NCBI GenBank assembly: GCA_031277165.1 | Contig: JAISLT010000013.1 | Coordinates: forward strand, 1-41,350 | Source of the DNA: Spirochaetaceae bacterium | Lineage (GTDB): Bacteria > Spirochaetota > Spirochaetia > Treponematales > Breznakiellaceae | Length of the DNA stretch: 41,350 bases | Reading direction: 5' to 3' | Part shown: positions 1-41,350 of the stretch, piece after piece | Position numbering within the stretch: the stretch's first letter is position 1 | Layout: each line of letters begins with the position of its first letter | The notes under the pieces: model-generated | Databases searched by the model: none | The model's input: the letters and a program-made list of their open reading frames with translations, nothing else | Told to the model about the DNA's origin: nothing | Program-made: the position numbers and the translations under genes

Positions 1-260
1 TCGCTGATATTTAAAAGCACATTCGCCCCGGACCGGGCGGATCGCAGGGCCGCCTCCGCCTCTGCCGCGGACCTTTTGTTGACGGTAAAGTTATTTTCCT
101 CCGCGGTGATCTGCACATCCTGCCGCATCAGGGCCGAGGCCAGCACCGTAAGGGTCCCCAAAGAAACAAGGGTAATAAGGGATATGATGGCCAAAAGTTT
201 GGCCCCGATGGGAAATCGGACCCTCTGCGTTTCAGGGGAAGTTTCTTTTTTTGCGACCAT
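1..260 (-). CDS. N-terminus of a membrane sensor/cyclase-like protein (partial)
   Basis: The first 86 codons of a gene that runs off the left edge of the window. Translation starts at the ATG at 260, preceded by GGAGGG about eight bases upstream. The N-terminus is basic and polar (MVAKKETSPETQRVRFPIG), followed by one hydrophobic helix (about residues 18-45, AKLLAIISLITLVSLG). After that comes a polar stretch rich in Ala and Glu that should lie outside the membrane. This layout resembles the sensor-anchor part of spirochaete membrane adenylate/guanylate cyclases or chemoreceptors. The catalytic part is not in the window, so the assignment is inference. It is divergent from the Rpn-like gene, with about 60 bases between the two start codons. 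Confidence 0.5.
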   Translation of the reverse strand, partial: MVAKKETSPETQRVRFPIGAKLLAIISLITLVSLGTLTVLASALMRQDVQITAEENNFTVNKRSAAEAEAALRSARSGANVLLNIS

Positions 261-320
261 TACGAGGCCCTCCGCCGGAACTTGAAAAATTCCCGATGCC
301 GGTATAAATTGGAACCAGAG

Positions 321-1229
321 ATGGGCGTCAATACCGGATACAAGGACAGCGTTTTTTCCCTGCTCTTCAGTGAGCCGGAAACCTTACGGGAGTTGTACAG
401 CGCCCTTGAAGGCGTGCCGCTGGATAAAGAAATTCCCATCACCATTAATACCCTCTCTGATGTTCTGTATATGGAACGGTACAACGATATATCCTTTACC
501 ATAGGCAACAAACTGGTGATTCTTATCGAACACCAGAGCAGCGTGAACCCCAATATGCCCCTGAGGATACTGTTGTACATTGCCAGGATATATGAAAAAA
601 TTATCGAACGGAAAAGCCTGTACCGCGAAACACTGCTGAAAATCCCCAGGCCCGAATTTTTTGTCCTGTACAACGGCCCTAAGCCGTATCCGGACCAGTC
701 AACCTTAAGGCTTTCCGATGCCTTTGAAAATACGGAGGACATCAAAGCCGCCGGGCTGCCGCCGGAACTTGAGCTTACCGTAAAGGTATACAACATCAAC
801 AAGGGCCATAACGAAGGTCTTGTGAAAAAATGCGCCGCCTTAAGCGGGTACAGCACTTTCATTGACAAAATACGGGAACACCGGCAAACCATGCCCCTGG
901 AAGCAGCCATGAAAACGGCGATAGAGTATTGCATCGAACACAATGTATTAAGTAAATTTTTAGTAGAACGCTCTTCGGAGGTAATAAATATGCTGTTAAC
1001 CGAATGGAACTGGGACGACGCCAAGGAAGTCTGGCAGGAGGAAGCCAGCGCGGCAGCCCTTGCGAAAGGCATAGCGGAGGGCCGTGCGAAAGGCATAGCG
1101 GAGGGCCGTGCGAAAGGCATAGTGGAAGAACGCAGAGAGGTCCTCGATATGCTTGAAAAAGGGTATACCGTCGAACAACTCAAAGCATGGCTGGCATCCG
1201 GCGAATCCGCCGCAAATACGGACAAGTAA
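321..1229 (+). CDS. Rpn-family PD-(D/E)XK nuclease / putative transposase
   Basis: Resembles the Rpn/PD-(D/E)XK nuclease-transposase family (PF12784-like), whose members are DNA endonucleases that promote recombination; most genomic copies have no known role. The family-typical start MGVNTGYKDSVFSLLFSEP begins at ATG 321; a TTG at 282 is in frame upstream but less likely. The probable catalytic core is the Asp in YNDISF and the Glu/Gln pair in LIEHQSS. The C-terminus contains three 8-residue repeats (AKGIAEGR, AKGIAEGR, AKGIVEER) and ends with an EQLKAWLAS helix. Length (302 residues from this start) is normal for the family. TATAAA at 303-308 could be a -10 box. The 3' end is duplicated directly downstream. 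Confidence 0.8.
   Translation: MGVNTGYKDSVFSLLFSEPETLRELYSALEGVPLDKEIPITINTLSDVLYMERYNDISFTIGNKLVILIEHQSSVNPNMPLRILLYIARIYEKIIERKSLYRETLLKIPRPEFFVLYNGPKPYPDQSTLRLSDAFENTEDIKAAGLPPELELTVKVYNINKGHNEGLVKKCAALSGYSTFIDKIREHRQTMPLEAAMKTAIEYCIEHNVLSKFLVERSSEVINMLLTEWNWDDAKEVWQEEASAAALAKGIAEGRAKGIAEGRAKGIVEERREVLDMLEKGYTVEQLKAWLASGESAANTDK
1062..1133 (+). repeat. Three 24-base in-frame repeats
   Basis: Units at 1062-1085, 1086-1109 and 1110-1133. The first two are identical and the third differs at a few bases. They encode AKGIAEGR, AKGIAEGR and AKGIVEER in the Rpn-like protein. The duplicated tail has only two units, so unit number has changed recently. Confidence 0.85.
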
Positions 1230-1445
1230 GTGGACTTAACCGAATGGAACTGGGACGACGCCAAGGAAGTCTGGCAGGAGGAAGCCAGCGCGGCAGCCCT
1301 TGCGAAAGGCATAGCGGAGGGCCGTACGGAAGGCATAGTGGAAGAACGCAGAGAGGTCCTCGATATGCTTGAAAAAGGGTATACCGTCGAACAACTCAAA
1401 GCATGGCTGGCATCCGGCGAAGCTCCCCTGGATACGGAAACATAG
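1230..1445 (+). pseudogene. Tandem duplicate of the Rpn-like gene's 3' end
   Basis: A second copy of the last part of the Rpn-like gene lies immediately after its stop codon. Bases 1236-1421 match 996-1205 almost exactly, offset by 240 bases at the left end, but lack one 24-base AKGIAEGR unit. The open frame (GTG at 1230, LTEWNWDD to GEAPLDTET) has no nuclease core. It is therefore best read as a duplication remnant, although a short helical protein could still be made. A replication slip or recombination between copies would explain it. Confidence 0.7.
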
Positions 1446-1488
1446 CCGGCCCCTTTTGTTTTGCCTGATAGTACCGCTGTTGTCATGC

Positions 1489-4023
1489 CTACTCCCAATT
1501 GGCGGTGGTGTCGCCCACGCCGCCCACGGAGGTATCGTTGTAGCTCCATGCGCTGGTGTCCTTCGCGTAAAGATTAACAGTCGCGTCGGCTTCGTCATTA
1601 CGCTTTTTACCGCCCATCAAACAAACCACGTGGCCATTGCCGCTTGTGGCGGTGTTTTCGTTACTGCCATCGGTATGGGTAGTGTCGGTATCGCCGTAAA
1701 TAAGGGCGTTTCCCTTTTTGGTAAACATGCTGTTAGAGGCGGCGGTAACAAACACCCCGCCGCCCCAGGCAGCCTTGTTTCCCTTAATAAGCGCGGTGCC
1801 GCTCGTCTCAAAGGTGCCAGAGTTCACATACACCCCGCCGCCGTCGGATGATGCGGTGTTATGTGCAATGGTTCCCCCGGTCATCTCAAAGGTAGTACCG
1901 GACACAAACACCCCGCCGCCGCTGGTTGATGCGGTGTTATATGCGATGGTTCCTCCAGCCATCTCAAAGGCACTATCGAGCACCACATATACCCCGCCGC
2001 CGCCACCGTTGTTTGATGCGGTGTTATATTCAATGGTTCCCCCGGTCATCTTAAAGGTACTAGTATGGGTCACACACACCCCGCCGCCGTCGAATGATGC
2101 GGTGTTATGTGCAATGGTTCCCCCGGTCATCTCAAAGGAACTACCGGACACAAACACCCCGCCGCCGTCGGTTGATGCGGTGTTATATGCGATGGTTCCT
2201 CCGGTCATCTTAAAGGTACTACCGGACACAAACACCCCGCCGCCGCCCTTGCCGGCATAGCTGTCCCCTGTAGGGGCACCCCCCCTAAGGGTAAGGTTGG
2301 CTCCCAAGCTTACCTTGCTGCCATCCGCAATGTAGAGTACCCGTTTGCTTTTCCCTGCGGCGTTTATAACGCCCGCGTTCGCTCCCGGTCCCTTGCCTTG
2401 CAGGACAATTTTGGGGTAGCCTGTTCCGCTGATGTCTATCATTCCGTTGGAAGTGCCCGTATCGGCGGTGATGGTTCCCGATATGGTGATGGTAATGTAC
2501 GCATCCGGTATCGACTCCAGGCCGGAATTTATGACAAGGTCCAGGACTTGCTGTACCTTTGCGTAGGGAGCGGCGGCGCTGCCGTCCCCGGTTTCGCTTC
2601 CCGGCGGGCTTACATCGCTTCCTGATACGAAAAATTCCGCTCCGTCTGCCAAAGCGGCTCTTGATACTATAATGGTGTAGGTTCTGGTTACGGTTTGGCT
2701 TTCCTTGGTAAGTCCTACCGTAATCTCGATGGTATTGGCGCCGTTGGCAAGATTGATTGTTTTGGCCGTGCCGCTTACCGCCGCGCCGCCCTCAGTTGAA
2801 GGGGCGGTCCTTGTTATGCTCAGGGTTGATCCCGGTACATCCGCGACGCCGCTTGTGGCGGTAATAGACAGCGCGTTGATGTTATTGGCGATTGTTCCCA
2901 GGTTCTTGTTATAGGTAACGGCGGACGACTGGTCGAAGTTCAGAGCCGGGGCGTAGCCCCCCGGACCGGTAAGGCTAAGGCCGGAGAGGCCCACTACCCA
3001 GGCGGGAAAACTGGTGGTCAGCTCCGTTTTGGCATTGTAGGTTACGGTAACGTCTTTGGGTCCCGGGGTGGTAAAATCATAACCCAGGGTATATTGACTT
3101 GGATCCAGCTCGGTCCAACTCGACTCCGCACCAAGGGATATTTTTAAACCCGTGGTATCTATGCCCGTATTGCCCGCCCCCTGTACCTGGTAGACTGTTT
3201 TATTAGGTGACTTATTTACGGCAAGCTGGAGAACGCCGGAACCGGTCCTGTTTACCACCACGGAATAATTTCTGGCCGCCGCCCCGTGGGGGAGTTCCAC
3301 CCGTAAGAGGACGGTACTTATATTGGCGGCGGGGGTTATTGCCCGGTTATCCAGGCGGCCTATTCCCGTCATCCCGTCTATGGTAACGAAGGCCTGCGGA
3401 TTTGCCGCCACGGCGCCAAGGTAAAAGGTATCGGGGGCGTTACTGACGCTGTAATTGGGGGTCTGCGGGTCAAAAGATGGATTTAGGGTAAGCGGGTCCG
3501 AAGGGGTTATTTCTGTCAGGGTGGTATTAAAATCCGCAAGGTAGGCAATCCTCAGGTCCCCCTCATAGAGGATCCGCCCTTCGGCGGCGGTTTTGACTTT
3601 GATGTGGAGGGTTCCCTCGTTTCCGGCGATGTTCCCTTCGGGGATATTTACGGCAAGGCGGTCCGCGCCGGACTGGGTAACGGTAAGGCCGGAAATACCC
3701 GCGCCAAGGGTTTGGGTAAAGGAGCTTTCAACGGTCAGGGCGTAGCCCTGGGGATTGTCTATGGGGATGGAAAAGCCGGTTTCCCCGGCCTTAAGGCAGA
3801 TATAGCCGTCCGTACCCAGGGCCAGGGTGCCGTCCGCGACGGCGGGCAGACCCAGGGTAATGCCGCCGGTTTGTTCTTCAAAAAAGGCCGCGGGATCATG
3901 GGTAAAGGGATCGCAGGAGGCCAGGAACAGCCAGAGAAGGGCGGAAAGAACCCCCCGGCGGCGGGTATTCATAGCACCCCCATGGAATTGGGGGGAGATA
4001 AGCTTCGTCCTTTTTACAGTCAT
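1489..4023 (-). CDS. Surface lipoprotein, cadherin-like domains plus beta-helix repeats (copy 1)
   Basis: An 844-residue predicted lipoprotein. The signal region is MNTRRRGVLSALLWLFLASC, with lipobox LASC. Next comes an N-terminal beta domain, a cadherin-like beta-sandwich (ITPSDPLTLNPSFDPQTPNYSVS to RNYSVVVNR), an Ig-like segment, and a second cadherin-like segment ending in TRTYTIIVSR. The right-handed beta-helix begins near GDGSAAAPYAKVQQVLD and has seven glycine-rich units of the type GGGVFVSGSxFEMTGGTIAYN, similar to chlamydial polymorphic outer membrane protein repeats. It ends in TTANWE. Two starts are possible. ATG 4023 has the better ribosome site (AAAAAGGAG). ATG 3972 gives a shorter, more standard signal peptide. 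It is a paralogue of 7333-9654 and 9744-12263. A role in adhesion or antigenic variation is inferred. Confidence 0.8.
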   Translation of the reverse strand: MTVKRTKLISPQFHGGAMNTRRRGVLSALLWLFLASCDPFTHDPAAFFEEQTGGITLGLPAVADGTLALGTDGYICLKAGETGFSIPIDNPQGYALTVESSFTQTLGAGISGLTVTQSGADRLAVNIPEGNIAGNEGTLHIKVKTAAEGRILYEGDLRIAYLADFNTTLTEITPSDPLTLNPSFDPQTPNYSVSNAPDTFYLGAVAANPQAFVTIDGMTGIGRLDNRAITPAANISTVLLRVELPHGAAARNYSVVVNRTGSGVLQLAVNKSPNKTVYQVQGAGNTGIDTTGLKISLGAESSWTELDPSQYTLGYDFTTPGPKDVTVTYNAKTELTTSFPAWVVGLSGLSLTGPGGYAPALNFDQSSAVTYNKNLGTIANNINALSITATSGVADVPGSTLSITRTAPSTEGGAAVSGTAKTINLANGANTIEITVGLTKESQTVTRTYTIIVSRAALADGAEFFVSGSDVSPPGSETGDGSAAAPYAKVQQVLDLVINSGLESIPDAYITITISGTITADTGTSNGMIDISGTGYPKIVLQGKGPGANAGVINAAGKSKRVLYIADGSKVSLGANLTLRGGAPTGDSYAGKGGGGVFVSGSTFKMTGGTIAYNTASTDGGGVFVSGSSFEMTGGTIAHNTASFDGGGVCVTHTSTFKMTGGTIEYNTASNNGGGGGVYVVLDSAFEMAGGTIAYNTASTSGGGVFVSGTTFEMTGGTIAHNTASSDGGGVYVNSGTFETSGTALIKGNKAAWGGGVFVTAASNSMFTKKGNALIYGDTDTTHTDGSNENTATSGNGHVVCLMGGKKRNDEADATVNLYAKDTSAWSYNDTSVGGVGDTTANWE
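1690..2245 (-). repeat. Beta-helix repeat array of lipoprotein copy 1
   Basis: Seven tandem units of about 75-85 bases. Each encodes GGGV(F/Y)V, a short variable turn, FxMTGGTIxxNTAS. Adjacent units are close enough at DNA level to recombine, and unit number differs between the three paralogues. Confidence 0.75.
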
Positions 4024-4044
4024 CGGACGGCTCCTTTTTAAGCC

Positions 4045-4073
4045 CTTATACACCCCCGGCGGGATTTTGTCAA
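4045..4073 (-). promoter_or_regulatory. Sigma-70 promoter with palindromic spacer, lipoprotein copy 1
   Basis: On the minus strand, TTGACA (4068-4073), a 17-base spacer and TATAAG (4045-4050). The spacer contains CCCGCCGGGGG, a near-palindrome that could be an operator. The same arrangement precedes the other two full-length paralogues and the orphan remnant. Confidence 0.7.
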
Positions 4074-4164
4074 GACGGTATCGATTGACCTGTTGACAGC
4101 GGGTATAATGACCAATAGAAGCCCGCATAACCGGGGCGGATTGTGCAGTTTAAGGGCTTTTTGT

Positions 4165-4300
4165 TTAGTGTCTATCCACAAAGCCGGTTACTTTGTTAAC
4201 AGATCTTGCATTTTCTCGTTTAAATGCCGCAAAAACGTGTTTTTCAAGGGAGTTGCGATATTTGAGCCCATCATATGTCTACGTTATAAATAATCCATGT
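4165..4300 (+). repeat. MITE-like dispersed repeat, copy A (degenerate)
   Basis: Begins TTAGTGTCTATCCACAAAG and continues through GGTTACTTTG, CTTGCATTTTC and a degenerate CATATGTCTACGTTAT stretch. It matches the reverse complement of 12508-12636 over most of its length, with scattered changes. No coding capacity was seen. It occupies most of the gene-free stretch 4129-4354. Confidence 0.65.
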
Positions 4301-4354
4301 CTGTTCCATAGTGTCTTCAAAATATTTTCCCGATTTTAACCAAACTGAACCCCT

Positions 4355-5101
4355 CTATTTTTCTTCCATGGCCTCTATTTGTGGAGGCGTATGTTGACCT
4401 GGCAATAATTTGCCCCCCCATTCATTAACAAAAAAGGTCAAAAAACTGCTACATAATGCCGTTAACAGACAAGACAAGATGAGCATGCTTAAAGTAAATC
4501 TATTTTGTTTCTTTTTGCTTCTTTCTATCTTTTTTATGCGTTTTATCGCCAGGCGAAAAACATTATTTTTTTCAATCTCAACAACACTTTTTGACAAATC
4601 AGCTATCTTTTCAATCGCACTGTTGTACAATTTTACGGCTTCGGACATATCACCTTTACGTTCCTTCTTTTTTGCTTCCAGATACGTTGTTTTTATTTCC
4701 GATTTGCTCTTTCTTAAGAGTTCCAAGCTTATGATAGACTCATTAATACATTCCCGGTAATCGGGGTCTGTCGCAAGATCCTCCAGCAAGTCTGTCTTTT
4801 TATCGGATTCTTTTAACACGCTATTTATTGCAATCTTATAGGAATCTAAAATCGCCCTCTTCAAATGAGAATTTTTCGCCTGTTCAACCTCTTTAACGGC
4901 GTCATCGACATTTGTTATATTACAAAGGCTCCGGCTTATATGATGAAATAATGCATAAATTTCATTTTCAATATGCCGAGGCCGCGAGCCATTGTTTTCG
5001 ATAGTTGCCAATTCAAGAATTTCTTCCAAATCGGAGTGATACTCATTAAAAACCGACAGCAGTACTTCTTGATATTTCTTGTTTGTCAATGTGGAAGACA
5101 T
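4355..5101 (-). CDS. Uncharacterised alpha-helical protein with C-terminal membrane anchor
   Basis: A 248-residue protein I do not recognise. It is almost entirely helical and charged, with Lys/Glu-rich stretches (about residues 145-200, including SKKKQNR) that may form a coiled coil. A single hydrophobic segment follows (about 203-225, FTLSMLILSCLLTALCSSFL). The short tail should lie across the membrane. Residues 40-90 (ENEIYALFHHISRSL, HLKRAILDSYKIA) recall helical bundles seen in HEPN-like or toxin-associated proteins, but no catalytic motif is clear. The start is ATG 5101. It lies six bases after the stop of the 61-residue gene upstream, so the pair is probably one transcript. The segment is more AT-rich than the flanking lipoprotein genes, suggesting separate acquisition. 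Confidence 0.6.
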   Translation of the reverse strand: MSSTLTNKKYQEVLLSVFNEYHSDLEEILELATIENNGSRPRHIENEIYALFHHISRSLCNITNVDDAVKEVEQAKNSHLKRAILDSYKIAINSVLKESDKKTDLLEDLATDPDYRECINESIISLELLRKSKSEIKTTYLEAKKKERKGDMSEAVKLYNSAIEKIADLSKSVVEIEKNNVFRLAIKRIKKIERSKKKQNRFTLSMLILSCLLTALCSSFLTFFVNEWGGKLLPGQHTPPQIEAMEEK

Positions 5102-5107
5102 TTCTTC

Positions 5108-5293
5108 TTACCATTCTTTCAATATTTCCAGATTTTCTTTTTCTTTCTCTCTTCCTGATACATATTCGCTGAAGGTATAACCTCTTAAAAGAAAATCACT
5201 TGTCTGTCCGGCATTGTGAGGCAAAAATTGCTTTAGCTCATCATGCTCCTGTTTATATTTTAGATATTCTTTGGCCTTTTCAGATAAACCCAT
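5108..5293 (-). CDS. Small uncharacterised protein, first gene of a two-gene unit
   Basis: A small charged protein of about 61 residues (MGLSEKAKEYLKYKQEHDE to LEILKEW). The ATG at 5293 is chosen over the one at 5299 because AGGGGAGGAG sits at a better distance. TATACT at 5317-5322 on the minus strand could be a -10 box with a very short leader. The protein is predicted helical, with no signal peptide and no recognised motif. Its tight coupling to the 248-residue membrane-anchored protein downstream suggests the two act together, perhaps as a toxin-antitoxin or small regulatory pair. That is only a guess from gene order and size. Confidence 0.55.
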   Translation of the reverse strand: MGLSEKAKEYLKYKQEHDELKQFLPHNAGQTSDFLLRGYTFSEYVSGREKEKENLEILKEW

Positions 5294-5490
5294 GATCATC
5301 TCTCCTCCCCTTTATAGTATAGGTTAAATCACTATTAACCTTCATCTCCAACTTCCGCCCGCCTTCTTCCTCTCACTGTATGTTACTCGGTTCTTTGCGC
5401 TGTCAGTGTTGCCCAGTCCCATATCTGTTCCTCCCTTTGTCTGGGACAAGAGTACCAGAGTTTCTGTGGCCTATTCAAGGTGTGCCCGTT

Positions 5491-5712
5491 TTAATTCCTC
5501 TCCCGATGAACACCCCATATAATTCCAGGAGCCTGTCGCACTTCGTGGATTTTTTGCATATTCATGCAAAAAATCCCGGTTATCGGGCTCCGTTGGCAGT
5601 TTGCAGAGGATCGCAGGAAACCAGAAACAGGCAGGAAGAATCCCCAGGGGCGGGTATTCATAGTACCCCCATCGGAATTGGGGGAGATAAGCTTCGCCCT
5701 TTTTACAGCCAC
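5491..5712 (-). pseudogene. 5' remnant of a further lipoprotein gene copy
   Basis: Begins like copies 1 and 3 (GTG 5712, AVKRAKLISPNSDGGTMNTR). The similarity decays after about 20 further codons (PWGFFLPVSGFLRSS) and no lipobox is formed. At about 5610 the sequence passes directly into a palindromic repeat, and the open frame ends at 5491. Everything after the signal-peptide region is missing. Promoter and ribosome-binding site are retained, so a short RNA or peptide could still be produced. Confidence 0.7.
5527..5610 (+). repeat. Palindromic dispersed repeat, copy 1
   Basis: Contains AGGAGCCTGTCGCACTTCG followed by a perfect 13-base inverted repeat (5547-5559 and 5564-5576, arm GGATTTTTTGCAT, loop ATTC). 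CGGTTATCGGGC and GGCAGTTTGC come next. A closely matching copy lies at 19950-20092 in the trpD-trpC gap. It joins the remnant lipoprotein gene directly, so it may mark a recombination point. Confidence 0.75.
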
Positions 5713-5738
5713 CGGACAGCTCCTTTTGTGTATGTTCC

Positions 5739-5767
5739 TGTATACACCCCCGGCGGGATTTTGTCAA
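5739..5767 (-). promoter_or_regulatory. Orphan copy of the lipoprotein promoter
   Basis: TTGACA (5762-5767), a 17-base spacer with the same CCCGCCGGGGG core, and TATACA (5739-5744) on the minus strand. It reads into the truncated 5' remnant and then toward the two small genes ending at 4355. Confidence 0.6.
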
Positions 5768-5899
5768 GACGGTATCGAACACAGCCAAACCAACAATTCT
5801 CGGACTTTTTGCATGAAAATTTTCTAACCGGAGAATTGCTGCTTATGAAAAATACTGCCGAAACGTGACTCTGCCTCACATCGAATAATTACTTACATT

Positions 5900-7330
5900 T
5901 CAAAAATGAAGAAGAAATTCTTGAAGCTCCTGTAGAGTTTGGGGTCCGGGATACGGCCCTTCGGCACCAGCGGCAAAGTTTATTACTGCAAAAATCCGAA
6001 TCGGTTTTGTTTTACCTGTAATTGATGGCATTTCTTCTGTAATAAAGTATTTATTGATACGCATCCAGGTGTCTTCGGCAATAAGGATATCCGTTCCAAA
6101 AACTTCATTCATGGCCACGATACGGGAGGCAATGTTAACGGGATCACCTATCACCGTATATTCCATACGATCGCCGCTGCCAATCTGCCCGGCCACCACA
6201 ATGCCGGTGTTGATTCCACAACCAATCCGTACCGGCGGGTTTGCCGGATCGCTGGGGCTTCTGTCCTTGTTCATTTCCACCAGTGCCAGGCGCATCATAA
6301 GGGCCGATTTAACACAGTTAAACGCATCCTCCTCCGGGCTTCCGGCGGTGTACACCGTTCCCCAGTGGGCCATTACCGCATCCTCGATAAATTTGTCCAC
6401 CACGCCCCCTGTGGCGGTGACGCATTCAGCCATCTGGGTAAAGTACTCGTTGAGCCACCGGACTATTCTTCTAGCAGCATCTTCGCCGAAGGCCCTGGTA
6501 AAATTTTCGGATTTTTCGGTAAAGCCCCGGATGTCGGAAAAGAAAATCGTCGCATGCTTTGGACGTCCATCAAGATACCCGTCCCCGGAATTTTTCCGGT
6601 TTACCACCACCGAATAATTCCTTGCCGCCGCCCCGTGGCGCAGTTCCACCCGTATCAGTATTTCACTGATGGCGGCGTTGGGAGTTATGGTCCGTTCAAG
6701 ACTGCCCAGTCCCGTGCCGCCGTTTATGGTAATCAGGGCGGCGGGTTTTGCCGCCGTGGCGCTAAGGGTAAAAGACGCGGGGGCCTCGCTGATGCTGTAA
6801 TTGGGTGAATCCGGCGAAAAAACTTCGTTCAGGGTAAGCGGGTCCGAAGGGGTAATTGCGGTCAGGCTGGTGTCAAAATCCGCAAAGTATGCAATTCCCA
6901 AGTCCCCCTCATAGAGGATCCGCCCTTCGGCGGCGGTTTTGATCTTTATGTGGAGGGTTCCTTCGTCTCCCCCGGCGGATCCCGAAGGAATGTCCACGGC
7001 AAGATGGTTCAGGTCCTGCTGGGTAACGGTAAGGCCGGAAATCCCCGTGCCAAGGGTTTGGTTAAAAGAGCTTTCGACGATTAGTTCGTAACCCAGGGGA
7101 TTGTCCAGGGGGATGGAAAAACCGGTTTCCCCGGCCTTAAGACAGATATAGCCGTCCGTGCCCAGGGCCAGGGTGCCGTCCACGACGGCGGGCAGACCCA
7201 AGGTAATGCCGCCGGTTTGTTCTTCAAAAAAGGCCGCGGGATCATGGGTAAAGGGATCGCAGGAGGCCAGGAACAGCCAGAGAAGGGCGGGAAGAACCCC
7301 CCGGCGGCGGGACACTATTTCCGTTTCCAT
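5900..7330 (-). CDS. Chimeric lipoprotein-class III nucleotide cyclase
   Basis: One uninterrupted 476-residue frame joins two unrelated modules. Residues 1-245 match the N-terminal half of the neighbouring lipoproteins (signal GVLPALLWLFLASC with lipid Cys24, then one cadherin-like domain ending RNYSVVVNR). Residues 257-455 form a complete class III adenylate/guanylate cyclase domain. Metal Asp266 is in FFSDIRGF and Asp317 in KFIEDAVMAHWG. Asn399 and Arg403 are in GDPVNIASR. The usual Gly before the second metal Asp is Glu316. The first codons (METEIVS) replace the usual MNTR start. The ATG lies two bases after the stop of 7333-9654, and that gene's terminal GGGAG serves as a ribosome site. 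As a lipoprotein, its cyclase would be outside the cytoplasm with no ATP, so the chimera may be inactive or misrouted. Confidence 0.8.
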   Translation of the reverse strand: METEIVSRRRGVLPALLWLFLASCDPFTHDPAAFFEEQTGGITLGLPAVVDGTLALGTDGYICLKAGETGFSIPLDNPLGYELIVESSFNQTLGTGISGLTVTQQDLNHLAVDIPSGSAGGDEGTLHIKIKTAAEGRILYEGDLGIAYFADFDTSLTAITPSDPLTLNEVFSPDSPNYSISEAPASFTLSATAAKPAALITINGGTGLGSLERTITPNAAISEILIRVELRHGAAARNYSVVVNRKNSGDGYLDGRPKHATIFFSDIRGFTEKSENFTRAFGEDAARRIVRWLNEYFTQMAECVTATGGVVDKFIEDAVMAHWGTVYTAGSPEEDAFNCVKSALMMRLALVEMNKDRSPSDPANPPVRIGCGINTGIVVAGQIGSGDRMEYTVIGDPVNIASRIVAMNEVFGTDILIAEDTWMRINKYFITEEMPSITGKTKPIRIFAVINFAAGAEGPYPGPQTLQELQEFLLHF

Positions 7331-7332
7331 GG

Positions 7333-9654
7333 CTACTCCCAGTGGGCGGTGGTGTCGCCCACGCCGCCCACATCGTTGTAGCTCCAGCCGGAGTTATACT
7401 TCGCGTAAAGATTTAAACTTGCCCCGGCGGTGGCGTTACGTTTTTTACCGAGCAGCAAATAAACCGCGTGACCATCGCCGCCTGTGGCGGTATTTGCGTT
7501 ACTGTCACCGGTATCGCCGTAAATAAGGGCGTTTCCCTTTTTGGTAAACGCGACACCATTATCCGAGAGAACATACACCCCGCCGCCTCTGTACGCCGTA
7601 TTCCCCCGAATGACCGCGTCTCCGCTCATCTTAAAGGTACCATAAGTCACATACACCCCCCCGCCGCCGTAAGAGGATGATGAATCGGTATTGTGCTCAA
7701 TGGTTCCCCCGCTCATCTCAAAGGTGCCAGAGCTCACATACACCCCCCCGCCACCAAGCGTTCCTGAGGTGTTATGTGCAATGGTTCCCCCGCTCATCTC
7801 AAAGGTGCCAGTCACATACACCCCCCCGCCTCCTTCTGACGCGGTGTTATATGCAATGGTTCCCCCGGTCATCTCAAAGGTACTAGTATAGGTCACAAAC
7901 ACCCCGCCGCCACTTGTAGTGCTTCCCCCCGTAAGGGTAAGGTTGGCTCCCAAAGCTACCTTGTTGCCATCTGCTATACAGAGTACCCGTTTGTTTTTCC
8001 CTGCGGCGTTTATAACTCCCGCGTCCGATCCGGTTCCCTTGCCCTGCAGGACAATTTTGGGGTAGCCTGTTCCGCTGATGTCTATCATTTCGTCGGAAGT
8101 GCCCGTATCGGCGGTGATGGTTCCCGATATGGTGATGGTAAAGGTATCCGCCTGGGTCAGGCCGGAAGTCTTGACCACATCCAGGGCTTTTTTTACCGTG
8201 CCGTAGGGAGCGGCGGCGCTGCCGTCTCCGGATGTATCGCTTCCCGTCTGGGATACAAAAAACTCATCTACGCTCAGGGAGACCCTGCGCACCGTAATGG
8301 TGTAGGTTCTGGTTACGGTTTGGCTTCCCTTGGTAAGTCCTGCCGTAATCTGGATGGTATTAGAGGCGGGATGCACTTGGGGGATGGGAACCGGTACGGC
8401 CGCGCCGCTGGTAATTGCCTGGGAAGAACCGGTGTTCACCTTCATGCTCAGGGTTGCGCCTTCAACGCCGGCGAGGCCGCTTGTGGCGGTGATGGTCAAT
8501 GGAGTGGCGGTAAAGGGAACCGTTCCCAGGTCCTTGTTATAGGCGGCGGCGGACGAACGGTCGAAGTTCAGAGCCGGGGCGTAGCCCCCCGGACCGGTAA
8601 GGGTGAGGCCGGAGAGGCCCACTACCCAGACGGTAATGGCCGCGGTAGAACCCTTGTAGCTTACCACGACGGTTTTTTCTCCCGGAGTGGTAAAGTCGTA
8701 ATCCAAAATACTGTATTGGCCGGAACCTACAACGGCCTCCCCGCCGGTAGTGGAGGCTGTTAGGACCATCCCAGCGGGGCTAAACCCCGTATTTGGAGAT
8801 CCTTGCTGGACGTAGACTTTTGTGGTTGGTTCCGTGCTAATGGTGATGCCCTGAAAACTCCGGGAAACGCTGATCGTATATTCCCGGTAAGCCGTTCCGT
8901 GGGGGGCTTCCACCCGGATGGGCACAATACTCGACCCCGGCGGGGGCATTATGCGCAGGCTTCCTGAACCGGTTCCCAGGGTCTCTCCGTTTATAATAAT
9001 CCTGGCCGCGGAATTTTCCGCGGCGGCCGCAACGGTAAAAGAAACCGGCGCGTCGTTGACGCTGTAATTAAAAGCACCGGGGGCAAAGGGTTCATTCAGG
9101 TTCAGGTACGGATCAAGGGTTGACGAGACGCTTAAGCCGGTTCCTGCTTTCAGGCTGGTATCAAAATCGATGTAGGCAATTCCCAAGTCCCCCTCATAGA
9201 GGATCCGCCCTTCGGCGGCGGTTTTGACTTTGATGTGGAGGGTTCCTTCGTTTCTGTCTGTAATTCCCGGCGGCATATTCACCGCAAGGCGGTCCTCACC
9301 GGTCTGGGTAACGGTAAGGCCGGAAATCCCCGCGCCCATGGTCCGGGTAAAGGAGCTTTCAACGGTCAGGGCGTAGCCCCGGGGATTGTCCAGGGGGATG
9401 GAAAAACCCGTTTCCCCGGCCTTAAGGCAGATATAGCCGTCCGTGCCCAGGGTCAGGGTGCCGTCCACGACGGCGGGCAGGCCCAGGGTTATGCCGCCGG
9501 TTTGCTCGTCAAAAAAGGCCGCGGGATCATGGGTAAAGGGATCGCAGGAGGCCAGAAAAAGCCAGAGAAGGGCGGGAAGAACCCCCCGGCGGCGGGTATT
9601 CATAGTATTCCCATCGGAATTGGGGGAGATAAGCTTCACCCTCTTTACAGCCAC
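7333..9654 (-). CDS. Surface lipoprotein, cadherin-like domains plus beta-helix repeats (copy 3)
   Basis: A 773-residue paralogue of 1489-4023. The GTG start at 9654 follows AAAAAGGAG closely. ATG 9603 (MNTRRRGVLPALLWLFLASC) is the alternative, shorter start. After the lipobox LASC come the N-terminal beta domain, a cadherin-like sandwich (FNYSVNDAPVS to YREYTISVSR), an Ig-like segment (PTTKVYVQQGSPNTGF), a second sandwich ending TRTYTITVRR, and a beta-helix with five glycine-rich repeats. It ends in DTTAHWE. Long stretches are nearly identical to copy 1 at DNA level, which points to recent duplication or gene conversion. It has its own promoter and probably also drives the chimera, two bases downstream. 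Confidence 0.8.
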   Translation of the reverse strand: MAVKRVKLISPNSDGNTMNTRRRGVLPALLWLFLASCDPFTHDPAAFFDEQTGGITLGLPAVVDGTLTLGTDGYICLKAGETGFSIPLDNPRGYALTVESSFTRTMGAGISGLTVTQTGEDRLAVNMPPGITDRNEGTLHIKVKTAAEGRILYEGDLGIAYIDFDTSLKAGTGLSVSSTLDPYLNLNEPFAPGAFNYSVNDAPVSFTVAAAAENSAARIIINGETLGTGSGSLRIMPPPGSSIVPIRVEAPHGTAYREYTISVSRSFQGITISTEPTTKVYVQQGSPNTGFSPAGMVLTASTTGGEAVVGSGQYSILDYDFTTPGEKTVVVSYKGSTAAITVWVVGLSGLTLTGPGGYAPALNFDRSSAAAYNKDLGTVPFTATPLTITATSGLAGVEGATLSMKVNTGSSQAITSGAAVPVPIPQVHPASNTIQITAGLTKGSQTVTRTYTITVRRVSLSVDEFFVSQTGSDTSGDGSAAAPYGTVKKALDVVKTSGLTQADTFTITISGTITADTGTSDEMIDISGTGYPKIVLQGKGTGSDAGVINAAGKNKRVLCIADGNKVALGANLTLTGGSTTSGGGVFVTYTSTFEMTGGTIAYNTASEGGGGVYVTGTFEMSGGTIAHNTSGTLGGGGVYVSSGTFEMSGGTIEHNTDSSSSYGGGGVYVTYGTFKMSGDAVIRGNTAYRGGGVYVLSDNGVAFTKKGNALIYGDTGDSNANTATGGDGHAVYLLLGKKRNATAGASLNLYAKYNSGWSYNDVGGVGDTTAHWE
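7530..7915 (-). repeat. Beta-helix repeat array of lipoprotein copy 3
   Basis: Five tandem units of about 75-85 bases encoding GGGVYV, a variable turn, FxMSGGTIxHNT. This is the shortest array of the three paralogues. Confidence 0.7.
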
Positions 9655-9675
9655 CGGACAGCTCCTTTTTAAGCC

Positions 9676-9704
9676 CTTATATACCCCCGGCGGGGTTTTG
9701 TCAA
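9676..9704 (-). promoter_or_regulatory. Sigma-70 promoter with palindromic spacer, lipoprotein copy 3
   Basis: Minus strand TTGACA (9699-9704), 17-base spacer, TATAAG (9676-9681). The spacer core CCCCGCCGGGGG is shared with copies 1 and 4. Confidence 0.7.
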
Positions 9705-9743
9705 GACCTGCTTAGACAGCGGATATGAACGCCGCTTTTCGGA

Positions 9744-12263
9744 TTAGTCCCAGTTGGCGTCTGTCGTGGAATCCAGATTAACGCCCGCTCCGGCGGTGGA
9801 ATTGCGTTTTTTACCTGAGGATATGTTTACCGCGTGGCCGGTGCCGCCGGCGGTGTTTTCCAGGCCCGATGGATCGCCGCTGCCGTAAATAACGCCGCCG
9901 GTTTTGGTCAACCTGCCGCTGCTGCCGCCCACATAGACCCCGCCGCCGTTCTTGGCCGCGGTGTTCTCCCTGATGCTTCCGCCTTCCATGGTAAAGGTTA
10001 AGGTGCTGTGTACTCCGCCTCCATGACCGGATGACGTATTGTTTTGAATAGCAGCGCTGCCGCCCATAGTAAAGGTGCCGCTGCTTACAAAGACCCCGCC
10101 GCCGCCGTAGCCGGCATTACGCGCCATATTATTGCTAATGGTCCCTCCGGTCATCTCAAAGACACTGCCGGCGCTGGTTACATAGACTCCCCCGCCGCTG
10201 GACCCCTCATTGGTATCGACGCTTCCCCCGGTCATGGTAAAAACAGTGCCGCTGCCGCTGATGTTCACTCCGCCCCCGTTGGTGGCTGCTTCATTTTCCT
10301 CAACGGCCCCGCCGCTCAGGGTAAACTTGCCGCCGCTGTTTATGTAGACCCCCCCGCCGGAAGATGACACAGTATTATTGTTAACCCTTCCCCCGGTCAT
10401 CTCAAAGACAGTACCATTGCCGCTGAGGTACACCCCGCCCCCATTGGTGGCTGCTTCATTTTCCTCAACGGCCCCTCCGCCGCTCAGGGTAAACCTGCCC
10501 TTGCCGGTTACATAGACCCCTCCGCCGGAAGATGTCGCAGTATTATGGCTGATCCTTCCCCCGGCCATGGTAAAGACGGCGCCGTCGCCGCTGAGGTACA
10601 CTCCGCCGCCGTTGGCGGCGCTGCCTCCCGTAAGGGTAAGATTATCCCCCAGGCTTACCTTATTTCCTCCGGTGATATAGAGGACCCTTTTGCCCGTCCC
10701 CGAGGCGTCCAGAACACCGGCGTCCGCCCCGGCCCCCCTGCCCCGCAGGATAATTTGGGGATAACCGCTGCCCGAGATGTCCACTATTCCGTTTAAAGTA
10801 CCGGAAGCGCCGGTGATGGTTCCTGCGATGGTAATGGTAAAGGTGTCGGTTGAACTTAAACCGATGGTCTTGATCATACCCAGGGCTTTTTCGACGGTCC
10901 TGTAGGGATATTCCCCGCTGCCGTCTCCGGTGGTATCGCTTCCCGCTGACGATACAAAAAACTCCGAATTTTCCGAGGGATTTTTGCGGACCGCAATGGA
11001 GTAGCTTCTGCTTATACCGCCTCCGCCGGCTCCATCGTCGGCGGCCCCGGCGCTAATGGTGATGGTATTGTCGTACGGCTTCAGGGAAACATCCACGGCC
11101 TCGCCGCTTATGATGGGCTGGGGAGCGCCGCTGTTGACCGTCATGCTCAGGGCCGCCCCGGCCGCCCCCGTAAGGCCGCTTACCGCGGTAACAGTCAATG
11201 GATTGGTAGTAAAAGAAACCGTTCCCAGGTCATAGGTGTTGGTAGAGGGGTTGAATAGCAGGGGCGCAGCGTAGCCCCCCGGACCGGTAAGGGCAAGGCC
11301 GGAAAGGCCCGCCACCCAAACAGAAAAGGCGGCGGTCGATCCCTTGTGGCTTACCACGACGGTTTTTTTCCCCGGAGTGGTCAAGTCGTAGCTTATTGTG
11401 CATTGGGATAATGGCACGGAACTTACGCTGGTTTTGTCTATGACGATCAAACCCGTATCAATTAATCCCTCATTCGGTGCGGACTGTATGGGGTAGATTT
11501 TTTTTGCGGGCTCGGCGGTTATGCCAATGCCAAGAAAGGTCCGCGTGACCTCTATGGTGTACTCCCGAAAGGCCGCTCCGTGGGGAGCTTCCACCCGTAC
11601 CGGTATGGTACTGCTTCCCATGGGGGGCGCGATGGAACTGGTTGAAAAATGGTAACTTGTTTCGCCGTTTATGATGACCGCCGCATCGGGATTTGCCGCG
11701 GTTGCCGTAATGGTAAAGGAAGCGGGGGCATCGCCTATGTGGTACCGTAGAGTATCCCCGTTAAACGAAGACTCCGCAAAGAGGCTAAAGGGCTCTATCC
11801 CAGCCAGGGCGGTATCAAAATCTATGTACGCAATCCCCATGTTCCCCTCATAGAGGATCCGCCCTTCGGCGGCGGTTTTAACCTTTATATGAAGGATCCC
11901 CTCGTTCCCCACGGTGGAACCCGCGGGAATCTGAACCCGCACTGTTCCCGCGTCCTGCTGGGCAACGGTAAGGCCGGTAATTTCTACCCCGCCCCCTGAC
12001 GCGGTTTTGGTAAAGGAGCTTTCAACGGTCAGGGCGTAACCCAGGGGATTGTCTATGGGGATGGAAAAACCGGTTTTTCCGGCCTCCAGGCAGACATAGC
12101 CGTCCGTACCCGGGGCCACGCCGCTTTCCGGGATAACCGCTTGCACGGTGATGGTTCCTGTTTGTTCATCGAAAAAGGCCGCGGGATCCTGGGTAAAGGG
12201 ATCGCACGATGCCAGGACCAGGCAGAGAAGGGCAGGGAGGATCCCTCCGCGGCGAGTATTCAT
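9744..12263 (-). CDS. Surface lipoprotein, cadherin-like domains plus beta-helix repeats (copy 4)
   Basis: An 839-residue, more divergent paralogue. The start is ATG 12263 (MNTRRGGILPALLCLVLASC, lipid Cys20). Domain order follows the others: N-terminal beta domain, cadherin-like sandwich (NGDTLRYHIGDAPAS to FREYTIEVTR), Ig-like segment (PAKKIYPIQSAPNEG), second sandwich (ending ISRSYSIAVRK), and a beta-helix entered at GDGSGEYPYRTVEKALG. It has nine repeats, the most of the family, alternating two subtypes (FxMTGGxI and FTLSGGAVEENEAATN). It ends in TTDANWD. Here the upstream leader frame is not fused to the gene. It stops in an ATGA overlap with this start, so translation may be coupled. Confidence 0.8.
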   Translation of the reverse strand: MNTRRGGILPALLCLVLASCDPFTQDPAAFFDEQTGTITVQAVIPESGVAPGTDGYVCLEAGKTGFSIPIDNPLGYALTVESSFTKTASGGGVEITGLTVAQQDAGTVRVQIPAGSTVGNEGILHIKVKTAAEGRILYEGNMGIAYIDFDTALAGIEPFSLFAESSFNGDTLRYHIGDAPASFTITATAANPDAAVIINGETSYHFSTSSIAPPMGSSTIPVRVEAPHGAAFREYTIEVTRTFLGIGITAEPAKKIYPIQSAPNEGLIDTGLIVIDKTSVSSVPLSQCTISYDLTTPGKKTVVVSHKGSTAAFSVWVAGLSGLALTGPGGYAAPLLFNPSTNTYDLGTVSFTTNPLTVTAVSGLTGAAGAALSMTVNSGAPQPIISGEAVDVSLKPYDNTITISAGAADDGAGGGGISRSYSIAVRKNPSENSEFFVSSAGSDTTGDGSGEYPYRTVEKALGMIKTIGLSSTDTFTITIAGTITGASGTLNGIVDISGSGYPQIILRGRGAGADAGVLDASGTGKRVLYITGGNKVSLGDNLTLTGGSAANGGGVYLSGDGAVFTMAGGRISHNTATSSGGGVYVTGKGRFTLSGGGAVEENEAATNGGGVYLSGNGTVFEMTGGRVNNNTVSSSGGGVYINSGGKFTLSGGAVEENEAATNGGGVNISGSGTVFTMTGGSVDTNEGSSGGGVYVTSAGSVFEMTGGTISNNMARNAGYGGGGVFVSSGTFTMGGSAAIQNNTSSGHGGGVHSTLTFTMEGGSIRENTAAKNGGGVYVGGSSGRLTKTGGVIYGSGDPSGLENTAGGTGHAVNISSGKKRNSTAGAGVNLDSTTDANWD
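9890..10605 (-). repeat. Beta-helix repeat array of lipoprotein copy 4
   Basis: Nine tandem units of about 75-85 bases, each encoding GGGVY plus an FxMxGGxIxxN strand. Two subtypes alternate (EENEAATN units and NNNT units), suggesting past duplication of a two-unit block. Confidence 0.7.
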
Positions 12264-12316
12264 AGTATTCCCATCGGAATATTGGAATGAAGGGATAGGT
12301 CCCCCTTTACCGTCAA
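12260..12316 (-). CDS. Leader peptide overlapping lipoprotein copy 4
   Basis: A possible 18-residue leader, MTVKGDLSLHSNIPMGIL, from TTG 12316. It corresponds in position to the N-terminal extensions MTVKRTK and MAVKRVK of copies 1 and 3. In this copy the frame ends at TGA 12260-12262, overlapping the ATG of the lipoprotein as ATGA. GGGAG lies upstream. It could couple translation or simply be a decayed N-terminus. Confidence 0.35.
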   Translation of the reverse strand: MTVKGDLSLHSNIPMGIL

Positions 12317-12337
12317 AGCAAAACTCCCTTTTCGGCC

Positions 12338-12366
12338 CTTATACACCCCCGGCGGGGTTTTGTCAA
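12338..12366 (-). promoter_or_regulatory. Sigma-70 promoter with palindromic spacer, lipoprotein copy 4
   Basis: Minus strand TTGACA (12361-12366), 17-base spacer containing CCCCGCCGGGGG, and TATAAG (12338-12343). The promoter is conserved even though the rest of the leader has diverged from copies 1 and 3. Confidence 0.7.
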
Positions 12367-12458
12367 CTGCCGTGTCGTTAATGGTTCGATTTTTACGCGG
12401 CGCAACACGCTGCCCGAATTGCGCCTTCGCGGGCGATTTTTCTTCCCTGGTAATTACC

Positions 12459-12492
12459 GGGCTTTCCAAAAACCAAAGTTTTTGGAAAGCCC
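12459..12492. repeat. Perfect 15-base hairpin
   Basis: The arm GGGCTTTCCAAAAAC at 12459-12473, the loop CAAA, and the exact reverse complement at 12478-12492. No U-run follows on either strand, so it is not a standard terminator. It lies between the chemoreceptor 3' end and the copy 4 promoter. Confidence 0.7.
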
Positions 12493-12507
12493 CTGTTCAT
12501 ATCAATA

Positions 12508-12636
12508 TAGTTAGTGTTTGTCCATAATGTAGACACATTATGGACAAACTTCCTTAAAAACCGCATTTTCGCAGCCTTTAGGCAAGAAAATGCAAGGTCT
12601 GTCCGCAAAGTAACCGACTTTGTGGACAGACACTAG
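12508..12636 (-). repeat. MITE-like dispersed repeat, copy B
   Basis: About 129 bases with imperfect terminal inverted repeats (TTAGTGTTTGTCCA at one end, and TAGTGTCTGTCCA reading in from the other). It holds two strong hairpins. One has 15-base arms GTTTGTCCATAATGT with loop AGAC. The other has arms GTCTGTCCGCAAAGT and ACTTTGTGGACAGAC with one G-T pair. A weaker GCATTTTC/GAAAATGC stem lies between them. It abuts the stop codon of the chemoreceptor gene and is the better-preserved partner of 4165-4300. Confidence 0.7.
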
Positions 12637-14829
12637 TTAGTCCATCTTAAATTTAGAAACTTCCTCTACCAGGGTTTCGATGCTTTCCTTGTTTTCGCCG
12701 CTGATGGTATTAACCTGGTTCACCGCGATATTTATCTCCTCCGCGCCGGAGGCCATTTCGTTCATGCCGTTGGCGATCTCCTGGGTTAGGGCTTCCAGGT
12801 TTTTGCTTTCCTGGATAACCTCTTTACTGCCCTCGAGCATTTCCATGGACCCCCCCTTAACCATTTTGGTAATGTCGTTTAATCTGCCAATGGCGTCCAG
12901 GATCTGCCGGCTTCCGGTGTTTTGTTCCTCCATGGCGCTTCGGATGTTTTCTTCCTGTTCCGACACAATCCGCACTCCGCTGTCTATGGCCTCGAATTTG
13001 TTCAGCACCTCGCCGGTAGAAGAGGTAATCTTATCAATAGAACCCTTGATTTTTTTAAGGACCCCGGAGATCGTTCTGGACTGTTCCCCGGAATTTTCCG
13101 CAAGTTTGCGGATTTCGTCGGCCACCACGGCAAAGCCCTTTCCTGCCTCTCCGGCGTGGGCCGCTTCAATGGCGGCGTTCATCGAAAGCAGGTTGGTTTG
13201 GCTGGCGATATTTTCCATCACCGCGTTAATTTCCAAAAGGCCTTCCGATTCCCGGGCAATTTCCTGGATGTCCCCGGCCACCCCCTGCAGGCCCGAGCGG
13301 CCTATTTCCGATGCGCTGGCCAGGGCGCTGACGTTGCCGGCGTTTTTAACCAGGGTATGGGTAACGGCCTGGATATTGGCCAGCATCTGTTCAATGGCCG
13401 ACGAAGATTGGGATACGCTGATGGTCTGTTCTTCAATATGGCCGTTAAGCCTGTTGATGTGTGCGGTGATCTGCTCCATGGTGGAGTTGGTCTCGGTTAC
13501 GCCGGCGCTTTGGTTCACCACCCGTCCTTTAATACTCTGGATATTGGCGGTAATTTCATTAATCGCCGCGGCGGTTTCGGTCATATTTGTGGAAAGTTCC
13601 GTTCCGGTTTTGGAAAGGGACCGGGCCTTTTCCCGGATTATCAAAACAAGGTTTTTAATTTTATCCAGGGTGCCGTTAAAGGACCGGGTCATATCCCCAA
13701 TCTCGTCTTTGCTGCGGGCTTCCAGCCGTTTGGTTAAATCCCCCTCCCCAATATCGCCCAGAACCGCCACCATCCGTTTAAGGGGATTACTGATGGTCCT
13801 GGACAAAAGCAGGGCCCCCGCCGAAATAACAAGGAGCATCAAGACGGCAATGACAATTCCGGCGATAAGCATGCGGTAGATCGGAGCGGAGATAAGATCC
13901 GACGGAATGCCCAGCATAAGCGACCAGGAAGACAGGCTCCTTCCCATGTGCAGGGGAACATTCACAAAAAACATGGATTCCTTCAGCGGGGGAACATAAT
14001 TGGTAAAGCTCAGGGCCTCTCCCTTTCGCACCGCCTCCTGCAGATCCGCCAGGTAGGGGCCTGCGATATCTTTTTCCGTTTCCGCCATCGGTTTTCCAAG
14101 CCGCTCCGGATCAAAATGACCGGCCACCAGGCCCCCGTTGCTGTACACGAAGGCCACGGTTCCCTTGTAGGGTTTTATCTGTTCCAGTTTTTTCTGGATG
14201 TCGTCCATGGTAATATCAATATTTACCGTACCGGCAAAACGGTCTCCGCTTTTAATGGGCGTGGCCGCGGTGGTTAAAAGAACCTTCCGGCCGTCGATCA
14301 TATATTCGTAGGGTTCCACCAGAATCTCTGTGCCGTTCTGTTTTGGCAGAAGGAAGTAATCCCCCTTTCCGGGAACCTCATAATCCACCAGGGGTTCCAC
14401 ATCTATGCCCGTGCCGGACCGGAACCAGTAGGGGATAAATCTGCCGCTGCCGTCGGTTCCCCTGGTATTGGCAAATTCGCCGTCACGGCCGTCCAGGACA
14501 TTCGGTTCCCAGGTGGTGGAAATGGCGGTAATTTCAGGATTCTCCGCCAGCAGCGCCCTAAGCATCATATTAAACAGGGGCCGCCGGGCGTCCCGGTCTA
14601 TTTCGCCGTATCGTGTCATAAGCTGACTAAGCGTCCTGGCCATATCCAGATACACCTCCATCCAGATCTGAATACCGCGGGCTTCTTCATTTGCAAGGTG
14701 GGTAATTTCACTGGTGATCAGGGTCTTTACCTGTTTCTGTGCCAGGCGCAGAATGGTTCCTGTCAGCACACCGGTTCCGGCAAGATTCAAAATGACGATC
14801 ATAAGAACAAGTTTTTTGCCTATCTTCAT
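12637..14829 (-). CDS. Methyl-accepting chemotaxis protein with Cache sensor
   Basis: A 730-residue transmembrane chemoreceptor. TM1 is about residues 7-29. A periplasmic dCache-type ligand-binding domain follows (about 40-300, with GSGRFIPYWFRSG and VLLTTAATPI typical of the fold). TM2 is about 318-345 and HAMP about 346-400 (ISNPLKRMVAVLGDIGEGDLT). The cytoplasmic signalling coiled coil has the conserved hairpin tip EAAHAGEAGKGFAVVADEIR, which binds CheA and CheW. The ligand is not predictable from sequence. The start ATG 14829 has AAGGAG ten bases upstream and a good promoter. It appears monocistronic, and a palindromic repeat abuts its 3' end. Confidence 0.92.
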   Translation of the reverse strand: MKIGKKLVLMIVILNLAGTGVLTGTILRLAQKQVKTLITSEITHLANEEARGIQIWMEVYLDMARTLSQLMTRYGEIDRDARRPLFNMMLRALLAENPEITAISTTWEPNVLDGRDGEFANTRGTDGSGRFIPYWFRSGTGIDVEPLVDYEVPGKGDYFLLPKQNGTEILVEPYEYMIDGRKVLLTTAATPIKSGDRFAGTVNIDITMDDIQKKLEQIKPYKGTVAFVYSNGGLVAGHFDPERLGKPMAETEKDIAGPYLADLQEAVRKGEALSFTNYVPPLKESMFFVNVPLHMGRSLSSWSLMLGIPSDLISAPIYRMLIAGIVIAVLMLLVISAGALLLSRTISNPLKRMVAVLGDIGEGDLTKRLEARSKDEIGDMTRSFNGTLDKIKNLVLIIREKARSLSKTGTELSTNMTETAAAINEITANIQSIKGRVVNQSAGVTETNSTMEQITAHINRLNGHIEEQTISVSQSSSAIEQMLANIQAVTHTLVKNAGNVSALASASEIGRSGLQGVAGDIQEIARESEGLLEINAVMENIASQTNLLSMNAAIEAAHAGEAGKGFAVVADEIRKLAENSGEQSRTISGVLKKIKGSIDKITSSTGEVLNKFEAIDSGVRIVSEQEENIRSAMEEQNTGSRQILDAIGRLNDITKMVKGGSMEMLEGSKEVIQESKNLEALTQEIANGMNEMASGAEEINIAVNQVNTISGENKESIETLVEEVSKFKMD

Positions 14830-14917
14830 GGCGGTGTTTTCTCCTTAATCAGAACCGGATCAATAAGACCGGAAAGCCGGTTTCGGCAATTCCAATAGGT
14901 ATAAGTCCTTACAATAT

Positions 14918-14947
14918 AGTATAAGTACAGAGGAAGGGCCGGGTCAA
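14918..14947 (-). promoter_or_regulatory. Sigma-70-type promoter of the chemoreceptor gene
   Basis: Minus strand TTGACC (14942-14947), an 18-base spacer, and TATACT (14918-14923). The leader of about 80 bases contains a small GCCGAAACCGGC stem. Confidence 0.55.
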
Positions 14948-14975
14948 ATTTGCGGAGTGATAAGCCTGGGGGCCA

Positions 14976-15449
14976 ATGAACTGCAAGCCGCCTTCCCAAG
15001 GTCTGCGGGGGTATCTTCATTTAAATGCGTTTCTGGTATACCATGGCCCCGTGATCAAGCTAAAAAGTCCGCACGGGTTACGTTTTCTCCTTCTTGGGCT
15101 GTTTCCCTGCGTATTATTTGGCGCCCTGGCGGAATTTGCCCGGGATGTAAACGGCCTCGAAGCGTACTCCGCTGTTATTGCCGGGGAAGAAACCTCCGAT
15201 CCGGGCAAAACGCTTTTGGTCTCGGAAAATCCCCTGTTTTACGGCCAGATGCAGGGCGGCAATAGGACCCTGTTTGGCAGGTTCTGGAAGCAGTTTCTGT
15301 CCTTGGCTGTGTTTGCCCTGATCAATCTGCTGGGTAAAATACCGATCCGTCCGTATTACATCCACTATTATTCTCCCCAGGAATTTTTTCATATCCTTGT
15401 AGTTTCCCTCCTCCTGGGCGGCAGGGCGCCGCCCCGATCCGTGTATTAA
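14976..15449 (+). CDS. Possible small membrane protein, unrecognised
   Basis: An open frame of 157 codons. From about residue 26 it reads like a membrane protein: a hydrophobic segment (LRFLLLGLFPCVLFGALAEFA), a polar middle, then LAVFALINLLGKIPIRPYYI and FFHILVVSLLL. The first 25 residues look non-coding, and GTG 15051 is an alternative start. The ATG at 14976 follows GGGGG weakly. I recognise no family. It may be a real gene, or a frame opened by base composition. Confidence 0.35.
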   Translation: MNCKPPSQGLRGYLHLNAFLVYHGPVIKLKSPHGLRFLLLGLFPCVLFGALAEFARDVNGLEAYSAVIAGEETSDPGKTLLVSENPLFYGQMQGGNRTLFGRFWKQFLSLAVFALINLLGKIPIRPYYIHYYSPQEFFHILVVSLLLGGRAPPRSVY

Positions 15450-15624
15450 ATCTGTTCATCAAAGTTCTTGTGGATGTTCCCTAAATTTTCTCAAGGGGAA
15501 AACCCTGCCTTTAAGGGGTCTTTCAAAGCCCATGGGGTTTGAAAAAATGCGCGGTTAGAACAAGTACAGGGGTTTTCCCAAAACCGTGGTTTGGGGCAAT
15601 GCCCCGCTATGTGGAGGTATATCT

Positions 15625-15867
15625 GTGACTATTGTGGAAATGCTTGAGCAAAGTGCTCTTCTTACGATCCTTGGAATGGGGGTGGTTTTTGCGTTCCTGT
15701 GGATTATGATTGTCTGTATCAATTGGGTGGGCAAGGTGGTCCATAAATTGGGGTTGGATAAGGACATACGGTCCCCTCCGGCGGCTCAGGCCGGGACTCC
15801 CCCCCAGGTTACCGCGGCCATTACCGCGGCGGTAAACGAATACCGGAAAGAGGAAAACCAGAAATAA
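15625..15867 (+). CDS. OadG-like sodium pump decarboxylase gamma subunit
   Basis: An 80-residue protein with one N-terminal membrane helix (LLTILGMGVVFAFLWIMIVCI), a short Pro/Ala-rich linker (PPAAQAGTPPQ) and a terminal AAITAAVNEYRKE helix. This is the layout of OadG-type gamma subunits, which anchor and assemble membrane-bound biotin-dependent decarboxylase sodium pumps. GTG 15625 is chosen because GGAGG lies seven bases before it. No alpha or beta subunit is visible nearby. Instead, an ion permease starts two bases after the stop, so the two are almost certainly cotranslated. Its partner may be encoded elsewhere. Confidence 0.7.
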   Translation: MTIVEMLEQSALLTILGMGVVFAFLWIMIVCINWVGKVVHKLGLDKDIRSPPAAQAGTPPQVTAAITAAVNEYRKEENQK

Positions 15868-15869
15868 CT

Positions 15870-17162
15870 ATGCAGGGAATCATAGAAATCAAATGGCTGG
15901 TCCTGGCCATTGCGGTGCTGATGTATGTTTTTGTCCTTATCTTCCAGGAAAAAAAGTCCCTCATCGCCCTTGGGGCAGGGCTCCTCCTTATGATCCTGGG
16001 GGTGGTGAGTCCCCGGACGGTTGTTACGGAACTAATAAACTGGAATGTGCTGCTTATTTTTCTGGGGAGCCTTATCATCGCCGAGCTGTTTATTTATTCC
16101 CGGGTTCCCGCCCTGATAGCCGATTCCATTGTCCTCGGTTCCCCCAATGTGGGGATCGCCATGGTGGCAATTTTGATGATGACCGGTTTTATCTCGGCCT
16201 TTGTGGAAAATGTGGCCACCGTGCTGGTCATGGCCCCCATTGCCCTGGCGCTCTGCAAAAAGCTTGCCATTAATCCGGCCTACTTTATGACCGGCCTGGC
16301 GGTGATGGCGAACCTCCAGGGAACGGCCACCCTGGTGGGGGACCCGCCCTCCATGATCTTTGCCGATTACGCCGGGTATGGATTTAACGACTTTTTTGTG
16401 TTTCAGGGGAAACCGGCGGTGTTTTTTGCGGTCCAGATTGGCATGATCGCGGGATCGCTCTTTTTTTACGGATACTTTAGAAAACAGGGGAAAGGGAAGG
16501 TCCGGATAGAAAAGGAAAAGGCCCTAACCATGGTTCCTTCGGTTCTGCTGATTTGTATGATCGCCGGCCTTGCCGCGGCTTCCTTTGTGTTCGGCGGCCT
16601 TACCTACGCCTCGGGGTTTTTGGTCATGGGCCTGGGCCTTGCCGGACTTTTCTGGTACGGCCTTATCCGTAAGGAAGGAATAAAAAACACCGGGGAGCTG
16701 ATAAAAAATCTGGACTGGGATACGACCCTTTTCCTGGCCGGTATTTTTGTGGTGGTGGGGGCGGTATCCTCCGTGGGTCTTTTGGAGGATTTTGCCGCAT
16801 TGCTGAACAGCGTGATCGGAGACAACGTGCTGCTGGGGTTTGTGCTTATCCTGGCGGTTTCCACGGTTATCTCCGGCTTTGTGGATAATGTGCCCTACAT
16901 CATCATCATGCTTCCCGTGGCATCCCGGCTCGCGGCGGACCTGGGACTGAGGCCGGAACTGTATATGTTTGCCCTCCTCATCGGCTCCTGCATGGGCGGC
17001 AACCTGACCCCCTTCGGGGCCTCCGCCAACGTGGTGGCCCTGGGGCTGCTAAGAAAGCAGAACGTGAACCTTACTTTTTGGCAGTGGCTGAAAATCGGCG
17101 CCCCCTTTACGGTGATCACCATCGCCGCATCGTCCCTTTTTATATGGCTGATCTGGCGGTAG
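15870..17162 (+). CDS. SLC13/ArsB/NhaD-type ion permease
   Basis: A 430-residue inner-membrane transporter with about eleven hydrophobic segments. It belongs to the ion transporter superfamily covering ArsB, CitMHS, SLC13 and NhaD. The two pseudo-repeat halves each carry a re-entrant-type motif: MTGFISAFVENVATVLVM with LQGTATLVGDPPSM, and ISGFVDNVPYIIIMLP with GGNLTPFGASANVVA. The conserved Asn in both and the GDPP and TPFGASAN loops fit a substrate/sodium site. The substrate could be an anion, a carboxylate or Na+/H+. It follows the OadG-like gene by two bases, so the pair may link decarboxylase-driven sodium flux to carboxylate uptake. That link is inference. Confidence 0.8.
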   Translation: MQGIIEIKWLVLAIAVLMYVFVLIFQEKKSLIALGAGLLLMILGVVSPRTVVTELINWNVLLIFLGSLIIAELFIYSRVPALIADSIVLGSPNVGIAMVAILMMTGFISAFVENVATVLVMAPIALALCKKLAINPAYFMTGLAVMANLQGTATLVGDPPSMIFADYAGYGFNDFFVFQGKPAVFFAVQIGMIAGSLFFYGYFRKQGKGKVRIEKEKALTMVPSVLLICMIAGLAAASFVFGGLTYASGFLVMGLGLAGLFWYGLIRKEGIKNTGELIKNLDWDTTLFLAGIFVVVGAVSSVGLLEDFAALLNSVIGDNVLLGFVLILAVSTVISGFVDNVPYIIIMLPVASRLAADLGLRPELYMFALLIGSCMGGNLTPFGASANVVALGLLRKQNVNLTFWQWLKIGAPFTVITIAASSLFIWLIWR

Positions 17163-17170
17163 GGGCCCGC

Positions 17171-18691
17171 CTATTCCTCAAAAATAGGCTTAATCGACGC
17201 CCGTTCAAATTCTTCGTAAACCGCCGGAACCGGCGGTTTGGTAAGCAGGCTTACCGCCACAATAAAGACCATGGAGGCGCAGAACCCCGGCGCCAGGGAG
17301 TAAAGCCCGGTGGCTTCATTAATCGTGTTCCAGGCGCCGCCGGCGGGGACGCAGGGGATATAATCCCAGAGTATCACCGTAAGGCCCCCGGCAAGGATCC
17401 CCGCGATGGCGCCGGAACGGTTAAGCCGCCTCCAATAGAGGGACAGCAGTATCAGGGCCCCAAAGGCCGACCCAAAGCCGGACCATGCGTTCGATACCAG
17501 GCCCATGATGGTGGAAGACCGGCCTACGGCAATAATATAGGCAATAATGCATATGAGCGCCACGGTAAAACGGCTAAGCCACAGGAGCTGTTTACTCTGC
17601 ATGTTGCGGTGGGCCATGCCCTGGTAAAGATCGCTGGTAATGGCCGAGGCGGCCGCCAAAAGCTGGGAATCGGTGGTGGACATAATAGCCGCCAGGATAC
17701 CGCACAAAAAGAGGTTTCCCAAAAACGGTATGGAGCCGGGGCCCATAAATAGCCGTTGTATAATCAGGATAAAGACCGTATCCGCGCTGGAGCTTTCCTG
17801 AACAAAGAACAAGCCGGTCATGCCCATAAGGACGGCGCATCCCAGGGAAAGCGCTGCCGCCAGACCGCCAATTCCCGCGGCCCAGGGAATTTCCCTTTCC
17901 CGTCTAAGCGCCATGAACCGGACAAGGATGTGGGGCATTCCAAAGTATCCCAGACCCCAGGCAAGCTTTGACAGTATCGAGACCGTGGTCAGGGGCCTGC
18001 CCTTTTCTCCGGTAAAAATGTCAAAAAATTCCGGGGTGTGGGCGGTAAAAATATCCGCCCCTTCCATACGGTACAGGGCCGTCAAGGGGACGCTTACCAC
18101 CACCGCCAGGATCAGCAGGGCCTGGACAAGGTCGGTCCAACAGATGGCCCGGAATCCTCCCATGAAGGTATAGGTAAAGATTACCAGGGCCCCCGCCAGA
18201 AGGGCTATTTGATAGTCGATGCCAAAGACATATTCAAAAAGAAGGCCGCAGGCCACAAACCCCGCCGAGGTATACACCACAAAGAAAACGGCGATAATAA
18301 GGGCCGAAATAAACCGAAGGATGTGGGATGTGTCTTTAAACCGGTTTTCAAAGTATTCGGGAATGGTAATTGAATATTGGGTGGTTAGGGTATAGCGGCG
18401 AAGCCGTCTTGCCACTAAAAGCCAGTTAAGCAGGGTTCCCAGGACAAGCCCCAGGGCGATCCACATCTGTCCGATCCCGAAGGAATATACCGTGCCGATG
18501 AGCCCCAGCATAAGCCACCCCGACATATCCCCGGCATAGACCGAAAGGGCCGAAAGCCACGGGTTAAGCCGCCGGCCTCCGATAAAAAAATCCGGCAAAG
18601 TATCCGTCCTTTTAAAGAAAAAGAACCCAATAAGTATTAGGACCACAAAATAACAAACAAAAACGATACCTGTTTCAATAGACGACGGCAT
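17171..18691 (-). CDS. putP: PutP-type sodium:solute (proline) symporter
   Basis: A 506-residue sodium:solute symporter family (SSS) protein with about thirteen membrane helices. Family signatures include DFFIGGRRLNPWLSALSVYAGDMSGW in the first helices, FTYTFMGGFRAICWTDLVQ, and ILAAIMSTTDSQLLAAASAI, which contains the Ser/Thr ligands of the conserved sodium site. Closest in style to the proline permease PutP, though another substrate is possible. The start is ATG 18691, chosen because GGAG lies six bases upstream; TTG 18703 is an in-frame alternative. It converges with the ion permease, with only eight bases between the stops and no obvious terminator. Confidence 0.88.
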   Translation of the reverse strand: MPSSIETGIVFVCYFVVLILIGFFFFKRTDTLPDFFIGGRRLNPWLSALSVYAGDMSGWLMLGLIGTVYSFGIGQMWIALGLVLGTLLNWLLVARRLRRYTLTTQYSITIPEYFENRFKDTSHILRFISALIIAVFFVVYTSAGFVACGLLFEYVFGIDYQIALLAGALVIFTYTFMGGFRAICWTDLVQALLILAVVVSVPLTALYRMEGADIFTAHTPEFFDIFTGEKGRPLTTVSILSKLAWGLGYFGMPHILVRFMALRREREIPWAAGIGGLAAALSLGCAVLMGMTGLFFVQESSSADTVFILIIQRLFMGPGSIPFLGNLFLCGILAAIMSTTDSQLLAAASAITSDLYQGMAHRNMQSKQLLWLSRFTVALICIIAYIIAVGRSSTIMGLVSNAWSGFGSAFGALILLSLYWRRLNRSGAIAGILAGGLTVILWDYIPCVPAGGAWNTINEATGLYSLAPGFCASMVFIVAVSLLTKPPVPAVYEEFERASIKPIFEE

Positions 18692-18778
18692 GGGGGTCTC
18701 CAATCTGATTTTTTTCTACTGCTTTAAGTTTTATACATGTTTAGCAAGGATTCAAGATTTTTTCACAATGACGGGGAC

Positions 18779-18807
18779 TTGACAAAATACCAATGTTTCT
18801 ATATAAA
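18779..18807 (+). promoter_or_regulatory. Sigma-70 promoter of trpD
   Basis: TTGACA (18779-18784), a 17-base spacer and TATAAA (18802-18807). The leader is about 100 bases and holds a GGGAGG/CCTCCC stem near 18820-18840. I saw no Trp-rich leader peptide and no T-box features. Confidence 0.7.
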
Positions 18808-18916
18808 GATACACAGGGGGAGGGTGGTAATTCCTCCCTCCTGGACCCCGCCACGGAGCAGGGCCCTGGCCGAAACTTCTAGGGACTTAAACCCGGCACA
18901 AAGACAAGGAGCGTAT

Positions 18917-19933
18917 ATGATACGGGAAGCAATTATTAAAGCGGCGGCCAAGGAGAATCTTGGTTTTCAGGCGGCGGAAGAGGTGATGGACGAAATTATG
19001 GGGGGTAAGGCCAGCGAAATACAGATGTCGGCGTTCCTTACGGCCATGGCGGTAAAGGGCGAAACGATCGAAGAAATTTCCGGCAGCGCCGCCGGTATGC
19101 GGAAACACTGCATCCGGATCCTCCACGATATGGATGTGCTGGAAATTGTCGGTACCGGGGGGGACAAGTCCAATTCTTTTAATATTTCCACCACCTCCAG
19201 CCTGGTTATTTCCGCCGCGGGGATCCCCGTGGCAAAACACGGGAACCGCGCCGCATCGAGTAAATCCGGCGCCGCCGATGTCCTTGAAAGTCTGGGGGTA
19301 AATATCAAGGCCAGCCCCGAAAAAAGCCTGGAACTGCTTAAGACCATTGGCCTTTGTTTTCTCTTTGCCCAGAATTATCATATTTCGATGAAGTATGTGG
19401 CCCCGGTACGTAAGGAACTGGGGATTCGGACGATCTTTAACATCCTCGGCCCCCTGGTAAATCCCGCGGGGGCCAATATGGAACTGTTGGGGGTGTACAG
19501 CGAAGACCTGGTGGAACCCCTGGCCCAGGTACTTTCCAATCTGGGGGTAAAGAGCGGCATGGTGGTCTACGGTCAGGATGGGCTGGATGAAATTTCCATG
19601 AGCGCCCCCACCAGGGTCTGCGAATTTGCCCTGGGGAAAAAACCGGCGACGTATACAATTACCCCGGAGGAATTTGGCTTTACCCGGTGTAAAAAAGAAG
19701 ACCTTGCCGGGGGCGCCCCGGAGGAAAACGCCGGAATTACCAGGGATATTCTTAGGGGCGCCGGGGGACCCAAGCGGGATGCGGTGCTTCTTAATTCGGG
19801 GGCGGCGATCCACATTGCCAGGCCGGAACTTTCTATGGCGGAGGGAATTAAACTAGCGGGGGAGGTCATTGATTCCGGCAAAGCCCTGGCCCAGCTTGAA
19901 AAATTTATCGGACTGTCAAAGGATATTCCATAA
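18917..19933 (+). CDS. trpD: Anthranilate phosphoribosyltransferase
   Basis: A 338-residue enzyme of tryptophan synthesis. It joins anthranilate and PRPP to give N-(5-phosphoribosyl)anthranilate in the cytoplasm. Conserved motifs are the [14 protein letters not shown] phosphate-binding loop, [19 protein letters not shown], and [12 protein letters not shown] (anthranilate and PRPP contacts). Length is normal for the family. The ATG 18917 start has AAGGAG six bases upstream; the open frame extends further upstream but is not conserved. It is followed by trpC after a 198-base gap filled with palindromic repeats. The other trp genes are not in the window. Confidence 0.95.
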
Positions 19934-19949
19934 GAGTCCGGGGTGTGCT

Positions 19950-20092
19950 AGGAACCTGTCGCACTTCGCGGATTTTTTGCATATTCATGCAAAAAATCCC
20001 GATTATCGGGCTGCTTTAGCAGTTTGCAAGGTATAAAAATTCACTTTTGTGAATTTTTATACAGTTTACGCGCGAAGCGCGGCAAACTGCCA
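19950..20092 (+). repeat. Palindromic dispersed repeat, copy 2 (trpD-trpC gap)
   Basis: Starts AGGAACCTGTCGCACTTCG and shares the 13-base inverted repeat GGATTTTTTGCAT (19970-19982 and 19987-19999) with copy 1 at 5527. It then carries a second perfect hairpin with 14-base arms (GTATAAAAATTCAC at 20031-20044, loop TTTT, 20049-20062) and a third (CGCGCGAAGCGCG). GCAGTTTGC and GGCAAACTGCC flank these. The stems could affect readthrough or mRNA stability between trpD and trpC. Confidence 0.75.
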
Positions 20093-20131
20093 GGGGCCGC
20101 CTGCGGCGTTTTGTTTTTGAAGGGGAAGGGT

Positions 20132-21052
20132 ATGATTTTGGACGATATCGCCGCCGCCGCCCGCAGGCGGGTTAGGGCGGCAAAAGAAACTATTTCGGCC
20201 GGGGCCATGCGTTCCCGGGCCGAATCCATTGCCGGGTCCGAAGCCGCTTCGGGGGCCGCCGCCGGGGCTGCCGCTTCGCAGGCCCTTCCGGAAATCGCCG
20301 CCGCGGAGGCCGTTTCCGGGGCGGCTTTGGAGATCCCGCTGTCCTTTGAGGCGGCCCTGGCCGGCGCTTTCCCCGGCGCTTCCGCAGAAGGTGCCGGCGC
20401 TTCCGGCGGCCCGGCCTTTATCTGCGAGGTAAAGCGGGCTTCTCCCTCGAAGGGGCTTATCGTTCCTGGTTCCGGGGAATTTCCCTGCCGGGCTATTGCC
20501 CAGGAATACGAAGCCGCCGGGGCTCAGGCAATATCGGTGCTTACCGAGCCGGATTATTTTTTGGGAAACGATGGGTACCTGCGGGAGATCGCCGCCGCGG
20601 TGAAGATCCCCGTACTGCGCAAGGATTTTATTATCGACGAGTACCAGATCTGCGAAGCCAAGACCCTGGGGGCCCAGGCGGTGCTGCTTATCTGCGCACT
20701 GCTCGACCAACCCACCCTGGCATCGTTCCTGGCCCTGGCCCGGTCCCTTTCCCTTGCTGTTTTGACGGAAGTCCACGACCGGACAGAACTGGAAAGGGCC
20801 CTGGCCTGCGGCGCCCGGATCATCGGCATTAACAACCGGGACCTAAAAACCTTTACGGTGGATCTGGCCGTGACGGAGCGGCTGCGGCCCCTGGTTCCCC
20901 CGGGGCATATTACCGTCTCCGAAAGCGGGGTCCGCACCAGGGATGATGTACAGCGCCTTAGGGACTGCGGGGTGGACGCCCTGCTGGTGGGAGAAAGTCT
21001 TATGCGGGCCGCCGGCAGGGGGGCATTTTTGAGGGAGCTGCGCCGCGCCTAG
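20132..21052 (+). CDS. trpC: Indole-3-glycerol phosphate synthase with Ala-rich insertion
   Basis: A 306-residue TIM-barrel enzyme that closes the indole ring in tryptophan synthesis, using the product of the TrpD and TrpF steps. Conserved strands are ICEVKRASPSKG (catalytic Lys), SVLTEPDYFLG, VLRKDFIIDEYQI, GINNRDLKTF and ITVSESGVRTRDD. Normal enzymes are about 255-270 residues. The extra length is an Ala/Gly/Glu-rich stretch at about residues 24-66 (GSEAASGAAAGAAASQ), between the N-terminal helix and the barrel. It contains no motif and looks like repeat expansion in GC-rich DNA. The start ATG 20132 follows AGGGGAAGGG. It is downstream of trpD and probably cotranscribed. Confidence 0.93.
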   Translation: MILDDIAAAARRRVRAAKETISAGAMRSRAESIAGSEAASGAAAGAAASQALPEIAAAEAVSGAALEIPLSFEAALAGAFPGASAEGAGASGGPAFICEVKRASPSKGLIVPGSGEFPCRAIAQEYEAAGAQAISVLTEPDYFLGNDGYLREIAAAVKIPVLRKDFIIDEYQICEAKTLGAQAVLLICALLDQPTLASFLALARSLSLAVLTEVHDRTELERALACGARIIGINNRDLKTFTVDLAVTERLRPLVPPGHITVSESGVRTRDDVQRLRDCGVDALLVGESLMRAAGRGAFLRELRRA

Positions 21053-21071
21053 CAGCCTGGTGAAGACCCGC

Positions 21072-24000
21072 TTAGGAAGATCGCCCCAAAGCCTGGGCCG
21101 CCAGTTCCTCCGGGTTAATCGCGGTTATTTCTTTTGACAGATCCGCCTCGCGGCCGTTCCGCAGGTAAAAGAGCCGGCATTCTGCGGGTTTTTTAAAAAT
21201 ATCTTCCACGGCCCGTTTGTAGAGGGCCATTTGTCCCAGGTGGCGGGAAATATCTTCTTCCCTGTCGGTCTTAAAATCGACTATATATATCCCCGGATCC
21301 CATTCAAAGAGGAGGTCGATCTTCCCCAGGACCGTTACCGTATCCGCCCCCGGGGCCTTTTCCGCCGAGGGCAGGGTCACCGCGGTTAGTACCGGATATT
21401 CGGTTTTCTTAAAGGGCGCATCCAGGGCTTTGCGGCCCAGGGCGGAATTAAAAAACCGGTCCGTCATGATTCCGGCCTCTTCCGCGAGGGATGTAAGCGC
21501 CTCCTTGTCTTCGATGGCGGCGCTGAACCGGCGGGGTATCCGCTGGGGTCCCCCCTTAAAGCGGCTTTCTATAAAGCTGTGTACAATGGTTCCAAAGTCC
21601 CGTTCCGCCAGGCCCGTCCGCTTAAGCAGTTCATCCAACGCAGGCTTGGCCTGCCCCGCCGCCGGGAAAACCGGGTTCCGCAGATGATGGAGGGTGCTGG
21701 CGGCGATGGTTTGAACCACCGGATAATAGGGGGGAAAACCCGGAATGGTTTCGTATTCCCCCAGGATCTTCCGGGTCTCCTCTTCCATGGACGAAGCGTC
21801 CTCCGGTTCCCACCCCAGGTCTTTTACAATGCTCCGCAGTTCCTGGGGTGAATAGCTGGAAATGGATTCCACGGTATACAGGGGATCCTCCCGGTGTAAT
21901 GCCGGTAAAAGCTGCAGGAAACTTATGGATTCCAGGTCCTCCCTGGTGCGGTACTGTTCCCGTCGTGCAATAATAAAATCATCATCGTTGTCAAAGGCCT
22001 GTGGATCCAGCTGCTCCCGTTCGGCCTTGTTTTGTTTGGGTATGGCGGCGGTCAGGTACAGTTCACATTCGGCCCGGGTCATGGCCACATAAAGCAGCCG
22101 CCTAAGTTCCGCCAGGGTTTTCCGTTTATGGTCCTCTTTTTCTTCCAGGTAAAAATAATCCTCCGCTTCGGGCAGTTCTTCCGTCTGGGGCAGGCGCAGG
22201 GAAACTCCCCAGCGGCGGGAAAACAGGGTAAGCCCCCGATCCAGGGAACTGTCCTCCCGGTGTCCGCATCCGTACAGAAACACCAGGGGAAATTCCAAGC
22301 CCTTGCAGCGGTGAATGGACATGAGCCGCACCCCCCCCTCTTCGCCGGCGGGAAGGATCGAATCGCCGGGCTTTTCTTTTCCCAGGGCCAGGTCCTCCAG
22401 ATAGTCCAGAAATTCCACCAACCCCTTACCCTGGGCTTCAATTGTCCGGGCCTGCTCAAAGACCAGATCGTAAAGATCCAGGTATACCTGGGAGGGCAGG
22501 GACCACAGGGCTTCGTGGCGGTATCCGTATTCGTACCAGAGTTTTGTTAAAAGAGAGCTGACCGGAAGGTCCTGCTGTTCTTCCAGCAGTTCCCGGTAGC
22601 AGCGCCGGGCCTCCTGGTACCGTTCCCGATCCTGGGGGGGCAGCTTTGCATCCAGGGCTTCGTCAAAGACCGGTGCATCCCCAAGCATGCACAGGGTAAA
22701 GGCGTCTTCGCTTAGGCGGACAAAGGGGGAACGGAGGAGGCTGCCGTAGGCGATGCGATCGCCGGGGTATACCAAAAGTTTAAGGAATGTCCACAGATCG
22801 TTCACCGGAGCGTCCTTAAAAAGGGCCGCGGGCCTGTCGGCATTAAAGGGTACGGCAAAAAGTTTAAGGGCCCGCTCCAGGGTATGCTGCCGGGTATAGC
22901 TCCGTTGGAGCACGGCAAAATCGCCGTACCGGCAGGGCCGTTGTTTTTTTTCATCCCTGTCAAAGACCGGGGCTTTTTCTAAAACCAGGGTTTTAATTTT
23001 CCGGGCAATATACAGCGCCTCGTAATCCTCCGGCTGCGGGGGGCCGTTTGTTTCCGCCAGGCGGCCTTCGTCAAAGAATGCAAAGTGGAGCCGCCTTTCC
23101 CCCCCGGGGGCCGCTTCTTCCGGGGGGCCTTTTTCATCCCCCGGTTTAACCCAGTGGTAAAGGGCCTCGTAGTCCGCAGGGGTTTTATGGAGGAACACCC
23201 CCTGTCCGGGGTTGGGATCGTCCTCGCTGCGGCGGCCCCCGAAGATAAAGTTAAAGCCCCGGATCAGCATAGGATGGGACCGGTAATTCCGGCTAAGACT
23301 GAGGGATGATCCGGTTTCCCCGGCCAGGCCGTGAAATACCGAGACATCCGCCCCCCGAAAGCGGTAGATGGACTGTTTCTCGTCCCCCACATAGAACACC
23401 CTTCCCGGTTCCAGTTGGCCCTTTGCCGGCACGCCCGTTTCTGTCCGCTCTTTTTTTTCCGCCAGCAGGTTCACCAGATCCCGTTGAAGGCTGTTGTTAT
23501 CCTGAAATTCGTCGATCATAAGGGCCTTTAACGAATCCTTGTACAGCTGCCGGATCCCCGGATACAGGCTAAGGCCGTCCACCGCCAGATGCGCAATGTC
23601 GTTGAAGGTAAGGATCCCCGTTTCCCGTTTTTTCCGGTTAAGCAGTTCCTGGTATTCTTCGATCAGGGGAAAGACCGATCGTACAATATCCCACTGCAGG
23701 GCGTGGCCCGCCAGGGCTTCCATCCGGGGGTAGAGAGTTCCCTTAAATTCCCCCAGGTTTTCCCGGAGGATCGTATAGGGTTCGGTTTCATTTTTGATCT
23801 TCCGTATCCCCAGGGCCTTAAGCTTGGCCAAACAGGTAAAGCAGCGGAACAATGCTTCCCGGTCTTCACCTCCAAAGAGTCCTTCTATATTCGGGGGTGC
23901 AGGAATAGAGGAGAGGATCGACCGCAGCTCTTCCTGCGGGGCCCTTCCAAGGGCTTCCCGGTGCCGCCGCAGTTCCCCGGCGATTTCCCCCAGGCGGCGG

Positions 24001-24659
24001 GTACATTCCTTCCACCGGCGGCATATTTCTTCCCGCTGGATTTTTTCAAAGGCGGTAAAATCCAAGGGCCGGGAAATGGGACTGTGGTACAATATGGGCA
24101 GAACAAACAGTTCCTCCGCCGTACCCCGCAGTTTTTTTTCGGCAATAAGCCGCTGCAGGGAAGGATTATCCCGTTTGTCCAGCACAAAACGCAGGGCCAG
24201 GGATCGGGCCATATCCCGCACCTGCAGATCGTCGCTTTTAAAATCCGGACTGATGCCGAACCGGGGGCAGATCGTCCGGGCCGCGGAGGCGCAGAACGAG
24301 TCCAGGGTTACTATCCGGGCCTTGTAAAAGTTTTCCACCGCCTCCCGGGCATTAGCGGCCATGGCCGGGGGGATGCTTCCCGGCGGACCTGGGTTCCGGG
24401 CGCACTCGGACAGCAGCCGGTAGATCCGTCTGTACATTTCGTTGGCCGCCTTGTTGGTAAAGGTAATGGTAAGAATTTCCTCAGGTTTGCAGCGGCCCGT
24501 CATAATAAGCCAGGCATACCGGGCCGCCAGCACCCTGGTTTTGCCGGAACCGGCCCCGGCGCTGACCACCACATTACTAAGGGTCGTGGCCGCGGCCTTC
24601 TGCTCGTTGTCCAGCTCCCCGATAAAGGGCAGGGCCTCTTCTGCCGTTTTAGGATCCAT
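21072..24659 (-). CDS. addA: AddA-like helicase-nuclease (RecBCD-type recombination)
   Basis: A 1195-residue UvrD-superfamily 1A helicase fused to a RecB-type nuclease. Motif I is SAGAGSGKTRVL (residues 33-44) and Walker B is IDEFQDNN. Further motifs are GDEKQSIYRFRGAD, LSRNYRSHP, HRCKGLEFPLVF and VAMTRAECELYL. The C-terminal PD-(D/E)XK nuclease has GKIDLLF and VDFKTDRE, followed by QMALYKRA. AddA with AddB resects double-strand breaks and loads RecA. Its ATG overlaps the 3' end of the AddB-like gene by 11 bases, so the subunits are translationally coupled. It converges with trpC, with 19 bases between the genes. Confidence 0.9.
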   Translation of the reverse strand: MDPKTAEEALPFIGELDNEQKAAATTLSNVVVSAGAGSGKTRVLAARYAWLIMTGRCKPEEILTITFTNKAANEMYRRIYRLLSECARNPGPPGSIPPAMAANAREAVENFYKARIVTLDSFCASAARTICPRFGISPDFKSDDLQVRDMARSLALRFVLDKRDNPSLQRLIAEKKLRGTAEELFVLPILYHSPISRPLDFTAFEKIQREEICRRWKECTRRLGEIAGELRRHREALGRAPQEELRSILSSIPAPPNIEGLFGGEDREALFRCFTCLAKLKALGIRKIKNETEPYTILRENLGEFKGTLYPRMEALAGHALQWDIVRSVFPLIEEYQELLNRKKRETGILTFNDIAHLAVDGLSLYPGIRQLYKDSLKALMIDEFQDNNSLQRDLVNLLAEKKERTETGVPAKGQLEPGRVFYVGDEKQSIYRFRGADVSVFHGLAGETGSSLSLSRNYRSHPMLIRGFNFIFGGRRSEDDPNPGQGVFLHKTPADYEALYHWVKPGDEKGPPEEAAPGGERRLHFAFFDEGRLAETNGPPQPEDYEALYIARKIKTLVLEKAPVFDRDEKKQRPCRYGDFAVLQRSYTRQHTLERALKLFAVPFNADRPAALFKDAPVNDLWTFLKLLVYPGDRIAYGSLLRSPFVRLSEDAFTLCMLGDAPVFDEALDAKLPPQDRERYQEARRCYRELLEEQQDLPVSSLLTKLWYEYGYRHEALWSLPSQVYLDLYDLVFEQARTIEAQGKGLVEFLDYLEDLALGKEKPGDSILPAGEEGGVRLMSIHRCKGLEFPLVFLYGCGHREDSSLDRGLTLFSRRWGVSLRLPQTEELPEAEDYFYLEEKEDHKRKTLAELRRLLYVAMTRAECELYLTAAIPKQNKAEREQLDPQAFDNDDDFIIARREQYRTREDLESISFLQLLPALHREDPLYTVESISSYSPQELRSIVKDLGWEPEDASSMEEETRKILGEYETIPGFPPYYPVVQTIAASTLHHLRNPVFPAAGQAKPALDELLKRTGLAERDFGTIVHSFIESRFKGGPQRIPRRFSAAIEDKEALTSLAEEAGIMTDRFFNSALGRKALDAPFKKTEYPVLTAVTLPSAEKAPGADTVTVLGKIDLLFEWDPGIYIVDFKTDREEDISRHLGQMALYKRAVEDIFKKPAECRLFYLRNGREADLSKEITAINPEELAAQALGRSS

Positions 24660-27492
24660 GGGCGGCCCCCTGTATATCCGCGGGGGCCGCCGGCGGACGG
24701 AACAAAACCTTCCGTGGATTAAGGGAATAGAGGGAACGGCAAAGGGTCTTAAAATCGCAGCCTGCGCAGGTTTTAAGCAGCACCCGGGGAAGCCCCTGAA
24801 GGGAACCGGGGTTCCCCTGGGGAATAAAGTTCAGCCGGGAAAGGGCCGTATCAAAGATCCTCACCGCCAAGTCCAGGGCCTCCATGGAAGGTTCGTATTG
24901 ATCCCTGGTACAAAGGTCCCGCTTTCCCTCCAGTCCGCCCATGACGGGAACTATCTCGTGCCGGTTAATAATAATAAAAAAGGCCCGGTCTACCCTGCGG
25001 CCCGTTTTTTCTTCGTAGAGCCTAATGTACATGGGGATTTGAAAATCCTCGATCCCCGGTTCATCCGGGTCCCCGGCGGCGCTTTTTCTGCTTTCCGGTT
25101 TAGTTGGGGCGGTGTTTGTTTTGTAGTCAATTATCATCGGCTCCCCCCGGGACGAAAGGGATACCCGGTCTATCCTTCCGATCAGGCGGAGCGGGCCCCT
25201 GACGGATTCGTAGGTCTGTTCCAGGTCCTCTACCTCAAAGCCGGAAAAATAAGCCGCCTCGGTTTTTAAAAGATCCCGCAGCCGCCGGTTCACCGCCTCT
25301 CCCAGGGGAAGGAGCAGGGGATACACCAGGGGACCCCTAAGGGTATTGTCGCTCCGCAGCACCTCCCCGGTTAGTTCCTCTATCCAGGCGCCGTATGTTT
25401 CCAGCCTGTTCCCGGAAAAGTACCGGTCCTGTTCTTTAATCCGGGTAAAAAGACGGCGGAGTATTTCGTGGTAGATAAGCCCCCGGGATTCATCGTCCAG
25501 CAGGGCCGCATCTTCCTGCCGGGGCCGCAGGCGGAAGATCCGCCGGTACAGCCAGAACAGGGGGCACTTAAAAAATTCCGTAAGATCCGTGGCGGACACG
25601 GACAGTTCCGGGGTTCCGGGGGCTGCGGCAGAGAAGGCCGCGGCGCCGGAACTTTTACTTTGGATCCGTCCCCGCAGCAGCGCGGACACCACCGGGGAAA
25701 GTTCCTGTCCGTTCTGCCCCCCGCCGGAACCCTGGAGCAGGATCCGGCTCCAGCGCTTAAAGCCCCGCCGCTGGAGGGAAAAGAGCCGTTCCGGTTTTTC
25801 CCCCGTTCCCCCCCGCCAGCACCGCTCGGCAATAAACGGATCGGCCCTGCCGGGAAGCTCCGGGGCCGCCGGATCATCCGGGAAATTTCTGTTCAGGGCA
25901 AAGGCGCTGTGGGGTATGGCCCAGCCGGAAAATGTTTTTTCCGAGGCGCTTATTCTGGTACGGCAGGTATAGGTTCCCCAGGGGGCGATGCTGTACAGGG
26001 AAAGAAGGGCCGCCGACATGTCCCGGTCTTCCAGGCCCAGCCGGGCCCGTTTGTCCTGGCGCAGAAAGGGCAGGGGCCGGTGCTGTACCGTTGCCGCCCC
26101 CTGGGATGCGTTAAGTACCAGGTGACACCCAAAGGGGGCCCCCGCGGCAACCCGGTAATCGTAGATGTTTACCCCCCCCGGAGTATCCTGGGCATACACA
26201 TAGTTTTTATCCCGCAGGCAGGAAACATAAAATCCAAAGGGATCCGGATCGGCCAGATCGGGGAATTCCGCCTCTATCTCGATCAGCGCCGACAGTTCCT
26301 CTATACAACGGCCCAGGACCGCATTGTTTTTAGCGCTGCATTTTTCCATGGCCAGCAGCCGCCTAAAGGCAAAGTACCGTCCTTCGATCTCCCTAAAGCT
26401 TTTTGCCCCGGCCATGGCGGAAAGGGCCCGTTTTAATTCCCCATAGTATCCGGCAAGTTCCCTGTGGGGACGCCGGTGGAATCCTTCTTCCCAGGGATCG
26501 GCCAGCCGGTGCCGGTCCCTAAAGGCAGAGACGCAGTGGTTTTCCAGCCCAAAGTCCACCAGGGCCCTGTTTTTTGCCGGATCCTTCCAGGGTATGGCGC
26601 CGTTTAAAAGCAGAGGTTTAAGGGAGTCGAAGGAAAAAAGAGAGGATATACATTCGCCGATAAGGGAAAAGATCCTCCCCAGGGGATAGGTCCCCAGGCT
26701 TTTACCGGACCGGAGGGAGCAGGGTATGTCGTAGAGTTCCAGTTCCCGGAACACATAGGGGGCCATGGCGGCAATCCCCGGCAGGCTTAGGGCCATGTCT
26801 TCGTAGGGAAGCCCCTCCTGATCGTGGAGCCGCCGCAGCTCCGCCGCGGCGGTCCGCAGTTCTGTCCGGGCGGAATCAAAGAAAACCAGTTCCGCCGCCG
26901 CGCCGGGGACCGGATAAAGGGAGATTCCCCCGGATTGGAACAGATCCTGGTATTCGGCAAAGTCGTCCAGGGTTTCGGGAAAAAAGATTATGTACCTTCC
27001 CTCGTGGCTGGGGGCCTTTTCCCAGGAAGGTTCAAAGAGGCCGTGGCTTTCCAGGAAGGTTCCGTACTTGTCCTTTAAGATCCGCAGGTCCCGGTCTTCT
27101 TCATCATCCCCCCGGGCAGATCCCTGGAGTTTTTCCCACAGGGCCAGGGAGGGCAGCATGGCGGCGATGGACGAAGCAAAGACAGCCCCCCCCTCGGCAA
27201 AGGAGGGGGGGATCAGGGCCTTAAAAAAAGAGCCGGCGGCATTTTTCCGGACCAGGGAGCGGGCAAAGAGGCTGCGGATTAGGGCCGAAACGGGCCGGCG
27301 GCGGCTGTCCCCAATGCGGACCGCCCTTTCCTTAAACCGGTCCCAGGCGAGAAAACGATCCAGGGCCAGGGAACGGACAGGGCCGTGGAGGCAAATCTTC
27401 CGGGCCCAAAGGGCCGCGGCGGTTTCCGAGGGGAATACAAAGCCCATGTGCTGATCCTCAATATGACTAAGGATCGTTTCAAAGACGGTCAT
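24649..27492 (-). CDS. addB: AddB-like nuclease subunit with Fe-S cysteines
   Basis: A 947-residue partner of AddA. The N-terminal helicase-like region is degenerate and lacks a clear Walker A motif, so it may be structural. The C-terminal nuclease has GRIDRVSL and MIIDYKTNTA. Cysteines consistent with the 4Fe-4S fold of AddB/Cas4 nucleases are seen in FFKCPLFWLYRR upstream of the core and in CAGCDFKTLC near the end. ATG 27492 overlaps the stop of the DUF4230 gene as ATGA, so that start is preferred to an in-frame one 33 bases upstream. Symbol assigned by family and position; sequence conservation in AddB is weak in general. Confidence 0.8.
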   Translation of the reverse strand: MTVFETILSHIEDQHMGFVFPSETAAALWARKICLHGPVRSLALDRFLAWDRFKERAVRIGDSRRRPVSALIRSLFARSLVRKNAAGSFFKALIPPSFAEGGAVFASSIAAMLPSLALWEKLQGSARGDDEEDRDLRILKDKYGTFLESHGLFEPSWEKAPSHEGRYIIFFPETLDDFAEYQDLFQSGGISLYPVPGAAAELVFFDSARTELRTAAAELRRLHDQEGLPYEDMALSLPGIAAMAPYVFRELELYDIPCSLRSGKSLGTYPLGRIFSLIGECISSLFSFDSLKPLLLNGAIPWKDPAKNRALVDFGLENHCVSAFRDRHRLADPWEEGFHRRPHRELAGYYGELKRALSAMAGAKSFREIEGRYFAFRRLLAMEKCSAKNNAVLGRCIEELSALIEIEAEFPDLADPDPFGFYVSCLRDKNYVYAQDTPGGVNIYDYRVAAGAPFGCHLVLNASQGAATVQHRPLPFLRQDKRARLGLEDRDMSAALLSLYSIAPWGTYTCRTRISASEKTFSGWAIPHSAFALNRNFPDDPAAPELPGRADPFIAERCWRGGTGEKPERLFSLQRRGFKRWSRILLQGSGGGQNGQELSPVVSALLRGRIQSKSSGAAAFSAAAPGTPELSVSATDLTEFFKCPLFWLYRRIFRLRPRQEDAALLDDESRGLIYHEILRRLFTRIKEQDRYFSGNRLETYGAWIEELTGEVLRSDNTLRGPLVYPLLLPLGEAVNRRLRDLLKTEAAYFSGFEVEDLEQTYESVRGPLRLIGRIDRVSLSSRGEPMIIDYKTNTAPTKPESRKSAAGDPDEPGIEDFQIPMYIRLYEEKTGRRVDRAFFIIINRHEIVPVMGGLEGKRDLCTRDQYEPSMEALDLAVRIFDTALSRLNFIPQGNPGSLQGLPRVLLKTCAGCDFKTLCRSLYSLNPRKVLFRPPAAPADIQGAAHGS

Positions 27493-28220
27493 TGTGCCGC
27501 GGCGCCCTGAGTTTCCGTCTCCCACATAAACACAATGTCGTAGCTGCCCCGAATTCCCGGCAGATTCCTAAGCAAAGCGCCGAATTGCTGTTCCGCCGAA
27601 TTTCGGGATTCTTCAACCACTTCGCTGGCCATAACCTTTTCTTCCATCTCCCGCTTTTGTTCGGCGGTAACCTTAAAAGCGTCCTGTATTTTTATTTCGT
27701 TAAAGATCGTCTGGGACTGTTCAAATACTTCAATGGACCTGTCGTCAATTTCATGGGACAGGATCTGTACCGGCGGCAGGGTAATCCGAATTACCGGCAG
27801 ACCCCCCTGGACCTGGGTGGTTCCCTGGGGCTGTGCCGCCCCCTGGACCGGCGCTGCACCCTGGGGCTGCGCCGTTCCCGGAACCGGATCCTCCACCCGG
27901 ATTTTGCTTCCGTCGATGCCGAGTTTCATGATCCCATCGTAGGTAAAGATGTACTTCCGGGTGGTAAAGGGAATGGTCCAGCCCCGAATGTCCAGGGAAT
28001 TTATGTCCTTTACCACCGACGTATAATGGTAGGCCAGGCTTGCATATTCCCCTATGGGGAGCACCTCCTTAACCACCGTATGGGCGGATACTTCCGGCTG
28101 TTCCGTTATGATCTTGAATCCGGAAAGGCCCAGGTTCCTGCCCCCCAGTAAAAACCCCACCACCAGGATTAGACCGGCGATAAGGGCAATTAGAACAAGC
28201 ACAAGAATGGTCCGTTTCAT
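27489..28220 (-). CDS. DUF4230 membrane-anchored protein
   Basis: A 243-residue protein with one N-terminal helix (TILVLVLIALIAGLILVVGFLL). The soluble domain matches the DUF4230 pattern: a VLPIGEYASLAYHYTSVV strand region and later IRITLPPVQILSHEID. Function of this family is unknown. Between the two halves of the domain sits a Pro/Gln/Gly-rich insert (about residues 112-139, repeats of the type QPQGAAPVQG), probably a flexible linker. The start ATG 28220 is the first gene of a three-gene unit with addB and addA, linked by ATGA overlap. A functional link to recombination is not known from the family and may be only transcriptional. Confidence 0.8.
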   Translation of the reverse strand: MKRTILVLVLIALIAGLILVVGFLLGGRNLGLSGFKIITEQPEVSAHTVVKEVLPIGEYASLAYHYTSVVKDINSLDIRGWTIPFTTRKYIFTYDGIMKLGIDGSKIRVEDPVPGTAQPQGAAPVQGAAQPQGTTQVQGGLPVIRITLPPVQILSHEIDDRSIEVFEQSQTIFNEIKIQDAFKVTAEQKREMEEKVMASEVVEESRNSAEQQFGALLRNLPGIRGSYDIVFMWETETQGAAAQ

Positions 28221-28253
28221 TCAAAACCCCCAATTCCAATATACCGCCGCCGG

Positions 28254-28294
28254 GAAAAACAAAAAAGGGGCCGCCGCTTAGTCCGGCAGCCCCC
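28254..28294 (-). terminator. Rho-independent terminator after hsp20
   Basis: On the minus strand, GGGGCTGCCGG, a short loop, CGGCGGCCCC, then TTTTTTGTTTTT. The stem has one mismatch. It lies just downstream of the Hsp20 gene and immediately upstream of the DUF4230 operon. Confidence 0.75.
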
Positions 28295-28359
28295 TATGGG
28301 CAGGAAGGTCCTGGATTTCTACGGTTCCCCATAAAGCGCTGCTTTACGGGTCCGGGCAA

Positions 28360-28794
28360 TTACTGGGCGTTGATTTCTATAAGCCGCTTGGCGCTTTCGG
28401 TCCGTTTCTTAATCTCCAGGGACAGGACTCCGTTTTTAAAGACCGCCGATACCGACTCGGGATCGGCATTTTCCGGCAGGGTAAAGGACCGGCTAAAGGA
28501 GCTTCTCCGGCGTTCCCGGATAAGGTAGCTGCCGTTTTTCTCTTCCTGGTTTTGTTCCTCCTGTTCGGATTCGATGGTAAGCTTGCCGCCGTCCATCTGG
28601 ACCTTGATTTGCTTTTCGTCAAGGCCGGGAAGTTCCGCCTCTACCAGGTAGGCATTGCCCGTCTCTTGAACATCCACCAGGGGCAGTTTGTTCAATACCC
28701 GGCTGCCCACAAAGGGGGCCAGGGGAGAATCAAAAAACGATTCCAGAAATTCGTCCATGACGCTCAGGGGTTTGTAAAGGGATACGGATTTCAT
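28360..28794 (-). CDS. Hsp20/alpha-crystallin small heat shock protein
   Basis: A 144-residue cytoplasmic chaperone that binds unfolding proteins without ATP. The alpha-crystallin domain spans about residues 37-140, with LVEAELPGLDEKQIKVQMDGGKL, SFSRSFTLPENADP and the family mark AVFKNGVLSLEI. The C-terminus has an I-x-I type tail (RLIEINAQ). The start ATG 28794 follows GGAGG. Upstream is a near-perfect sigma-54 promoter, which is unusual for this family and suggests control by an enhancer-binding activator rather than by a heat-shock factor. A terminator follows. Confidence 0.93.
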   Translation of the reverse strand: MKSVSLYKPLSVMDEFLESFFDSPLAPFVGSRVLNKLPLVDVQETGNAYLVEAELPGLDEKQIKVQMDGGKLTIESEQEEQNQEEKNGSYLIRERRRSSFSRSFTLPENADPESVSAVFKNGVLSLEIKKRTESAKRLIEINAQ

Positions 28795-28858
28795 AATAAA
28801 CCTCCAAATAAATTGGCTTGTTTTTTGACCTTCATACGAAGCGTCTCAGTTATATGTA

Positions 28859-28875
28859 AGCAAGAACCGTGCCAA
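28859..28875 (-). promoter_or_regulatory. Sigma-54 promoter of hsp20
   Basis: Minus strand TTGGCACGGTTCTTGCT, matching the -24/-12 consensus TGGCACG-N4-TTGCW at every defined base. The start of transcription would be near 28847, giving a leader of about 50 bases before the Hsp20 ATG. The identical 17 bases occur on the plus strand at 29290. Confidence 0.75.
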
Positions 28876-29194
28876 GTTTTTAAAAATACAGGAATTTTCC
28901 ATACAAAAAATCCAACAAACCGCCATTTAGAGCCTTTGGCGGCGGTAAAATCCACATTATCCGGGAAAGGGATGTTTTATGGGGAAAATCCGGGGCAAAG
29001 TATCCCGCTTCTTTCCCGGAAACTCCCCGGCCCTTTAGGGATTGTCCGGTATTTCCCTGTGGCACCGGTCTAAAATGGATCGGCTTTCTTTCAAAATAGT
29101 GTCAAAATGACACTATTTTAGGCAAGAATGAGGGAAAATTCACCCCGAATGGCTTAGGTACCTCCCCAAAAAATAAGGTTTTGTAAAATTGCAA
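28876..29194. other. Gene-free region between the two sigma-54 sites
   Basis: No convincing gene on either strand. One perfect 12-base hairpin (arms 29093-29104 and 29108-29119, AAAATAGTGTCA, loop AAA) is present. The space is suitable for activator binding sites for one or both sigma-54 promoters, but I see no obvious repeated enhancer motif. Confidence 0.5.
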
Positions 29195-29223
29195 TTGACT
29201 TTTTTTTTCCGTACTGGTACATT
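29195..29223 (+). promoter_or_regulatory. Possible sigma-70 promoter upstream of the glycan locus
   Basis: TTGACT (29195-29200), a 17-base spacer of mostly T, and TACATT (29218-29223). It is a moderate match lying about 70 bases before the sigma-54 site. Confidence 0.35.
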
Positions 29224-29289
29224 TCTCCCATGAGGCAAGGTCCGGAAAAAATAACATTTTTTTATATTTTGTACCCAAAATCGCCCCAC

Positions 29290-29392
<103 letters not shown>

Positions 29393-29579
29393 TTCATCTT
29401 TATACGGATGCGGAAATTTTTTCTTTGGCAAAACTCCGGAACAACGCGGCTTTACCGTATCGCCCATCCTAAGGCGTCGATCCGTCCATTTTCCGTTACA
29501 GGGTCCTTTTTTTCCACGAAGCCGGTCAAGCCGCCCCTTGAGCTATGGGCCGTCGCATAGGTGGGGTATGGACTGGAAT

Positions 29580-29608
29580 TTGACTTCGCCGGCGGCCTGC
29601 GGCATATT
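29580..29608 (+). promoter_or_regulatory. Possible sigma-70 promoter of the ABC exporter genes
   Basis: TTGACT (29580-29585), a 17-base spacer and CATATT (29603-29608), about 37 bases before the permease ATG. It lies inside a short frame (29569-29643, MDWNLTSPAACG) whose first codons repeat the start of the permease gene (MDWDLT). Confidence 0.4.
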
Positions 29609-29645
29609 AGAAATATACGGTTGTCACAAAGGTAGTAAGTAGGGC

Positions 29646-30482
29646 ATGGACTGGGATTTAACGGTATCGTCCAAGCATAAGCTGCTGGAGCTTAATTTAC
29701 GGGAACTGCTCCGGTACCGGGATCTTATTCTTATGTTTTTTGTGCGGGATTTTGCCACGGTCTATAAACAGACCGTGCTGGGTCCCCTGTGGTATATTAT
29801 CAGTCCCCTTTGTTCTACCCTGGTGTACGCCTTCGCCTTTGGTAATATCGCCGGTATCGGAACGGACGGAATACCGGTGCTGTTGTTTTACTACGGCGGC
29901 ACCATGCTCTGGTCGTATTTTTCCAACTGTCTGAACAGCGGGGCGAATATTTTTATTGCCAATGCGGGGGTGTTCGGTAAGGTATATTTTCCCCGGCTTT
30001 CCGTTCCCATCGCCACCACCTTTGGCGCGGTATTTAAGATGCTTATCCAGTTTGCCATGCTTATGGCTTTTTTGGCATATTACCTTGTCACCGGCAGCGC
30101 CGTCCGCCCCTCGGGGTATGCGCTGCTTTTTCCCGTGGTGGTCCTTTGGCTTGGGGCGCTGGGGACGGGGATTGGGATGATCTTTTCCGCCCTTACCACC
30201 AAGTACCGGGACCTGAACCATGTGCTTACCCTGGCCTTGGGCCTGGCCATGTACGTTACCCCGGTGATCTATCCCCTATCCCAGGTGCCGGAACGGTTTT
30301 ATTTCTTCTTCTACATTAATCCTGTCAGCGCCCCCATGGAACTGTTCAGGATATGGTTTTACGGGATAGGCCATGTGCCGCCGGCGATGACAATTAGCAG
30401 CATCGCGGTGACGGTGCTGGCCGTTTTCTTTGGGCTGGTTCTGTTTAGCAGCAACGAGCGTACCTTTATGGACGTTATATAG
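29646..30482 (+). CDS. Polysaccharide ABC exporter, permease (Wzm-type)
   Basis: A 278-residue ABC-2 family permease with six hydrophobic segments. It starts with the typical amphipathic RYRDLILMFFVRDFATVYKQTVLGPLWYIISPL and has the ALTTKYRDLNHVL loop that contacts the ATPase. It exports O-antigen, capsule or similar glycans in an ATP-dependent manner with its partner. The start ATG 29646 follows a weak TAGGG. It is the first gene of the locus, and its stop is directly followed by the ATPase ATG. Length and layout are normal for Wzm or KpsM-like permeases. Confidence 0.9.
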   Translation: MDWDLTVSSKHKLLELNLRELLRYRDLILMFFVRDFATVYKQTVLGPLWYIISPLCSTLVYAFAFGNIAGIGTDGIPVLLFYYGGTMLWSYFSNCLNSGANIFIANAGVFGKVYFPRLSVPIATTFGAVFKMLIQFAMLMAFLAYYLVTGSAVRPSGYALLFPVVVLWLGALGTGIGMIFSALTTKYRDLNHVLTLALGLAMYVTPVIYPLSQVPERFYFFFYINPVSAPMELFRIWFYGIGHVPPAMTISSIAVTVLAVFFGLVLFSSNERTFMDVI

Positions 30483-31277
30483 ATGGCCCTGGCGATAAAG
30501 ATAGAGCACCTTTCCAAGTATTACAAACTTGGGGTTATTAACAACGGCAGGCTCTGGCAGGACCTGCAAAGTTACTGCGCCCGGCTTTTACACCGGGAGG
30601 ACCCGAACAGGAAAATCGGGGAACAGACCGTGTACGACCGGGACGGATTCTGGGCGCTGTCGGACATTAACCTGGAAGTAGGGCAGGGGGACCGGCTGGG
30701 TATTATGGGGCATAACGGTGCGGGAAAATCGACCCTGCTTAAGATCCTCAGCAGGATCACCGTTCCCACACAGGGGTGTTTCCATGTTAAGGGAAGGATT
30801 GTGAGCCTTCTGGAGGTGGGGACCGGTTTTCATGGGGAGCTTACCGGCCGGGAAAACATCTATATGAACGGCGCCATCCTGGGGATGAAGCGCCGGGAAG
30901 TAACCCGCAAGCTCGAGGAGATCGTGGCCTTTAGTGAAATCGATCCCCACCACATTGACACGCCGGTTAAGCGGTATTCCTCGGGCATGTATGTACGGCT
31001 GGGCTTTGCCATTGCCGCCCACCTGGAGTGCGAGATCATGATCGCCGACGAGGTGCTGGCGGTGGGGGATTTGAACTTTCAGCAGAAGGCCACGGGTAAG
31101 ATGAGCGATCTGAGTACCAACCACGGCCGGACCGTGCTGTTTGTAAGCCACAACATCGGGGCGGTGGAAAAGCTGTGCAACAAGGGGCTTATTCTGGAAC
31201 AGGGCAAGGTGCTGCTGGGGCAGTGTCCCGTGGAAGAGGCCGTGGGAAGGTACAAGGAAATACTGGGGATTGCGTAA
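30483..31277 (+). CDS. Polysaccharide ABC exporter, ATPase (Wzt-type)
   Basis: A 264-residue ATPase. Walker A is GHNGAGKST (residues 76-84), the signature YSSGM is at 165-169, Walker B is IMIADE at 185-190, and the switch His is in VSHN. The N-terminal strand MALAIKIEHLSKYYKLG is typical of Wzt/TagH-like proteins. It ends soon after the nucleotide-binding domain and lacks the C-terminal glycan-binding domain of long Wzt proteins, so export is probably not coupled to a terminal modification of the chain. ATG 30483 follows the permease stop without a gap. Confidence 0.92.
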   Translation: MALAIKIEHLSKYYKLGVINNGRLWQDLQSYCARLLHREDPNRKIGEQTVYDRDGFWALSDINLEVGQGDRLGIMGHNGAGKSTLLKILSRITVPTQGCFHVKGRIVSLLEVGTGFHGELTGRENIYMNGAILGMKRREVTRKLEEIVAFSEIDPHHIDTPVKRYSSGMYVRLGFAIAAHLECEIMIADEVLAVGDLNFQQKATGKMSDLSTNHGRTVLFVSHNIGAVEKLCNKGLILEQGKVLLGQCPVEEAVGRYKEILGIA

Positions 31278-31412
31278 AAAGATTATACCGAAGTGAAGCG
31301 TGTTTCGGCCGCGCACGGAACGGTATGATTGTCCATGGCGCTGTATTATTCCGGCCTGCAAGAATTGCAGCGGCCGGTGGTTTGTCATGCCCGCAAATGT
31401 AAAGGGAGCATT

Positions 31413-32528
31413 GTGAAAAGGGACATAAAGGAACTCTTAATAAGACGGTATGTGCAGCTGGTGATAAATCCCCGGGACCGGTTATTGCTGGATCTGGTCT
31501 TTAAGGAGGGGCCCACGCAAACCGGACTGGATACTTTTTTTTCTTCCTGGGATATAGAGCGGGAGGGGGCCCACAAGGCCCTGATGCTTTCATACTTTAT
31601 GAAGATGCACCCCGAACTGGCCTTTCCGGACTATACAAGACCCCGGCTGGAGGGTCTGCTAAATTATTACCGGTTTTATAATATGCAAACCCTGGCGCAT
31701 TTTCCTGGGCTGGGCCGGGCCTTAAACAGGGCGGGAATTCCCATACTGGTGTTTAAGGGCATGGCGATGAAGCTGCTTCGGCCGGAACTGCCCCGTGTTA
31801 TGGAAGATATAGATTTTATTGTACCGGACGAAAGATATGCCGAGGCGGTGCGTATGGCCGAAGACGCCGGGTTTGAACATAAATTGGCCCGGGAGGAGGA
31901 ACATTCCGTAGATTTAATTCACCGGGATAAAAAGTGCTTGATCGATATTCATAGGTGTCCCAACCTAAAGCATGGATTACACATCAGCGCCCAATTATTT
32001 GCCCGGGCAAGAAAAACAAACGCATACGGCGTGGACATGCTTATCCCCTGCGATGAAGACCTGGTGTTTATTACCCTGACAAATTTTCTTAACAATCTTG
32101 TCAATAAAACCAGCATTAAGGGCGTATTATACGGATTATTTGATTATGCCTATTTGGTTAAGGGAAAGGAAGATTTTAACTGGGACATGCTTATTGACAA
32201 TGCCCGCAAAACAAAGACCACCCTTGATATCCGCCTGGCCCTGGAAATAATCGAGCACCTGGTTCCCGGTATTATGCCCCAGGGGTTAAAAAAAACAGCG
32301 TGCTTTGCATCAAAATTATCTTCCCTTTGTACCAGGCTTGTTTACAATGAATATTACTATGACAGGCTTATAGAAAAACGGGTGACCTTTCCCGTTAGAA
32401 GGGTTACCAAGGCCTTTATTAAGGGATGGTTTTATAAAACCATCTATTACCCCATGAAATTAATCCGCGGCATCTATCCGCTACGTAAACTGTTTCTTTT
32501 GATATTCTTGCATAAGGAAGCCCCATGA
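31413..32528 (+). CDS. Nucleotidyltransferase family protein (PF14907-like)
   Basis: A 371-residue protein resembling the uncharacterised nucleotidyltransferase family NTP_transf_5. The core is a predicted Pol-beta-like fold with FKGMAMKLL (residues 114-122) and RVMEDIDFIV, whose EDID acidic pair would bind metal. A third acidic position is likely in DLIHRDKKCLIDIHR. The C-terminal half is helical. GTG 31413 is preferred because AAAGGGAG precedes it; the frame is open to TTG 31329. Members of this family often sit beside HprK-like and PqqD-like genes, in exopolysaccharide or peptide-modification loci. Substrate unknown. ATGA overlap with the next gene. Confidence 0.75.
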   Translation: MKRDIKELLIRRYVQLVINPRDRLLLDLVFKEGPTQTGLDTFFSSWDIEREGAHKALMLSYFMKMHPELAFPDYTRPRLEGLLNYYRFYNMQTLAHFPGLGRALNRAGIPILVFKGMAMKLLRPELPRVMEDIDFIVPDERYAEAVRMAEDAGFEHKLAREEEHSVDLIHRDKKCLIDIHRCPNLKHGLHISAQLFARARKTNAYGVDMLIPCDEDLVFITLTNFLNNLVNKTSIKGVLYGLFDYAYLVKGKEDFNWDMLIDNARKTKTTLDIRLALEIIEHLVPGIMPQGLKKTACFASKLSSLCTRLVYNEYYYDRLIEKRVTFPVRRVTKAFIKGWFYKTIYYPMKLIRGIYPLRKLFLLIFLHKEAP

Positions 32529-33607
32529 GGATAGACAACCCTTCGCCGGAAAAACTTTCCCACTATTTTTCCGTATTGGATAAGAGGCCCCGGGAAATAG
32601 GCGCCGTACAGTGGACCAAATACCTGGACCTGGGAACCCATGTTATCCGGCTTATTAACTATTCCCCGGAATTTACCCCCCATGTGGAAAAACAGCTTGG
32701 GTATGTTTTAAACGATTCGGCGCCCGGACACGACGCCACCCTGGTTATCTGGAAAGACCCCCTGGTCCGGTCCTTGTCCTTAAGGCTTGACCAGGATGTA
32801 TTTAATGATGCGCTGGTCCATAACTATTATGCGGACCTTTTTTTGCAGGTGTTTGCACAGGGCGTATCCGCATGGCTGCCCCTTATTAATGTTGATATTT
32901 GGAGTAATATCCTTACGGCTTTTGATCCCCGGTCCAACACCTACTACTATGCGGCGGAAAACCTTGATCCGGAGGAATTTATAAAGCAGGGGCATATATT
33001 TGTGCAGACCATAGGTAAGATAGTCAGGTCCGCCGCAAGCTCCCTGGTACACGGGGCCGTTGTGGGCCTTAACAACAAGGGCATTTTGTTCTGCGCCCGG
33101 GGCCAAAAGGGAAAATCGACCCTGACCGTGTGCGCCATGATGGACGGCTTTGAGTTTGTATCCGACGATTATCTGGTGCTGTCGAAGGATGAAAGGGGCC
33201 TCTATGCGGATCCTATCTATTCCATTGTTACCCTTTCGCCCCGGATGTACGGCGAGTTGTACGGTACCTTAAAGTGCCGGTTTGTTTCCAACAATGCCCG
33301 GAAGGACAAGTATGTACTTAATATTGCCGATTACCACGGCAGTTTCAGGAAGCACTATCCCATTAGGGTTTGCATGTTTCCGCAGATTACCGGCAGCCCC
33401 GAGCCCAGTATCGTAAAAACCGGCAGGGGCCCCGGGGTGGTGCAGCTTGTCCATTCCACGCTGCAGCAAATGGGCAATTGGCATGATATAGAAACCGCCA
33501 AAAAACTTATGTCCTTTGTGGCCGGATTTGATTTTTATCAAATAAATCTTTGCCAGGATATCTGGAAAAATCTTCGCTGTCTGCGGGATTTTGCGGAAAA
33601 ATTATAA
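32525..33607 (+). CDS. HprK-like serine kinase/phosphorylase homologue
   Basis: A 360-residue protein whose C-terminal half resembles the catalytic domain of HPr kinase. It has HGAVVGLNNKGILFCARGQKG with a P-loop variant (GQKGKST, residues 193-199) after the conserved His176 region, and FVSDDYLVL with the acidic pair at 214-215. The N-terminal half (about 1-150) has no recognised domain. True HprK regulates carbon catabolite control, but such diverged versions in glycan or peptide-modification loci are thought to phosphorylate other targets. The start ATG 32525 overlaps the nucleotidyltransferase stop by four bases, which indicates tight coupling. Confidence 0.7.
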   Translation: MRIDNPSPEKLSHYFSVLDKRPREIGAVQWTKYLDLGTHVIRLINYSPEFTPHVEKQLGYVLNDSAPGHDATLVIWKDPLVRSLSLRLDQDVFNDALVHNYYADLFLQVFAQGVSAWLPLINVDIWSNILTAFDPRSNTYYYAAENLDPEEFIKQGHIFVQTIGKIVRSAASSLVHGAVVGLNNKGILFCARGQKGKSTLTVCAMMDGFEFVSDDYLVLSKDERGLYADPIYSIVTLSPRMYGELYGTLKCRFVSNNARKDKYVLNIADYHGSFRKHYPIRVCMFPQITGSPEPSIVKTGRGPGVVQLVHSTLQQMGNWHDIETAKKLMSFVAGFDFYQINLCQDIWKNLRCLRDFAEKL

Positions 33608-33621
33608 GTACGGAGAGGAAA

Positions 33622-34095
33622 ATGGCTAGTTATGTATTGAACGAAGAACAAATGTTCAGCGATATTGCCGACGGCATCGCCATTGTAATTAACAGCGAAA
33701 CCGGCATCTATTACGGCATGAACAACCTGGGAACCTCGGTATTCGAGAACCTGCTCAACGGCGTTTCGACGGAGAATATTCTTGGGGCGCTTAAAAAACT
33801 AAACGGGGCGCCGGCGGATATGGATGAGCGGCTAAGCAACTTTATAGCTCTTTTGCTGGAGAATGGGATACTTATTAAGGGCGGCGGCGGCGATGCGCCT
33901 GCGGCGATCAGTGCGGAAGCGGCGGCGGCCAATAACTTTGCCCTGGAAGTGCGGGAATATAACGACGCCCAGGAACTGCTTCTGGCCGATCCCATCCACG
34001 AAGTGAAGGAAGATACCGGCTGGCAGCCCGATAAATCGGCGCTGGAAACCGACGAGGAAGTGGTCAAGGCAAAGGAAGATAAGGCTAAAGAATAA
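33622..34095 (+). CDS. PqqD-like protein with conserved-looking acidic tail
   Basis: A 157-residue protein. Residues 1-88 fit the PqqD fold (winged-helix peptide-recognition element): VLNEEQMFSDIADGIAIVINSETGIYYGMNNLGTSVFENL and a helical end. PqqD-like proteins usually bind a peptide substrate for a radical SAM or other modifying enzyme. The rest is a flexible Ala-rich linker and an acidic tail containing NDAQELLLADPIHEVKEDTG (residues 114-133), which looks like a defined short motif rather than filler. The start ATG 33622 has GGAGAGGA upstream. The stop shares one base with the next ATG (TAATG). Confidence 0.75.
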   Translation: MASYVLNEEQMFSDIADGIAIVINSETGIYYGMNNLGTSVFENLLNGVSTENILGALKKLNGAPADMDERLSNFIALLLENGILIKGGGGDAPAAISAEAAAANNFALEVREYNDAQELLLADPIHEVKEDTGWQPDKSALETDEEVVKAKEDKAKE

Positions 34096-36128
34096 TGATC
34101 AAAGTTTCGGTAATTATCCCTGTCTACAACACGGCGCCCTATTTGACTCGATGTCTTGACAGCGTTTGTGATCAAACGCTGACGGACATCGAGATACTCT
34201 GTATTAATGACGGCTCCACCGATAGGTCCCTGGAAATTCTGCGGGACTATGAAGGCAGAGACAGCAGGGTAAGGGTCATTAGCTTTGAGCAAAACAAGGG
34301 CGTTTCTGTAGCCCGCAATACCGGCATTGACGCTGCACAGGGCGAGTATATCGGGTTTGTGGACAGTGATGATTATGTGGATCTGGATTTTTATGAAAAA
34401 CTGTATACGGAAGTAAATGGAAATGGGGTGGAAATTGTAAAGGGGCTTGAGCTAAAGATCATTCACCCCGATGGCAGTATTAGTGTTGATAAACATAATG
34501 ACAAAATAAGAAAGAATAAAATACATTTTTGGACAGAATACACAAGTGCAATATTTAACCGTCAATTTATTCAGAGGAACAATATTTACTTCCCCGAAGG
34601 TTTGTTGGTTGGCGAAGATCCGTGTTTTACTCTAAAAGCGTCAATTCTGTCTAAAAGTATTCGGGTTATTGAAAGTGCCCAATATTATTATGTCAGAAGA
34701 GTAAACAGCTTAAACTCGGACATTTGGAATAAAGAAAAGATTCAGTCATACATAAAATATATAGATTATGTTGCCAATTTTGCGGAAAAAGCCGATCTTT
34801 CTCGAGGTGATTATAAAATCTTGTTTAAATGGCTGCTGGAAGATGCACAAAATACATGTAAAAACAAGGCTGGATCGAATAAAAATTATCAAAATTTATT
34901 TGAGCCGCTGTTTAGAAAATTGAAATGCATGGTTGGAATAGATTTGTTGTTTGATGCAACTATATTTCATGGTATTGAATCAAAAACTGATGCGCGAAGT
35001 GGTATTTTTTTTGTCGCATATAACATTCTAAAACAATTAAGTAAGAATAGTCAAATAAATATAACATTATACTTGGAATATTTTAACGCAGTTCTACGGG
35101 AGGCATGTAAAAAAGATGATCTTTTAAAAAAATTTGATATACTTTGTTTAAAGTATAAATCGTCTGTTAAAAATACCGGGTATATAAAAAATCCAAAATT
35201 TTGCCCCGACAGTTTTGATGCGTATATTAATGTTTCATGTTTTTCTTTGTTGTGCGGCGATGATATGGATCGAATTGTTAAATTTTATGTTTTACATGAT
35301 ACAACGCTATTGTTGTTAGATTATGGTGATGAAGGATGGCGTAAAAATCGAAAGGCATTTTGGAATTTTTACGATGATTCATTAACGAAAAATACATATG
35401 GCTTTTGTGTATCTGAATCCGCAAGGCGCGATTTCCTTCGATTTTTCCCTGTACTTGATCCTGCAAAGATGATTGTAACGCCCATAGCGACGGCCCGTAA
35501 ATTCAAACCAAACAGGGATATTGATAAATTAAATGAAATAAAAATGAAGTATAATATGTCCGCCTTGGATACTTATATATTTTCATTTAATTCATATAAC
35601 TTGCGCAAGGGGTTGATTTTTACCGTTGGATGCTATTTGAAGTTTATCGAAAGACATCGGATTAATAACCTGTGTTTTTTATCGGCCGGCGGTGGAGACG
35701 TTTCGTATTACAAAAAAAAAATAGAACAGAATTATGGGGAGCTTTTTCATAGATATAAGAACAGGATATTCATGATTGGGTATATCGATGATGAAGATCT
35801 TGAGATTCTTTACTCTCATGCGCTTTTTACTAGTTATTTAAGTGAGTACGAAGGTTTTGGCATGCCGCCGCTTGAAGCTATGAGCTGCGGTATTCCGGTA
35901 ATAACATCCAACACAAGCAGTTTGCCAGAAGTTGTCGGAGATGCCGCTGTTACAATTGATCCGTATGACGATGAGGCTTGTATTAAAGCTTTTGAGGATT
36001 TATATTTTGATAATATAATACGAAAAGAGTACATTGCAAAAGGCTTTGTGCGAGCGAAAATTTTTACCTGGGAAAAAACAGTAAATGTAATGGCTGACAA
36101 AATGATGAGAGTGTTAGACACGGTGTAA
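34095..36128 (+). CDS. Two-domain glycosyltransferase (GT2 + GT4 fusion)
   Basis: A 677-residue protein. The N-terminal GT-A domain, family 2, spans about residues 1-230: [21 protein letters not shown], and FVDSDDY with the metal-binding DxDD. The C-terminal GT-B domain, family 4, spans about 285-677, with [20 protein letters not shown] and [11 protein letters not shown], the donor-binding EX7E region. It probably adds two sugars in sequence on a lipid carrier in the cytoplasm. The GT4 half is paralogous to the next gene, with near-identical DNA around the donor-site motif. Base composition falls to AT-rich inside this gene, from about 34.4 kb. Confidence 0.88.
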
Positions 36129-36345
36129 TATTCTTTAGCAATTATTGGGATTGATGGAATTGATACTGAAATGCTACAGAAATACCAAGTCAATGCCAAC
36201 TTCGATGTGATCATGGAAAATGTAAAATCTATTGTGGCCTCGAAAAAGAAGTAAACCTATATTGGTTTTGACAAAATTCGCTTTACCCATGGAGGGGCTG
36301 ATGGTGATCCGGAATCGGTACGTTATTATAACCGAGATTTTTTTC
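36129..36345 (+). pseudogene. Decayed radical-SAM-like fragment
   Basis: Two short stretches in different frames recall the C-terminal half of radical SAM/SPASM-type enzymes: [20 protein letters not shown] followed by IVASKKK and a stop, then GFDKIRFTHGGADGDPES after a frame change and a stop. The start, the iron-sulphur cysteines and the middle are missing. It lies between two GT4-containing genes and is probably debris of a former gene of this locus. Inference from motif memory only. Confidence 0.45.
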
Positions 36346-36409
36346 AATTTTGAAAACTACAAATTGGTTTATTGTGGGGAAAACGAGATGGAGTTTTATC
36401 TAAGGAATA

Positions 36410-37627
36410 ATGATGGATAAATTTAGAATGTTGTTTCAGGCTGATATATTACTGAAGGGGGAAATTAACGAAAATGAGCGAACGGGTATTTACTTTGTTA
36501 CGAAAAACTTGCTTGAGCAATTTAAAAAGGACAAAAGATTTGAGATAACATTAATATTCTTTTTTAATCCGATACCCAATGATGTCTTTGTTAGATTTAA
36601 ACAAAATGAGAAATTTAAAAATTTTCCAACAGTTCGTTTTTACCGAAATTTTGAGGTAAAAGGTATATCAAAGACGATTATTAATCCTATTATAAAGAAT
36701 AGTGATTATGATTTCTGTTTTTCAACAATAGGAGGAAGCCTTCCTGATATACAACTACCGTGTTTTGGTATGTTGCATGATGTCATTCCCTTTTTGTTTG
36801 CTGAATATTACGAAAAATCTGCCCGTCAAGAGGAAAATGATTTTTATCAATGTTCCAAAAAACATTTGAATCGCAATACTTATTATTTTTGTGTATCGAA
36901 TAGTTGTAAAAATGATTATTTGAAATTCTTTTCTGAACAATTAAACCCAAATCATATGATTGTAACACCAATCGCAACAATGCGTTCTTTTGTGTTGCAA
37001 CCTGATATGGGTAAATTGTCGAATTTTTTTAAACGGTATGGGGCAACCAAGATAAAAAGCAATCGGTATATCCTTAGCCTTTCAACTATAGAACCAAGAA
37101 AGAATATTCCTTTTACCATTAGGTGTTTTTCGGAATTTATTGATAAACATCACATAACCGATTTGTTTTTTGTTATTGGTGGAGGAAGTTGGGATTTTAT
37201 ATCCGTAACTATAAAGCAGTCTCTTGATTATGACATAGAAAAAGCATCGGCTACTTGTCGGGACAAAATAATTCGGCTCGGTTATGTTGCAGACGAAGAT
37301 GTAGAAATGCTTTATAGCCATGCCTTAATCTTTACTTTTATTTCAGAATACGAAGGCTTTGGCATGCCTCCACTTGAAGCAATGAGCTGCGGAACTCCGG
37401 TAATAACATCTAATACGAGTAGCTTGCCCGAAGTTGTCGGCGATGCCGCTATTATTATTGATCCGCATGATGCGGAAGCTTGTATTAATGCTTTTGAAAA
37501 TTTATATTTCAATGCCGACTTGCGTGAGGAATACAGTAAGAAAGGCATTAGTCGTGCTAAAATGTTCAGTTGGGAGAAGACTGCCAAGGTAATAACTGAA
37601 AAAATGTTGCAGGTGTATACCAAATAA
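36410..37627 (+). CDS. Family 4 glycosyltransferase
   Basis: A 405-residue single-domain GT-B enzyme that closely parallels the GT4 half of the preceding fusion. It has [45 protein letters not shown] (hinge) and [20 protein letters not shown] with [14 protein letters not shown]. It transfers a sugar from a nucleotide donor, and the acceptor is unknown. Two ATGs are adjacent (36410 and 36413), with TAAGGA upstream. It stands after the decayed fragment and probably arose by tandem duplication of the fusion gene's second half. Confidence 0.88.
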
Positions 37628-37645
37628 ATAACGAGGGTGTTTAAT

Positions 37646-38539
37646 ATGCTAACGAAAAATGTTATGAACAGGTATCACGATTGGCTTGAAGATCATAAAT
37701 TAATCGGGGGGGGGGGTGATGAATTGTTTCTCCGTTTATTTAGTATTCAAATTGATACTTGTTACAAACCCTTTGTAGTTGAATACAATACAACAACGGA
37801 GAAATTAGAAAGAATTTTTGCACATATAGAAGGGGAGTGGGAAAAATATGGCAAAGACGAGACGTATTGGTCTGTTTTGACAGATCCAAATTTCTTAAAA
37901 AAGGAACTAAATGATGTTGCTTTGGAAAATTTTTACAATTCCGGAAAAAATGACTTAAATCGAATTGAAATAACTTTACAAAGATGCGGGGAATGGGACA
38001 CTTTGCCAAAAGATTCTTGTTTGGAATATGGATGTGGTGTGGGACGGGTTACGTTTCAATTATCTTCCATCTTTAACTCTGTTTCTGGTATTGATATTTC
38101 GCCGGGACATATTGCGTTAGCCGGAAACCGTCTAAAAGATCTTGGTATAAAGAATGTATCTTTACGCACGATACATAAATTGAAAGATTTGCAATCCTTT
38201 GATAAATATAATTTTATTTATAGCGTAATTGTATTACAGCACAATCCGCCGCCGATAATAGCCTGTATTCTAAGGTTCTTTTTTTCGCATCTTAAAACAA
38301 ATGGGATAGTCATGTTTCAGATACCTGTTAATATAAAGGGCTATAAATTTACGGTCGACGAATACCTTGCCAAAATCCATGCGGTAAAAGGCATGGAGAT
38401 GCATATGTTGCCACAGAATGAAATCTTAAGAATTGCCAGAGAAAATGATTGTTGTTTACTTGAAGTTGCTAATGATGCCTGCATAGGCAGCTATTCTACA
38501 TCCATATCTCAAACTTTTCTTTTCAAGAAAATACTTTGA
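37646..38539 (+). CDS. Class I SAM-dependent methyltransferase with G11 tract
   Basis: A 297-residue enzyme. The nucleotide-binding loop is LEYGCGVGR (residues 126-134), followed by [13 protein letters not shown] and [16 protein letters not shown], typical Rossmann methyltransferase motifs. In this locus it probably methylates a sugar and may cap or decorate the glycan. Codons 21-24 (GGGG) are encoded by a run of 11 G. Loss or gain of one base would shift the frame near the start and switch the enzyme off. In this sequence the frame is on. The start ATG 37646 has GAGGG upstream; GTG 37637 is also possible. Its stop overlaps the next gene. Confidence 0.8.
37706..37716 (+). repeat. Intragenic G11 homopolymer
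   Basis: Eleven consecutive G inside the methyltransferase gene at codons 21-24. It is of a length known to be slippage-prone in bacterial phase-variable genes. Confidence 0.95.
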
Positions 38540-39333
38540 ATAATATAGAAAATACATCGCCAAAGTTTTCCATCATCACAGTTTGCCTTAACGATCCGAA
38601 TTTAGAACAAACCTGCGAAAGCATAGTTAATCAGTCTTTTCAGGATTTTGAATGGATTGTAATTGACGGTGGTTCGGATCGGCAAACGCAGGATATATTT
38701 GAAAAATATAAATATCGCATGAACTATTTTGTTTCTGAAAAAGACAACGGTATATATGATGCAATGAACAAGGGCATTATACAGGCCCATGGTGAATGGT
38801 TTAATTTTATGAACGCAGGGGACAGATTTTATGACAGCGATATATTGAAATTTGTTGTAGGAAAGATTAACGAAGTTAAAATGGATGATAAACCAGATAT
38901 ATTTTATGGTGATGATATTAGTAAAAAAGAAAATGGAATTTTTGTCAGTGATTTACCCTGTTGCATTGATAAATATTTTATGTATAAGGCAACACTTAGA
39001 CATCAGGCCTCATTTATTGTTGCATCATCTTTCAAAAGAATAGGAATATATGATAGTTCATTAAGGGTTTGTTCTGACTATAAATGGTTTTTATGTGCAC
39101 TTAAGCATGGCCTTGAATTCAGAAAAATTACGGGTTGTCCCTTGGCAATTATGGATGGCAACGGAATTGGATCACAGATGACGCATATTCATCTGGAGGA
39201 ACGCAAGTGTGTCCAAAGAGATTTTTTTTCATCGGATGAATTGCCGGCTTTTGCAGTAAGATTAAGCAAGGAAAAGCGTTTAATTGCTATTAATTTTATT
39301 GCCAGTAAGCGGGCGGAAAATAAAAATCACTAG
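38536..39333 (+). CDS. Family 2 glycosyltransferase
   Basis: A 265-residue GT-A enzyme with FSIITVCLND, IVIDGGSDRQTQDIFEKY, EKDNGIYDAMNKG and the MNAGDRF motif in place of the usual DxD. This pattern is typical of WcaE/WcaA-like family 2 enzymes in exopolysaccharide loci. The start is TTG 38536, overlapping the methyltransferase stop as TTGA; no other good start is present before the first strand. It continues the compact, coupled arrangement of the locus. Confidence 0.82.
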   Translation: MNNIENTSPKFSIITVCLNDPNLEQTCESIVNQSFQDFEWIVIDGGSDRQTQDIFEKYKYRMNYFVSEKDNGIYDAMNKGIIQAHGEWFNFMNAGDRFYDSDILKFVVGKINEVKMDDKPDIFYGDDISKKENGIFVSDLPCCIDKYFMYKATLRHQASFIVASSFKRIGIYDSSLRVCSDYKWFLCALKHGLEFRKITGCPLAIMDGNGIGSQMTHIHLEERKCVQRDFFSSDELPAFAVRLSKEKRLIAINFIASKRAENKNH

Positions 39334-40018
39334 AAATAAACTTGTTTCCATCTTAATTCCTGCGTATAACGCTGAGAAATATATTGCCGAAGCAATAGAT
39401 TCTGTGCTTTCGCAGGATTATCAAAATAAAGAGATAATCGTGATAAATGACGGCAGCACCGATTGCACTTTGAAAATTCTGGAACAATACAAAGGGGTAA
39501 TCAAAGTCATTTCAAAAAAGAATGAAGGTGTAGCCGCCGCTCGTAATACAGGATTGGCGGCGGCGAACGGTGATTATATAGCCTGGCTTGATGCGGATGA
39601 CTATTATTGCGCCGGAAAAATTCCGGCGCAGGTGAAGTATTTGGACGAACACCCTGATGCGAAAATAGTTTTTACAAAATATGAAAATTTTTTTGAAGGC
39701 GAACCAAGCGCGGATGTTCTGATTAGAATTAAACTGGAAAAAAATAACCGCTATTGTCAGCCCACGTCTATGTTTAGACGGGAATTAACCGCCAAAGTAG
39801 GCAATCATGATATTTCTTATACGATTGGAGAAGATATTGACTGGATTTTTCGAGCGAAGATTATGTATAATGTTAATCTTGACCATTACATTGATATTCC
39901 TTATTATCGCCGAAGATTTCATACAAATAATTCAATACTCAATATACAATTGGATAAAAACTATAACAACCGTATTATGATGAAATATCTTAAACAAAAA
40001 AGAGAAATTGGGAAATGA
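39284..40018 (+). CDS. Family 2 glycosyltransferase
   Basis: A 244-residue GT-A enzyme: VSILIPAYNAEKYIAEAIDSV, VINDGSTD, EGVAAARNTGLAAANGDYIAW and LDADDY for metal and donor binding. The start is uncertain. The frame opens with TTG 39284 inside the previous gene, a second TTG lies at 39299, and the conserved fold begins about residue 20. The true start may be a non-standard codon near 39320, after GGCGGAAAA. Downstream, its stop overlaps the next gene as ATGA. Acceptor and sugar unknown. Confidence 0.8.
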   Translation: MLLILLPVSGRKIKITRNKLVSILIPAYNAEKYIAEAIDSVLSQDYQNKEIIVINDGSTDCTLKILEQYKGVIKVISKKNEGVAAARNTGLAAANGDYIAWLDADDYYCAGKIPAQVKYLDEHPDAKIVFTKYENFFEGEPSADVLIRIKLEKNNRYCQPTSMFRRELTAKVGNHDISYTIGEDIDWIFRAKIMYNVNLDHYIDIPYYRRRFHTNNSILNIQLDKNYNNRIMMKYLKQKREIGK

Positions 40019-40668
40019 TCAGTGTTATTATTCCGGTATGGAATGGGGAAAACTATCTTGCAGAAGCTGTAAATAGCGTTAATCGGCAAAATTCAGATAC
40101 TGAAATCATTGTTGTGGATGATGGATCAACTGATAATACAGCAAAATTGGCCAAGTCCTTTGGCTGCCGAATTGTTTCGATACCACACAAGGGTTCATCC
40201 GTGGCGCGTAATGTAGGGTTAACAGTTGCAAATGGTGATACTATTATGTTTCTTGATCATGATGATGTTTTAACCGAAGGGTCGCTTGATCGTTTGGATA
40301 AATCATTGATCAGTGGCATTGATTTTGTTTCTGCAAAAGTAAGAGATTTCTTATCACCCGAGTTATCAAACAGCGAGAAATATAAATTGGTTCCAAGGAA
40401 GAAGGCATATGGCGGGTTATTAACCGGTGCGTATCTTTTTAGACAATCTGTTTTTGTAACGGTTGGCGGTTTTAATGAAAGACTTATGACTGGAGAATGT
40501 ATCGATTTATTGTTTCGCTGTTCCGATCTAAAATTGAAGGAATTGAGATTGGATTTTATTTCGGCGCATCGACGTTTACACCTTTTTAATAAAGGCCGCA
40601 TTATGCGGACCCAGGAAAATAAAGATTATTCGGCGATTTTAAGAGAAAAAATAAAAAAAGGGGAGTAA
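40015..40668 (+). CDS. Family 2 glycosyltransferase
   Basis: A 217-residue, rather short GT-A enzyme with MISVIIPVWNGENYLAEAVN, VVDDGSTDNTA, GSSVARNVGL and FLDHDDV (a DHDD variant of the DxD motif). TGAYLFRQSVFVTVGGFNE is the usual acceptor-side helix. The C-terminus (RRLHLFNKGRIMRTQ) resembles small glycosyltransferases found in peptide- or glycan-modification loci. The ATG 40015 start overlaps the preceding stop by four bases. The next gene, a radical SAM protein, starts five bases after its stop. Confidence 0.82.
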   Translation: MISVIIPVWNGENYLAEAVNSVNRQNSDTEIIVVDDGSTDNTAKLAKSFGCRIVSIPHKGSSVARNVGLTVANGDTIMFLDHDDVLTEGSLDRLDKSLISGIDFVSAKVRDFLSPELSNSEKYKLVPRKKAYGGLLTGAYLFRQSVFVTVGGFNERLMTGECIDLLFRCSDLKLKELRLDFISAHRRLHLFNKGRIMRTQENKDYSAILREKIKKGE

Positions 40669-40672
40669 ATGT

Positions 40673-41350
40673 ATGACTAAACAGAAATGGGGCTGGTTTA
40701 AGAAGAATAATATCAATGATATAATCCGACATTTTGAATGGTTTAATATGAGGGATATGTTTAATTTTCGTGTATTTGATATGGTTGGACCTAAAATGTT
40801 TAAGTTATATCTAATCATGCGTTTTTTTGTAACCCGTAAGCCATCAATATCTAAACTTGATATTATGAATACTACAAGATGTACTTTGAATTGCCGAGAT
40901 TGTTGTGCTTTTATACCGCATTATAGACCGGAAAATCATGTTAAGCCGATGGGTTTTGAAAATTTTAAAATGAATTTAGATGGATTATTGGCATCAGTAG
41001 ATCTGATTTATATACTTCAATTTGTTGGTGGTGAACCGTTATTGGACAAGGAATTGGATAAAGAGTTGGAATATGCTGTCTCAAAGCATCAGATTCGTCA
41101 TATATTCATAACTACTAACAGCACAATTATGCCGTCACCTTTATTGATAAAATCCTTGAAAAATAAAAAATGTGCGGTACAGTTGTCTAATTATTCTATG
41201 ATTAAAACATCGGTTCCTTTGTTCTATAATCAATGGTTAACTCTTTTGAAAAATAATGAAATACGATATATCACATATAATGAATTTTATTTTTATACTG
41301 TATGGTCTATTCGTGACTGCAATGTGAACCATGATACCCCCCCCCCCCCC
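40673..41350 (+). CDS. Radical SAM protein, 3' end beyond window
   Basis: The first 226 codons of a gene open to the window edge. The iron-sulphur cluster motif CTLNCRDC (Cys70, Cys74, Cys77) follows DIMNTTR, the usual strand before the cluster, and VGGEPLLD (119-126) is the GGE motif binding S-adenosylmethionine. So it is a radical SAM enzyme, active on a glycan, sugar nucleotide or peptide. The ATG 40673 start has GGGGAG upstream; ATG 40669 closes after two codons. The end of the visible frame is a run of C encoding Pro, so the real C-terminus cannot be read. Any auxiliary cluster domain is out of view. Confidence 0.8.
   Translation, partial: MTKQKWGWFKKNNINDIIRHFEWFNMRDMFNFRVFDMVGPKMFKLYLIMRFFVTRKPSISKLDIMNTTRCTLNCRDCCAFIPHYRPENHVKPMGFENFKMNLDGLLASVDLIYILQFVGGEPLLDKELDKELEYAVSKHQIRHIFITTNSTIMPSPLLIKSLKNKKCAVQLSNYSMIKTSVPLFYNQWLTLLKNNEIRYITYNEFYFYTVWSIRDCNVNHDTPPPP
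41337..41350 (+). repeat. C14 (or longer) homopolymer at window edge
   Basis: Fourteen C in a row run to the last base. They lie in the open frame of the radical SAM gene. True length is unknown. The window may stop here because an assembly could not pass the tract. Confidence 0.9.

Follow-up and report, generated by a model that had tools for sequence, protein, structure and literature searches.

An in-frame fusion of a lipoprotein N-terminus and a class III cyclase catalytic domain in a spirochaetal lipoprotein array

How does an open reading frame come to begin as a lipoprotein and end as a class III nucleotide cyclase, and can such a product have a function? The question is raised by P0001, a chimeric frame in a stretch of 41 350 nucleotides which is referred to here, in its entirety, as the window. 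This stretch corresponds to contig C104 in a draft metagenome-assembled spirochaete genome (2.48 Mb, 123 contigs, 82% complete). Its relevant features are compiled in Table 1.

Table 1. Features of the window around P0001.
Feature	Coordinates	Strand	Basis
Receptor cyclase N-terminus, cut by contig end	3..260	minus	39–63% identity to three full-length receptor cyclases of the genome at their N-termini
lipA, intact lipoprotein of the array, most closely related to the lipoprotein half	1489..4128	minus	
Remnant of a decayed lipoprotein leader and signal peptide, downstream of P0001	5610..5780	minus	Alignment to lipA and lipB starts
Chimeric ORF P0001, 476 aa	5900..7330	minus	Open frame without internal stop; domain matches
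Class III cyclase catalytic domain; HAMP, transmembrane and sensor parts and usual C-terminal tail absent	5903..6568	minus	Pfam PF00211; receptor-cyclase alignment
E316 codon, replacing invariant Gly before metal Asp D317	6383..6385	minus	Alignment
Junction zone, residues ~246–255, lipoprotein to cyclase homology	6566..6595	minus	DNA matches; alignments
Lipoprotein part: signal peptide, LASC lipobox, Cadherin-like domain	6596..7330	minus	Identity to lipA/lipB/lipC; omega 0.40
Candidate internal start GTG241, AAGGA 8 nt upstream	6608..6623	minus	11/535 internal NTG codons (2%, window) score as well
lipB, intact array lipoprotein directly upstream of P0001	7333..9654	minus	
lipC, intact array lipoprotein	9744..12263	minus	

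The fusion and its junction

P0001 is a real in-frame fusion of a lipoprotein N-terminus and the catalytic domain of a class III cyclase. From about residue 7 to 246 its identity is 77% to lipA, 72% to lipB and 58% to lipC, LASC lipobox included, and it has a signal peptide with lipobox (RRRGVLPALLWLFLASC) and a hydrophobic core, as judged by pattern. A Cadherin-like Pfam match at residues 165–246 is weak and below the cut-off (E 5.6e-4). The initial annotation had taken the first 245 residues for the N-terminus of a neighbouring lipoprotein. The lipoprotein homology stands, but lipA-like residues run slightly past 245 and, judged by these identities, this half is a paralogue of the array neighbours and a copy of none. 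Relatives of this N-terminus are rare, being found in four of 118 genomes at E 1e-8, the source genome included. Residues 259–426 match Guanylate_cyc (PF00211) with E 2.7e-16 and 60.1 bits (cut-off 21.9).

The DNA match to lipA stops at 6595, and that to the best cyclase paralogue of the genome (on contig C99) starts at 6563. By eye, lipA-like residues extend as far as ~253, with the cyclase pattern G-x-PKHAT following from 254–255. The cut falls between whole domains, on the lipoprotein side and the cyclase side alike. The longest sequence shared around this 5′ junction measures 22 nt among the own-genome contigs examined and 26 nt among loci of other species; around the 3′ end of P0001 the values are 15 and 13 nt. 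With so little shared sequence at the junction, an assembler had little to switch on. About 120 nt past the P0001 stop codon, array sequence resumes in the form of a decayed leader and signal peptide. The short shared stretches and this return of array sequence disfavour misassembly. A chimera of contigs might be suspected in a draft metagenome-assembled genome as fragmented and incomplete as this one, with a repetitive array close by, but it would require two joins 0.7 kb apart, with array sequence flanking the cyclase part on either side. Furthermore, the reading frame is preserved, and the cyclase half matches no other sequence at more than 73% identity. We consider an artefact most improbable, and an assembly error at the junction, which the initial annotation had named as a possible refutation of the fusion, is unlikely in view of the short shared stretches and the array-specific sequence downstream.

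The array itself shows signs of turnover. A 34-nt exact repeat links the leader of the decayed remnant (5741–5774) to that of lipA (4047–4080) and holds the sequence TTGACA-17-TATA. The true start of the lipoproteins may be located upstream of MNTRRR, since the leader runs on in frame into them after AAGGAG. Elsewhere in the window, an AT-rich stretch inside the array (4355–5300) contains two small genes of no clear family (weak MIT-like match), and a gene of the PD-(D/E)XK/YhgA-like (Rpn) family with a short in-frame C-terminal repeat (282–1229) lies between lipA and the cyclase at the left edge. At the far end (34000–41350), the G+C content falls to 34–37% over glycosyltransferase-like and methyltransferase-like genes, which may constitute an acquired polysaccharide cluster.

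State, constraint and location of the cyclase domain

By alignment, all six catalytic residues are kept in P0001: D266 and D317, the metal aspartates, K313 and T392 in the substrate positions, and N399 and R403, the Asn/Arg pair, with roles as established for class III cyclases. The description of residues 257–455 as a full cyclase domain in the initial annotation therefore holds for the metal Asp and Asn/Arg pairs, but not for the whole: the glycine before the second metal Asp, present in every other aligned copy, is E316 in P0001, the sequence VKGK has lost V-K, and there is no C-terminal tail. No HAMP match accompanies the domain, while the C99 cyclase and a receptor cyclase from another genome (G020:C24) have HAMP. 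Altogether, P0001 departs at seven of 82 near-invariant sites (G316E, L400I, E405V, L407M, K409E, and V and K deleted). The G020:C24 cyclase, whose branch is just as long, departs at five, all mildly, and most other copies at none or one. It is the kind of changes in P0001 that is striking, not their number. The hairpin carrying E316 is poorly predicted by AlphaFold in the chimera and in the C99 control alike. The protein, if made, is probably enzymatically idle.

To each half we applied a branch model of codon evolution written for the analysis. For the lipoprotein half, omega is equal to that of its paralogues, and neutrality is rejected (2 delta lnL 7.3). The cyclase half, on a branch that is saturated, has an omega of 0.06, and neutrality is again rejected (2 delta lnL ~43). 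Both halves have been constrained for most of their history; the fusion itself is neither dated nor covered by the codon models. As the tested branches include time before the fusion, the constraint is not attributable to it.

The ATG of P0001 is located 2 nt after the lipB stop codon, which is just preceded by GGAG. The leader that precedes lipA, with its AAGGAG ribosome site, is absent before P0001, and a promoter scan gave no excess above chance. With the array leader missing, P0001 probably depends on lipB, and low expression would be expected. Past the signal peptide there is no transmembrane helix (no 19-residue window with a hydrophobicity above 1.6), so that, once exported, the full-length product would lie entirely outside the cytosol. 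The intact signal peptide would direct it to the side of the membrane with little ATP, as an idle or dead enzyme. The objection that lipoprotein export would place the cyclase where ATP is lacking, raised in the initial annotation, thus retains its force: signal peptide and lipobox pattern are in place and no later transmembrane helix follows.

Two functional readings may be weighed here. In the first, translation starts at GTG241 and yields a separate soluble cytosolic cyclase domain of 236 aa, the lipoprotein part being only a 5′ region or part of a separate exported product. AAGGA is present before this codon and missing from lipA at the same place via two synonymous differences, few internal NTG codons score equally (11 of 535), and such a start would account for the kept catalytic residues and the purifying selection. 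However, the match is of five bases in a single gene and was noticed post hoc, which makes GTG241 a candidate initiation site; moreover, E316 and the V-K deletion would persist in the shorter product. We regard this reading as unlikely. In the second, P0001 is a selected, lipid-anchored and exported cyclase, or a cyclase-like binding protein, working outside the cytosol. The intact lipobox, the clean domain boundaries and the constraint on both halves would fit, and exported alarmone synthetases offer a precedent of second-messenger enzymes able to act outside cells (PMC12691689). Against this stand the occurrence in a single genome, the loss of the invariant glycine and of the leader, and the fact that a conserved partner or secretion system was not seen beside P0001. 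Such a role is quite unlikely, and the stricter proposal drawn by analogy, that a lipid-anchored exported cyclase is expressed, selected, and makes or binds cyclic nucleotide outside the cytosol, is very doubtful.

Relatives, gene neighbourhood and origin

A P0001-type fusion was found nowhere else in 195 family genomes and 80 further genome-contig loci; among those searched, the fusion is seen in one genome only. Cyclase-domain matches to P0001 at E 1e-60 or better occur in 54 of 118 genomes, and matches to the G020:C24 domain at E 1e-85 or better in 65 of 195. The initial annotation had regarded many separate copies without a second fusion as an argument against P0001. Across the 195 genomes and 80 loci, the domain is common as a HAMP receptor cyclase, and its restriction to one genome in fused form speaks for a recombination by-product. 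In the cyclases examined from the relatives, the domain is preceded by the FGRFTN region and HAMP, except where a contig end, stop or frameshift intervenes; for frames that were read only in part, length was the sole criterion. Several candidates for further fusions were discarded: four loci with long tblastn matches (L100, L122, L157 and L166) contain ordinary receptor cyclases, short cyclase frames in G162, G192 and G056 run into contig ends, the frame in G164 starts at HAMP, and that in G166 has an in-frame stop inside the sensor part. The G166 gene (L196, G166:C14, 558–2489), a receptor cyclase with this stop, indicates that cyclase genes decay in the group. No relative was found in the viral collection. 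The relatives of P0001 are treponemes, mostly metagenome bins, which, to judge by isolate names, appear to come from termite guts. The source spirochaete probably lives in a termite gut as well.

The gene neighbourhood of these cyclases is conserved. A FecR-like gene lies within 400 nt downstream of 88 of 91 cyclase frames but is absent directly downstream of P0001. Among the three loci without it, the window is the one with a fully readable flank or a fused cyclase. In about 12 of the 91 cyclase loci, a lipoprotein or pectin-lyase-like repeat gene is located directly upstream on the same strand, a count in which a few loci represent the same gene twice and some of the matches are due to glycine-rich repeats. 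The gaps between lipoprotein and cyclase genes in these loci range from overlap to 0.65 kb, some being shorter than 30 nt. In G020:C24 it is a relative of P0001's own lipoprotein family that lies 0.65 kb upstream of the receptor cyclase. The order lipoprotein or GGG-repeat gene, HAMP receptor cyclase, FecR-like gene was noted in L028, L093, L107, L114, L147, L150, L152, L153, L157, L164, L170 and L180. Such a cluster, found repeatedly, suggests a pathway in which surface sensing leads to a cyclic nucleotide. In the literature searched, we found no account of a cyclase–FecR cluster.

We favour, with moderate confidence, the view that P0001 is a recombination by-product of a rearranging lipoprotein array, in which a deletion joined a lipoprotein gene to a downstream receptor cyclase, without established function. 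A deletion, or other illegitimate recombination, would have joined the first ~246 lipoprotein codons to those encoding the catalytic domain of a same-strand receptor cyclase farther downstream. The C-terminal part of the lipoprotein and the sensor, transmembrane and HAMP segments of the cyclase would have been lost in the joining, and the cyclase 3′ end and the FecR-like partner in the same event or another. Deletion would be the simplest origin, as lipoprotein-like genes recur directly upstream of such cyclases. The decayed remnant and the exact leader repeat beside P0001 show array turnover, and the radical changes at near-invariant sites (G316E, E405V, K409E and the V-K deletion) also favour a by-product, as do the missing FecR-like gene and array leader and the lack of a transmembrane helix past the signal peptide. 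On the other side, the frame is open for 476 codons, the cuts lie between whole domains, the six catalytic residues are kept and neutrality is rejected on both halves; in addition, the G020:C24 cyclase has nearly as many near-invariant departures as P0001, although milder ones.

A further point against this view is that no donor cyclase was found in the source genome, at its 82% completeness. P0001 is not a recent copy of a genome paralogue, as the best matches are only 70% (C99, cyclase) and 77% (lipA, lipoprotein) identical. The idea of a recent recombination accident, put forward in the initial annotation, is thus to be divided. Recombination agrees with the occurrence in one genome, the other relatives being receptor cyclases and lipoprotein genes recurring upstream; a recent date gains no support from these identities, and the suggested search for an intact donor in the genome yielded none closer than C99. 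The gene at the left edge of the window is a cyclase relative, as had been surmised (Table 1), but the contig ends before its catalytic domain. We rejected it as donor, since its catalytic part is off the contig and the end of contig C84, where its other half probably lies, carries the other subtype, only 59% identical. Contig C84 breaks off within the catalytic half of a receptor cyclase (L027, G000:C84 end, 2391–3119); this piece and the left-edge fragment (3–260) may be parts of a single gene that lacks ~0.9 kb between the two contigs.

In the tree, the end branch of the P0001 cyclase has a length of 0.91 (median 0.19). When P0001 and G020:C24 were held together, the likelihood was 10.9 units above that of the quick tree (p-AU 0.74), both being long branches; a clade of P0001 with C99 is not rejected either (p-AU 0.36). 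This uncertain position, the lack of a close donor in the genome and the probably different subtype of the adjacent left-edge cyclase would fit a cyclase fragment from outside the locus, by horizontal transfer or copying from elsewhere, with no local deletion. Such an origin is nevertheless improbable, as lipoprotein–cyclase pairs are recurrent neighbours and the best held-together tree groups the fragment with the lipoprotein-adjacent G020 cyclase, long branches notwithstanding. If only a by-product of recombination, P0001 shows how receptor-cyclase domains shift within treponeme gene clusters; were it instead exported and active as a cyclase, the view of class III cyclases as confined to the cytosol would be called into question.

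Comparison with known systems

No lipoprotein–cyclase fusion was found in the literature searched. Closest to the cyclase half are the receptor cyclases of termite-gut treponemes with the architecture sensor–transmembrane–HAMP–Guanylate_cyc (for example G000:C99 in L002/L026, relatives in L092–L171), which share with P0001 the catalytic domain at up to 73% identity, the catalytic residues and an EKSENF-type insertion. In comparison with these, P0001 is without sensor, transmembrane segment, HAMP, C-terminal tail and FecR-like partner, and Gly316 is changed to Glu. The array lipoproteins lipA, lipB and lipC resemble P0001 in signal peptide, lipobox and the first 245 residues (58–77% identity), but have a GGG-rich repeat C-terminus in the place taken by the cyclase domain in P0001, which also lacks the array leader.

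Among proteins of known structure, P0001 is closest by sequence to CyaB of Pseudomonas aeruginosa (3r5g; E 3.8e-28) and by fold to Cya2 (2w01), CyaC (1wc0) and CyaB (Foldseek E ~1e-9). These have the class III cyclase fold and motifs in common with P0001 but, in contrast to it, retain Gly in front of the second metal Asp and act within the cytosol. With the exported alarmone synthetases (PMC12691689), P0001 shares the concept only, that of a second-messenger enzyme with an export signal; those are RelA–SpoT homologues, another enzyme family with ~600 members, whose activity has been shown.

Follow-up and report, generated by a model that had tools for sequence, protein, structure and literature searches.

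The closest described relatives of the locus analyzed here are two kinds of peptide gene clusters. Clusters for linear polyphosphorylated peptides (LPP), with the gene order LppA-K-B-S-D-N, are reported as restricted to Bacillota; LppK phosphorylates Ser3 of LppA (the S3T and S3Y variants are not phosphorylated), LppN was without detectable activity in a heterologous host, and what such enzymes make beside capsule loci is left open (PMC13381572). Lasso peptide clusters of the paeninodin/pseudomycoidin type carry the genes A, B1, B2, C, K, N and D. For pseudomycoidin, the C-terminal Ser of the peptide is phosphorylated by PsmK, and PsmN decorates this phosphate with one or two hexoses, although a genuine nucleotidyltransferase activity of PsmN is an alternative (PMC9266682). 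A further system, the SynChlorMet cassette (ScmC/ScmD, TIGR04249/TIGR04248), likewise pairs HprK-like and PqqD-like proteins. It is accompanied by radical SAM proteins.

In the window, by which we mean the whole analyzed stretch of 41,350 nucleotides from a Spirochaetaceae contig, we find three adjacent genes of these enzyme families. The first (N, 31413..32528, + strand) has a GTG start and encodes a nucleotidyltransferase-fold protein that belongs to PF14907 (NTP_transf_5; score 75.2 bits, cut-off 31.2). The second (K, 32525..33607, + strand), the start of which overlaps the stop of N (ATGA), encodes an HprK/PEPCK-fold kinase recognized from conserved motifs and fold matches. The third (B, 33622..34095, + strand) begins with ATG 14 nt after K and ends at 34095, the start of the next glycosyltransferase gene. 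It encodes a PqqD/RRE-fold protein with a C-terminal tail and has 31 aligned relatives at 43-70% identity. This trio is genuine and translationally coupled, with glycosyltransferases downstream, and its relatives extend RRE/HprK/NTP-transferase chemistry beyond the Bacillota, where lasso and LPP peptides exemplify it, to at least five other bacterial groups.

Comparison with described systems

The cassette resembles LPP clusters in that a discrete RRE, an HprK-like kinase and an NTP transferase occur together, in its presence in capsular polysaccharide loci and in its patchy horizontal spread. In contrast, the LPP precursor with YxxPxVLxHQxIxFETxxS, the SipW-like peptidase and the MsbA-like exporter do not recur in cassette loci, while the cassette has hosts in other phyla, a tailed B and GT2 glycosyltransferases as core members. 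No LPP-type precursor with the conserved leader (YxxPxVLxHQ...) was found near the trio in 33 loci, although a distant gene is possible. Neither a SipW-like signal peptidase nor an MsbA-like transporter is among the families matched by at least two of 68 same-strand neighbors, a threshold that leaves room for single cases.

Paeninodin/pseudomycoidin-type lasso clusters share with the cassette a B1-type RRE fold, an HprK-like K and a nucleotidyltransferase-like N, and their K/N chemistry is the best functional precedent. The cassette differs from them in its tailed RRE and its glycosyltransferase partners, and in that cyclase (C), protease (B2) and precursor were not found: an Asn-synthetase-like cyclase and a B2 protease are absent both from the window proteins scanned and from the families matched by at least two of the 68 neighbors. 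Precursor, peptidase/cyclase and exporter features were not found where looked for; we regard the cassette as resembling LPP and paeninodin-type clusters in its enzymes and do not file it as a member of either.

Other relatives are more remote. HprK-related kinases A and B (TIGR04352, TIGR04355) show weak similarity to K over the P-loop and DD motif, with scores of 20-40 bits where the cut-off is 200 (28.3 bits for K against TIGR04352). The SynChlorMet models are matched far below their cut-offs (17.6 against 125 and 16.4 against 100), and radical SAM genes occur in few cassette loci. HPr kinase/phosphorylase shares its C-terminal domain fold and P-loop with K, but its PF07475 model remains below cut-off.

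Folds and active sites of the trio

HprK models match K over the P-loop/DD region only and under every curated cut-off (PF07475, 17.2 bits against 33.3; TIGR00679, 16.3 against 240). The AlphaFold model of K (pLDDT 89) matches PEPCK with Z 16 and HprK with Z 13.4-13.6, at 2.5-2.9 Å over residues 170-360, and the model together with the conserved motifs identifies an HprK/PEPCK fold with P-loop and catalytic Asp. The motifs H176-G-A, the CARGQxGKSTL P-loop, D214-D215 and NNARKDKY are conserved in 29-31 relatives, with H176, G193/G196-K197-S198 of the P-loop, D214 and D215 invariant. In N, the motifs R-x-M-x-DxD and D-x-H are invariant or nearly so in 25-31 relatives, and the invariant active-site residues are R128, D132, D134, D178 and H180. 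We call these residues catalytic because the HprK and nucleotidyltransferase folds place them so. K carries a second, fused PqqD domain in 17 loci, and the tail motif described below is absent from that domain.

B matches PF05402 with 24.8 bits (cut-off 23.4). The best folds found by Foldseek for its model are the lasso B1 proteins TbiB1 (TMt 0.81) and FusB1 (TMt 0.86), with E-values of 0.006-0.03 and a probability of 1.00. With a profile score over cut-off and an RRE fold, B is classed as an RRE.

Ordinary HPr is not a general substrate of K, because no HPr gene is seen in 9 of the 17 assemblies that carry the trio, in MAGs that may be incomplete; action of the kinase on ordinary HPr, which an earlier note on this DNA had named as a refutation of its reading, does not hold.

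Distribution and conservation of the cassette

A scan for B across 84,980 species genomes yielded 32 loci, with hosts among Gastranaerophilales, Alphaproteobacteria and Desulfovibrionaceae as well as a planctomycete, a spirochaete and others; many of the hosts come from gut, rumen or termite-gut samples. Among the 33 loci compared, which were found from B, B is present in 33 and K in 31, N lies beside them in most, and the usual order is N-K-B. The spacing from the end of N to K is between -68 and +20 bp in 26 loci, and that from the end of K to B between -26 and +44 bp in 28.

The cassette is patchily distributed. B was detected in 21 of 192 sampled genomes from the order of a Gastranaerophilales host, in 5 of 142 from one alphaproteobacterial order, in 5 of 349 from a Pseudomonadota sample and in 3 of 149 from the Desulfovibrio family, where one match covers residues 1-44 only. 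K occurs in 2 of 291 genomes of the spirochaete order and in 2 of 392 genomes of a phylum sample, one of these two being a different system. Another spirochaete locus (L006, G426:C18:17971-21327) has two tandem HprK-like kinases that adjoin an ABC transporter gene. We set it aside as a different HprK system, the HprK match belonging to this ABC-transporter locus.

Pairwise distances of N, K and B correlate (mirror-tree r 0.61-0.77, with 0 of 200 permutations as high), and the three proteins co-evolve as a unit. In the joint tree the window trio groups with that of the planctomycete and L007 groups with Desulfovibrio; judging from these groupings, the cassette has crossed phyla. A mobile-element origin was considered and dropped, since the trio had no match on plasmids, in IMG/VR, or in PHROG and defense-library searches. 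One locus (L021:8820-10471) offers a natural kinase-less version, in which N runs straight into a tailed B, the two genes overlapping without an intervening kinase.

Genomic neighborhoods

Glycosyltransferases are the main partners of the trio. In the window, B is followed by a GT2 + GT4 fusion (34095..36128, + strand; PF00535, PF00534), the start of which overlaps the stop of B and which is a conserved next gene; most loci have a GT2 immediately after B. Across loci, the GT2 cluster accounts for 93 of 176 same-strand neighbors, and nucleotide-sugar enzymes for many of the others. A small GT2 of 217 aa (40015..40668, + strand) belongs to a trio-linked subfamily, with relatives at 207-262 bits in 16 other loci plus one partial copy, whereas other GT2s of the loci score at most 130. 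Accessory glycan genes of the window, all on the + strand, are a GT4 (36410-37627), a methyltransferase (37637-38539) and two further GT2s (38536-39333 and 39284-40018).

Just upstream of the trio lies an ABC exporter pair, Wzm (29646-30482, + strand; PF01061) and Wzt (30483-31277, + strand; PF00005), which match the galactan Wzm and Wzt models below cut-off. PF01061 is absent from the families matched by at least two of the 68 scanned neighbors, and the exporter belongs to the window, not to the conserved set. A radical SAM gene (40673..41350, + strand; PF04055, 31.5 bits) is cut by the contig end. It is accessory as well: radical SAM genes occur in a minority of loci only and were rejected as core members, and a weak match to viperin was taken as general radical SAM similarity.

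Two accessory features were observed elsewhere. A DUF1796 papain-like peptidase homologue, possibly an accessory protease, is found near the trio in L013, L024 and L038. Additionally, several Gastranaerophilales and alphaproteobacterial glycan loci (e.g. L013, L019, L024, L038) encode a split transketolase pair, accompanied in some loci by aldo/keto reductase and radical SAM genes, a combination that suggests an unusual sugar.

The smallest versions of the cassette consist of N, K, B and GT2 plus one or two genes, and with them the question of what these enzymes make beside capsule loci can be put to a minimal set of genes. In Alphaproteobacteria with small genomes, divergent homologues are arranged as N-K-B-GT2-GT8-X, with overlaps of 1 to 52 bp, among housekeeping genes, and large-genome Pseudomonadota have the order B-K-GT2-GT2-N. 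Protein X (237 aa; L049:4145-4858, L050:6921-7634, L051:11429-12142), the last gene of the compact alphaproteobacterial cassettes, had no Pfam or NCBIfam match; its C-terminal motif GCWxNP...CPCxRCP resembles a stand-alone SPASM-type domain.

A precursor peptide encoded locally is not supported. When small ORFs were compared in the 33 loci and six compact cassettes, none was conserved outside overlaps with neighboring genes, and the overlapping genes of the compact cassettes leave no room for one. Likewise, no ORF with [YW]xxPx[LVIFA] was supported near the trio in the 33 loci, although a distant gene is possible.

The earlier note is partly supported. The three families (by profile scores for N and B and by fold matches for K), the coupled or near-coupled starts, the lack of lasso protease and cyclase among scanned window proteins, the kinship with lasso tailoring enzymes and the link to glycan genes all stand, and a trio that recurs in mostly fixed order in dozens of genomes is no chance arrangement of one genome. 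The radical SAM gene is indeed in the window locus, but neither it nor the exporter is a member of the set, and no small precursor is conserved nearby. That note had overlooked the tail of B, glycosyltransferases as core partners and the second PqqD domain fused to K.

The C-terminal tail of B

C-terminal to the PqqD domain of B, and set off from it by a variable linker, is a tail (residues 112-138, 33955..34035, + strand; EYNDAQELLLADPIHEVKEDTGWQPDK) that is near-invariant in the 33 loci. Its consensus is LLLxDPIHEVxx(x)GWxP, and EYNDAQELLLADPIHEVKxxxGWxPxK in the main family. Between subfamilies, identity is 52% in the tail, 25% in the PqqD domain and 13% in the linker, and in 43 of 43 pairs drawn from different subfamilies the tail is more conserved than the domain. 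Q117, L120, D123, P124, H126, V128, G133 and W134 are invariant in a 20-row set, with Q117 not kept in the more distant L055/L057 group added later. The first scan used the patterns IYYGMNN and EYNDAQE, so that conservation of EYNDAQE is partly ascertained, while DPIHEV and GW were never search patterns; the profile that retrieved the divergent homologues covered the tail as well, and their retention of it is partly ascertained too.

Residues 121-140 of the B model have a pLDDT of 53-55, and the segment is predicted to be flexible. The tail occurs once per genome in 15 genomes, in which no free-standing tail peptides were found. It is conserved across phyla, and literature searches, which covered few subscription papers, found no description of a tailed RRE. 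No Ser, Thr or Tyr is invariant across tails. One member, the tail of L057, contains none of these residues at all, which makes a general role as O-linked phosphate acceptor unlikely. A Lys-Trp crosslink introduced by a radical SAM enzyme was also rejected: divergent members have Ser, Asp or Glu in place of Lys129, and radical SAM genes are not conserved.

Possible function of the cassette

We tentatively propose, with somewhat less than even confidence, that N, K, B and at least one GT2 form a horizontally spread cassette that places phosphate and then sugars onto a peptide or protein encoded elsewhere, with B as the hub. This order of chemistry is suggested because of the PsmK/PsmN and LppK precedents. 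The winged-helix PqqD domain of B would bind the substrate in the way that leaders are bound by lasso RREs, and the conserved, flexible tail of B (LLLxDPIHEVxxxGWxP) may be a docking motif for K, N or GT2 that holds the modifiers at the substrate; the L057 tail makes docking likelier than an acceptor role. K would phosphorylate the putative substrate, N may attach the first sugar or a nucleotide to the phosphate placed by K, and the GT2s would extend the sugar begun by N. A distant substrate is at odds with the fact that RiPP precursors usually adjoin their enzymes.

Neither a leader nor a separate precursor would be needed if B is its own substrate, an RRE covalently fused to a core peptide (the tail). 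K, N and the GT2s would then act on B and might assemble a glycan there. The compact cassettes, in which B is the only small protein encoded and no further one would fit, agree with such a role, as do the lack of a conserved small ORF near the trio, the uniqueness of the tail in each genome and the fact that B is more conserved than N. We nevertheless consider it unlikely: LppK accepted Ser only, whereas the tail has no invariant Ser, Thr or Tyr, and core peptides are usually variable whereas the tail is near-invariant.

It is also doubtful, and slightly more so, that the cassette decorates a glycan or glycolipid, adding phosphate or a nucleotidyl-sugar to a polysaccharide while B only regulates or scaffolds the enzymes. 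The abundance of GT2s and nucleotide-sugar enzymes in the loci and the Wzm/Wzt exporter of the window would fit, but the RRE fold binds peptides, the K/N pairs studied act on peptides, and the compact cassettes of reduced genomes lie among housekeeping genes with two glycosyltransferases only.

It is improbable that B is a protein primer, on which K would phosphorylate the invariant His (or Asp) of DPIHEV, N would add the first sugar and the GT2s would grow the glycan; if true, this would be a kind of peptide-primed glycan assembly with RRE and core joined in one protein. A conventional lasso or LPP-type RiPP cluster with a short, variable precursor that was missed or lies far away is very unlikely too, for while paeninodin and LPP clusters use the same three enzyme families and also occupy capsule loci, neither cyclase, B2 protease nor signal peptidase is among the families matched by at least two scanned neighbors, no [YW]xxPx[LVIFA] ORF is supported near the trio, and lasso RRE models are 78-88 positions long and lack the tail.

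The DPIHEV-GWxP tail provides a concrete, mutable handle, and the cassette as a whole ties RRE/HprK/NTP-transferase chemistry to glycosyltransferases as partners.

Genomic context of the window

The contig is authentic, and MAG chimerism was ruled out, since two genomes of the same genus match the flank at 21072-27525 with 78-80% identity. After the counterpart of position ~28.5 kb, both of these genomes have a different locus that starts with a gene for a 646-aa receptor-like protein and contains no glycan island. Judging from this comparison, the glycan locus, from about 29600 to the contig end, is an island.

At the other end of the window (1489-12263, - strand) are tandem paralogues of a large lipoprotein-like protein with the start ...LLWLFLASCDPFTHDPAAFFEEQTG. 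The three paralogues scanned have cadherin-like PF12733 matches, and in the paralogue at 5900-7330 the C-terminal part is replaced by an adenylate/guanylate cyclase domain (PF00211).

Follow-up and report, generated by a model that had tools for sequence, protein, structure and literature searches.

A tract of exactly 11 consecutive G's near the 5' end of a methyltransferase gene, in a glycan-export operon of an uncultured spirochete, probably marks the gene as a translational contingency locus, that is, as a phase-variable methyltransferase. We put the probability of this reading at roughly two in three. Slippage of the tract within the population, switching of expression, the substrate of the enzyme, and the effect on the cell are what we infer on this basis. 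The tract lies in the window—the whole stretch of DNA analyzed here, which is an entire contig of 41,350 nucleotides (C104) from a 2.48-Mb genome in 123 contigs that is 82% complete (G000).

A Long G Tract in AT-Rich Coding DNA

How far does the tract depart from chance? Read directly from the sequence, it occupies positions 37706–37716 of the + strand (hereafter, G11) and supplies codons 21–24 (GGG GGG GGG GG(T)) of an open reading frame (ORF) that begins at ATG 37646. It is in frame with the full 297 amino acids of that ORF, just where an earlier note on this DNA had placed it. The G+C content is 34–36% (0.35) across 34.1–41.3 kb of the window, and, apart from a C14 at the contig end, the other G or C runs of this region reach at most 5 bases; the number of runs of at least 11 bases expected in it is ~0.001. 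Given four consecutive glycine codons, local codon usage would place GGG at the first three with a probability of only 0.007. G11 is far beyond chance in the surrounding 35% G+C DNA, and it has what marks a contingency gene: a homopolymer of at least 8 bases within an ORF, longer than chance would provide.

Across the whole genome, there are 49 G or C runs of length 9, 17 of length 10, and 4 of length 11, and the longer ones comprise 13 of length 13–24 (contig-end runs counted) plus one contig end of 71. No 9- or 10-base run falls in DNA below 48% G+C, and these runs thus look like compositional background. G11 is the sole run of 9–11 bases in AT-rich DNA genome-wide; the remaining AT-rich runs are 14–24 long. 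That G11 is shorter than the genome's 13–24-base class counts against reading it as a contingency locus.

A Predicted Class I Methyltransferase in an ABC-Exporter Glycan Operon

What does the gene encode? The ORF (37646–38539, + strand) matches Pfam Methyltransf_31 (E = 5e-12), Methyltransf_23, and Methyltransf_25 (PF13847 and others), and contains motif I (GCGVGR) plus the family motifs VLQHNPPP and EMHxLPQ; comparison with the homologs gives invariant columns. Its AF2 model has a class I methyltransferase fold (pLDDT 84.9, pTM 0.83), and a Foldseek search with this model returned ChlM, NTMT1, and UbiG. Motif I, the Rossmann domain, and the modeled fold together identify the predicted product as a class I SAM-dependent methyltransferase; no NCBIfam equivalog model reaches its cut-off against it. 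Residues 1–39 of the model mostly have a pLDDT below 50, sequence conservation with homologs begins at about residue 31, and predicted order begins at about residue 40. The tract therefore falls in a short, apparently dispensable leader.

The gene is part of an ABC-exporter glycan operon, all of it on the + strand. Upstream lie a Wzm-type ABC-2 exporter permease (29646–30482; Pfam ABC2_membrane, with the NCBIfam galactan Wzm model below cut-off) and a Wzt-type exporter ATPase (30483–31277; Pfam ABC_tran, with NCBIfam Wzt/TagH below cut-off), then a two-domain (GT2 + GT4) glycosyltransferase (34095–36128) and, as the immediate neighbor, a GT4-type glycosyltransferase (36410–37627; Pfam Glycos_transf_1, E = 5e-27). 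Downstream are three family 2 glycosyltransferases matching Pfam Glycos_transf_2, of which one overlaps the methyltransferase stop (38536–39333) and the others follow at 39284–40018 (E = 9e-39) and 40015–40668 (E = 3e-27), and a radical SAM gene cut by the contig end (40673–41350; Pfam Radical_SAM, E = 2e-7). Judging solely by this neighborhood, the substrate would be a sugar of the exported glycan.

Homologs of the methyltransferase are 31–54% identical to it. The nearest belong to the Treponema metagenome-assembled genomes (MAGs) Im510_bin3 (49–51%) and Ncb351_bin46 (54%, partial); another, 43% identical, sits on plasmid CP026659 of Deltaproteobacteria bacterium Smac51, from a cockroach hindgut, also in a glycan/ABC locus. 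None of the homologous genes (loci L161–L244), that of Im510_bin3 included, has a G or C run of at least 9 bases. The tract is thus not needed for catalysis and, as in a contingency gene, is no part of the conserved gene. Class I SAM methyltransferases of exported-polysaccharide loci, such as those of Smac51 and Im510_bin3, share 43–51% identity with the window's enzyme over the catalytic part, along with motifs such as EMHxLPQ, and the Smac51 gene likewise has glycan and ABC-transporter neighbors. Unlike the window's gene, these are without the homopolymer and usually carry an N-terminal segment of ~70 residues (AYRLLLGREPE...), which most homologs have and the window's enzyme lacks. The comparison set comprised one genome per species; a tract-bearing ortholog was sought in two genomes of the same genus, and the methyltransferase itself is absent from both. 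No relative was found in phages.

How One-Base Changes Would Switch the Gene

How might the tract act? Translation of the methyltransferase would start at ATG 37646, which lies 18 nt past the stop of the upstream gene in a frame open into the methyltransferase, with a Shine-Dalgarno sequence of its own (GAGG, 37633–37636, + strand; 9-nt spacer; duplex energy -6.5 kcal/mol), and would proceed through G11. Slipped-strand mispairing at replication would gain or lose G's. Tracts of 8, 11, or 14 G's would keep the frame open, and other lengths would stop translation within about 45 codons. The frame from ATG 37646 ends after 43 codons with 10 G's and after 24 codons with 12, compared with 297 for the assembled length; counted instead from an in-frame GTG at 37637, another possible start, the frames end after 46 and 27 codons. 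The proposal in the earlier note that a change of one base terminates the protein early is borne out by these lengths, and is valid only for a start at ATG 37646. A clone would then produce the methyltransferase at some times and not at others, in a switch that is stochastic and reversible. The target of the enzyme is probably the polysaccharide that the operon's Wzm/Wzt transporter exports, which it would methylate.

Similar Tracts in the Same Genome and Family

Do comparable genes carry comparable tracts? On contig C103 of the same genome, a Methyltransf_23 gene adjoining a sugar-nucleotide epimerase/dehydratase gene has an in-frame C15 at codons 7–12, and a Methyltransf_23 gene from a sister genus in the family (genome G011) has an in-frame C18. 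The 8.8 kb of Im510_bin3 that holds the methyltransferase homolog also contains a radical SAM/SPASM gene split by a G14 (off) and a hexapeptide acyltransferase gene with a C15 directly after its ATG. Four tandem cytidylyltransferase genes of the CMP-sugar synthetase type (genome G005, contig C9; L275 3188–6382) each have a poly-C tract of C14–C16 before them; two of these tracts directly follow an ATG (ATG-C14), which, as assembled, does not share the frame of the ORF. Several surface-glycan genes of the family thus carry long poly-G/C tracts, with the frame on in some and off in others. This comparison supports the contingency locus, and with it the earlier note's view of the gene as phase variable; its off state may not be clean.

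Tracts of at least 11 bases are also frequent in the family at large, with a median of 5.6 per Mb for 24 genomes of the family vs. 0.74 per Mb for 15 genomes from the order's other families (P = 6e-4), in a comparison where base composition and sequencing method were uncontrolled. In a closed family genome (4,059,867 bp), runs of 9, 10, and 11 bases number 22, 4, and 1, and there is a separate group of 12–21, plus runs of 40 and 61, so that the length distribution is two-peaked, as in the window's genome. The 12–21 group of the closed genome is mostly intergenic, upstream of large, often lipoprotein-like ORFs. Because a finished genome has the same tract pattern, assembly artifact is unlikely as its general cause.

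Several genera of the family share a recurrent intergenic element (L128, L296, L348, L354, and L356; also L102, L105, and L124), which consists of a poly-C of about 12–21 followed by GATAGGTTTACTAGGATATAA and lies, in the closed genome, 70–190 bp upstream of large ORFs that are often lipoprotein-like. A variant in the window's genome has C17–C24 followed by (AT)ATATAGCG. The element looks like a promoter-type phase-variable module. Enrichment of an ATG directly before poly-C, considered across the family (98 genomes), did not rise above a reversed-pattern control; it was high in genomes G437 and G376.

Reliability of the Assembled Tract Lengths

Can the assembled length of G11 be trusted to the base? 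In the same assembly, a C11 in the housekeeping gene clpA (contig C7; L072 2999–3009) puts the Clp_N part in one frame and the AAA part in another, which reflects either a length error in sequencing or assembly or real variation in that gene. Assembled tract lengths may thus be off by one, which makes the on state of the methyltransferase tentative: the frame is open in the assembled sequence, as the earlier note had it, but with clpA broken in the same assembly, that state is uncertain. A C9 in L084, considered as a further frameshift, most likely marks two overlapping genes.

Long poly-G/C stands at the ends of many contigs or no more than 100 bp away from them (contig C11 at positions 1–71, the end of contig C3, and contigs C67 and C112 in the window's genome; likewise in G011 and G005). 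We set such breaks aside as a sign of length polymorphism, since most of them show G at a right end or C at a left end, and sequencing chemistry can give rise to this orientation. The C14 at the window's right end has the opposite orientation to the usual breaks, in what is one case and weak.

Alternative Explanations of the Tract

Does translation have to pass through the tract? An in-frame TTG (codon 27; 37724–37726, + strand) could itself be the start, with the G tract and the TGAT after it as an unusually strong Shine-Dalgarno sequence. The length of the tract would then alter neither the frame nor the start spacing, and the gene would be no on/off switch and at most tuned. The tract and its flank (GGGGGGGGUGAU) pair with the whole anti-Shine-Dalgarno tail at -17.1 kcal/mol, whereas the other starts of the operon give only -0.5 to -8.5 kcal/mol, and the spacer from GGGGGGGGUGAU to TTG, counted from the last G, is 7 nt. 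An ORF beginning at TTG 37724 retains every methyltransferase Pfam match and the whole conserved part, in keeping with the late onset of conservation and order described above. Leader residues 1–20, putatively coding, show no detectable similarity to the homologs' N-terminal segment, and a kinship of this 20-residue leader with the N-terminal helix of the homologs was dropped on the same grounds (P = 0.26). There is also a precedent, in that the Treponema pallidum tp0126 ORF, once drawn across a poly-G, needed redefinition (PMC7864442). Against this stand an ATG with its own Shine-Dalgarno sequence, an open frame, and a position 18 nt past a stop in a tightly packed operon; moreover, TTG is a weak start codon, and 11 G's are more than a Shine-Dalgarno sequence needs. 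We regard a TTG start as unlikely. Were it used, the off states would be leaky or the switch absent, because a complete catalytic domain would be made at any tract length. The design described in the earlier note stands as far as it consists of a homopolymer close to the 5' end of a methyltransferase gene in a glycan locus, with the frame open; a TTG start could bypass the tract. It is conceivable, if rather doubtful, that the tract has two jobs—frame shifter for a long form from ATG 37646 and Shine-Dalgarno sequence for a short form from TTG 37724—in which case slippage would toggle two N-terminal forms or expression levels rather than on and off. With one base more, a TGA immediately 5' of TTG 37724 terminates the long frame, and re-initiation in this 12-G state would be favored.

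Could the tract be there for reasons other than switching a reading frame? A fixed or neutral tract would be an accidental or slowly drifting homopolymer that slips now and then and is not kept for switching, and runs of 9–11 bases are indeed common in the GC-rich coding DNA of this genome, the C11 of clpA among them. Yet every other run of this size is confined to DNA with a G+C content of 48% or more, and G11 alone sits at 35%, where the expectation of ~0.001 makes a neutral origin quite improbable. The promoter-spacer switches of the T. pallidum tpr and tp0126 type suggest another role, here for an internal promoter, and in relatives of the window's spirochete, poly-C tracts flanked by promoter-like sequence do often precede genes. 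However, no -35/-10 pair spans G11, the tract was not found between or next to such elements as it is in T. pallidum, and its flanks are unlike the recurrent promoter-type flanks; we consider this role highly improbable. The translational contingency locus is the reading we prefer.

Known Systems and Significance

How does such a locus compare with established ones? Among host-adapted pathogens, phase variation of surface glycans through poly-G is a classic theme, and the window's spirochete family occurs in termite guts. The literature searched yielded no account of phase variation for this family, nor of the poly-G glycan kind for termite-gut spirochetes. If the switch is real, these symbionts generate random diversity in their surface polysaccharides in a host without adaptive immunity, which would point to phages, protist partners, or neighbors as the selecting force.

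In Campylobacter jejuni, cj1426 encodes the capsule heptose 6-O-methyltransferase and is phase variable through a poly-G tract, which switches heptose 6-O-methylation; the mutation rate reported for either direction is about 2e-2 (PMC8437040). Like the window's gene, it has its poly-G within the methyltransferase ORF of a surface-polysaccharide locus, and one-base changes switch the frame; the window's gene differs in coming from an uncultured spirochete and in that a start downstream, served by the tract as its Shine-Dalgarno sequence, is possible, and the two are likened by function. The poly-G tracts of T. pallidum include those of tprE/G/J/L and tp0126 and in-ORF ones such as those of tp0798 and tp0969; among 17 with at least 8 bases, 76% were clearly variable in length (PMC7864442), which speaks for the contingency reading. 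T. pallidum belongs to the same order and, like the window, has poly-G of at least 8 bases, some of it in ORFs; its tracts have mostly been shown to vary in vivo. Its best-studied tracts lie in promoters of outer-membrane protein genes, whereas the window's is internal to an ORF of a glycan locus, and no promoter-like pair flanks it on both sides. The functional analog is cj1426, and the T. pallidum poly-G switches are phylogenetic neighbors.

Other Repeats and Repetitive Genes in the Window

The window contains further repeats. The C14 at the contig end (41337–41350, + strand), possibly longer in full, lies within the radical SAM ORF, is in frame so far, and is a candidate second variable tract. 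In Im510_bin3 (L165), the G14 interrupts a different radical SAM gene, so this gene type may also be phase variable; the radical SAM homologs in relatives have no tract of at least 8 bases. A perfect (CT)39 dinucleotide repeat at 29305–29382, about 264 bp upstream of the start of the Wzm-type permease, may be a second variable element, one that controls the operon for glycan export. At the other end of the window, four consecutive large ORFs of 879, 476, 773, and 839 amino acids (1489–12263, - strand) share a lipoprotein-like N terminus (LASCDPFT.DPAAFF), most with a repeat-rich body. The 476-amino-acid ORF, its translation read by eye, continues into a segment resembling a nucleotide-cyclase domain.
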